42,539 nucleotides of DNA from Cyanobium sp. NIES-981 (GTDB lineage: Bacteria; Cyanobacteriota; Cyanobacteriia; PCC-6307; Cyanobiaceae), in the NCBI GenBank assembly GCA_945901765.1, contig CAMDLO010000014.1, forward strand, positions 1 through 42,539, written 5' to 3'. Shown here in pieces: positions 1 through 42,539 of the stretch (the stretch's first letter is position 1; each line of letters starts with the position of its first letter). The position numbers and the translations under genes were made by a program. A model generated the notes under the pieces. It had not been told where the DNA came from and ran no database searches. It saw only the letters and a list, made by a program, of their open reading frames with translations.

Positions 1-1
1 G

Positions 2-571
2 GAACGGCTGGCCGATCAGGATCCTGACCGCTGGAGCCTGCGCCTGCTGCTGGCGGAACTGCGGCGTGACCAGCGGGATCCCCGTGGTGCCGAGCGGGAA
101 CTGCGCCAGCTGCTCAGCCAGCGGCCCGATCAGGTGGAGGCCCTGCAGCTGCAGGCCCTGCTGCAACTGGAAAGCGGCCGAGGCGCCGAGGCTCAGAGCC
201 AGCTTGAGGAGGCGTTTCAGCGGGCCACAAAACCTGTGCTGAAGCCGGAAGCCCTGCCGATCGGGCTGCTGCTGGCCAACGTGCAGCAGCAGCGGGGATT
301 GCAGTCCCAGGCGGAAGCCGCTCTGCTGCAGCTGGCCGTCACGTTCCCCGCCGATCCCCGTCCCCTGCTGGCCCGGGCCCTGCTCCAGCGCGAGCAGGGC
401 AACGCCGGCGGCGCTCAGCAGAGTCTGGCGGACGCGAAGCGGCGTGTGAACGAGCCGCAGCTGCAGGCCCAGCTGGAGCGCGTCGCTGCCTCCTGGGGGA
501 CGGATACCCTCAAGGCCCCTGCATCAACCCCGAGCCCGGCGAAACCGGTCGAGCCGCCGGCTGGGAATTGA
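2..571 (+). CDS. TPR-like repeat protein, 5' end outside window
   Basis: The reading frame is open from the first bases of the window and ends at TGA 569-571, so only the C-terminal part (about 189 residues) is present. It is rich in Leu, Gln, Ala and Glu, with helix-turn-helix spacing typical of degenerate tetratricopeptide repeats (for example the stretches around LLAELRRDQRDPRGAERELR and LLQLESGRGAEAQSQLEEAF). The last 25 residues are Pro/Ser/Ala rich and probably disordered. TPR proteins are protein-binding scaffolds; no catalytic motif is visible and the partner cannot be inferred. The 3' end overlaps the convergent small secreted protein by 62 bases. An internal ATG at 134 exists, but coding character continues upstream of it, so it is not the real start. 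Confidence 0.75.
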   Translation, partial: ERLADQDPDRWSLRLLLAELRRDQRDPRGAERELRQLLSQRPDQVEALQLQALLQLESGRGAEAQSQLEEAFQRATKPVLKPEALPIGLLLANVQQQRGLQSQAEAALLQLAVTFPADPRPLLARALLQREQGNAGGAQQSLADAKRRVNEPQLQAQLERVAASWGTDTLKAPASTPSPAKPVEPPAGN

Positions 572-866
572 AATCCCGCAGCGCTGCATCGACCGCGTCC
601 CCTGGCGGGGTGGCGTCATCCATGGCGGTAGCCCGCCTGATGCGGTTCATCAGGTCGATCGGATTGGTGGCATCAAGCACTGAACTGCGCGAGGGGCCGC
701 CGCCGTCATCGAGCTCGCGCTGCTCCTGAGGGGTGTACCCCGTCTGACCGCTGCCCTGGATCTGGGCACTGGACGGCGCGGACCAGACCGGCAGAACAGC
801 CAGCACGACCAGGGCCAAGCGGCGATGCAGTGCTGGCAGCAGTGGGGCGGACACCGGGCTTAACAC
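510..866 (-). CDS. small secreted protein of unknown function
   Basis: A 118-residue protein with an N-terminal hydrophobic stretch (about residues 16-30, LALVVLAVLPVWS) after two arginines, followed by a likely signal-peptidase site near SSAQ. The mature part is short, polar and acidic, with a striking segment DLMNRIRRATAMDDATPPGD (residues about 72-91) that looks conserved rather than random. I do not recognise a named domain. The GTG at 866 gives the longest frame; a second GTG at 854 is equally possible. It is divergent from exonuclease III (41 bases apart) and its 3' end overlaps the TPR gene. The protein is probably periplasmic or outer-membrane-associated, by inference from the signal peptide alone. 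Confidence 0.6.
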   Translation of the reverse strand: MLSPVSAPLLPALHRRLALVVLAVLPVWSAPSSAQIQGSGQTGYTPQEQRELDDGGGPSRSSVLDATNPIDLMNRIRRATAMDDATPPGDAVDAALRDFNSQPAARPVSPGSGLMQGP

Positions 867-874
867 CTGACCTC

Positions 875-886
875 AGCATGCATGCT
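875..886. promoter_or_regulatory. 12-base perfect palindrome upstream of xth
   Basis: AGCATGCATGCT reads the same on both strands and lies 21 bases before the xth ATG and inside the divergent interval with the small secreted protein. A TTAACA (-35-like, 860-865) precedes it by a distance that would put the palindrome across a -10 position. This could be an operator or part of a promoter; both readings are inferred from position only. Confidence 0.25.
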
Positions 887-907
887 AGGGGCGGTCTGGG
901 GTCAGCC

Positions 908-1738
908 ATGCGCATCGCCAGCTGGAACGTCAATTCGGTACGGACGCGCCTCAGCCAGGTGCTCGCCTGGCTGGAGCAGGAACAGCCGGACGTGCTCTGC
1001 CTGCAGGAGACCAAGGTGGATGACCCCCTGTTCCCCCACCAGCCCTTCCTGGATCTGGGCTACGCCAGCGCCATCAGCGGCCAGAAGGCTTACAACGGCG
1101 TGGCGATTCTCAGTCGCCTGCCGCTGGAGGATGTGCAGACCGGCTTCGCCGCCCTGCTGCCGGGGGATGGGCAGGCGCAGAGGCTCGATGAGCAGAAGCG
1201 GCTGATCAGCGCCCAGATCGAAGGGGTGCGGGTGTTGAACCTGTATGTCCCAAACGGCAGCGCCCTGAGGAGCGACAAATACGCCTACAAGCTGGACTGG
1301 CTCGACTGCCTGAGCCGTTACCTGGCCAGGCAGGCCGAACAGGGCGAGCCCCTCTGCATGGTGGGCGACTTCAACATCGGGCCTGAGGATCGGGATCTGT
1401 CCGAACCGGAGCGGCAGAGCGGCGGCATCATGGCCAGCGAACCGGAGCGGCAGGCTCTGCGGGTGGCGCTTGGGGAGAGGCTGCATGATGCCTTCCGGAT
1501 GTTCGAACCCAACAGCGGCCACTGGAGCTGGTGGGACTACCGCAGCGGGGCCTGGGAGCGAGACCGGGGTTGGCGGATCGACCACATCTATATCGACGAC
1601 GAGCTGCTGGCCCAGGCCACCGGCTGTGTGATTCACAAGACCACCCGCGCCAACCTTCAACCGAGTGATCACGCGCCGGTGGTGGTCAACCTGGCCTGGC
1701 CGCCAACGGACGACAGCGCGGACATCGGCGACGATTAA
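908..1738 (+). CDS. xth: exodeoxyribonuclease III
   Basis: A 276-residue member of the exonuclease-endonuclease-phosphatase fold, ExoIII/APE family. It cleaves DNA 5' of abasic sites and removes 3' blocking groups during base excision repair in the cytoplasm. The family signature is complete: N7 in SWNVNS, E34 in LQETK (metal), Y113, D154 and N156 in GDFNIGP, D226 in WRIDHI, and the D254-H255 pair in SDHAP. ATG 908 is chosen because the conserved MRIASWNVNS start matches the family exactly; an upstream in-frame start at 830 would add 26 residues without family similarity. It is convergent with glcD, with about 70 bases between the two stops. A 12-base palindrome and a TTAACA element lie just upstream. 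Confidence 0.95.
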   Translation: MRIASWNVNSVRTRLSQVLAWLEQEQPDVLCLQETKVDDPLFPHQPFLDLGYASAISGQKAYNGVAILSRLPLEDVQTGFAALLPGDGQAQRLDEQKRLISAQIEGVRVLNLYVPNGSALRSDKYAYKLDWLDCLSRYLARQAEQGEPLCMVGDFNIGPEDRDLSEPERQSGGIMASEPERQALRVALGERLHDAFRMFEPNSGHWSWWDYRSGAWERDRGWRIDHIYIDDELLAQATGCVIHKTTRANLQPSDHAPVVVNLAWPPTDDSADIGDD

Positions 1739-1777
1739 GGGCAACGACCAGAACAGACAGAACGGACGGCGCCAGCG

Positions 1778-1821
1778 CGGCTCGCGCGTCAGAACACAGC
1801 GGCTCGCGCGTCAGAACACAG
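1778..1821. repeat. 22-base perfect tandem duplication over the glcD stop
   Basis: Two adjacent identical 22-base units, 1778-1799 and 1800-1821, each beginning CGGCTCGCGCG and ending CAGAACACAG. The second unit contains the glcD stop codon (1811-1813, minus strand) and the last codons. The first unit therefore repeats the end of glcD, including a second TGA, in the space between the convergent xth and glcD genes. It looks like a replication-slippage duplication. Confidence 0.9.
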
Positions 1822-3319
1822 TGGCCTCGTCCGGCAGGCTCACCCCTTCGGCGCGCAGCACCGCCACCCTCCGGGCCGATTCGGCGCAGCTGCCCGGCGT
1901 GGGGAAGATCTTGCCCGGGTTGGCCAACCCATCGGGATCAAAGGCCTGGCGGAGCAGCAACATCGTGGCGAGGTCATCCGGGCCATACATCCAGTCGAGG
2001 TAACAGCGTTTGTCGCTGCCGATGCCGTGCTCACCACTGATGCTGCCGCCTGCCTCCACGCACAGCCGCAGGATCTCTCCCCCCAGGTCCTGCACCCGCT
2101 CTCGCACGCCCGGCTCCTCCTGGCGGTAGAGGATCAGTGGATGAAGATTGCCGTCGCCGGCGTGGAACACGTTCGCCACGGGCAGGCCATGGCACTGGCT
2201 CAGCTGTTCGATCGCCGCCAGCACCCGGGGAAGGGCCGTGCGGGGGACGACACCGTCCTGCAGGTAATAACTGGGAAAGCGGCGGCCCAGGGCTGAAATC
2301 GCCGACTTGCGCCCCTTCCAGAGCAGAGCCCGCTGCTGCCCGTCCCAGGCCTCGCGCAGCCGCCGGGCGCCGGCGTCCCGGCAGAGCCGACCCGCCAGCT
2401 GGGCTGCAGCTTCCACCTCCCGCTGCTGGCCGTCGAGCTCGATCAGCAACACCGCCGCCGCATCGGCTGGATACGGCTCGAAGCCTTCTTCCCCCTGCAG
2501 GTAGTCGTTGACGGCCTCGATCACCGGTCGATCCATCATCTCCATGCCGGCTGGCAGCACGCCGGCGGCGGTGACGCGGCGCACCGCTTCACCGGCGGCC
2601 TCCATTGAGTCGAAATCAGCCAGCAGCACAGCCACGCTCTGGGGCGCGCGCAACAGCCTCAGGGTGATGGCGGTGGCGATGCCCAGGGTGCCCTCGCTGC
2701 CGATGAAGGCCCCGCGCAGGTCGATCTCCGGGGTCTCGTCCAGGTCCCCTCCGAGGGTGGTGACCGTGCCGTCGGGCAGCACAACCTCCAGGCCCAGCAC
2801 GTGATTGCTGGTCACGCCATATTTGAGGCAGTGCACGCCTCCGGAGTTCTCGGCCACGTTGCCGCCGATGCTGCAGGCCACCTGGCTGGAGGGGTCAGGG
2901 GCGTAATAGAAGCCATCGCCGGCCACCGCGCGGGTCACCCAGCTGTTGATCACCCCGGGTTGCACCACCACCCGCCGGTTGGCGAGATCGATCTCCAGCA
3001 CGCGGCGCATGCGGCTGGTTGCCACCACAAGCGCCTCGGTTTCGGCAACGGCGCCGCCGGAGAGGCCGGTGCCACTGCCACGGGCCACGAAGGGGACCCC
3101 CTGCTGATGGCAGAGGCGCAACACGGCCGCCACCTGATCGGTGGTTTCGGGCAGCACCACCAGCGGCGGCTGATGGCGGTGCAGGGTGAGGCCATCGCAG
3201 TCGTAGGCGAGCAGCTCCTGACGGGCCGCCACGATCGCCCTGGCCGGCAGAAGGCGGCGCAGGCGTGTCTCCAGAGCGGACCAGTCGCGGGTACGGCCTC
3301 GACTCTCGACTGGACTCAC
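1811..3319 (-). CDS. glcD: glycolate/lactate-type FAD-linked dehydrogenase, GlcD subunit
   Basis: A PCMH-type FAD oxidase of about 502 residues. It matches GlcD, which oxidises glycolate to glyoxylate in photorespiration, passing electrons to the quinone pool. Visible are the FAD_binding_4 signature (VARGSGTGLSGG, then PDPSSQVACSIGGNVAENSGG) and the C-terminal FAD-oxidase domain with HAGDGNLHP and SGEHGIG. No GlcE or GlcF partner is in the window; in cyanobacteria GlcD commonly stands alone. The frame is open to 3592, but that would overlap hemL by about 190 bases. The GTG at 3319 leaves about 82 bases between the divergent genes and gives the usual family length, so I prefer it; an ATG at 3439 is the alternative. 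D-lactate dehydrogenase activity is also possible. Confidence 0.88.
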   Translation of the reverse strand: MSPVESRGRTRDWSALETRLRRLLPARAIVAARQELLAYDCDGLTLHRHQPPLVVLPETTDQVAAVLRLCHQQGVPFVARGSGTGLSGGAVAETEALVVATSRMRRVLEIDLANRRVVVQPGVINSWVTRAVAGDGFYYAPDPSSQVACSIGGNVAENSGGVHCLKYGVTSNHVLGLEVVLPDGTVTTLGGDLDETPEIDLRGAFIGSEGTLGIATAITLRLLRAPQSVAVLLADFDSMEAAGEAVRRVTAAGVLPAGMEMMDRPVIEAVNDYLQGEEGFEPYPADAAAVLLIELDGQQREVEAAAQLAGRLCRDAGARRLREAWDGQQRALLWKGRKSAISALGRRFPSYYLQDGVVPRTALPRVLAAIEQLSQCHGLPVANVFHAGDGNLHPLILYRQEEPGVRERVQDLGGEILRLCVEAGGSISGEHGIGSDKRCYLDWMYGPDDLATMLLLRQAFDPDGLANPGKIFPTPGSCAESARRVAVLRAEGVSLPDEATVF

Positions 3320-3401
3320 AGGCAGGAGCGCAAGCGCTGCGTCGGGTTCTGGGTCAGGATAGGCAGCGGTTTTCCGTTCTCCGCCCCGTGCGGACCCCGA
3401 C

Positions 3402-4754
3402 TTGAGCACGGCATCCACCCCGGCATCCACCCCGACCATCCATTCGGCAGCAGCCCCGGCACCCGCTTTGAACACCACCCGCTCCCAGGCCCTGTTCAGC
3501 GCCGCCCAGTCCCTGATGCCGGGCGGCGTCAGTTCACCGGTGCGCGCGTTCCGCTCGGTGGGTGGCAACCCGATCGTCTTCGACCGCGTCAAGGGGGCCT
3601 ACGCCTGGGATGTGGATGGCAACCGCTACATCGACTTCATCGGCAGCTGGGGACCAGCGATCTGTGGCCACGCCCACCCCGATGTGATCAGCGCCCTGCA
3701 TGAGGCCCTCGACAAAGGGACCAGCTTCGGTGCCCCCTGTGAACTGGAGAACCAGCTGGCTGCACTGGTGATCGAGGCGGTGCCGTCGGTGGAGATGGTG
3801 CGCTTTGTGAACAGCGGCACCGAGGCCTGCATGTCTGTGCTGCGCCTGATGCGCGCCTTCACAGGGCGGGAGAAGATCATCAAGTTCGAAGGCTGCTACC
3901 ACGGCCATGCCGACATGTTCCTGGTGAAGGCCGGTTCCGGGGTGGCCACCCTGGGCCTGCCCGATTCTCCGGGCGTGCCGCGCACCACCGCCGCCAGCAC
4001 CCTCACCGCCCCCTACAACGACCTGGAGGCGGTGAAGCAGCTGTTCGCCGAAAACCCCGGCGAGATCGCCGGTGTGATCCTCGAACCGGTGGTGGGCAAC
4101 GCCGGTTTCATCCCCCCCGTGCCAGGCTTCCTGGAGGGCATCCGTGAACTCACCAGGGAAAACGGGGCCCTGCTGGTGTTCGACGAGGTGATGACCGGCT
4201 TCCGGATCAGCTACGGCGGCGCCCAGGCGCGGTTCGGCATCACCCCCGACCTGACCACCATGGGCAAGGTGATCGGCGGTGGACTGCCGGTGGGGGCTTA
4301 CGGCGGTCGGGCCGACATCATGGGGATGGTGGCTCCTGCCGGGCCCATGTATCAGGCCGGCACCCTGAGTGGCAATCCGCTGGCGATGACCGCCGGCATC
4401 AAGACCCTCCAGCTGCTGAAGCAACCCGGCACCTACGAGCGGCTCGAGGCCACCACCAAACGGCTGATCGCCGGCATCCTTGACGCTGGCCGCGCCGCTG
4501 GGCTGCCCATCTGTGGTGGCTCGATCAGCGCCATGTTCGGCTTCTTCCTCTGTGAGGGGCCAGTGCACAACTTTGAGCAGGCCAAGGCGGCTGACACGGC
4601 CCGCTTCGGTCGTCTGCACCGGGCCATGCTGGAGCGTGGGGTCTACCTGGCGCCGAGTGCCTTCGAGGCAGGCTTCACCTCCCTGGCCCACTCCGACGCG
4701 GACATCGACGCCACCATCGCTGCCTTCCGTGACTGCTTTGCGGCGGTGGCCTGA
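3402..4754 (+). CDS. hemL: glutamate-1-semialdehyde 2,1-aminomutase
   Basis: A PLP-dependent class III aminotransferase-fold enzyme that converts glutamate-1-semialdehyde to 5-aminolevulinate, the last step of the C5 route to chlorophyll, heme and bilins. K289 in the [16 protein letters not shown] motif is the expected PLP lysine. D261 in FDEVMTGFR and the entry motif [12 protein letters not shown] are intact. At 450 residues it is about 20 longer than usual, because the only upstream start is TTG 3402, which adds a low-complexity Ala/Thr/Pro leader before [10 protein letters not shown]. No ribosome-binding site is obvious, so the exact start is uncertain. It is divergent from glcD and convergent with the Gly/Pro-repeat protein, 33 bases apart. 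Confidence 0.96.
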
Positions 4755-4787
4755 AGCAAGGGCGCACCCAGGGGCCGCCCGCTGCCG

Positions 4788-5468
4788 TCAACCGGCCGGC
4801 CCCGCGCCGTAGGCGACCGTGCAGGCCGCATTGAGGAGGTGAGCCGTTGCGGCGGCGGCAGCCATGCCGTTGAGGGTTCCCTGGCGGCAGTTGCCGGTTG
4901 CAGCCTTGCTGAGCCCGCCCTCGATCCAGCTGAAACTGACCGAATCGGGTTCAATCGCCCTCACCGAGGCGTAGTTGAGCTGAACGGCGGTCTGAGGCAC
5001 CACAATCACCGTGACCTGCTCAGCGGCGGCGGCATTCACCGCACTGGTGATCGCCGCAGCGCTGGCCATACCCGCCACACCCCAGGCCAGCGGCGCCGTG
5101 CCGTACCAGCCATAGGTCCAGGGCCGGCCAGCCCAGTAGCCACCAGCCCGCCAGCTGGCATGCCAGGCCCCGCCGCCATAGACCCCGGGCCCCGGGCGCC
5201 CCACCCCTGCTCCGGGGCGCACCCCAGCGCCAGGTGCGCCCCACCCGGCCCCTGGCCGCATCCCGGCACCCGATGCGGGGCCGCCGACTCCGCCAACGCC
5301 GGCGCCGGGGGCTCCGAAACCTGCACCAGGCCGCACGCCGGCCCCCGATCCCGGGCCGCCCAGCCCTCCGCCGAAACCCGGTCGGGCCCAGGCCCCGGCG
5401 CCGTGCGCCAGGGCGAACAGAACCAGGGCGGCGGGAATCAGGCGCGAAGAGCGCAGGGTCAGAGTCAT
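4788..5468 (-). CDS. secreted Gly/Pro-repeat protein, unknown function
   Basis: A 226-residue protein starting MTLTLRSSRLIPAALVLFAL, a clear signal peptide with cleavage near AWA (residues 26-28). Residues 29-100 are an imperfect repeat of the type RPGAG-x-GAPGAG-x, extremely rich in Gly, Pro and Ala. Then follow an aromatic stretch (WHASWRAGGYWAGRPWTYGWYG, residues 102-123) and a globular C-terminal domain (about 125-226) with two cysteines, C194 and C216, that could form a disulfide. It is probably exported to the periplasm or envelope. The C-terminal part does not match a family I can name. The ATG at 5468 is preferred over a longer start at 5546 because it gives a clean signal peptide. 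It is flanked by convergent hemL and a divergent ABC operon. Confidence 0.7.
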   Translation of the reverse strand: MTLTLRSSRLIPAALVLFALAHGAGAWARPGFGGGLGGPGSGAGVRPGAGFGAPGAGVGGVGGPASGAGMRPGAGWGAPGAGVRPGAGVGRPGPGVYGGGAWHASWRAGGYWAGRPWTYGWYGTAPLAWGVAGMASAAAITSAVNAAAAEQVTVIVVPQTAVQLNYASVRAIEPDSVSFSWIEGGLSKAATGNCRQGTLNGMAAAAATAHLLNAACTVAYGAGPAG

Positions 5469-5712
5469 GGACAGGTGGCGAAGGTGAGCGGGTCTGGAGC
5501 CCGGCTTCACCCTTAGCCACGCCGAAGGACGTCGGCCATTGACCATGGCGATACCGACCTGAACGCGATCGGGAGCGCGATCAGGGGCAGGGGCCGGATC
5601 GGGACCCTGGGCGCGATCCCACCCCTAGCATCGTCAGAGCCCCTGGATCATCCTGTCCAACCCGCATGCCGTCGCCGCCTGGCCGTCTCGCCTGCAGTGC
5701 CGCCAGCGCGGC

Positions 5713-6969
5713 GTGCGCCGATGCAGCGCTGGCCTGGCTGCCGCGATCGGCGCCCTGGTTCTGATCGGACAACAGAGCGATCCTGCTGCCCAACGGATTC
5801 AGCAGGGCGGTGCCCTCACCATCGGGGCCGTCATTGCACTGACGGGCAACGCCAATCTCTACGGCCAGGATCAGCGCCTCGGCATCAATCTGGCCCAGCG
5901 GTGGTTCGATGGCCGCCCTCGGACGGCCGGATCCCCTGCTCCACCGCGCCTCCGCCTGCAGCTGGAGGACGGCGGCAGCGATGAGGCCACGGCCATCGCC
6001 GGCTTCAATCTGCTGATCAACGGCGGTGCCCTCGCCCTGATCGGCCCCACCCTTTCCCAGCAGGCCTTCGCCGCCGATCCGATCGCCCAGCGGCTGGGCG
6101 TTCCTGTTGTGGCCCCGTCCAATACCGCCCAGGGGATTCCCCAGATCGGCCACTACATCTCCCGCGTCTCAGCACAGAGCTCGGTGATCGCGCCACTCTC
6201 GTTGGAGGAGGCCCTGCGCCGTGACCCTTCGATCCGGCGGGTGGCGGTGTTCTACGCCCAGGACGACGCTTACAGCACCGCTGAGACGGAGATCTTTCAG
6301 GAGGCTCTGGCCGCCCGCAACCTCAACCCGGTAACCGTGCAACGCACCCAGCTGGCCGACAACGACTTCCAGACCCCGATCACCGCCGCTCTGCAGCGCA
6401 ACCCCCAGCTGGTGGTGATCTCGGTGCAGGCGGTGGCGGGCGGCAACCTGATCCGCCAGCTGCGCGAACTGGGCTACCGCGGCCAGATCGTGGTGGGCAA
6501 TGGACTCAACACGCCGAACATCTACCCGATCTGTCAACGCTGGTGCGACGGCATCCTGATCGCCCAGGCCTACAGCCCGGACCTCGACACGCCGATCAAC
6601 CGCACCTTTCTGCGCCTGCATCAGGGCGTCAATCCGGAGCAGCCGCCCTCCCAGATGACCGCCCAGGCCTTCACCGCCTACCAGGTGCTGGCTGAAGCGA
6701 TCACACGGCTCCAGCAACAGGGCCGTCTCCAAGGCGCCAATCTGGGCCAGGCCCGCAGCCGGCTGATGCAGGAGCTGCTGAGCGGCAGCTACGACACCCC
6801 CCTCGGGCCGATCCGTTTCCGCGCCGATGGCGAGGTGCTGCAGGATCGCTTCTTCGTCGCTGAGGTGCGCATGCAACCGGACGGCCGACGCGGCCGCTTC
6901 GCCCTGGTGCGCGACCTGAGCCTCGCCAGCAAGCCTGCCACCAGCCCGCCTGAAAGAGGCTCCCCGTGA
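5713..6969 (+). CDS. livK: branched-chain amino-acid-type ABC transporter, substrate-binding protein
   Basis: A 418-residue type I periplasmic binding protein (LivK/Leu-Ile-Val-binding fold, Peripla_BP_6). An N-terminal hydrophobic stretch (LAAAIGALVLIG) serves as signal peptide. Next come the typical opening LTIGAVIALTGNANLYGQ and the ligand-domain segments ALIGPTLSQQA and VPVVAPSNTAQGIPQIG. It is the first gene of a complete five-gene importer operon and should deliver the ligand to the LivH/LivM channel. It does not carry UrtA (urea) features, so a neutral or branched amino acid is the most likely ligand, by inference. The GTG at 5713 is the only sensible start I see; its ribosome-binding site is weak. 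The stop overlaps livH in a TGATG arrangement. Confidence 0.87.
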   Translation: MRRCSAGLAAAIGALVLIGQQSDPAAQRIQQGGALTIGAVIALTGNANLYGQDQRLGINLAQRWFDGRPRTAGSPAPPRLRLQLEDGGSDEATAIAGFNLLINGGALALIGPTLSQQAFAADPIAQRLGVPVVAPSNTAQGIPQIGHYISRVSAQSSVIAPLSLEEALRRDPSIRRVAVFYAQDDAYSTAETEIFQEALAARNLNPVTVQRTQLADNDFQTPITAALQRNPQLVVISVQAVAGGNLIRQLRELGYRGQIVVGNGLNTPNIYPICQRWCDGILIAQAYSPDLDTPINRTFLRLHQGVNPEQPPSQMTAQAFTAYQVLAEAITRLQQQGRLQGANLGQARSRLMQELLSGSYDTPLGPIRFRADGEVLQDRFFVAEVRMQPDGRRGRFALVRDLSLASKPATSPPERGSP

Positions 6970-7901
6970 TGGATGTCCTGCTCCAGACCCTGCTGAACGG
7001 TGCAGCCGCAGGCGGGGTTTACGCCCTGGTTGCACTGGGTTACACCCTGGTGTTCTCGGTGCTCGGGGTGATCAACTTCGCCCAGGGAGCCCTGTTCTCC
7101 CTGGGGGGATACCTGACGTATCTGCTGATGGGCGGACACATCAGCGTCAGCGGTGGCCTGCCCGGTTGGGGGCTGCCGATCGCCCTGCCATTCGCCGCCG
7201 CCCTGCTGTTGGCGGCCGCAGGGGCCGCCCTGCTGTCGCTGCTGGTGGAGCGGCTGGCTTTTGCGCCACTGCGCCGGCGGAACGCCGAGCCTCTGCTGTC
7301 ACTGATCACCAGCCTGGGCGCCGGTCTGGTCCTGGTCAACCTGCTGCAGCTGCTGATGGGCGCTGAGGGCTATGCCTTCCCCGCCGGCAGCCTGGCGGGA
7401 CTGCCCGCCGTGGTCAGTCTGGGCGGCGCCCGCATCCGCAGCGTGCAGGTGCTGCTGCTGCTGATCTGCGCCGCAGTGGTGCTGCTGCTCACCCTCTGGC
7501 TGGAGGGGAGTCGGGGCGGCCGAGCCCTGCGGGCCGTCGCCGAAGACCCGACCACTGCCCGGCTGCTGGGAATCGACAGCGACGCCATGGTGCGGCTGGC
7601 CTTTCTGCTCAGCGGCGCCCTGGCCGGCCTGGGCGGAGGACTGGTGGGGGTGAGCGTGAGCCTGCCTGGGCCCTACTTCGGTATCGGCTACGGCCTCAAG
7701 GGGCTGACGGTGCTGGTGCTCGGTGGACTGGGCAGCGTGCCTGGCGCCATTGCCGGCGGCCTGCTGATGGGATTGGCTGAAGCGATGGTGCCGAGCGGCG
7801 CCTCCGGTTGGCGGGATGCCCTGGCCTTCGCAATCCTGTTCGTGGTGCTGTTGCTACGCCCGACGGGCCTGCTGGGCCGCCGGCTTGTGGAGAAGGTTTA
7901 G
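6969..7901 (+). CDS. livH: branched-chain amino-acid-type ABC transporter permease LivH
   Basis: A 310-residue integral membrane protein with about eight hydrophobic segments. It has the LivH-family N-terminus (LLNGAAAGGVYALVALGYTLVFSVLGVINFAQGAL) in pieces typical of BPD_transp_2 permeases, and the cytoplasmic loop segment EDPTTARLLGIDSD that contacts the ATPases. It forms one half of the inner-membrane channel with LivM. The ATG at 6969 overlaps the livK stop (TGATG) and has an AAAGAGG ribosome-binding site at 6953-6959, nine bases away, so I prefer it to the GTG three bases earlier. Unlike the other junctions in the operon, the livH-livM junction is not overlapped but carries a small tandem repeat. 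Confidence 0.92.
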   Translation: MDVLLQTLLNGAAAGGVYALVALGYTLVFSVLGVINFAQGALFSLGGYLTYLLMGGHISVSGGLPGWGLPIALPFAAALLLAAAGAALLSLLVERLAFAPLRRRNAEPLLSLITSLGAGLVLVNLLQLLMGAEGYAFPAGSLAGLPAVVSLGGARIRSVQVLLLLICAAVVLLLTLWLEGSRGGRALRAVAEDPTTARLLGIDSDAMVRLAFLLSGALAGLGGGLVGVSVSLPGPYFGIGYGLKGLTVLVLGGLGSVPGAIAGGLLMGLAEAMVPSGASGWRDALAFAILFVVLLLRPTGLLGRRLVEKV

Positions 7902-7925
7902 CGCCATGCCATGGATTGCCGTGCC

Positions 7926-7955
7926 GTGCAGCGCCATGCCGTGCAGCGCCATGCT
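7926..7955. repeat. 15-base tandem repeat between livH and livM
   Basis: Units 7926-7940 (GTGCAGCGCCATGCC) and 7941-7955 (GTGCAGCGCCATGCT) differ only in the last base. An 11-base partial copy, AGCGCCATGCC, lies at 7900-7910 across the livH stop codon. The repeat fills the only spacer in an otherwise stop-start-overlapped operon. It precedes the livM ribosome-binding site AGGAG at 7968-7972. Confidence 0.85.
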
Positions 7956-7982
7956 TCGGATTCAGGCAGGAGCACCGACGCG

Positions 7983-8876
7983 ATGATCGACCACGGCCTG
8001 CTGGTGCAGATGCTGATCGGTGCCCTGCTTGGGATTTCGGTGTACCTGCCGTTGATGGCGGGCCAGCTCTCGCTCGCCACCCCGGCCTTCTATGCGGTGG
8101 GGGGCACGCTGGCCGCCCTGCTCTCCACCCGCTGGGCTGCGCTGGGGGCCAGCGCCGATGGCAGATTCCCCCTGCCCTCCTTCCTGCTGGAAGTGCTGCT
8201 GGGGGGCGTGCTCGCCGGCCTGCTGGCCCTGCTGGTGGGCCGGCTGGTGCTGCGGCTGCAGGGGATCTATCTGGCAATCGCCACCATCGCCCTGGTGGAG
8301 ATCGTGCGGGTGGCCATTCTCAATCTGCCACTCGCGGGTGGTGCCATCGGCATTTTCGCCATCCCCCAGCCCTTCGCCAACGCCGCCGGCTACCTGCTGC
8401 CGGCGCTGGCCCTGCTCGCCCTGGCGGCCTGGAGCTGCCAGCGCCTGGAGAGCATGCCCCTGGGACGGGCCATGGCCGCGATCCGTGCTGATGAGCTGGC
8501 GGCCCGCTGCATGGGCATCGACACCACCGCCACCAAGCTCAGCGCCTTCGTGCTGAGCGCCGTGCTGGCCGGTAGCACCGGGGCCCTTGCCGCCCACTTC
8601 CTCAACACCTGGAACGCCCGCCAGGGCAGCTTCGACGTCAGCATCACCACCCTCGCCTTCGTGATCCTCGGCGGCTCGCGCAGCTGGCTCGGACCGGTGA
8701 TGGGAGGGCTGCTGCTCACCGCCCTGCCGGAGCTGCTGCGACCCGTGGGCGATGTGCGCCTGGTGTTGTTCGGCCTGGTGATCCTGCTGGGTCCGGTGCT
8801 CTTCCCCCAGGGACTGATCACCCCTGCCCTGCTGGAGCGGATCGGTGGCTTCGGCCGCCAGGAGGCTCAAGGATGA
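7983..8876 (+). CDS. livM: branched-chain amino-acid-type ABC transporter permease LivM
   Basis: A 297-residue multi-spanning membrane protein of the BPD_transp_2 family, partner of LivH in the transmembrane channel. Typical LivM elements are the opening segment GISVYLPLMAGQLSLATPAF, the ATPase-coupling loop AIRADELAARCMGID (EAA-like), and the late segment AFVILGGSRSWLGPVMGG. ATG 7983 is preferred because an AGGAG ribosome-binding site lies ten bases upstream and the hydrophobic N-terminus starts there. The frame is open upstream to 7911, but that part is translated spacer repeat (HAVQRHA) and not family sequence. The stop overlaps livG in ATGA fashion. Confidence 0.92.
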   Translation: MIDHGLLVQMLIGALLGISVYLPLMAGQLSLATPAFYAVGGTLAALLSTRWAALGASADGRFPLPSFLLEVLLGGVLAGLLALLVGRLVLRLQGIYLAIATIALVEIVRVAILNLPLAGGAIGIFAIPQPFANAAGYLLPALALLALAAWSCQRLESMPLGRAMAAIRADELAARCMGIDTTATKLSAFVLSAVLAGSTGALAAHFLNTWNARQGSFDVSITTLAFVILGGSRSWLGPVMGGLLLTALPELLRPVGDVRLVLFGLVILLGPVLFPQGLITPALLERIGGFGRQEAQG

Positions 8877-9678
8877 ACGGGACAAGCGCCGGGCCGACCG
8901 TCCCGCCGGGCCAGCCGACCGCCCTGCTGGAGGTGAAGGACCTGAGCTGCCGCTTCGGTGGCCTGCTGGCCCTCGATCGGGTCAGTTTTGCGCTGCAGCC
9001 GGGCGAGATCTTCGGGGTGATGGGCCCCAACGGTGCCGGCAAGACCACCCTGTTCAACCTGATCACCGGCGTAACCCCGGCCAGCGGCGGAGCAGTGTGC
9101 TGGCGGGACGAACCGATCACGTCCCTGCCCCCCGATCGCCGCAACCGGCTGGGGATGGCGCGCACCTTCCAGAACCTGCGGCTCTTTGAGGGACTGTCGG
9201 TGCTGGAGAACCTGCTGGTGGCGCTGCAACGGCAGCCGCGCAGCTCCACCCTGGCCGGACTGCTCAACAGCCCGGTGCACCGCCGCGCCGAAGCCCAGCG
9301 GTTCGAGCGTGCCTGGCAGCTGCTCGAGGAGCTCAGGCTCGATGGCCTGGCGGAACGCCAGGCGGGCGGCCTCGCCTACGGCGACCGCCGCCGCCTGGAA
9401 ATCGCCCGCGCCCTGGCCACCCGGCCCACCCTGCTGCTGCTCGATGAACCGGCCGCAGGGCTCAACCCGACGGAGAAGGAAGGACTGGCCGAGCTGATCG
9501 AGGCCCTGCGCAGCCGCCATCGGCTCACCCTGCTGGTGATCGAACACCACGTGCCGCTGCTGATGCGCCTCTGCAACCGCATGGCCGTGCTCGACTTCGG
9601 CGTGCGCATCGCCCTGGGCACGCCCGAGCAGGTGCGCCGTGATCCGAAGGTGATCGAGGCCTACCTGGGAGGAGCGGC

Positions 9679-9682
<4 letters not shown>
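8873..9682 (+). CDS. livG: branched-chain amino-acid-type ABC transporter ATP-binding protein LivG
   Basis: A 269-residue ABC ATPase. Walker A is GPNGAGKT at residues 51-58, the signature region is YGDRRRLEIARAL (a LivG-type variant of LSGGQ), and Walker B is LLLLDEPAAGLNP. The LivG-specific insert after RTFQNLRLF is present. It works at the cytoplasmic face with LivF to power import through LivHM. Start ATG 8873 overlaps the livM stop (ATGA), and its own stop overlaps the livF start (ATGA), so translation of the three genes is probably coupled. Confidence 0.95.
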
Positions 9683-10425
<743 letters not shown>

Positions 10426-10509
10426 GGGGACTTGAAGACAGCGTTGGCAGGTGAGCAGGAAGCCAGCCGTCCCTGCGCTGGATCCGGTGCCCGCGGCGCC
10501 GGCAACGAT

Positions 10510-10528
10510 GGCCGCCATGCTGGCGGCC
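10510..10528 (+). terminator. possible hairpin terminator after the liv operon
   Basis: GGCCGCCA (10510-10517), loop TGC, TGGCGGCC (10521-10528) form a perfect eight-base-pair stem. No run of T follows, so a classical intrinsic terminator is not supported. In GC-rich cyanobacteria such U-less hairpins are sometimes the only candidate between convergent genes. Confidence 0.3.
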
Positions 10529-10573
10529 GGGATGTCAGCAGCACCCGCTGCACCGCACTGACCCTGCGGCAGC

Positions 10574-11428
10574 TCACGCTCCCTCACCCAACGCTTCAGC
10601 CACCGCCCGCTGAAACACCCGCTCCTCGGGATGGACGCCGGTCCAGCGCTCAAAGATCTGCATGGCCAGCTGCACCAGCATCTCCACACCATCCACCACT
10701 GGACAGCCGCGCTCGCGAGCGGCGGCCAGGAAGGGGGTGATGCGCGGGTTGGTGATCACATCCACCACAACGCAGGTCGGATTCACCGTGCTCCAGGCCA
10801 CGGGCACCGGTTCCAGCGCAGGGGCGCAGCCCAGGTGGGTGGCGTTCATCAGCAGGGTCGTGCCCGCGGGCAGGGCCACCTCCCCCTGCCAGGGTTGCCA
10901 GATCGCCGGCACGCCGCTGGCGCGGCTCACGGTGGCGGCCACCTCCTCACCCTGCTCCTGCCGGCGCGTCACCAGGGTGAGATGGGCGGCACCGGCCCAG
11001 GCGAGTTCCACCGCCATGGCCCGGCCGGCTCCCCCGGCCCCCAGCATCACCACCCGCTGGCCCGCCAGCGGGGCCACCTTGGCAATCGCCTTCACCACCC
11101 CCTTGCCATCGTTGTTGTGGCCGATCAGGCGACCGTTTTCGATCGTGAGGTAGTTGGCGGCACCGATCGCCCTCACGTCATCGTCGACGGCATCGAGCAG
11201 GGGCATCACCGCCTCCTTGTAAGGCACCGTGATGCCCACCCCGCGGTAGCCCAGAGGCGCCAGGGCTCGTACCGCAAGGGCCAGATCAGCCACGGTGGCG
11301 ATGTCGTTCTTCCAGAACTGCCAGGGCAGCCCGTAGTGGGCATACACGGCATCGAACATCCGATCGATCGGGTTCTCGGCCACCGGGTGGCCGAGCATGC
11401 CGGTCATCTGTTTCTGGGGAGGAATCAC
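10574..11428 (-). CDS. shikimate dehydrogenase-family oxidoreductase (substrate uncertain)
   Basis: A 284-residue protein with the two-domain shikimate/quinate dehydrogenase architecture: an N-terminal substrate domain and a C-terminal Rossmann domain with GAGGAG at residues 130-135. The catalytic pair is recognisable: K71 in ITVPYKE and D107 in GHNNDGKG. The N-terminal substrate motif, normally G-x-P-x-x-H-S-x-S-P, is here GHPVAENPIDRMF, so the two shikimate-carboxylate serines are absent. It is therefore more likely an AroE paralogue (quinate-, aminoshikimate- or SDH-like) than the housekeeping AroE; this is inference from the motif. Downstream of the Nif11 gene on the same strand by 54 bases, and convergent with livF. 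Confidence 0.8.
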   Translation of the reverse strand: MIPPQKQMTGMLGHPVAENPIDRMFDAVYAHYGLPWQFWKNDIATVADLALAVRALAPLGYRGVGITVPYKEAVMPLLDAVDDDVRAIGAANYLTIENGRLIGHNNDGKGVVKAIAKVAPLAGQRVVMLGAGGAGRAMAVELAWAGAAHLTLVTRRQEQGEEVAATVSRASGVPAIWQPWQGEVALPAGTTLLMNATHLGCAPALEPVPVAWSTVNPTCVVVDVITNPRITPFLAAARERGCPVVDGVEMLVQLAMQIFERWTGVHPEERVFQRAVAEALGEGA

Positions 11429-11482
11429 GGCGAGGGAGCGTTCAAGCCCCAGGCTGGCAGGACCGTGCCCCCTTGGCCGCCA

Positions 11483-11746
11483 TCAGAGCTGGGTTTCAGC
11501 CTGCTCAGCCCCGAAGCAATGCATCAGGGCATCACCCCAGCTGTTGATGCCGGCCAGAGCCTGATCGGAAGCCTCGCTCACGGCCCGGGCATGGACCCGC
11601 AGCAGCACCGTCTTGTCGACGTCGTGGCCATGAGCCGCCGCGATGGCCACGATGTCGTCGACACCGGCGGCGGCATGCACCTGGCTGTGCAGGGTGTCAT
11701 CGGCGGCCACGCGGGCACAGAAGGCCTCAAGAGACGCGATCGACAT
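11483..11746 (-). CDS. Nif11-domain small protein
   Basis: An 87-residue protein starting MSIASLEAFCARVAADDTLH. It matches the Nif11-like leader domain: a helix with the pattern L-x-x-F-x-x-x-V-x-x-D-x-x-L, then AAGVDDIVAIAAAHGHDV. This domain occurs as the leader of cyanobacterial RiPP precursors and as stand-alone small proteins. There is no double-glycine cleavage site followed by a Cys/Ser/Thr-rich core; the C-terminus (INSWGDALMHCFGAEQAETQ) is short, with a single Cys. No LanM or other maturase lies nearby, so it is probably a stand-alone Nif11 protein. ATG 11746 is chosen because the domain begins there; the frame upstream to 11887 overlaps the divergent NADH dehydrogenase. Confidence 0.75.
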   Translation of the reverse strand: MSIASLEAFCARVAADDTLHSQVHAAAGVDDIVAIAAAHGHDVDKTVLLRVHARAVSEASDQALAGINSWGDALMHCFGAEQAETQL

Positions 11747-11880
11747 GGGCCACAAACAGCGGGACTCCCCTTTGCTAGCAGCGGGGAGGTGCTCGAGGCG
11801 ACCGTCCATGCCACGAACTGCCGACAAGCACACCACAACCGCGCGGCAACCCATACGTTGTGGGCAGCAGATCAGGTCCC

Positions 11881-13296
11881 ATGGCACCGGAACGGTTCTT
11901 CCTTGAACTCGATCCGCCGGGAAACACCAGCGCCGAACTGCCCCACGTGGTGATCGTGGGCGGGGGGTTCGCCGGGCTCAAGGCCGCCCAGGCCCTGCGG
12001 GGCAAGCCGGTGCGCGTCACCCTGATCGACAAGCGCAACTTCAACCTGTTCCAGCCCCTGCTCTACCAGGTGGCGACCGGCCTGGTGTCGGAAGCCGACG
12101 TGGCTTCACCCCTGCGCCAGCTGCTGGGGAAAGCCCCAAACATCCAGATCCTGCTGGGGGAGGTGGAGGAGATCGAGCCCACGGCCAAGGAGGTGGTGTT
12201 CAACGATCGGCGCTTCCGCTACGACCACCTGATCCTGGCCACTGGCTCCGGCAGCACCTACTTCGGCCATGAGGAGTGGCGGCCCGAGGCGCCGCCGATG
12301 AAGATCATCGAACACGCCGACGAGATCCGCAGGCGGGTGCTGATGGCCCTTGAGGAGGCTGAGCAGACCCCCGACCCCGAGCGGCGGCAGCTGCTGCAGA
12401 CCGTGCTGGTGATCGGCGCCGGCCCCACCGGCTGCGAGTTGGCCGGCTCGGTGGTGGATCTGATGAAGCATGCCGTGGCCAACGAGTTCAAGCAGCTCGA
12501 GCCCAGCCAGAGCAAGGTTGTGCTGATCGACCCGGGCGACCGGGTTCTGCGGGCCATGCACCCCAGTCTTTCGGCGGCTGCAGGCAACTACCTGCGCTCT
12601 CTGGGGGTGAAACTTGAGCTCGGCGGCAGGGTGCAGTCGATCCAAGGCGGAACGGTCACCCTTAGCCAGAAAGAGGCTGATGGCAGCAGCAGCACCCGCA
12701 CGATCGAAGGGGGCACCGTCTGCTGGACCGCGGGTGTGCGGGCCTCCCACCTCGGCAAGCTGCTGGCCGAACAGACCGGCTGCGAGGTGGACCGGGGCGG
12801 ACGGGTGGTGGTGCAGGCCGACTTCTCGATCCCCCAACATCCGGAGATCCGGGTGGTGGGCGACCTGTGCAGCTACAGCCACACCGCCGATGGCAAGCCT
12901 CTGCCCGGCATGGCCGGCCCGGCCGTGCAGATGGGCACCTGGGTGGCTCGCGACATCCTGGCCCGCATCCAGAACCGCCAGCACGCTCCCTTCCGCTTCA
13001 CCGACTTCGGCAGCATGGCGGTGATCGGCCGCACCTTCGCCGTGGCCGACCTGCGCGGCCTGCGGCTGAGCGGCCTGCCCGGCTGGCTGCTCTGGGGCGT
13101 TGCCCACCTGGCGTTCATGCCCGACACCGAGAACCGTCTCACCCTGCTGACCAAATGGCTGTGGCAGATCGCCACCAACCAGCGGGCCGCCCTGGTGATC
13201 ACCGGCCGGCCCGGGCAGCACATGGGCGTGGAGGTGGGCCTGGAGCGGCGCGAACTGGCCTCAGCCCCGGCGCTGGTGGAAGCGGCCCAGAATTAG
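11881..13296 (+). CDS. ndh: type 2 NAD(P)H:quinone oxidoreductase (NDH-2)
   Basis: A 471-residue two-dinucleotide-binding flavoprotein. It oxidises NADH at the membrane surface and reduces quinone without pumping protons. The FAD motif is VVIVGGGFAGLKAA (about residues 23-36); the NADH motif is VLVIGAGPTGCELAGS; RNFNLFQPLLYQVATG is the NDH-2 hallmark near residue 60. The C-terminal hydrophobic-amphipathic segment PGWLLWGVAHLAF and the adjoining helix are the membrane anchor expected in this family. ATG 11881 gives the normal length; a GTG seven codons earlier is possible. It is divergent from the Nif11 gene (134 bases) and its 3' end overlaps the convergent channel-like gene by 36 bases. In cyanobacteria these enzymes (NdbA-C) are thought to sense or balance the quinone pool. 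Confidence 0.93.
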   Translation: MAPERFFLELDPPGNTSAELPHVVIVGGGFAGLKAAQALRGKPVRVTLIDKRNFNLFQPLLYQVATGLVSEADVASPLRQLLGKAPNIQILLGEVEEIEPTAKEVVFNDRRFRYDHLILATGSGSTYFGHEEWRPEAPPMKIIEHADEIRRRVLMALEEAEQTPDPERRQLLQTVLVIGAGPTGCELAGSVVDLMKHAVANEFKQLEPSQSKVVLIDPGDRVLRAMHPSLSAAAGNYLRSLGVKLELGGRVQSIQGGTVTLSQKEADGSSSTRTIEGGTVCWTAGVRASHLGKLLAEQTGCEVDRGGRVVVQADFSIPQHPEIRVVGDLCSYSHTADGKPLPGMAGPAVQMGTWVARDILARIQNRQHAPFRFTDFGSMAVIGRTFAVADLRGLRLSGLPGWLLWGVAHLAFMPDTENRLTLLTKWLWQIATNQRAALVITGRPGQHMGVEVGLERRELASAPALVEAAQN

Positions 13297-14004
13297 GGCG
13301 ATCAGGATCGCCACATACAACTGGCCGGCCACGGTGATCGCCGAACTGATCACCTGGGCGGTGACATTGCGCGGATTGAGCAGGGCCGTGCCTGCCGTGG
13401 TGAGCAGGTTCATCGCCCCGGCCATCAGCGCCGGCGCCGTTTTCAGCAGATCCGGAGCCGCGCCGCTGCCGGCGGCTGGCAGATCGGTGAGATTGAACGC
13501 CTGAGGCTGAAACACCCACAGAGCCGTGAACAGCAGGCCCCCGGCGATGCCGATCAGCAGGTAACCGCTGGCGGCGCCCATCACGACGGAAACGGTGACG
13601 AACGGCTCCCGCACCAGACCCTTCACCTTGCGCAACAGCACCAGGGTGAGAAACACCACCCACACCACCACGTGCGGCACCGTGAGGGCCACACCCCAGC
13701 TTGGATCCAGCTGCCGCAGCAGATGCCAGAGCAACTCCATGGCGATCGCCAGACCGCCGAAGAGGTACACCACCAGGCGTGAGCGCCGCAGCAGCGAGTA
13801 GCGGCTGAGAAACACGATCAGCACCACCGCCATCCCCACCAGCAGGAGCGACAGCAAGCCCGGCCACAGCTCCGCCAGCGGCAGGGCGAGCACCAGCAGC
13901 ACCTCCGCAGTCAGGGTGAGTTGGTAGCCGCGATGGCGTTTGCGCAGCCGCTGAATGTCGGCGCGGGTGTACCCCCGGTTGGGATGCGCCTCAGGCCCGT
14001 TCAT
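13261..14004 (-). CDS. ion-channel-like membrane protein without selectivity filter
   Basis: A 247-residue membrane protein with about six hydrophobic segments. The C-terminal third resembles the pore module of two-TM potassium channels (Ion_trans_2): a pore-helix-like segment MNLLTTAGTALLNPRN, then a final helix with AGQLYVAILIALILGRF, which matches the family's last transmembrane helix. Where active channels have T-x-G-Y-G, this protein has TTAGTALLN, so K+ selectivity is not expected. It could be a non-conducting homologue or a channel with other selectivity. ATG 14004 follows the SDR stop by ten bases on the same strand, so both are probably co-transcribed. The 3' end overlaps ndh. Confidence 0.7.
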   Translation of the reverse strand: MNGPEAHPNRGYTRADIQRLRKRHRGYQLTLTAEVLLVLALPLAELWPGLLSLLLVGMAVVLIVFLSRYSLLRRSRLVVYLFGGLAIAMELLWHLLRQLDPSWGVALTVPHVVVWVVFLTLVLLRKVKGLVREPFVTVSVVMGAASGYLLIGIAGGLLFTALWVFQPQAFNLTDLPAAGSGAAPDLLKTAPALMAGAMNLLTTAGTALLNPRNVTAQVISSAITVAGQLYVAILIALILGRFHQRRG

Positions 14005-14014
14005 CACCCGACCA

Positions 14015-14821
14015 TCAAAGGCCGGGGCTGCTCTGCATAATGCCGCCGTCGGCGAAGATCGTGGTGGCGGTGATGTAGCTGGCGGCGTCGCTGGCCAGGA
14101 AGGCCACCACCTTGGCGATCTCCGACGGCTGGGCCATCCGGCCCATGGGAATGGCGGCGTTGAGCTTGGCCAGCAGCTCAGGATTGTTCATCGTGGAATC
14201 GTTGATCGGTGTGGCCACGGCCCCGGGGCCCACATTCACGATCGTGACCCCTTTGGAAGCCAGTTCCACACCGGCGGTGCGGGTGAGCATGCGCACACCG
14301 CCCTTGGCCACGCAGTAGGGCGTGTTGTTGGGCATGGGCCAGTCCTCGTGCACCGAAGAGATATTGATGATGCGGCCACCTGTGCCCTGGGCAATCATCT
14401 GTTTGGCCGCGTATTGGGTGGCGAAGAAGACACCGCGCAGGTTCACGTTCAGCACCTTGTCGAAATCCTCAGGAGTGGTGTCGAGGATGGAGGTGCGGGT
14501 TTCAATGCCGGCGTTGTTCACCATCACATCGAGGCGGCCGTAGCGATCCACTGCTGCCTGCACCAACCGCTGCAGATCCTCCAGTTGGCCCACGTCAGCC
14601 TGCACGCCAAAGCTGCTGCCCCCCAGCTCCCCGATCTCCTCTTCAATCGCCTCAGTGGCTTCGGGATGGGAGCGGTAGTCGATCACCACCTTCGCCCCGA
14701 GCCGGGCCACCTCCTCCACGATCGACCTGCCAATGCCGCTGTTACCGCCAGTGACGATGATCACCTTGCCCTGGAGCAGCTGGGCCAGGGTTTCCTGGGC
14801 ATAGGGGTTGGCCTGGGTCAT
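14015..14821 (-). CDS. SDR-family oxidoreductase, glucose 1-dehydrogenase-like
   Basis: A 268-residue classical short-chain dehydrogenase. The cofactor motif is TGGNSGIG (residues 24-31), then NNAG (102-105), catalytic Ser in NISSVHEDW (155/156), Y169 and K173 in YCVAKGG, and C-terminal GPGAVATPIN. The SSVHE-x-W-P-x-P block is the pattern of Bacillus-type glucose 1-dehydrogenases, which oxidise beta-D-glucose to gluconolactone with NAD(P)+. Substrate assignment within SDRs is always risky. It is divergent from the RidA-SMP-30 operon (about 200 bases), whose gluconolactonase-like protein would act on the product. It is probably co-transcribed with the downstream channel-like gene. Confidence 0.9.
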   Translation of the reverse strand: MTQANPYAQETLAQLLQGKVIIVTGGNSGIGRSIVEEVARLGAKVVIDYRSHPEATEAIEEEIGELGGSSFGVQADVGQLEDLQRLVQAAVDRYGRLDVMVNNAGIETRTSILDTTPEDFDKVLNVNLRGVFFATQYAAKQMIAQGTGGRIINISSVHEDWPMPNNTPYCVAKGGVRMLTRTAGVELASKGVTIVNVGPGAVATPINDSTMNNPELLAKLNAAIPMGRMAQPSEIAKVVAFLASDAASYITATTIFADGGIMQSSPGL

Positions 14822-15022
14822 GGCGCGGGGACTGCAGTGGTGAGAAGAATCAGCTCGAAACTAGGCACGCGCCAGCAAACCGGCAGCCAGCTGCAACACC
14901 CCCGCACACCCTGGGTGATCAAGGATCAGCAGATCAGCACGAAGGGCACCACCTTCGATGAAAGTTCCTGACCACCGAGAGGGGTGTGCCTACCTTGAGC
15001 AGAGAGAACCTGCCAAAAATTG

Positions 15023-15427
15023 ATGTCTGCGCTGCCCCTGCGCCGAGCTATCCATAGCGAGCGCTTCCCGAAACCGGTCGCTTCCTACAGCCAGGGCTTC
15101 CAGCATGGCAACACCCTGTTCATCACCGGGCAGCTGCCGGTCGATCCCAGCACCAATGCCGTGGTGGGCGATGGCGACATCACCCTCGAATCCCGCCAGG
15201 TGATGCGCAACATGCAAGCTGTCCTCGAGGAGGCCGGCTTCGGCTTCGAGCACCTGGTGAGCGCCACCGTGTACCTCACCAACATCGACACGCTCGACAC
15301 GTTCGATGCCGTGTGGCAGGAGTATTTCCCCGACCCCCTGGCCTATCCCTCTCGGGCCGTGGTGCAGGTGGCAGCCCTGGTGCTCGGCATCCAGCTGGAG
15401 ATCTCGGCCATCGCCATCAAAGACTGA
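15023..15427 (+). CDS. ridA: RidA family protein
   Basis: A 134-residue protein of the YjgF/YER057c/UK114 family. Family members hydrolyse reactive enamine/imine intermediates from PLP enzymes and protect against 2-aminoacrylate. Conserved elements are FITGQLPVDP (residues 33-42), the VYLTNID segment, R111 in YPSRAVVQVA (substrate carboxylate) and the terminal IQLEISAIA. ATG 15023 gives the normal family length; a TTG one codon earlier is not needed. It is the first gene of a plus-strand run: only seven bases separate it from the cupin gene. Confidence 0.93.
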   Translation: MSALPLRRAIHSERFPKPVASYSQGFQHGNTLFITGQLPVDPSTNAVVGDGDITLESRQVMRNMQAVLEEAGFGFEHLVSATVYLTNIDTLDTFDAVWQEYFPDPLAYPSRAVVQVAALVLGIQLEISAIAIKD

Positions 15428-15434
15428 CAGCCCC

Positions 15435-15896
15435 ATGGTCGATCCCTTCAGCCTGGCTCCCCAACCCGAGACCTACTGGCACCTGTGGACCAGCGGCGAC
15501 GGCATCAGCCGCCAGCAACAGTGCACGATCAGCGCCTTTGAACTCGGGCAGCTGGGGCCCGGCGATTCGCCGCAGTTCTCCCGGCCCCTGTTTGATCAGG
15601 GCAATGCCTTCGTCACCTACCTGCCGGTGGGATGGACGGCCGACTGGCACGAAAACCACGTGCCCAAGTGGATCTACGTGCTCAGGGGCGCCTGGTCGGT
15701 GCAGAGCATGGACGGGCAGGTTGCGATCATGCGCGCCGGGGAGTACTCCTTCGGCGGTGATCAGGGTTGCATCGCCAGCCCGGAGGGCCACAAAGGTCAC
15801 CTCTCCGCCCAGGTGGGCGATGAGCCCTGCGTGCAGTTGATCATCCAGCGCAACGATGAGGCCTGGAAGCAGGCACCACCCGGATACTTCCGATGA
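15435..15896 (+). CDS. cupin-domain protein
   Basis: A 153-residue single-domain cupin. Cupin motif 1 is seen as WHENHVPKWIYVLRGAW (residues about 75-91, with two His) and motif 2 around PEGHKGHLSA. The spacing fits a small metal-binding beta barrel. Family members range from isomerases to dioxygenases, so the reaction cannot be assigned. ATG 15435 is chosen because it follows ridA closely and gives a complete barrel; the longer frame upstream overlaps ridA. The stop overlaps the next gene in ATGA fashion, so coupling to the gluconolactonase-like gene is likely. Confidence 0.85.
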   Translation: MVDPFSLAPQPETYWHLWTSGDGISRQQQCTISAFELGQLGPGDSPQFSRPLFDQGNAFVTYLPVGWTADWHENHVPKWIYVLRGAWSVQSMDGQVAIMRAGEYSFGGDQGCIASPEGHKGHLSAQVGDEPCVQLIIQRNDEAWKQAPPGYFR

Positions 15897-16840
15897 CGAT
15901 GCTCCCGCCATCGGCAGCAACGGCACAGCCGCCGACCTGCATCGAGGTCCACGACCCGCGCTTCGAACAACTGGTGCTGTTCAACGCCGAGCTGGAGCTG
16001 CTGGCCGAGGGCTTCCGCTGGCTGGAGGGTCCCGTGTGGTTCGGCGACCACCGCTGCCTGCTGTTCAGCGACATCCCCAACAACCGCAGCCTGCGCTGGA
16101 GCGAGCAGCACGGCGTCAGCACCTTTCTGGAGCCATCGGACTTTGCCAACGGCCAGACCCGCGACCTGCAGGGGCGGCTGATCCAGTGCCACCACCGCAG
16201 CCGCTGCCTCACCCGCCTGGAGCACGACGGCACCGTCACCACCCTGGTGAGCCAGGCCCGCGGCCAGCGCCTCAATGCCCCCAACGACGTGGTGGTGAAG
16301 GGCGACGGCTCGATCTGGTTCAGCGATCCGCTCTACGGCCTGATGAACGACTACGAGGGCGGCCGCCAGAAATCGGAACAACCGCCGGCCCTCTACCGGC
16401 TCGATCCCGCCAGCGGCATCGCCGAAGCGGTGGCCACGGATTTCGATGGCCCCAATGGCCTGGCCTTCTCCCCGGATGAACAATTGCTGTATGTGGCGGA
16501 ATCCGGCGCCCCCGGTGCCAGCGAGCCGCGCCAGACCATCCGTCGCTTCCGGGTGAACGCCGACGGCCGCAGCCTGAGCGGCGGCGAGGCGTTCCACAGG
16601 ATCACGCCGGGCTGGGCCGATGGCTTCCGGGTGGATGAGCACGGCAATCTCTGGTGTGGCGCCGCCGACGGCGTGCACGTGATCGCCCCGGACGCCACCC
16701 TGCTGGGCAAGGTGCTGGTGCCCCGGCGTGTGAGCAACCTCTGCTTCGGCGACCGCTACGGCAGCCGCCTGTTCCTCTGTGCCTCCACCGCCCTCTACGC
16801 CCTGTTCACGGCCACCCGCGGTGCCACCTGGCAGCGCTGA
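15893..16840 (+). CDS. SMP-30/gluconolactonase family protein
   Basis: A 315-residue six-bladed beta-propeller lactonase. Metal and catalytic positions are seen in LEGPVWFGD (metal Glu), NAPNDVVVKGDGSIWFSDP (Asn and Asp), FDGPNGLAFSPDE and GWADGFRVDEHGNLW (Asp). Characterised members hydrolyse glucono-lactones or other sugar lactones. The neighbouring divergent glucose-dehydrogenase-like SDR would supply such a lactone; that link is inference. There is no signal peptide, so it should be cytoplasmic. ATG 15893 overlaps the cupin stop. Confidence 0.9.
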   Translation: MTMLPPSAATAQPPTCIEVHDPRFEQLVLFNAELELLAEGFRWLEGPVWFGDHRCLLFSDIPNNRSLRWSEQHGVSTFLEPSDFANGQTRDLQGRLIQCHHRSRCLTRLEHDGTVTTLVSQARGQRLNAPNDVVVKGDGSIWFSDPLYGLMNDYEGGRQKSEQPPALYRLDPASGIAEAVATDFDGPNGLAFSPDEQLLYVAESGAPGASEPRQTIRRFRVNADGRSLSGGEAFHRITPGWADGFRVDEHGNLWCGAADGVHVIAPDATLLGKVLVPRRVSNLCFGDRYGSRLFLCASTALYALFTATRGATWQR

Positions 16841-16873
16841 ACACCAGCCCCCTCTCCTCACCCCTGCCGCCCC

Positions 16874-17131
16874 ATGGCCAACCCCCAGCTCGAAACCTTC
16901 CTCCAGCAGGTGAAGGGCGATCCAGCTCTGCTGCAGCGCTTCAGCGGCTGCGCCAACCTCAATGCCATCGCCGCCCTCGGCGCTGAGCATGGCTTCAGTT
17001 TCACTGGTGTGGATCTGGTGAGACACCAGGCCGAAGCCACCCTGCGGCTCAGCGACAGCGAGCTGGAGGCCGCCGCCGCCGGTGTGGAGCTGGAGGGCCA
17101 CCTCTGGCTGATGAACATCGTGTGGGGCTGA
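16874..17131 (+). CDS. Nif11-domain small protein
   Basis: An 85-residue protein beginning MANPQLETFLQQVKGDPALL, a typical Nif11 leader helix, then NLNAIAALGAEHGFSFTG and LSDSELEAAAAGVELEG, which resembles the L-x-D-E-E-L-E-x-x-A-G-G cleavage region of Nif11-type RiPP leaders. The segment after it is only about 15 residues (VELEGHLWLMNIVWG), has no Cys/Ser/Thr core, and ends in a hydrophobic-aromatic tail. It is more likely stand-alone than a lanthipeptide precursor. It lies between the gluconolactonase-like gene and the HbpS-VOC fusion with short spacing, so it is part of the same transcript. It is the second Nif11 gene in the window. Confidence 0.8.
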   Translation: MANPQLETFLQQVKGDPALLQRFSGCANLNAIAALGAEHGFSFTGVDLVRHQAEATLRLSDSELEAAAAGVELEGHLWLMNIVWG

Positions 17132-17136
17132 AGGCG

Positions 17137-18552
17137 ATGCGCCCCGCCCTTGCCCTGGAGCTGGCCGACGCCGAGCGGCTGCTGGCGGCCGCCCTGGCCG
17201 AAGCCCGCCGGGATGGCTCCCGGGTGGCCGCTGCGGTGGTGGATGCCGGTGGCCGACTGCTCGCTTTCCGCCGGCTCGATGGGGCCAGCCCGGCCGCCGC
17301 CGAGGCGGCGATCGCCAAGGCGCGCATGGCCGCCCTCAGCGGCAACGACACCGCGGGGCAGGAGGCGGCCATCAATGGCGAGCGGCCGGCCCTGCTGCAG
17401 CTGGCCGGGGCCCTGGGCCAGCCGGCGGCGGCCATGGGCGGCGGCATCGCCCTGCGCTGGCAGGGGGAGTTGCTGGGCGGACTGGGGGTGTCGGGCATGA
17501 CGCCCCAGCGCGATGGTCAGATCGCCGCCGCCGGCGCCGGAGGCCTGGCCCCCTGGCCGCACCTGGAGGCGGTGAGCTTCAGCTGCGCCGACGCCGAGGC
17601 CTGCGCCGCCTTCTTCTGCAGCCATCTGGGCTGCCGCCGCCTCGATGCGATCGAGCCGGGCCCGGGCTACGCCAACCTGATCGGCCTGCCGGGGGCCCGG
17701 CTGAAGCTGGTGCGGCTGGCCCTGGGCCGCGAGCGGCTGGAGCTGCTGGAGGTGCGGGAGCTGGGCCCGGGCCAGCGACCCGGCCGCCCCTTCCCGGCAG
17801 ACAGCCGCAGCAACGACCTCTGGTTCCAGCACATCTGCATCGTGGTGCGGGATCTGGCGCAGGCCAGCGGGCCGCTGCGCCAGGCGATCGCCGCGGGGCG
17901 CCTGCAGTCGATCTCCAGCGCGCCCCAGCGCCTGCCCGACTGGAACAGCGCCGCCGCCGGCATTGAGGCCTTCAAGCTGCACGGCCCTGAGGGCCACTGC
18001 CTGGAGCTGCTGCAGTTCCCGGCCGATAAGGGCGACGCCCGCTGGCATGGGCTCGACGACACCACCAGCATCGAGCCGTCCGGCCTGTTCCTGGGCATCG
18101 ACCACAGCGCCATCGGCATCAGCGACACCGAGCGCAGCTGCCGCTTCTACGACCAGCTGCTGGGCCTGCACCTGGGCGGCGACGGCATCAACGAGGGGCC
18201 AGAGCAGGATGGGCTCGATGGCCTGGATGGCACCCGGGTGCGCATCACCGGCCACCGCTGCCCCGGCGGCGCCGGCATCGAGTGCCTCGACTACCGCAGG
18301 CCGGAGGGGGGCCGGCCGCTGCCCAGTGATCTGGGCCCGCAGGACCGGGCCCACGGCCAGCTGCGCCTGCTGGTGGGCGATGGCCCCGCCCAGCTGGCGG
18401 CCATCGCCGACCAGGTTGAGAGCTATGGCGGGCTCCTGCTCAGCCCTGGCATGGTGACACTCTCCGCCGCAGAAGCCAGGGAGCTGGGTTTTCAGGCCGG
18501 CCTGCAGGTGTGCGATCCGGACGGCCACCGCCTGCAGCTGGTGGTGCGCTGA
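17137..18552 (+). CDS. fusion: HbpS/GlcG-like domain plus two VOC (glyoxalase-like) domains
   Basis: A 471-residue protein of three modules. Residues about 5-135 are a DUF336 (HbpS/GlcG) domain, recognised by RVAAAVVDAGGRLLAFRRLDGA, the KARMAAL segment and GGIALRWQGELLGGLGVSG. Residues about 140-285 form one VOC module (PHLEAVSFSCAD, then FQHICIVVRD and PEGHCLELLQFP with the usual final Glu). Residues about 303-471 form a second module (GIDHSAIGISDTERSCRFY, ending DPDGHRLQLVV, where the usual metal Glu is Gln). HbpS-type domains bind heme or small acids; VOC proteins are metal-dependent isomerases, dioxygenases or lyases. No specific reaction can be assigned. ATG 17137 follows the Nif11 stop closely; a GTG at 17122 would overlap it. 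Confidence 0.82.
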   Translation: MRPALALELADAERLLAAALAEARRDGSRVAAAVVDAGGRLLAFRRLDGASPAAAEAAIAKARMAALSGNDTAGQEAAINGERPALLQLAGALGQPAAAMGGGIALRWQGELLGGLGVSGMTPQRDGQIAAAGAGGLAPWPHLEAVSFSCADAEACAAFFCSHLGCRRLDAIEPGPGYANLIGLPGARLKLVRLALGRERLELLEVRELGPGQRPGRPFPADSRSNDLWFQHICIVVRDLAQASGPLRQAIAAGRLQSISSAPQRLPDWNSAAAGIEAFKLHGPEGHCLELLQFPADKGDARWHGLDDTTSIEPSGLFLGIDHSAIGISDTERSCRFYDQLLGLHLGGDGINEGPEQDGLDGLDGTRVRITGHRCPGGAGIECLDYRRPEGGRPLPSDLGPQDRAHGQLRLLVGDGPAQLAAIADQVESYGGLLLSPGMVTLSAAEARELGFQAGLQVCDPDGHRLQLVVR

Positions 18553-18556
18553 AGCC

Positions 18557-19885
18557 TCAGCCCCGCTGGCTCTGCTGCATCAGCACGGCGCCCTGGTGGC
18601 CGTTCCAGCCCTCGCCACGCCAACGGGAACTGAGGGCATCGCTGACGGCGCTGACCAGCAACAGAGCCGGCAGCAACTGGAGATCGCCCTGAAGGGTGAA
18701 CACGAAGGCGGCGCAGAACAGGGGCGTGCCCTGGGTGCCGGCAAAGAGCGCCACCGCACCCACCGCCGCCAGCTGGCCGAGCTCGCTCGGTGAGAAACCG
18801 AGCCCGGCGGGCAGCAGGGAGGTCAACAAGGCGCCGAGAGTCATGCTGTTGTGCATCAAGCCTCCAGGGGCGCCGGCCGCCGGGCTGATCAGCATCGCCA
18901 GGCCGCGCCACAGCAGGGTGAGGGGAGGGCCACCGCTCTCCCCCGCCAGCGCTGCTGAGAGTGACAGGGAGCCGTCGTTGAGGCTGAGACCGCCACTGAG
19001 CTGCGCCAGGGCCGCCAGAGCCAGGGCCAAAACCACGGCTCCCGGGAGACGCTGGCGCAGCATCAGCCGCTGGACCACAGCCGCCAGTGGGATCAGCAGG
19101 CGCACCACAAGCACCCCCAGGGCGGCACCGAGAACGGTGAGCAGCGCCGCCCAACCCCACAGGGGAGCCGCCAGGGCTCCGAACTGCAGACCCACCAACC
19201 GCGCCGGCTGCCCCAGCGGCGTGCTGAGCAGGGCGCCGGAGGCAGCGGCCAGCAGCAGCGGCCCCAGCACACTCACGCCGCTGCGGCGCCCGAGCTCCTC
19301 AACGGCATAGGTGGCCGCCAGCAACGGCGAGCGGAAGGCCACACCAAGGCCGGCGGCCCCGCCGATCACGGCCACGGCCGGCAGGGGCAGGTCCGCCAGC
19401 GGCCGGAAGCGAGACCAATGCCGCCGGATCGCCAGGAGGGCGGCGGCGCCGATCGCCACTGACGGTGACTCCACCCCCACGGCCAACCCACCGATGTGGG
19501 TGAGCAGCATCAGCGGCAGCCGCTGCAGCTGGCTGCGCAGGCTGAGCTTCTCCAGCCAGCTGGCTTCAGCCGCAGCGGGCTGGGGCGGCGGCGTGCGGTC
19601 GAGGGCCAGCAGCGGCGCCACCCCTCCGCCCCGGCCGGCGGCCAGGGGCCCCCAGGCCAGCCAGAACAGCAGGGCGCTGGCGCTGAACACCAGCAGCACG
19701 GCCAGGCCAGGGGGCAGCTGACTGCCCCCGGCTGGGCCTGCCGCCCCGGCATCCAACCCTGGCAGCGGCCAGCCCCAGCGCTGCAGGCGAAACCCCAGCT
19801 CGGAGAGCGCCTGGTAGGGCCACTCCAGCAGCGCCAGCGCCAGGCCCAGCAGCAGCCAGATCAGCGCAGCAACCAGGCTGGCCAT
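18557..19885 (-). CDS. CLC-family chloride channel/antiporter-like protein
   Basis: A 442-residue protein with at least ten hydrophobic helices and the CLC pattern. A gating-glutamate motif is seen as GVESPSVAIG (E139), and the proton-glutamate region as TYAVEELGR (E196/E197). The first selectivity motif (normally GSGIP) appears as GRGGGVAPL, and the GxFxP region as APGGLMHNSMTLGA, so the anion filter is atypical. No CBS domains follow. It should lie in the inner or thylakoid membrane. ATG 19885 overlaps the glgX stop (TGATG), so the two genes are translationally coupled. It is convergent with the HbpS-VOC fusion, only four bases apart. Confidence 0.85.
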   Translation of the reverse strand: MASLVAALIWLLLGLALALLEWPYQALSELGFRLQRWGWPLPGLDAGAAGPAGGSQLPPGLAVLLVFSASALLFWLAWGPLAAGRGGGVAPLLALDRTPPPQPAAAEASWLEKLSLRSQLQRLPLMLLTHIGGLAVGVESPSVAIGAAALLAIRRHWSRFRPLADLPLPAVAVIGGAAGLGVAFRSPLLAATYAVEELGRRSGVSVLGPLLLAAASGALLSTPLGQPARLVGLQFGALAAPLWGWAALLTVLGAALGVLVVRLLIPLAAVVQRLMLRQRLPGAVVLALALAALAQLSGGLSLNDGSLSLSAALAGESGGPPLTLLWRGLAMLISPAAGAPGGLMHNSMTLGALLTSLLPAGLGFSPSELGQLAAVGAVALFAGTQGTPLFCAAFVFTLQGDLQLLPALLLVSAVSDALSSRWRGEGWNGHQGAVLMQQSQRG

Positions 19886-21993
19886 CAACGGGCCGCTCCG
19901 CTTTCGATTTCACCCTGACAGACCAGCAGCACCACCACCGAACGGGCCTGAACCTGATAGTCGCCGTCGGGGAGTGGCGGCGCCTCCTCCCAGGCGACGA
20001 TGTCGTCGGGGCTGGGTCGGGCGGTGTCGATCCAGCGGTGCCAGCAGCCATCCGCCAGGCCGGTGGGCGGCAACGTGAAGCGCAGGGGCTGCCACCAGGC
20101 ATTCACCATCACGTGCATCCGAAAGCGGTGCTCGCTGCTGGTGTAGCTGAGGGCCAGGGAGTGGGAGTCGGGGCCCCAGTCGGGCTGGAACGGCTCCACG
20201 CCGTGCCACTCCACGGCGCAGCGCCGCAGCAGCTCGGCCAGCGGCAGGCTGGTGTGATCCACCACCACATCGCGCCGCTGCCGGTAGGCGATCAGCTCGC
20301 GGGTGAAGCGCAGCAGATCGGCATGGCGCTCCACCAGGGTCCAGTCGAACCAGCTGATCGGGTTGTCCTGGCAGTAGGCGTTATTGTTGCCCTGCTGGCT
20401 GCGGCCCACCTCATCGCCCATGGCCAGCATCGGCGTGCCGGCTGCCAGCAGCAGCAGGCAGAGAGCATTGCGCTGCTGGCGGGCCCTGAGGGCGAGCACC
20501 GCCGGATCGTCGCTGGGGCCCTCCACGCCGCAGTTCCAGCTGGCGTTGTCGTCGGAACCGTCGCGGTTGGCCTCGCCATTGGCCTCGTTGTGCTTGGTGT
20601 TGAAGCTCACCCAGTCAGCCAGGGTGAAGCCGTCGTGGCAGGTGATGAAGTTCACGCTCACCTCCGCCTCCCGCCGGCGGGAGCCGTAGATGTCCGGACT
20701 GCCGATCAGGCGCTGGGCCGCCGCCCAGGCGAAGCCGCCATCGCCCTTGAGGAAGTGACGCAGGTCGTCGCGGAAGCGGCCATTCCACTCCTGCCAGCGC
20801 TCGCCCACGAAGCTGCCCACCTCGTAGAGGCCGGCCGCATCCCAGGCCTCGGCGATCAGCTTGGTGCCCGCCAGCACCGGGTCGCTGTCGAGATCGAACA
20901 GGATCGGCGGGCGAGGCTCCGGCTTGCCCTCCTCATCGCGGGAGAGCACGGCGGCCAGATCGAAGCGAAAGCCATCCACGTGCAGCTGCTCCACCCAGTG
21001 GCGCAGGCTGTGGCGAATCAACCGGCGCACCACGGGGTTGTTGGCATTGAAGGTGTTGCCGCAACCGGTCACATCCAGATCGCGCAGGCTGTCGCTCTCC
21101 CCCTCAAGCAGGTAGTAGTCGTGGGGGGCCAGTCCCCGGTACGAGAGGGTGGGCCCGGCCGCCGGCCCGGCCATCGCCCCCTCGGCCGTGTGGTTGAAGA
21201 CCACATCGAGAATCACCTCAATGCCGGCGCGGTGCAGGGCCTTGACCAGGTCGCGGAATTCATCCAGAGCCGCCAGGGGATCGGTGGCGCTGGCGTAGGC
21301 CGGATGGAGAGCCAGCACGCTGATGGGCTGATAACCCCAGTGGTTGCTGAGCCCGGCCGGTGCAGCCTGGGCATCAAAGGCGAACACCGGCAGCAGCTCC
21401 ACGGCGGTGATGCCCAGCTGCTGCAGGTAGGGGATCCGCTCGATCAGCCCGGCGTAGGTGCCGGCCCGCCCGGCGGGGAGGCCGGCGCTGGGATCGGCCG
21501 TGAAGCCGCGCACATGCAGCTCGTAGATCACCGTTTCGCGGGCGGGCCGGCGCAGGGGGCGATCCCCCTGCCAGTCGTAGCGGCCGAGGTCGGCCACCAC
21601 GCTCTTCATCGCCCCGGCCCAGCCGTCACTGCTGCCAATCCGTCCTCCCTGCCGCCGCTGGCCCTGCTGCCGGCTGTACCCCGGCGGCACCGTCACAGCG
21701 GGGGCATAGGGGTCGAGCAGCAGGCAGTCGGGATCAGCGGGCAGCCGGTAGCCGTAGAGCTGGCCGGGGCCCAGCCCAGCCACCAGCCCATGCCAGTAAG
21801 AACCGCTGCGGTGCTGTTCGCCAGCGAGGGCGATCACCGCCACCGGCTCCGGATCCTCGGGCGCGGCGAACAGGCAGAGCTCCAGGACATCGCAGGCCCG
21901 GGCGTGGATGCTGAAGTTCACCCCATCCGGCTGCAGGGTCGGGCCGAGCGGCGCGCTGCAGCCGGCGCTGAGGGCCAGGGAAGCGTCGATCAC
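19885..21993 (-). CDS. glgX: glycogen debranching enzyme (isoamylase type)
   Basis: A 702-residue GH13 enzyme that cleaves alpha-1,6 branches of glycogen. The N-terminal CBM48 starts at LGPTLQPDGVNFSIHAR. The GH13 signatures follow: DVVFNHTAEG, GFRFDLAAVLSR (nucleophile D345), LIAEAWDA (acid/base E382) and ITCHDGFTL (D454), then the GlgX-type HNEANGEANRDG insert. The GTG at 21993 is chosen: a GAGGG ribosome-binding site lies seven bases upstream and the length fits the family. The frame remains open to 22317, but that extension overlaps divergent doxX and lacks family similarity. It precedes the CLC gene with a TGATG overlap. Released maltodextrin would feed the sugar metabolism encoded around it. 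Confidence 0.95.
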   Translation of the reverse strand: MIDASLALSAGCSAPLGPTLQPDGVNFSIHARACDVLELCLFAAPEDPEPVAVIALAGEQHRSGSYWHGLVAGLGPGQLYGYRLPADPDCLLLDPYAPAVTVPPGYSRQQGQRRQGGRIGSSDGWAGAMKSVVADLGRYDWQGDRPLRRPARETVIYELHVRGFTADPSAGLPAGRAGTYAGLIERIPYLQQLGITAVELLPVFAFDAQAAPAGLSNHWGYQPISVLALHPAYASATDPLAALDEFRDLVKALHRAGIEVILDVVFNHTAEGAMAGPAAGPTLSYRGLAPHDYYLLEGESDSLRDLDVTGCGNTFNANNPVVRRLIRHSLRHWVEQLHVDGFRFDLAAVLSRDEEGKPEPRPPILFDLDSDPVLAGTKLIAEAWDAAGLYEVGSFVGERWQEWNGRFRDDLRHFLKGDGGFAWAAAQRLIGSPDIYGSRRREAEVSVNFITCHDGFTLADWVSFNTKHNEANGEANRDGSDDNASWNCGVEGPSDDPAVLALRARQQRNALCLLLLAAGTPMLAMGDEVGRSQQGNNNAYCQDNPISWFDWTLVERHADLLRFTRELIAYRQRRDVVVDHTSLPLAELLRRCAVEWHGVEPFQPDWGPDSHSLALSYTSSEHRFRMHVMVNAWWQPLRFTLPPTGLADGCWHRWIDTARPSPDDIVAWEEAPPLPDGDYQVQARSVVVLLVCQGEIESGAAR

Positions 21994-22084
21994 GGCCAGG
22001 CCCTCGCTCTGTGTAGGGTCACCCGCCAATGGTGGCCAGAGCCAGGCGCGCTGCCTACGTTGCAGACCAATGCAGGCTGGATCC

Positions 22085-22582
22085 ATGGACATCACGGTGG
22101 TGGAGCTGCTGGTGCCGGCGGCTCCCTCAACGGCGGCCCAGGCGGCCCTGCTGCTGCTGCGCCTGTTCATGGGAGTGTGCTTCATCCGCCACGGCTGGCC
22201 CAAACTGCGCAACCTCTCCACCTGGGCCCAGGCGCTGAACACGCCGAAGTGGCTGTGCTTCCTCTCGGCCTTCTCGATGTTCGCCGCGGGCATCGCCCTG
22301 CTGCCCGGGCTGCTCACGCCCCTGGCGGCCCTGGCGATCCTGGTGTCGATGGCCTACGCGATGGTGCTGGAGATCCGCTCCGGTTTTCCCTTCATCGCCC
22401 CCGACCCATATCAGATTCCCGCCGGCGACTATGCCGGCCCGATGGGGGTGGGCGAGCCGCCCAGCTGGGAGAAGGCCGCCATGTACGTGGTGATGTGCCT
22501 GGTGCTGATCGGCTGTGGCGGCGGACTGCTCTCCCTCGACAACCTGCTGATCGCCGATCTGCTGGAAACCCTGCTGGCTTGA
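22085..22582 (+). CDS. DoxX family membrane protein
   Basis: A 165-residue membrane protein of the DoxX superfamily: RLFMGVCFIRHGWPKLRN near residue 30, then a helix with ALLPGLLTPLAALAILVSM. Some members are small subunits of quinol oxidases or take part in redox homeostasis; most are uncharacterised. It has four hydrophobic helices. ATG 22085 is preferred; an ATG five codons earlier is possible. It is divergent from glgX (91 bases) and its stop overlaps the start of the lipase-like gene (TGATG). Confidence 0.85.
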   Translation: MDITVVELLVPAAPSTAAQAALLLLRLFMGVCFIRHGWPKLRNLSTWAQALNTPKWLCFLSAFSMFAAGIALLPGLLTPLAALAILVSMAYAMVLEIRSGFPFIAPDPYQIPAGDYAGPMGVGEPPSWEKAAMYVVMCLVLIGCGGGLLSLDNLLIADLLETLLA

Positions 22583-23196
22583 TGAGTCATCCGCCGCTGG
22601 TGCTGATCCACGGTCTCTGGGATACACCGCAGCTGTTCAATCGCCTCGTTGATCGCCTCCAAGGCCGCCGTGATCCCCTGGTGATTCCCTACCTGAACCA
22701 TGGCCTGGGTCAGGTGGCCCTCGATGAGCTGACCGCCCGACTGAACACCGGAATCATCGAGGCTCTGGGCTCCGATCAGCCCCTGGATCTGCTGGGCTTC
22801 TCCATGGGCGGACTGCTGGCCCGGGCCTGGATCCAGGAGCACGGCGGCCACCGGCGCACGCGCCGCTTTGTTTGCGTGGGCAGTCCCCAACGGGGCACCC
22901 TCGTCGCCCAATGGATGCCGCGCGCCCTGCTGCCCAGCATCGCCGACATGAAGATCGGCAGCGCCTTCCTGCGCCGCTTGGCAGCAGAGCATCGGCGGCA
23001 GCCCCAACGGCTCCAGTCGATCGACTGCAGGAGCTTCTACTGCCCCTTTGATCTGATGGTGGTTCCCAGCTGGCTGGGAGTGCTGCCGGTGGGCTCGGTC
23101 CAGGCCTTGCCGGTGCACTCGCACGAAGCACTGATCAAGGACCCGAACGCGGTGGCGATCCTGGCCGACACGCTTCTGGCAGGCTCAGGGAGTTAG
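22582..23196 (+). CDS. alpha/beta hydrolase, lipase-like
   Basis: A 204-residue alpha/beta hydrolase resembling small bacterial lipases (LipA/EstA type, PGAP1-like). The N-terminal PPLVLIHGLWDTP supplies the oxyanion hole. The nucleophile elbow is GFSMGG (S74); the likely acid is D157 in CPFDLMVVPS and the likely base H179 or H181 in VHSHEAL. There is no signal peptide, so it is probably cytoplasmic. The ATG at 22582 overlaps the doxX stop, so this is a two-gene unit. The frame is open far upstream, antisense to glgX, but that is GC-driven and not coding. It is convergent with the first GMC gene, 56 bases apart. Confidence 0.88.
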   Translation: MSHPPLVLIHGLWDTPQLFNRLVDRLQGRRDPLVIPYLNHGLGQVALDELTARLNTGIIEALGSDQPLDLLGFSMGGLLARAWIQEHGGHRRTRRFVCVGSPQRGTLVAQWMPRALLPSIADMKIGSAFLRRLAAEHRRQPQRLQSIDCRSFYCPFDLMVVPSWLGVLPVGSVQALPVHSHEALIKDPNAVAILADTLLAGSGS

Positions 23197-23252
23197 GACA
23201 CCACGCTGCTGCCGGATGCCCGTGGCCGAGTCCCACGTGCCGCCAAGCCCGC

Positions 23253-24902
23253 CTATCGCCCCAGGCGCGCCCGGAGGTGTTCACCCACCCGCAGAGCGTT
23301 GGCGATCGCCGTCAGCGAAGGATTCACCGCGCCGATGGTGGGCATGAAGCTGGTGTCGACAACGTAGAGGTTGTCGAGCTCGTGGGCCTTGCAGTTCAGA
23401 TCCAGCACGGAGCTGGCCGGATCGCTGCCGAAACGGCAGGTGCCGGCCTGGTGCCCCACCGCCGCAATGCTCATCGTGCTCTTGATGTAGATCTGGCGCT
23501 CCACCAGGTGGTTGCGCAGGTAGAGCTGATCCAGCATTGCCGTCAGCCGGCCGTAGAGCCGCTGGGCGGCGGTCTGGTTGTTGGGGGTGTAGCTCAGATG
23601 GATCTGCCCCTGGCCATCCACCGTCACCCGGTTGTCGGGATCCGGCAGATCTTCGGAGGAGATCCAGAAGTCGAGCGCGTGCTCGGCGATCTTGTCCATC
23701 GACCAGCCGGGCATCAGAAAGGTTTCCAGGGGCGCATAACCCTTCATGATCTGGCCGTTGGTCTTGCCGGTCATCTGGATGTTGCCCATCGGGTAGTCGA
23801 AGTCGGCGTCGCCCAGATACCAGTCGTTCACAGTGATCGTTTTCTGAAACACGGTGGTGTTCGGCTCATGGGCCAGGGCCACCATCGCCTTGCTGTTGTG
23901 GAACATGTAGTTGCGCCCCACCTGGTCAGAGCCATTGGCCAGCCCGCGCGGGTGCCGGTCGTTGGCCGACATCAGCAGCAGCCGGGCGCTGTTGGCCGCG
24001 CCGCAGCTCACCACCACCACATCGCCGCTCACCTGCAGGGTTTCGCCATCGCGCTGCAGCTCCACCGCCGTCACGCTGCGGCCGCTGGCATCGGTGAGCA
24101 GGCGGCGCACCTCGGCGCGGGTGAGCAGTGACACGTTGGCGCTGGCCAGAGCCGGCCGCATCCCCAGCACATCGGCATCACTCTTGGCGTGCACCAGGCA
24201 GGGAAAGCCATCGCAGCAATTGCACTTGCGGCAGCGGCTGAAGGGCAGGTTGGCCTCATCCAGCATCACGCCACTGGGGGCATGCGACGGGTGCAGCCCG
24301 GCGGCCCGCAGATCATCCACCAGCTTCTGAATGCGGGGCTCGTGGGCAATCGGTGGGTGGGGATAGGGGCCGCTGCAGGGGGGCTCAGTGGGATCCTCCC
24401 CGCGCAGGCCGTGCACGTGGTACATCTCCTCGGCCCGCTGATACCAGGGCTCGAAATCGCTGTAGCGCAAAGGCCAGGCCGGCGAAATGCCGTCGAAGTG
24501 CACCAGCTCCTCGAAATCCTGTTGGCGCAATCGGAAGTGGGCGGCGCCGTACATCTTGGTGGCGCCGCCCACGAAGTAATGGCTACCTGGCTGGAAAGAC
24601 TTGCCGTGCTTGTCGAACCAGGTGTCCTTCGAGACGTAACGACCCTTCTGGAACACCTCTTCGGCGTCCCAGTTCTGGGGCTCCTGAGGCAGCCAGTCGC
24701 CCCGCTCCAGTACCAGGATCTTCAGCCCCGAAGCGGCCAGACTGCGAGCCAGCGTGCCGCCGCCGGCGCCACTGCCGATGATCACCACATCGAAGTGGGC
24801 ACCATTGTCCACTTGTTGCTGCTCGGCGACGGGCAGCGGCGAGCTGTGAATGCCGGTCAACAGGTCGCGGGAGGATACAGCAGACGGTGACACCGCAGAC
24901 AT
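23253..24902 (-). CDS. GMC-family FAD oxidoreductase (catalytic His/Asn present)
   Basis: A 549-residue flavoprotein. The FAD-binding Rossmann motif is VIIGSGAGGGTLAR near residue 40, and GGATKMYGAAHFR is the family's second FAD contact. The C-terminal half has the catalytic pair: H484 in VGHQAGTCRFG and N527 in AVNPSLTAIANAL, as in pyranose 2-oxidase and gluconate-dehydrogenase-type members. A Cys-rich segment FSRCRKCNCCDGFPC (five Cys) interrupts the substrate domain, as in several bacterial GMC dehydrogenases. It probably oxidises a sugar or alcohol; the acceptor is unknown. No Tat or Sec signal is visible. It lies 55 bases downstream of the GH63-type gene on the same strand, at the end of the ARTO run. 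Confidence 0.9.
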   Translation of the reverse strand: MSAVSPSAVSSRDLLTGIHSSPLPVAEQQQVDNGAHFDVVIIGSGAGGGTLARSLAASGLKILVLERGDWLPQEPQNWDAEEVFQKGRYVSKDTWFDKHGKSFQPGSHYFVGGATKMYGAAHFRLRQQDFEELVHFDGISPAWPLRYSDFEPWYQRAEEMYHVHGLRGEDPTEPPCSGPYPHPPIAHEPRIQKLVDDLRAAGLHPSHAPSGVMLDEANLPFSRCRKCNCCDGFPCLVHAKSDADVLGMRPALASANVSLLTRAEVRRLLTDASGRSVTAVELQRDGETLQVSGDVVVVSCGAANSARLLLMSANDRHPRGLANGSDQVGRNYMFHNSKAMVALAHEPNTTVFQKTITVNDWYLGDADFDYPMGNIQMTGKTNGQIMKGYAPLETFLMPGWSMDKIAEHALDFWISSEDLPDPDNRVTVDGQGQIHLSYTPNNQTAAQRLYGRLTAMLDQLYLRNHLVERQIYIKSTMSIAAVGHQAGTCRFGSDPASSVLDLNCKAHELDNLYVVDTSFMPTIGAVNPSLTAIANALRVGEHLRARLGR

Positions 24903-24957
24903 CGGAAATCAAATGAGGGAACGGATCGTGATCGCCAGTTGATGCTCGAGGTGAACG

Positions 24958-27687
24958 TCAACCGGTGGGATAACGATGCAGCTGGTTGATCATCTTGGCC
25001 ACCACGGCACTCCAGCCGGTCTGGTGGGAGGCGCCCACACCACGGCCGTTGTCGCCATGGAAATACTCGTTGAACAGCAGAAGATCCCGCCAATGGGGAT
25101 CATTCTGGAACAGATCCACATCGCCATTGAACGCACGCCGGCCCAGGGCATCGCGGCGGAAGATGCCCACCAGCCGTTTTTGAAGCTGCAGCGAGGCATC
25201 CCAGAGATTGATCCAGTTGCCGGAACGGGTGGGAAACTCCACCTTGAAGCTGTCGCCATAAAAATGGGCAAACTTCTGCAACGACTCAATCAGCAGGAAG
25301 TTGATGGGCATCCAAACAGGCCCGCGCCAGTTTGAATTGCCACCGAACATCGCGACCGGGCTATCCGCAGGGCTGTAGCGCAGCTCCTCGCTGTCTGAGC
25401 CCGCCGTGTAGCGATAGGGATGGGCCTCATACACCTTGGAGAGGGCCCGAATGCCATAGGGCGACAGGAACTCATCCTCGTCGAACAGGCGTTGACAGAT
25501 CCGCCGCAGGCGGTCCTCGGGCACCAGGGCGAGCAACAGGCGATCGTTGTGCCAGCGCCCCATGTTGGCCTCCAGCCAGGTGGGCGAGGTGCGCTCATGA
25601 ATCAGCCAGGACCCACTCTTGAGCACATCCAACATCGGCAGGCGCTCAACGGTCTGCACATCAAAACTGGCAACGGCCAGCAGTGGAATCAAACCGGAAA
25701 CGGAGCGGGTGCGGAGATAATCGGTGCTGCCATCGGGCCGCTTGATCACGTCATAGTAAAAACCATCCTCTTCATCCCAGTTTACGTACTCACGTTGCGC
25801 CGGAACATTGAGCGCAAAAGTCAGCACCAGAAAATCGTAAACAAAACGCTCGCAGATATCGGCGTACTCAGGCTCATCACGACTAAGCTCAACAGCAATA
25901 TTAAGCAGGTTCAGACTCAGCGAAGCCATCCAGGCCGTGCCATCGCACTGGAGAATGCGACTGCCATCAGAGAGAGGAAAACGCCGATCGAATACGGCGA
26001 TGTTGTCGAGACCGAGGAAGCCCCCTTCAAAGATGTTGTCGCCCGAGCGATCGTTGCGGTTGGCCCACCAGCCGTACTCGAGGAGCAGCTTGCGCAGCGC
26101 TTCCCGCAGATAGGCGAAGTCGGCCGTGCCCTCGGCCTGCTTGCGTTCGATCTGGAAGATCCGCATCACGGCCCAGGCTCCGATTGGCGGGTTGGGGTCC
26201 GACAGGGCCCACTCGTACGCCGGTGTCTGGGCGTTGGGAGCCGTGTAATGGGGCGAGCGCAGCAGCATCGACTGCTGCTTGGCCGTGGCCGGATCGACGA
26301 TGGCAAACGACACGGCGTGGAACATCAGGTCCCACTGGCAGAAGTAGGGGTACTCCCAGGCATCCGGCATGGCGATGATGTCGTTGGCATGCAGACGACG
26401 CCACGGTGCCGTCTCCGAGTGCATGCGCTCTGGCGGTGGCGGCGGCTGGGTAGGGTCGCCATCCAGCCAGCGCACCACACTCCAGCCGTAGTACTTCTTG
26501 CACCACAGCAAGCCGGCCAGGGCACTGCTGTGGATCAGGCGATCCTCCGCCGAGAGCCCTGGGAGGCAATGCTCCATGTAGGCCTGCCACTCGAGCTCGC
26601 GGGCCGCGAACAGGGCGTTGAAGCTCTCACCGAAGGGGGTTGACGGAGACAGGTCGGCACTGGACGCGGAGCTGGCACTGGACCTGTCGGTATCGGCAGG
26701 CCGCAACCGCAACTCCACCGTCCAGGTCTCGCCCGGCTGGAGCGTGTGCTGCACCAGCGCAGCCGCTTTGGTGCCCTCGGCCGTGGGATTGATGGCGCCC
26801 TGCTCGCCATCGATCACGTAGCGATGAAAGCCATCCTTCTGGAAAGGCGTCGCATTGGGTTGGCCGTAGAGACGCTCGCTGTTGGTCTCGTTGTCGGTGA
26901 ACAGCCACTGGGCGGAGCCGTTGAGCAGCAGCTCATAGGAAGCGAGGTCGGAGAGGGTAGGCGTGATCAACCGATCACCGTGCAGCCGCAGCGGTTGCCG
27001 GGATTGACCGGGATAGCCCCAACTCCAGGTGTTGCGCAGCCAGAGGGTGGGAAGCAGGCTGAGGGGCGCCGCATCCGGACCACGATTGATCGCCCGGATG
27101 CGGATCAGCAGATCGGTGGCGGATGCCTTCGCGTATTCAATGAACACATCGAAGTAACGGCTTTCGTTGAAGATGCCCGTATCCACCAGCTCGTATTCCG
27201 GCTGGTCCCGGTCGCGGCGAGCGTTCTCCTCCACCAGCTGGGCATAGGGAAAGCGCGCCTGGGGATATTTGTAGAGCCCCCGCATGAAGCTGTGGGTAGG
27301 GGTGTTGGCGATATGAAAGTAGTAATCCTTAAGATCTTCGCCGTGGTTGCCCTCCGGGTTGCCCAGGCCGAAGGGCCGCTCCTTGAGGATCGGATCCTGG
27401 CCGTTCCACAGGGCCACGGAAAAACAGAGTCGGCACTGCTCATCGCAGATGCCGAGCAGGCCGTCTTCTCCCCAGCGGTACACCCGCGAGCGGGCGTGAT
27501 CGTGGGGAAAGGAACGCCAGGCATCGCCGTCAGCGGAGTAGTCCTCGCGAACGGTGCCCCACTGGCGGTCGGGCAGATAGCTGCCCCACAGACTCCACTG
27601 GGCGAGGCCGTTGTCGCGCTCGGCCATGCGCCGCGCCTCTGAACTCAGCTGGGCAGGGCCACTGGGTTCGAACGGGTCGATGGTCAT
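24958..27687 (-). CDS. GH63-type (MGH1-like) glucosidase
   Basis: A 909-residue protein with an N-terminal beta-sandwich region and a C-terminal (alpha/alpha)6 barrel. The family's conserved blocks are RSRVYRWGEDGLLGICDE, CQWDLMFHAVSFA (probable acid Asp), NSNWRGPVWMPINFLL and LFNEYFHGDNGRGVGASHQTG in pieces (probable base Glu). GH63 bacterial members act on alpha-glucosides such as mannosyl- or glucosylglycerate, so a compatible solute is a reasonable but unproven substrate. No signal peptide is visible. ATG 27687 overlaps the upstream GMC stop (ATGA). The interval about 25700-25990 has clearly lower GC (about 45-48% in sampled lines) than its surroundings. Confidence 0.88.
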   Translation of the reverse strand: MTIDPFEPSGPAQLSSEARRMAERDNGLAQWSLWGSYLPDRQWGTVREDYSADGDAWRSFPHDHARSRVYRWGEDGLLGICDEQCRLCFSVALWNGQDPILKERPFGLGNPEGNHGEDLKDYYFHIANTPTHSFMRGLYKYPQARFPYAQLVEENARRDRDQPEYELVDTGIFNESRYFDVFIEYAKASATDLLIRIRAINRGPDAAPLSLLPTLWLRNTWSWGYPGQSRQPLRLHGDRLITPTLSDLASYELLLNGSAQWLFTDNETNSERLYGQPNATPFQKDGFHRYVIDGEQGAINPTAEGTKAAALVQHTLQPGETWTVELRLRPADTDRSSASSASSADLSPSTPFGESFNALFAARELEWQAYMEHCLPGLSAEDRLIHSSALAGLLWCKKYYGWSVVRWLDGDPTQPPPPPERMHSETAPWRRLHANDIIAMPDAWEYPYFCQWDLMFHAVSFAIVDPATAKQQSMLLRSPHYTAPNAQTPAYEWALSDPNPPIGAWAVMRIFQIERKQAEGTADFAYLREALRKLLLEYGWWANRNDRSGDNIFEGGFLGLDNIAVFDRRFPLSDGSRILQCDGTAWMASLSLNLLNIAVELSRDEPEYADICERFVYDFLVLTFALNVPAQREYVNWDEEDGFYYDVIKRPDGSTDYLRTRSVSGLIPLLAVASFDVQTVERLPMLDVLKSGSWLIHERTSPTWLEANMGRWHNDRLLLALVPEDRLRRICQRLFDEDEFLSPYGIRALSKVYEAHPYRYTAGSDSEELRYSPADSPVAMFGGNSNWRGPVWMPINFLLIESLQKFAHFYGDSFKVEFPTRSGNWINLWDASLQLQKRLVGIFRRDALGRRAFNGDVDLFQNDPHWRDLLLFNEYFHGDNGRGVGASHQTGWSAVVAKMINQLHRYPTG

Positions 27688-29201
27688 TGCAAAGCGGCGC
27701 GCACACCGGCCGCGATCCGCAGGGCGTTGGCGATCACCGTGAGCCCGAAGCCCATCATCGGACAGGCGGGGAACACGCTGGCATCGGCGATGGTGAGGTT
27801 GGTGAGTTCATGGCTGCGGCCCTGCAGGTCCACCACCGAGGTGGCAGGGTTCTCACCCATGCGGCAGGTGCCGCAGGCGTAACCGATGGCGGAGAGCGGC
27901 GCCTCCCCCCGCGGATGGGTGGGGGCGCTGCGCACCACGTGGGTGAGCGGATCGGCCTCCACCGCCTTGAGGGTATCGATCCAGCGATAGACAAGCCGGT
28001 CGTGGGCTTCGAAGTTGTTCACCCGGTAGTTCACCTGGATCTGGTCGTTGCGGAGGCTGATGCGGTTGTGGGGATCGGGGAGCACCGGGCTCATCGCCCA
28101 CCAGGTGACCGAGCGGGAGGCCAGCTGCTCGAGACCGAAATCAGGCAGGAGTTTGGTCACCAGCGACAGCACCGGCGGCGATTCAGCAAAGAGCGCGTCC
28201 TGAAGCACGCCACCACCGTTCTGGATGGAGCCCAGCGGGAACGAGACGTTGCTGTCCCCCCAGAGGAAATCATTCACGCCAAAGCTGCGGGAATAACAGC
28301 CATCGTTCGGAACGGTGGCGAGCTGCAGGATCGAGGTGAGCTGCAGCTTCATCAGGTTGCGGCCCACCTGGTCAGACCCGTTGGCCAGACCGCGGGGGTG
28401 GTGATCGGTGGCCGAGCGCAGCAGGATCGCCGGGGTGTTGATCGCCCCAGCCGCCAGCACCACCTGATGGGCGCTGAACAGCCAGCTCTGTCCATCGATC
28501 AGGGCCTCAACGCCGCGCACCTCGCTGCCAGAAGGATTCACGTGCAGGCGCTGCACGGCGGCGCCGCTGCGCACCATCACCTCGCGGCAGCGGCGTGCCG
28601 GTTCCACACCGAACAGTTCGGCATCGCCCGTGGGATCACTGCTGGACTCGGACCAGCTCAGGGGCAGGCGATAGGGGTGAACGCCGTGACGCTGGAGGTC
28701 TTCGGCCAGGGCGTTGAGGAACGGTTCGGCCTGCCTGGGTTCATGGGCGTAGGCCACGGCCGCGGAGGGCTCGGTGGGATCCTGACCCCGCGCCCCATGC
28801 ACCCGGTAGAGGGCTTCAGCCTGGTCATACCAGGGCTCCATCTCGGCGTAGCTGAGTCCCCAGGCGGGAGCCTGGCGCTCCTGGAGCATCAGGCCGTCGA
28901 ACTCCCGCTCGCGCATGCGTTCGAGCACCCCTCCCCAGATCTTGGTGTTGCCCCCGAGGGCATAAATCGTCTGGGGGGCGAAGGGATCGCCATCGGTGCC
29001 GAACCAGCGCTCATTCGGGTGATAGCGGTCCTTGCGGAACAGCTCCACCCCAGCCAGGTTCTGATCGGCCAGGGGCATGCCGGCGCCACGCTCCAGCAGC
29101 AGCACGGCGTGGCCGGCCTCGGCCAGAACAGCAGCGACAGTGCCACCGGCAGCACCGCTGCCGATGATGATGACGTCGTAGTGACGGTCGTCGATGATCA
29201 T
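27684..29201 (-). CDS. GMC-family FAD oxidoreductase lacking the usual catalytic pair
   Basis: A 505-residue GMC flavoprotein, paralogous to the one at 23253. The FAD motif is VIIIGSGAAGGTVAA (about residues 10-24), then GGNTKIWGGVLERM. At the C-terminus the family block is IGYACGTCRMGEN, where the first catalytic His is Tyr, and CPMMGFGLTVIANALR, where the second His/Asn (in N-P-x-x-T) is missing. FAD binding looks intact, so it may be an electron-transfer partner, use other residues, or be inactive. ATG 29201 is preferred; the longer frame to 29243 overlaps ctaE. It follows ctaE by ten bases and overlaps the GH63-type gene (ATGA), so it is firmly inside the oxidase operon. Confidence 0.9.
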   Translation of the reverse strand: MIIDDRHYDVIIIGSGAAGGTVAAVLAEAGHAVLLLERGAGMPLADQNLAGVELFRKDRYHPNERWFGTDGDPFAPQTIYALGGNTKIWGGVLERMREREFDGLMLQERQAPAWGLSYAEMEPWYDQAEALYRVHGARGQDPTEPSAAVAYAHEPRQAEPFLNALAEDLQRHGVHPYRLPLSWSESSSDPTGDAELFGVEPARRCREVMVRSGAAVQRLHVNPSGSEVRGVEALIDGQSWLFSAHQVVLAAGAINTPAILLRSATDHHPRGLANGSDQVGRNLMKLQLTSILQLATVPNDGCYSRSFGVNDFLWGDSNVSFPLGSIQNGGGVLQDALFAESPPVLSLVTKLLPDFGLEQLASRSVTWWAMSPVLPDPHNRISLRNDQIQVNYRVNNFEAHDRLVYRWIDTLKAVEADPLTHVVRSAPTHPRGEAPLSAIGYACGTCRMGENPATSVVDLQGRSHELTNLTIADASVFPACPMMGFGLTVIANALRIAAGVRAALQ

Positions 29202-29211
29202 CTGATGGTCC

Positions 29212-29820
29212 TCAATGACGTTGCCAGACGTAAATGAGCACAAACAGGATGATCCAGATCACATCCACGAAGTGCCAGAACAGAGAGGTGGCCTGGACTC
29301 CCTGCTCACCTTTGGCGTAGTTACCAGGAAGGAACGACTTGATCAGCATCAGAGCCATGAGCAGCACGCCGGTCGCCACATGCAGGCCGTGGAAACCGGT
29401 AAGCAAGTAAAAGGTGCCACCGAAGGTGCCTGAGGTGAAGCCGAACGCAAGCTCGCTCCACTCCACGGCCTGGCCATAGAGGAAATAGCCCCCCAAGGCC
29501 ATGGTGAGAAGCCAGAGGGCCCGGAAGCCCCAGAGGTTGCCTCGAGCCATGAAGGTCTCCGCCAGCCAGATCGTGCCGGAACTCGAGACCAGAACGATCG
29601 TGTTGATCAGCGGCATGCGCCATTCCAGACCCTCCACGCCGGCGGGCAGCCAGTTGAGGGCCGAGGTCTTCAAGACGGCATAGCCACTGAAGAACGCCAG
29701 AAAGATGACACTCTCTGAACACAGAAAAATGATGAAGCCGGTGAGGCTGTGGTTGGCGTGGCCCTCACCACCCTCTCCATGGGGAGTGATCGAACCGGTG
29801 GGGGGAATGGCGGTGGTCAT
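29212..29820 (-). CDS. ctaE: cytochrome oxidase subunit III (ARTO type)
   Basis: A 202-residue membrane protein of the COX3 family with about five helices. Conserved elements are LTGFIIFLCSESVIFLAFFS, FGGTFYLLTGFHGLHVATG (the subunit III signature) and the C-terminal SLFWHFVDVIWIILF. Subunit III stabilises the catalytic subunit and the proton uptake path. ATG 29820 overlaps the ctaD stop (ATGA). Its close coupling to the CuA-less CtaC makes it part of the alternative oxidase, not the aa3 enzyme. Confidence 0.95.
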   Translation of the reverse strand: MTTAIPPTGSITPHGEGGEGHANHSLTGFIIFLCSESVIFLAFFSGYAVLKTSALNWLPAGVEGLEWRMPLINTIVLVSSSGTIWLAETFMARGNLWGFRALWLLTMALGGYFLYGQAVEWSELAFGFTSGTFGGTFYLLTGFHGLHVATGVLLMALMLIKSFLPGNYAKGEQGVQATSLFWHFVDVIWIILFVLIYVWQRH

Positions 29821-31490
29821 GGCGTGGCCTCCTGCAGGGTGAGTTCGCGTTCAATCGCCGCCTGGTTTTCCACCAGCGGTTGGCCCAGGCCATAGCCGTA
29901 GGGGCGTGCAATCACGGTGGGCACATGCTCACCGAAGTTGTCCTCGGCGGGCGGGGAGGGCAAGAGCCACTCCAGGCCGATGGCATTCCAGGGATTGTGG
30001 GTCGCCTTGGGGCCCCGCACCCAGGAGCTCACCATGTTGAGAAGGAAAGGAATGATCGATACCCCCAAAAGAAAGGCCCCGAGGCTGGCAAGCACGTTCC
30101 AGAAGGCGAATTCCGGGTCATAGGATGAAACCCGCCTCGGCATGCCCATCAAGCCGGCAGGGTGCATGGGGAGAAAGTTCAGGTTTGCGCCAACAAAAGT
30201 GAGCAAGAAATGGACCTTACCCAAGCCCTCATAGGGCATCCGACCGGTGAACTTGGGGAACCAGTGATAGATAGCCGCGAACACACCCATCACCGCTGCT
30301 CCATAAATTACGTAGTGAAAGTGACCAACAACAAAATAAGTATTGCTGACATGAATATCGACTGGAACAGTAGCCAGCATGATACCCGTGATGCCTGCAA
30401 AAACGAAATTGAACAACCCACCCAGGCAGAACAACATCGGAGTGGTGAGGCGCAGTTTGCCGCGCCAGAGAGTTCCCAGCCAAGCGAACACCTTTACCCC
30501 GGTGGGTACGGCGATCAACATGGTCGTAACCATGAACAGATTGCGCATCCACTGAGCCACTCCACTAGGAAACATGTGGTGCACCCAGACAATCAACCCG
30601 AGCCCGACAATGATGAATGAGGCGAGCGCTACATAGACATATCCGAAGAGCGGCTTACGCGCGTAAACAGGGAAGAGTTCAGAGAACACTCCGAACACCG
30701 GCAGAATGATCACATAGACGGCCGGGTGGGAGTAGAACCAGAAAAAATGCTGATACAGCACTGGATCTCCACCTCCCTCAGGACGATAGAAAGAGGTCCC
30801 AGCAATCAGATCGAACAACAGCATCACCGCTCCGCCAGTGAGAGCAGGCAGCCCGATCAACTGCAGGGATTGGGCCGCCAGCGCCGTCCAGCAGAACACC
30901 GGCATGCGGAACCAGGTCATGCCCGGCGCACGCATGCGGATGATCGTGGTCACGAAATTGACTGCTCCCATAATTGACGACACCCCTGAAAGAGCAACCG
31001 CCGTAATCCAGAGACCCTGGCCGCTCAGCAGATTGCCGAGGGGATTTTGGAGACTGACCGGCGGGTAGGACCACCAACCGGAATAGGCCGGTCCTCCGGG
31101 CACGAAGAAACTGGCGATCAGCAGGGTGCCGAAGATAGGCACCAACCAGAAGGCCACGGCATTCAACCGCGGGAAGGCCATATCCGGTGCGCCGATCATC
31201 GTCGGGATCAAGAGGTTATTAAGACCGTTGAGAACCGGAAAGATGAACAGAAACAGCATGATCGTTCCGTGCATCGTGTAGATGCCGTTATAGACCGTGC
31301 GATCCACCAAATCAGCAGCGGGCGTGATCAGCTCACCGCGAATGATCATGGCGAGAAGGCCACCGATCAAAAAATAGAAGAAGGACAGCACGATGTACTG
31401 AATGCCGATCACCTTGGCGTCGGTGTTGAAGCTGAAATAGCGGGTCCAGGATGGCTTGGGCTCGCTGGAGGGGAACGTGGCGGAGGTCAT
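29817..31490 (-). CDS. ctaD: heme-copper oxidase subunit I (A2-type, ARTO)
   Basis: A 557-residue catalytic subunit with twelve or so helices. Metal ligands are intact: H74 and H392 for the low-spin heme, H390 for the high-spin heme, H255, H304 and H305 for CuB, and Y259 for the His-Tyr crosslink. The motif around CuB is FYSHPAVY: the A1-type Glu of GHPEVY is absent, and the YS pair marks the A2 type. Reduction of O2 to water and proton pumping are expected. With CuA-less CtaC the donor should be a quinol. Lower-GC stretches lie inside the gene (30301-30360 is about 33% G+C). It starts 12 bases after the ctaC stop. Confidence 0.96.
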   Translation of the reverse strand: MTSATFPSSEPKPSWTRYFSFNTDAKVIGIQYIVLSFFYFLIGGLLAMIIRGELITPAADLVDRTVYNGIYTMHGTIMLFLFIFPVLNGLNNLLIPTMIGAPDMAFPRLNAVAFWLVPIFGTLLIASFFVPGGPAYSGWWSYPPVSLQNPLGNLLSGQGLWITAVALSGVSSIMGAVNFVTTIIRMRAPGMTWFRMPVFCWTALAAQSLQLIGLPALTGGAVMLLFDLIAGTSFYRPEGGGDPVLYQHFFWFYSHPAVYVIILPVFGVFSELFPVYARKPLFGYVYVALASFIIVGLGLIVWVHHMFPSGVAQWMRNLFMVTTMLIAVPTGVKVFAWLGTLWRGKLRLTTPMLFCLGGLFNFVFAGITGIMLATVPVDIHVSNTYFVVGHFHYVIYGAAVMGVFAAIYHWFPKFTGRMPYEGLGKVHFLLTFVGANLNFLPMHPAGLMGMPRRVSSYDPEFAFWNVLASLGAFLLGVSIIPFLLNMVSSWVRGPKATHNPWNAIGLEWLLPSPPAEDNFGEHVPTVIARPYGYGLGQPLVENQAAIERELTLQEATP

Positions 31491-31502
31491 CGGGAAGCAA
31501 GA

Positions 31503-32438
31503 TCAGGCATCGTGGGGCAGGGTGTTGGAGCCAGGAACATTCACCTGCGGGGGGGGGGCCGGAGGCACGGTGGCCCAGCCGGGATTGCTCTTGCGGTCCC
31601 GTACGGCGTACTCCTGCACGGCATCGCTGATGCCGCTCTGGAGAGGCTGAGCGGCAGCCTGCTTCAGCCAGGCGGCGTGGGCATCGCCAGCCTCCACCAC
31701 CACATCGGCCTGGTTGGCCGCAAACCAGGTGCCGCTGAACTGGGAATCGCGCAGGCGGTAACGCCCCTCCCTTGTGGGGGTGAGATTGAAGTCGATCGCC
31801 GTGCCAGGAACCACATCCTGCTTAAGGCGAAACGCCGGAATGTAAAAGCCGTGTATCACATCATCAGATACCAGCCTGAAAGTGACTGGCTGGTCAATCG
31901 CTAGGTGCAGTTCAGTAGAGGAAACGCCCGCTGCGGGATAGCGGAACTCCCAAGACCATTGACGGGCAATCACCTCCACAGTTTCCGGAGGTAACCGGTC
32001 GCCAGGATAACCACCAACCTCCTCCACCGCATTGCCTGGATGGATGTGCTCCATGGGCCCCAGCACACCAAGACGGGTGTTGACCTGGATGGCGTAAACC
32101 GCAATCCCCATCACCAACACCAGTGGAATGGCCGTCCAGATCACCTCAAGCTTGGTGTTGCCCTCGATTGGCTCGGCATCGGATGCGTCATATTTCTCGG
32201 CTCGGTGCATCAGCACCACCCAGATCATCACCGAGATCACACCGAGAAAGACAAAGGTGCCCACCCCCGTTTCAAAGCTGAACAGGCCATCCACAAGGGG
32301 CGCGGCAGTGGAGGCCTGAACGGGCAGCCAGTGGTAAGCCTGACGGCTCATCCACACGCTCACAAGCACCAGCAACCCCACCCAGAGGGCCAGCCCCAGC
32401 AGGGGCAGGGGACGCAGGCGCGGGGTGGAACTGGTCAT
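31503..32438 (-). CDS. ctaC: oxidase subunit II without CuA site (ARTO)
   Basis: A 311-residue subunit II with three hydrophobic N-terminal helices and a periplasmic/lumenal cupredoxin domain (ARQWSWEFRYP, residues 158-168; VIHGFYIPAFRLKQDVVPG). The CuA loop, normally C-x-E-x-C-x3-H-x2-M, is RDSQFSGTWFAANQ (residues 230-243). Both Cys, the Glu, the loop His and the Met are gone; only H196 of the upstream motif remains. This is the hallmark of cyanobacterial ARTO, believed to use quinol rather than cytochrome c. The coding strand has a run of ten C (31549-31558) in the Pro-rich tail. ATG 32438 overlaps the stop of the upstream DUF2231 gene (ATGA). Confidence 0.93.
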   Translation of the reverse strand: MTSSTPRLRPLPLLGLALWVGLLVLVSVWMSRQAYHWLPVQASTAAPLVDGLFSFETGVGTFVFLGVISVMIWVVLMHRAEKYDASDAEPIEGNTKLEVIWTAIPLVLVMGIAVYAIQVNTRLGVLGPMEHIHPGNAVEEVGGYPGDRLPPETVEVIARQWSWEFRYPAAGVSSTELHLAIDQPVTFRLVSDDVIHGFYIPAFRLKQDVVPGTAIDFNLTPTREGRYRLRDSQFSGTWFAANQADVVVEAGDAHAAWLKQAAAQPLQSGISDAVQEYAVRDRKSNPGWATVPPAPPPQVNVPGSNTLPHDA

Positions 32439-33055
32439 GGCAGAGCCTCCTTGAGGTCGGCACCGGCGGCCAGAAGCTGGTCGGCGGTGATGTGCACACC
32501 GAATTCGGCGGCGAGCTCGGCACCAAGCGTGCCGTGCAGACCGATCACCAGAAACAGAACCAGACCCGCCAACAGGTAGAGCCACTGCACCTGACGGCCC
32601 ATGTCCCTGCGCCAGACGAAGCGCTGGAAGCCACGCCATACCGTCATCGCCACGATCACCAGCAGGATCAGCACACCACCGACGCCATGGATCAACATGG
32701 TGTCCATGCTCTGCAGGCCGATGCTGCTGGTGACACCGGGCAGGGGCTCGGCCAGCAGCAGCTCATAGAAGCCTGCCGCCACAGTGAAGAAGCTCACGAT
32801 GGAGCAGGCGAGCAGGTTGTACCAACCGACATCGTGAAAGCCGGCACGGGTCACCGGCAGTGCGAGGAAGCGAAATACCCGCTTCTCCACCGGATAGAGC
32901 GCTCCGGCGATGTCAAAGGCGATGGCGATCACGAACAGACCGATCGTGAGATGCACCAGATTGGGGTGGATCGGCAACGCATAGGGAAGACCATTGGGTC
33001 CGAGCTGGGAGGCCAGCTGCTCGATCGGCGGCTGAGGAGAGATGTAGATGGCCAT
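32435..33055 (-). CDS. DUF2231-family membrane protein
   Basis: A 206-residue protein with four hydrophobic helices and the DUF2231 opening motif HPNLVHLTIGLF (H30, H35). Two further His sit in helices, H123 in MLIHGVGG and H174 in IGLHGTLGA. Four such helical His could bind heme, by analogy with b-type cytochromes; no biochemistry is implied by the sequence alone. Members often sit beside ctaC in cyanobacteria and other bacteria. ATG 33055 overlaps the stop of the upstream paralogue (TGATG), and its own stop overlaps ctaC (ATGA). A role in electron entry to, or assembly of, the oxidase is inferred. Confidence 0.85.
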   Translation of the reverse strand: MAIYISPQPPIEQLASQLGPNGLPYALPIHPNLVHLTIGLFVIAIAFDIAGALYPVEKRVFRFLALPVTRAGFHDVGWYNLLACSIVSFFTVAAGFYELLLAEPLPGVTSSIGLQSMDTMLIHGVGGVLILLVIVAMTVWRGFQRFVWRRDMGRQVQWLYLLAGLVLFLVIGLHGTLGAELAAEFGVHITADQLLAAGADLKEALP

Positions 33056-33552
33056 CACACCAACCCATCACGCATCGCCTGAACCACTGGCACGGTATGG
33101 AGGCCGTAGGTCCAGATCAACTGATTGCCGAGGGTGACCTGCACCACGATCAGAGCACTGAGCGCAGCCCCGGCACCCAGAAAGCCAAGGGGGATCTGCT
33201 GCGGATCACGGCTGCGGATCACGTAGCGCCAGCCGGACATCAAGGACAACACACCGGCCAGCGACCAGCCGATCGTGCTGTGCAGATTCAGGATCTCGCT
33301 GGAGGCTCCATAAGGGTTGGCCAAGCCTGCCTCCACCTGACCGAAGATGATCGCCACAAAAATCGCCGCGGTGGCAAACAGCAAATTCCAGAAACTCACC
33401 TCAAACAAGCGAGTTCGGCGAAACAGAACACCGATCAGATCAAAGACGAAGCTGATCAGCCCCATCGCGATCACAAAATGCACCACAATCGGATGAATGG
33501 TATCCATCCAGGGAAGATTGTGATCATTGAGAGCGGGCAACAGCTCGAGCAT
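33055..33552 (-). CDS. DUF2231-family membrane protein, first gene of the ARTO run
   Basis: A 165-residue protein with four hydrophobic helices and the same HPIVVHFVIAM motif (H20, H25) as its neighbour, plus H91 in LNLHSTIGW and H152 in TYGLHTVPV. It is shorter and clearly a paralogue of the next gene. ATG 33552 is preferred because it gives a short soluble N-terminus before the motif; the frame upstream to 33636 is GC-rich filler. It starts the minus-strand run that continues through ctaCDE to the GMC genes. The 171 bases upstream, shared with the divergent hdeD-like gene, are noticeably AT-richer and should hold both promoters. Confidence 0.85.
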   Translation of the reverse strand: MLELLPALNDHNLPWMDTIHPIVVHFVIAMGLISFVFDLIGVLFRRTRLFEVSFWNLLFATAAIFVAIIFGQVEAGLANPYGASSEILNLHSTIGWSLAGVLSLMSGWRYVIRSRDPQQIPLGFLGAGAALSALIVVQVTLGNQLIWTYGLHTVPVVQAMRDGLV

Positions 33553-33694
33553 CGGAACTGACAAACGCACCCAACAACGCTTCCAACCTGACCAGCCAGC
33601 AGGGGGAGCGCAGCGGTCCGTAACAACTTGCCACAATAGCGAATTGATCTTCGGCTCCTGACAAAAGCCGATCCGATCTGCAAGGGATTCGACT

Positions 33695-33700
33695 TATAAA
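33695..33700 (+). promoter_or_regulatory. possible -10 element of the HdeD-family gene
   Basis: TATAAA lies 23 bases before the ATG at 33724, in the AT-rich divergent interval. No convincing -35 box stands 16-18 bases upstream, so only the -10 is suggested. The promoter for the minus-strand oxidase run should be in the same 171-base interval, but I could not pick it out. Confidence 0.25.
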
Positions 33701-33723
33701 GAAGGCCAAATTCTTGCTTTCGG

Positions 33724-34236
33724 ATGTCCGCTCCCGCATCGCCCGCACTGCGCTGGGTCGCCGCCCTTCTTCTGTTCGCCTCCGCCGGCCTGGCCATTGC
33801 CCTGCCGTTCGTTTCAGCGACCCTGCTCACCATCGCCATCGGCGGCGTGGCCGTTGCCGCCGGCATCGCCCAGCTGCTGCGACTCAGCGGTGGCGACACC
33901 ACCAGCACGCTGTTTCGGCTCCTCTCGGCGTTGCTCTACATCGGTGGCGGCATTTGGACCCTGGCCTATCCGGTGGGCAGCGAGGTGAGCCTCACCCTGT
34001 TCGTGGGCATCCTGCTGGCTTTTGAGGGAGTGATGGAACTGGCCAGCGCCGCCGCCGGCCAGGGGCAGGCGCGCGGACTGGTCCTGCTTGATGGCATCGT
34101 CACAGCCATCCTCGGGGTGATGCTGATCGCCCAATGGCCGAGCGACAGCCTCTGGGCGATCGGCACCCTCTTCGGCATCGGCCTCGCCTTCTCGGCCGTG
34201 AACCTGATCACGGCTCCCAGGGCATCGGCCAGCTGA
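33724..34236 (+). CDS. HdeD family (DUF308) membrane protein
   Basis: A 170-residue membrane protein with six short helices and the DUF308 repeat pattern: ALPFVSATLLTIAIGGVAVAAGI, then LLYIGGGIWTLAYP and GIVTAILGVMLIAQWPSDSLW. HdeD of E. coli takes part in acid resistance; most cyanobacterial members are uncharacterised. ATG 33724 gives a short charged start before the first helix. It is divergent from the ARTO run and convergent with ggt, 18 bases apart. Confidence 0.85.
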   Translation: MSAPASPALRWVAALLLFASAGLAIALPFVSATLLTIAIGGVAVAAGIAQLLRLSGGDTTSTLFRLLSALLYIGGGIWTLAYPVGSEVSLTLFVGILLAFEGVMELASAAAGQGQARGLVLLDGIVTAILGVMLIAQWPSDSLWAIGTLFGIGLAFSAVNLITAPRASAS

Positions 34237-34254
34237 GCCGAAGCCGGCCGGGCC

Positions 34255-36140
34255 CTATTCGGCCACCGCCGCCCCTCCCAACCGGCGGGGATCAGCCGCT
34301 CCCAGGCTGCCGCCCCCGCCTTCATCAACAGTGGGCAGCACCTCCACACTGTTGGCCGAGCCCATGGCCGGCGCCGACTGCAGGCGGTGGCCGCGGCGGA
34401 TCAGCAGGGCCAGGGTGTCTGGGCTGATGCCCTGCTCGTGGCTGATCTGGTCGGGCCAGAGTTGGCTGTGCACCCGAGGGCTGGCCACGGCGCCCGCCAG
34501 ATTCAGGCCATGCACCAAGCGGCCCAGCAGCACCTGCAGCACGGTGGTGATGATGCGGCTGCCGCCCGGGCTGCCGGTGGCCAGCCAAGGGGAGCCATCG
34601 GGCCGGAACACCAGGGTGGGGCTCATCGAGCTGAGGGGCCGCTTGCCCGGCGCGATCGCATTGGCTTCCCCCTGCAGCAGCCCGTAGGCGTTGGGCTGGC
34701 CGGGGCTGGCGGTGAAGTCGTCCATCTCGTTGTTGAGCAGGAAGCCGGCGCCGGGCACGCTCACGCCGTTGCCATAGGCGAAGTTGAGGGTGGTGGTGAG
34801 GGCCACCAGGCCGCCGTTGCGGTCGGCCACCGAGAGGTGGGTGGTGTTGGGCCCCTCCCGGCGGGGAGCCGCGGGCGGGGCGAGGGTGGCGGCCGCACGG
34901 TGGCGGTTGAGGTCGAGCTGGCCGCGCAGCGCGCTGGCATAGCCCGCACTGAGCAACCGCTCCAGGGGGATCGCCACCTGATCCGGATCGCCCAGCCACT
35001 GGTTGCGATCGCGGTAGGCCAGGTTCATCGCCTCCACCAGGGCATGGATGCCGGCGGCACTGTTCAGCCCCCAGCGCTCCAGGGGCAGGGGCTCGAGGAT
35101 CTGCAGCAGCTGCAGCAGCGTGACGCCACCACTGCTCGGCGGTGGCATGCCCAGCACGCTGGCGCCGCGGAAGCGGGCGCGCAGGGGCTGCACCAGCTGG
35201 GCCCGGTAGGCGTCGAGATCGGCCTGGCGGATCAGACCGCCCCGCTCCTTCATCAGCCGCACCAGGGCCTGGGCGCTGGGGCCCTGGTAGAAGCCGGCCC
35301 CGCCAGCGGCGGCGATGCGGCGCAGGCTGGCGGCCAGCTGGGGCTGGCGCAGCAGCTGGCCGGGCCGGTAGGGCTGGGGCTCGGCCCCCGCCTGGCGCGG
35401 CGGCTGGAAGAACAGCTGGCGGGAGGTGGGGTCGGCCTGGAGCAGCGGGGCGGCCTGGCGCAGGGAACGGCTCAGTTCCGGTCCCACGGCAAAGCCCTGC
35501 TCCGCCAGGGCGATCGCCGGCGCCATCACCCGGGCCAGGGGCAGGCGGCCATAGCAGCGCTGGGCCAGCAGCAGGCCGGCGGGGGTGCCGGGCACGGCGG
35601 TGCTGAGCAGGCTGCGGGTGGCCCGCTGACGGTCGACCTGGCCATCGGCAGCCAGAAACATCCCAGGGGTGGCCGCCAGGGGGGCCGTCTCCCGGAAGTT
35701 CACCGCCACGGCCACGCCGCGGCCAAGCGCCAGCTCAGGAGCGCTCGCCCCGGGCCGGCGGGCCGGCAGGCAGCCGCGCCCACGGGCGGGGGAGGGGCCT
35801 GGCAGCCAGAGCACGGCGAAGCCGCCACCCCCCAGGTTGCCGGCCTGGGGCAGGGTCACCGCCAGGGCGAAGGCCGTGGCCACCGCCGCATCCACCGCGT
35901 TGCCCCCCTGGCGCAGCACGGCCGCCCCCGCCTCCGAGGCGTGCCGCTCCTGGCTGGCCACCATGCCGCCGGCCGACCACTCCGGCTGGAAGCGCTGGCC
36001 CCCTTCCTGCAGGGGGTTGGCCAGGGCGGGCAACGGCAAGGGCAGCCCCAGCAGCAGGACCAGCAGGGCCGGAGCGGACCGCCGCGGGCTGGAATGAGGC
36101 GAACGCGGCCGCCAGGGAACGGACGGGAAGCCGGTGGAGG

Positions 36141-36144
<4 letters not shown>
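34255..36144 (-). CDS. ggt: gamma-glutamyltranspeptidase
   Basis: A 629-residue Ntn-hydrolase precursor that cleaves the gamma-glutamyl bond of glutathione and related compounds. A Sec-type signal lies at residues about 24-42 (ALLVLLLGLPLPLPALA), so the protein is periplasmic. The self-processing nucleophile is T435 in GPNTTHLSVADRNGG, which starts the small subunit. R151 in NFRETAP should hold the glutamyl carboxylate, and PSSGG (residues 336-340) is conserved. ATG 36144 overlaps the stop of the 5-oxoprolinase gene (ATGA). GGT supplies gamma-glutamyl products whose cyclised form, 5-oxoproline, the upstream enzyme can open, so the pair makes biochemical sense. Confidence 0.94.
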
Positions 36145-39983
<3,839 letters not shown>

Positions 39984-40019
39984 GGGAGGCAGCGTAGGCA
40001 GCCGCCTCGACCCACGCCC

Positions 40020-41090
40020 TCAGCCGGGCAGGGCGACCACCACCTGGCCGAAGACGTTCTGCACCACGAACAGCAGCACGTAACCCAGCACTGCCGCCAA
40101 CAGCGGCGTGGACAGCCAGCCGGAGGCAATGCGGGCCAGCATGCCCCAGCGCACCTGGCGCAGGCCGCGCCGGCCCTGCCGCAGGGCCACCCCCACCACC
40201 GCACCGATCAGCGCCTGGGAGCTCGACACCGGAACCAGGGGAATCGGCGGCAGCCCCAGCCCCGCCAGGGCATCGGCGAGTCCCTCTGACGAGAACAGAA
40301 ACAGCACAAGCCCCTGGGCCAGCACCACCACCAGGGCCCCGAACGGCGAGAGGGGCATCAGGCTGTGACCAACGGTGAGCATCACCGGGCGCGACTGGGT
40401 GCAGACGCCAATGGCGATCGCCAGGCCGCCGAGCAGGAACAACTGCTGCATGCCGCTGAGCAGCAGGCCCCCCGGCAGGCTGACCGCCGGAAAGGGGGCG
40501 GCGGGCACAAACACGCCCATCACGTTCCCGATGTTGTTGGCTCCCAGGCTGTAGGAGCCGAACACCCCCGCCAGGATCAGCCCCAGCCGCAGCACGGCGT
40601 CCAGCCGCAGCAGATGCAGCCGGCTCCGCTGCAGCAGACAGGCCCCGGCCAGATGCAACCCGGCCGCCGCCAGGCCTGCCAGCAGCGGGCAGAGCACCCA
40701 GGTGGCGACGATGCGGCTGAGCTGGCTCAGGTCGGTGGCTGCACCGCTGAACCAGTTCCAGCCGACGATCGCCCCCACCACCGCCTGGGTGGAAGACACC
40801 GGCAAACCGGCCCGGGTCATGCCGGCCACCGTGAGGGCGGCCGCCAGGGCGGTGGTGAACGAACCGGCCAGGGCATTGACGGCACCGAGCTGGCCGAGAC
40901 CAGCGCTGGCACCGGCACCGGCACTGACGGCTCCCAGGATCACGAACACACTGCACAGCAGGGCAGCGGTGGAGAAGCGCAGCATGCGGCTGCCCACCGC
41001 CGAACCGAACACATTGGCGGCGTCGTTGGCCCCCAGCGACCAGCCCAGGAACAGACCGCTGGAGAGGAACAGCAGACCGGTGGCCAGCAC
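40020..41090 (-). CDS. pit: inorganic phosphate transporter, PiT family
   Basis: A 356-residue membrane protein with about ten helices and the internal PHO4 duplication: GWSLGANDAANVFGSAVGSR near the N-terminus and LGANNIGNVMGVF in the second half, plus two copies of the P-V-S-S-[TS]-[QS]-A motif (LPVSSTQAVVGAIVGW and VPVSSSQALIGAVVG). PiT proteins import phosphate (often as metal-phosphate) with protons or sodium, at low affinity. The start is GTG 41090, which overlaps the upstream DUF47 stop (TAGTG). The DUF47-Pit pair is a common functional unit. Confidence 0.92.
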   Translation of the reverse strand: MLATGLLFLSSGLFLGWSLGANDAANVFGSAVGSRMLRFSTAALLCSVFVILGAVSAGAGASAGLGQLGAVNALAGSFTTALAAALTVAGMTRAGLPVSSTQAVVGAIVGWNWFSGAATDLSQLSRIVATWVLCPLLAGLAAAGLHLAGACLLQRSRLHLLRLDAVLRLGLILAGVFGSYSLGANNIGNVMGVFVPAAPFPAVSLPGGLLLSGMQQLFLLGGLAIAIGVCTQSRPVMLTVGHSLMPLSPFGALVVVLAQGLVLFLFSSEGLADALAGLGLPPIPLVPVSSSQALIGAVVGVALRQGRRGLRQVRWGMLARIASGWLSTPLLAAVLGYVLLFVVQNVFGQVVVALPG

Positions 41091-41752
41091 TACAGGGCCC
41101 GCTTGATCGCCAGGATCGAGAGCTCGTCGCTGATCTCTTCGGCCAGGTCGGCCAGTCCGTCGATCAGCGCCAGGGCATCGCGGCCCAGCAGCTTCTGCTC
41201 CAGGGGGCGGGCAGACGCAAACAATCCTGTCTTGAGGCGCACGGTGATGCCATCGGCCTCCGCCTCATGGATGCGGATCTGGTTGATGTGGTCACGCACG
41301 GCCTCCGGGTTGCGGAAGAAGGCCCGGGCCCCCTGCACCGCCGCCTGCACGCTCTGCACCACCACCGCCACCAGATCCTGCACATCAGCAAGTGACTCGC
41401 GGCGGTTGAGCACCCCGGCATAGGCGATCAGACAGTCCTGATAGGCGTTCTTGAGCGCATCAAGCAGGCCGTACAGATGGCTGAGCAGACGCAGCACATC
41501 CCCGCGGAACTCGGGAATCAGCATCTCGCTGTAGAGGGTGTCCACCACCCGGCGGCGCAACTGGTTGCAGCGCTCCTTGAGCTGGATCAGCTGCTGCAGC
41601 TTCTCCTCGGCCTCGGGAGTCTGGCCACGCTCCAGCAGCAGCACCATGCCGCGCTCGAACTGGATTCCCCCCTCGGCCACCATGTCGAGCAGCTCATCGA
41701 TCCGCAGCTCCAGGGCACGGGTGTGGGCGAACAGGGCCTGGGGGTGGTGCAT
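41090..41752 (-). CDS. DUF47 (PhoU-like) protein
   Basis: A 220-residue all-helical protein of the TIGR00153/DUF47 family, related to PhoU. These proteins are commonly encoded with PiT permeases and are believed to regulate them. The PhoU-like acidic-helical elements are IDELLDMVAEGG and IHEAEADGITVRL, and the C-terminal helix is LADLAEEISDELSILAIKRAL in pieces. No membrane helix or signal is present. ATG 41752 overlaps the yajQ stop (TGATG), and its stop overlaps the Pit start, so it is coupled on both sides. Confidence 0.9.
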   Translation of the reverse strand: MHHPQALFAHTRALELRIDELLDMVAEGGIQFERGMVLLLERGQTPEAEEKLQQLIQLKERCNQLRRRVVDTLYSEMLIPEFRGDVLRLLSHLYGLLDALKNAYQDCLIAYAGVLNRRESLADVQDLVAVVVQSVQAAVQGARAFFRNPEAVRDHINQIRIHEAEADGITVRLKTGLFASARPLEQKLLGRDALALIDGLADLAEEISDELSILAIKRAL

Positions 41753-42249
41753 CAGCGGTAGTTCTCGAACTGGAGCGGCACCTCCAGATCCTTTTCCTGC
41801 TCGCGCAGCAGGGTGATCACCTGCTGCAGGTCGTCCTTGCTCTTGCTGGTGACACGCAGGCTCTCCCCCTGGATGGCCACGGTGACCTTCTTGATGCTGT
41901 CGCGCACCGCCTTGCTCAGCTTCTTGGCCAGCTCCTGGCTCAGCCCCTTGCGCAGCTTCACCACCTGCTTCACCTTGTTGCCGCCCACGGCCTCCTGGTC
42001 CTGGAAGTCGAAGATCTTCAGCGAGAGGTTGCGCTTGGTGGCCTTCTGCAGCAGCACGTCGCTCACGGCCTGCAGGGTCATGTCACTGGCGGTGGTGATC
42101 GTGAGGCTGGTGTCCTCCAGCTCGATCTCGGTGCCGGAATCCTTGAGGTCGTAGCGCTGCACCACCTCGCGTCGCACCTGATCGACCGCGTTCACCAGCT
42201 CCTGGCGGTCGAAATCGGAGACCACGTCGAAGGAAAAGGTGTCAGCCAT
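41752..42249 (-). CDS. yajQ: YajQ family nucleotide-binding protein
   Basis: A 165-residue member of the YajQ/DUF520 family: MADTFSFDVVSDFDRQELVN at the start, then VQRYDLKDSGTEIELED, LKIFDFQDQEAVGGN and VAIQGESLRVTSKSKDDLQ. The protein has two ferredoxin-like domains. A homologue in Xanthomonas binds cyclic di-GMP; general roles as nucleotide- or RNA-binding protein are reported for others. It is the first complete gene of a coupled unit with DUF47 and Pit, which is unusual enough to note. It starts 44 bases after the methyltransferase gene. Confidence 0.95.
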   Translation of the reverse strand: MADTFSFDVVSDFDRQELVNAVDQVRREVVQRYDLKDSGTEIELEDTSLTITTASDMTLQAVSDVLLQKATKRNLSLKIFDFQDQEAVGGNKVKQVVKLRKGLSQELAKKLSKAVRDSIKKVTVAIQGESLRVTSKSKDDLQQVITLLREQEKDLEVPLQFENYR

Positions 42250-42293
42250 CGGTTCGGTTGCGGCCTGGAGCGCAGCAGAAGGACCAACGGAGC

Positions 42294-42539
42294 CTAGAAA
42301 GGCGCTGCCGCTCCGGCACGGGCGACCAGCACCCGATGGCGCGGATCGCAGGCCTCAGCGCGCACCTCCTGAAAACCTGCCTGCTGCCCTGCAGCAGGCA
42401 GATCCAGGCGGAAATACTCCTGCAGATAAGGCTCGGTGCTCTTGAGCAGCGTGGCGATCGGCGCCGGCAGACGCCGGATCACGGCGGAGCCGGGATCCTG
42501 ATCCACCAGGGCGATCACACCGCCCGGCCGCAGCAGGCG
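42294..42539 (-). CDS. SAM-dependent methyltransferase, C-terminal part (continues beyond window)
   Basis: The frame runs off the right edge of the window; only the last 81 residues are seen. They start RLLRPGGVIALVDQDPGSAV, the beta-5 strand region typical of class I methyltransferases (L-x-P-G-G-x-x-x-x-x-D). They end in an antiparallel tail with QQAGFQEVRAEACDPRHRVLVA, as in UbiE/Coq5-like enzymes. The substrate cannot be inferred. It is on the same strand as yajQ and 44 bases upstream of it. Confidence 0.7.
   Translation of the reverse strand, partial: RLLRPGGVIALVDQDPGSAVIRRLPAPIATLLKSTEPYLQEYFRLDLPAAGQQAGFQEVRAEACDPRHRVLVARAGAAAPF

Follow-up and report, generated by a model that had tools for sequence, protein, structure and literature searches.

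An ARTO operon of Cyanobium sp. NIES-981 with an adjoining putative sugar-oxidation cassette

The closest described relative of the cluster analyzed here is the type-1 ARTO operon of Anabaena (Qox, Cox3), alr2729-alr2730-coxB3-coxA3-coxC3, in which likewise two small ORFs precede the oxidase genes in the same order and subunit II lacks CuA as it does here (accessible part of PMC6616624). In that part of the publication the term 'GMC' occurs 0 times and the operon is given without a GMC gene, whereas GMC1, GH63 and GMC2 follow in our cluster. For ARTO, roles as an electron sink, as part of a minimal chain in the cytoplasmic membrane and in ferric reduction have been proposed; also, lowered ferric reduction and uptake of a Synechocystis ARTO mutant is cited, and low-iron Prochlorococcus were found to be enriched in ARTO (accessible parts of PMC10119275 and PMC7676907). 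The physiological electron donor and role of ARTO are unsettled.

In this study, we analyzed a window of 42,539 nucleotides, i.e. the whole stretch of contig CAMDLO010000014.1 from Cyanobium sp. NIES-981, for which a first-pass annotation had proposed an ARTO operon joined to a glucosidase and two GMC flavoproteins. The cluster consists of two modules, DUF2231-DUF2231-ctaCDE-GMC1 and GH63-GMC2. With a probability of roughly 50%, the sequences point to an ARTO operon with a joined sugar-oxidation cassette, in which electrons would pass from glucose via GMC2 and quinone to ARTO and O2. The set had been regarded as undescribed in cyanobacteria; since the five-gene ARTO operon with its two small ORFs is already published (accessible part of PMC6616624), this holds for the GMC/GH63 part, as far as searched: in a literature search with few subscription papers covered and sources accessible in part, no paper linking ARTO with GMC or GH63 was found.

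Gene order and the two modules

Gene calls and Pfam assignments agreed with the eight minus-strand genes and the families originally named (Table 1). From DUF2231a to GMC2, the junctions measure −1, −4, 12, −4, 10, −4 and 55 bases (negative values are overlaps), so that a recount again gave five of seven junctions overlapping or within 10 bases. A terminator scan of the 55-base gap upstream of GMC2 yielded no terminator-like site. Judging from the sequence, we infer a single transcript for the eight genes.

Table 1. Features of the window with positions counted from its first letter
Feature	Position	Strand	Remarks
DUF2231a	33552-33055	-	membrane protein, 165 aa; opens operon; PF09990 E 9.5e-36
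DUF2231b	33055-32435	-	membrane protein, 206 aa; PF09990 E 2.9e-38
ctaC, ARTO subunit II without CuA	32438-31503	-	Pfam COX2_TM, COX2
ctaD, ARTO subunit I, haem-copper oxidase	31490-29817	-	Pfam COX1 E 2.8e-152
ctaE, ARTO subunit III	29820-29212	-	Pfam COX3
GMC1, ARTO-associated GMC flavoprotein	29201-27684	-	505 aa; Pfam GMC_oxred_N/C
GH63-like (MGH1-like) glycoside hydrolase	27687-24958	-	909 aa; PF22422 61.6 bits (cut-off 27), PF03200 34.6 bits (cut-off 22.4)
GMC2, GMC dehydrogenase	24902-23253	-	549 aa; H484, N527, Cys motif
CX2CX2CX4C of GMC2 (C224, C227, C230, C235)	24198-24233	-	possible Fe-S site
Isoamylase/glycogen-debranching-like GH13	19885-22317	-	Pfam Alpha-amylase, CBM_48, ISOA1-3_C; start codon uncertain
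HbpS-like + glyoxalase-like (VOC) protein	17122-18552	+	PF03928, PF00903
SMP-30/gluconolactonase-like (SGL)	15893-16840	+	PF08450 E 4.2e-42; 87.6% identity to SGL of region L090
SDR, glucose 1-dehydrogenase subfamily	14015-14821	-	NF005559 232 bits (cut-off 215)
Type II NADH dehydrogenase-like flavoprotein	11860-13296	+	PF07992 E 4e-45; NDH2_C 23.3 bits, under cut-off 27.7

The oxidase had been taken to be of the quinol type, and this was supported: ctaC has 0 Cys and lacks the CuA motif, while the other oxidase of the genome, used as positive control, carries CAELCGPYHGGM. In ctaD, YSHPAVY was present in 55/55 rows and the HH and HFH motifs were kept with small variation, all of them being motifs of haem-copper subunits I, and its PDB relatives are haem-copper oxidase subunits I. 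Together with the two small ORFs at the beginning, the CuA-less subunit II and the subunit I motifs predict a type-1 ARTO acting as quinol oxidase.

Among 399 genomes of the order, ARTO-grade ctaD and GMC1 were both present in 150, GMC1 without ctaD in 6, ctaD without GMC1 in 2 and neither in 241; for this, two match lists were compared by eye and a Fisher test was done on the counts with kinship ignored. Regions were fetched from Cyanobiaceae (79; L033-L111), 60 of them picked from matches and 19 from GMC1 matches mostly without GH63, so that all shares given for these regions differ from unbiased rates. ARTO ctaD was found in 52 of the 79, and GMC1 lies less than 300 bases after ctaE in 50 of these 52; of the two exceptions, L092 ends after ctaE and L110 has two clusters, which confused the pairing rule. 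In other cyanobacterial families, a same-strand GMC of the GMC1 type follows ctaE in 15 of 20 ARTO loci, a biased share as these were hand-picked higher-identity ctaD matches with two loci from genome G563. In the Cyanobiaceae genomes searched, ARTO is nearly always accompanied by the flavoprotein GMC1, a direct candidate for its missing partner.

A GH63 orthologue was present in 48 of the 79 regions. By the pairing rule, it comes after GMC1 in 31 of these 48, to which manual inspection adds L110; GMC2 follows GH63 in 41, and 30 have ARTO within 6 kb of it. The gene order, whose conservation in relatives had been set as a refutation test, held across Cyanobiaceae genera and exceeds what chance would give. 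Seven genomes (L067-L070, L086-L088) have GH63-GMC2 not adjoining ARTO, with GMC1 on the same strand only 13.7-18.2 kb away, and in four others (L051, L053-L055) GH63-GMC2 and GMC1 are on separate contigs. Also, many ARTO-GMC1 operons sit in genomes without a GH63 match. Separate contigs and ARTO-GMC1 operons without GH63 mean that neither module needs the other; of the joined operon proposed before, the order stood, yet it divides into an ARTO-GMC1 core and a separate GH63-GMC2 cassette.

In one non-Cyanobiaceae genus, SDR, GH63, ARTO and GMC2 are regrouped in a different order. Both loci, L149 and L250, carry SDR, GH63, DUF2231, DUF2231, ctaC, ctaD and ctaE on one strand with GMC2 convergent, and L250 additionally has an SGL gene; as they belong to the same genus, they were counted as one event.

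The GH63-GMC2 cassette and a predicted path from glucose to oxygen

A profile of the GH63-like protein (37 rows) matched the GH63 glucosidase I 4j5t in the PDB with E 4.6e-9, while the single sequence gave no PDB match up to E 0.001. D453 and E874, which we take to be the GH63 catalytic acid pair, are invariant in 37/37 rows, and E874 lines up with the Glu in the CYENY segment of 4j5t. GH63 paralogues with 44-50% identity to the GH63 of the window (13 regions, L073-L085) have one SDR and one debranching enzyme within 6 kb, and a GMC2-type or ARTO gene within this distance in 0/13 regions.

Residues 37-545 of GMC2 align with FAD-glucose dehydrogenase and the large subunit of fructose dehydrogenase (E 2.9e-37). 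H484 and N527 are kept in 46/46 non-gap rows, and each Cys of the CX2CX2CX4C motif in 45-46 of 46; the motif sits at the CC....C stretch of FAD-GDH with a different spacing. In a tree of 66 rows, the GH63-associated GMCs form one clade (SH-aLRT 100), and the ARTO-associated GMCs are on the opposite side. GMC2-type GMCs had been considered for ARTO loci outside Cyanobiaceae because of a higher BLAST identity to the GMC2-type query, and were rejected, since motifs and tree place those proteins with the ARTO type. Sugar oxidation had been ascribed to a GMC protein, but the two are not equivalent: it fits GMC2 with its His/Asn pair and sugar-dehydrogenase relatives, and is not likely for GMC1, which lacks the pair. 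GMC2 is therefore likely the sugar oxidase of the two.

Within 6 kb of GH63 in 40 regions of other cyanobacteria, hand-picked from the matches (in the phylum, 75 of 386 genomes gave one) and thus giving biased shares, we found SDR in 13, MIP in 8, GMC2-type genes in 6 and debranching enzymes in 4, against 0 for SDR, MIP and debranching enzyme in 19 ARTO-anchored control regions. In 67 named non-Cyanobiaceae GH63 loci, for which no control set was used, the counts were 14 for SDR, 7 for debranching enzyme and 6 for GMC2-type. SGL occurs within 6 kb of GH63 in 0/40 and 1/67 of these, compared to 11/48 Cyanobiaceae regions (16/48 when the complete fetched region is considered); due to this rarity elsewhere, the gluconolactonase link rests on Cyanobiaceae and L250. 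In the window itself, the SDR, SGL, HbpS-like/VOC and type II NADH dehydrogenase-like genes are satellites of the cluster; the SDR is of a kind that adjoins GH63 in other cyanobacteria, and the GH13 debranching-like gene is the next large minus-strand gene downstream of GMC2.

As substrate, a glucosylated compatible solute had been suggested, which is one candidate among others. Glucosylglycerol or trehalose made via GgpS/OtsA was rejected, as PF00982 synthases were not found in this genome. Together with the SDR and debranching genes beside GH63 in relatives, this makes an alpha-glucan source at least as likely. Glucosylglycerate, which a Prochlorococcus strain uses as a major compatible solute (accessible part of PMC11631117), is a possible substrate.

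From these data, the following path can be proposed. The GH63-like enzyme is probably cytosolic and would free glucose from an alpha-glucoside, presumably an oligosaccharide derived from glycogen or a solute carrying glucose. GMC2, a predicted FAD and perhaps Fe-S dehydrogenase, would oxidise glucose, putatively to the lactone, whose ring may be opened by the nearby gluconolactonase-like protein. Electrons would enter the plastoquinone pool, directly or possibly via GMC1 and the DUF2231 proteins, and be passed on to oxygen by ARTO, so that the route would need neither hexokinase nor NADPH nor cytochrome c. The electron path to quinone proposed in the first-pass annotation remains plausible, with a sugar-dehydrogenase-like GMC2 beside a glycosidase and an oxidase of the quinol type.

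A somewhat unlikely alternative is a salvage unit for an alpha-glucan or solute: the glucose would feed glucokinase, GMC2 would act on a different alcohol or aldose, and the association with ARTO would reflect shared regulation in the dark or under iron or redox stress instead of shared electrons. Glucokinase is present in this genome (94% complete), and thermoresistant-type gluconokinase gave no match (TIGR01313 family only), so that a further metabolic step is evident for glucose but not for gluconate; a debranching enzyme adjoins GH63 in several phyla, and GH63-GMC2 is away from ARTO in several genera. However, GMC2 follows GH63 more often than ARTO lies nearby in the Cyanobiaceae regions, and a glucose-1-dehydrogenase-like SDR beside GH63 fits an oxidation of the released sugar. 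If glucose oxidation towards ARTO is true, picocyanobacteria own an NAD(P)H-independent route from sugar to oxygen with the GH63-GMC2 cassette as candidate fuel source for ARTO.

GMC1 and the DUF2231 proteins

Several counts for GMC1 and DUF2231 come from pooled sets, which contain repeats as L152, L155-L159, L163 and L215 very probably duplicate G283, G140, G040, G217, G274, G046, G374 and G010. GMC1 has Y441 and G484 at the canonical GMC His/Asn positions. With probable duplicates included, all non-gap rows have G, S or P in its Asn column, its His column shows His in 5/59 and 4/15 rows, and the 15 ctaE-following GMCs of other families have the Cys motif in 0/15, Asn in 0/15 and His in 4/15. 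Without the canonical pair, GMC1 is probably no ordinary sugar dehydrogenase and a role as sugar oxidase is not likely; we infer an electron-transfer partner instead. A structure prediction (9 rows, mean pLDDT 34.8) was too poor for use.

The absence of Asn and, in most rows, of His would also fit a GMC fold that is no longer catalytic, takes no part in electron transfer and serves ARTO in structure or assembly, as would the near-perfect co-occurrence with ctaD. We consider such a factor unlikely: the dinucleotide-binding residues G14, G16, G19 and E37 and more than 30 residues specific for ARTO-associated GMCs, among them H61, Q77, N85, D335, E340, W367, E398, H400, D401, Y405 and W407, are kept in at least 93% of rows (pooled, with probable duplicates), which suggests a specific active function.

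In DUF2231a, H20, H25, H91 and H152 are invariant in 81/81 aligned homologues, and in DUF2231b H30, H35 and H123 are found in 82/82, H174 in 79/82 and H188 in 81/82, both pooled sets with probable duplicates. With four or five conserved His, the DUF2231 proteins are possibly b-type haem proteins. A DUF2231b profile gave no match in the PDB up to E 1, and its structure prediction (10 rows, mean pLDDT 51.4) was too poor for use. Going beyond the preferred path, ARTO may be part of a larger complex in which GMC1 and the DUF2231 pair form a flavin-to-haem unit, fed by dedicated dehydrogenases (here GMC2) and passing electrons to ARTO or ferric iron; this is quite unlikely on present evidence, and it would account for the impaired ferric reduction seen in ARTO mutants. 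Least probable is iron acquisition as the purpose of the cluster, with ARTO, GMC1 and DUF2231 reducing ferric iron with electrons from the sugar cassette, for which the ARTO mutant and the low-iron Prochlorococcus mentioned above as well as the His of each DUF2231 speak, while iron genes are 0/8 in the cluster and haem binding by DUF2231 is putative with DUF2231b lacking PDB relatives in the search above. The roles of GMC1 and of the cassette are testable by gene removal in laboratory cyanobacteria.

Comparison with known systems

Fructose dehydrogenase and FAD-GDH possess a small subunit and a cytochrome c subunit. GMC2 shares with FAD-GDH (6a2u, 8grj) and the large subunit of fructose dehydrogenase (7w2j) the alignment, the catalytic His/Asn and the Cys location, but differs in Cys spacing and in its operon, among whose eight genes neither a small subunit nor a cytochrome c partner was found. 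With members of the GH63 family such as 4j5t, Thermus TTHA0978 (2z07/4wva) and the mycobacterial glucosylglycerate hydrolase (PMC6608630), the glycosidase has the C-terminal catalytic motifs and conserved acids in common, whereas it belongs to a bacterial subfamily of about 900 aa for which no characterised member was found. Another related system is the mycofactocin dehydrogenase MftG, a GMC flavoprotein delivering electrons towards the respiratory chain (accessible part of PMC11778925). Both GMC proteins are weakly similar to it, but their scores for the MftG model NCBIfam TIGR03970 (68.7 and 68.6 bits) stay below its cut-off of 387 bits, so that they are not classed as MftG; in contrast to MftG, they are tied to a cyanobacterial oxidase operon.

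Composition of the cluster and its oxidase

ORF translations together with the DNA and Pfam agreement for each gene confirmed the eight minus-strand genes listed by the first-pass annotation, tightly packed around the terminal oxidase ARTO. The junction lengths were also as described, with −1, −4, 12, −4, 10, −4 and 55 bases in gene order from DUF2231a to GMC2.

Genes of the ARTO-GMC-GH63 cluster in the window
Gene	Position	Strand	Basis
DUF2231a	33552-33055	minus	ORF, Pfam
DUF2231b	33055-32435	minus	ORF, Pfam
ctaC	32438-31503	minus	ORF, Pfam
ctaD	31490-29817	minus	ORF, Pfam
ctaE	29820-29212	minus	ORF, Pfam
GMC1	29201-27684	minus	ORF, Pfam
GH63-like	27687-24958	minus	ORF, Pfam PF22422 + PF03200 (above Pfam cut-offs)
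GMC2	24902-23253	minus	ORF, Pfam

A consensus scan detected nothing resembling a terminator in the 55 bases before GMC2; 13 terminator-like sites were returned across the region against a shuffle mean of 6.8, so terminator scans of this type are little informative. Upstream of the ARTO operon (34255-39983, minus strand), a gamma-glutamyltranspeptidase gene, a common neighbour in relatives too, shares 4 bases with a gene of the oxoprolinase/hydantoinase type; the pair possibly serves glutathione breakdown.

CtaC has no cysteine and lacks the CuA motif, which fits a quinol-type ARTO; the genome's second oxidase (COX1 search, contig C1), used as a positive control, has CAELCGPYHGGM in a reading frame next to it. 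In alignments, four His of DUF2231a are invariant (81/81 rows), while DUF2231b has H30, H35 and H123 in 82/82 rows, H174 in 79 and H188 in 81. Bis-His haem ligation by these residues is a reasonable guess; the predicted structure model was of poor quality, and a genome search returned no DUF2231 match beyond the two in the cluster. Iron connections of ARTO, documented in parts of PMC10119275 and PMC7676907, leave room for a bolder reading.

Two different GMC flavoproteins

With E limits of 1e-60 for GMC1, the flavoprotein gene after ctaE, and 1e-250 for ARTO-grade ctaD, 156 and 152 of the 399 genomes of the order had a match, respectively. Comparison of the two match lists gave 150 genomes with both, six with GMC1 alone, two with ctaD alone and 241 with neither (Fisher P ~1e-99, genomes being treated as independent and kinship ignored). 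The gene order, which the first-pass annotation had proposed to check in relatives, proved conserved for this part: ARTO ctaD was present in 52 of 79 chosen Cyanobiaceae regions (L033-L111), and GMC1 lies less than 300 bases after ctaE in 50 of these, including small genomes of genus g2. The exceptions are the truncated region L092, ending after ctaE, and L110 with its two clusters. Outside the family, where 20 ctaD regions of our choice were fetched, a same-strand GMC follows ctaE in 15 (at 2.7 kb in L236); it is convergent with the ARTO genes in L250, absent beside ARTO in L246, L248 and L251, and L249 has ctaD by itself. GMC1 belongs to ARTO, and we regard it as a putative ARTO partner.

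L110 (G150:C63:26001-46000) carries DUFa-DUFb-ctaE-GMC1-GH63-GMC2 at 652-8244, with no ctaC or ctaD matched between DUFb and ctaE, and about 8 kb away a second GMC1-ctaE-ctaD copy (16552-20000).

Aligned to FAD-glucose and fructose dehydrogenases, GMC1 has Tyr441 for the catalytic His and Gly484 for the Asn. Across 59 Cyanobiaceae rows, some of them duplicates, the residues counted at the His position are Y 31, G 6, H 5, S 4, F 4, L 4, I 1, V 1 and Q 1, with two gaps; at the Asn position G occurs in 53 rows and S in three, with three gaps. In 15 rows of other families, the His position has N 10, H 4 and Y 1, and the Asn position S 12, P 2 and G 1. Asn is thus lost throughout the ARTO-associated GMCs and His in most rows. 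The class also lacks the Cys cluster (three rows place one Cys at C235). More than 30 positions are kept in at least 93% of the class and differ in the other GMC class, the kept residues including H61, Q77, N85, D335, E340, W367, E398, H400, D401, Y405 and W407. From these alignments, GMC1 looks conserved for a job other than normal GMC catalysis.

GMC2, following the GH63-like gene, has the features of a normal GMC. Residues 37-545 align with FAD-glucose dehydrogenase (E 2.9e-37) and 37-541 with the fructose dehydrogenase large subunit; in the 46 non-gap rows of 49 (3 gap), H484, N527, C224, C227 and C235 are always present and C230 in 45. In a tree of 66 rows (quick method, midpoint root, SH-aLRT support without bootstrap), 32 GH63-associated GMCs, three from other phyla, formed one clade (SH-aLRT 100), with 34 ARTO-associated GMCs on the opposite side. 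This split indicates that GMC1 and GMC2 of the window (37% identity) are old paralogues from two different neighbourhoods.

The GH63-GMC2 cassette and its neighbours

A 37-row GH63 profile matched yeast-type glucosidase I 4j5t (E 4.6e-9) and, weakly, Thermus TTHA0978 (E 0.049); D453 and E874, by analogy presumably the catalytic residues, are invariant (37/37). Matches occurred in 102/399 genomes of the order and 75/386 of the phylum, paralogues counted in. In 48 Cyanobiaceae orthologue regions of our choice, the proposed order recurred in that GMC2 comes after GH63 in 41 and GMC1 before it in 31 (32 with L110 read by eye). GH63-GMC2 and ARTO-GMC1 also each occur without the other adjoining: the ARTO operon starts 4-5 kb further on (L072, L089, L092), GMC1 lies 13.7-18.2 kb beyond on the same strand by match coordinates (L067-L070, L086-L088), or the two are on separate contigs (L051, L053-L055).

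Three regions have a second GH63, 47-52% identical to the first, directly after GMC2 (L061, 10601-13267; L064, 10613-12868; L065, 10558-13236). On L189, recorded as Pseudanabaena biceps plasmid unnamed3, MIP, SDR, VOC, GMC2-type and GH63 genes follow in order on one strand (2939-12631); given the plasmid label, the cassette may be transferred from one genome to another. A GH63 62% identical to the cyanobacterial one lies on L162, a contig of 3.7 kb that is labelled Chthoniobacterales and is possibly a binning error.

The genes around GH63 suggest sugar oxidation. In 40 regions chosen from other cyanobacteria, those within 6 kb of GH63 were SDR in 13, MIP channel in 8, GMC2-type in 6, debranching enzyme in 4, ARTO in 2 and gluconolactonase-like SGL in none; 19 ARTO-anchored control regions had no SDR, MIP, debranching enzyme or SGL. 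Without a control set, 67 named non-Cyanobiaceae loci gave SDR 14, debranching enzyme 7, GMC2-type 6 and SGL 1; 21 loci had SDR, debranching enzyme or GMC2-type, alone or together. SDR lay within 6 kb in 21 of the 48 Cyanobiaceae regions and SGL in 11; the SGL link is confined in these counts to Cyanobiaceae and L250. The SDRs of L090, L138, L250 and the window all exceed the cut-off of NCBIfam glucose 1-dehydrogenase NF005559, a model of a broad subfamily. The window itself holds, at 11.8-22.4 kb, an NF005559-type SDR, SGL, an HbpS/glyoxalase protein, an NDH-2-like flavoprotein and an isoamylase-like gene. The HbpS-like and glyoxalase-like domains share one ORF (17122-18552) and are two separate adjoining genes in L090.

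L250, from another family, has VOC, SDR, GH63, DUF2231, DUF2231, ctaC, ctaD and ctaE in order on one strand, with GMC2 convergent and SGL farther out; in L149, from that genus too, SDR, GH63 and the five ARTO genes are present and GMC2 is again convergent. Such regrouping of these parts in a different order is the best sign of a shared function.

Proposed sugar oxidation and known systems

We propose that GMC2 may oxidise a sugar and that its electrons would pass through quinone to ARTO, at roughly even odds (about 0.5). The first-pass interpretation of sugar-fed respiration is partly supported: the gene order is conserved and the neighbourhood fits sugar oxidation, but the two GMC proteins are not equivalent. 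In the source genome (94% complete), searches detected glucokinase but no gluconokinase TIGR01313, so the classic gluconate fate is not evident. GgpS/OtsA-type synthases were not found there either, which argues against glucosylglycerol and OtsA-made trehalose, and against these two only, as the substrate in this genome.

FAD-glucose and fructose dehydrogenases have small and cytochrome subunits. GMC2 resembles them in its aligned length and kept His and Asn, but these subunits are absent from the operon of the window. In our literature search on ARTO, GMC and GH63, no publication was found that connects ARTO with either a GMC or a GH63 protein. The Anabaena type-1 ARTO operon, alr2729-alr2730-coxB3-coxA3-coxC3 (PMC6616624), shows the same five-gene arrangement, judged by gene layout and not by the family of alr2729/alr2730; a GMC is unmentioned in that paper, whereas GMC1 is present in the window. 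A precedent for a GMC flavoprotein passing electrons into a respiratory chain is MftG, as described in parts of PMC11778925.
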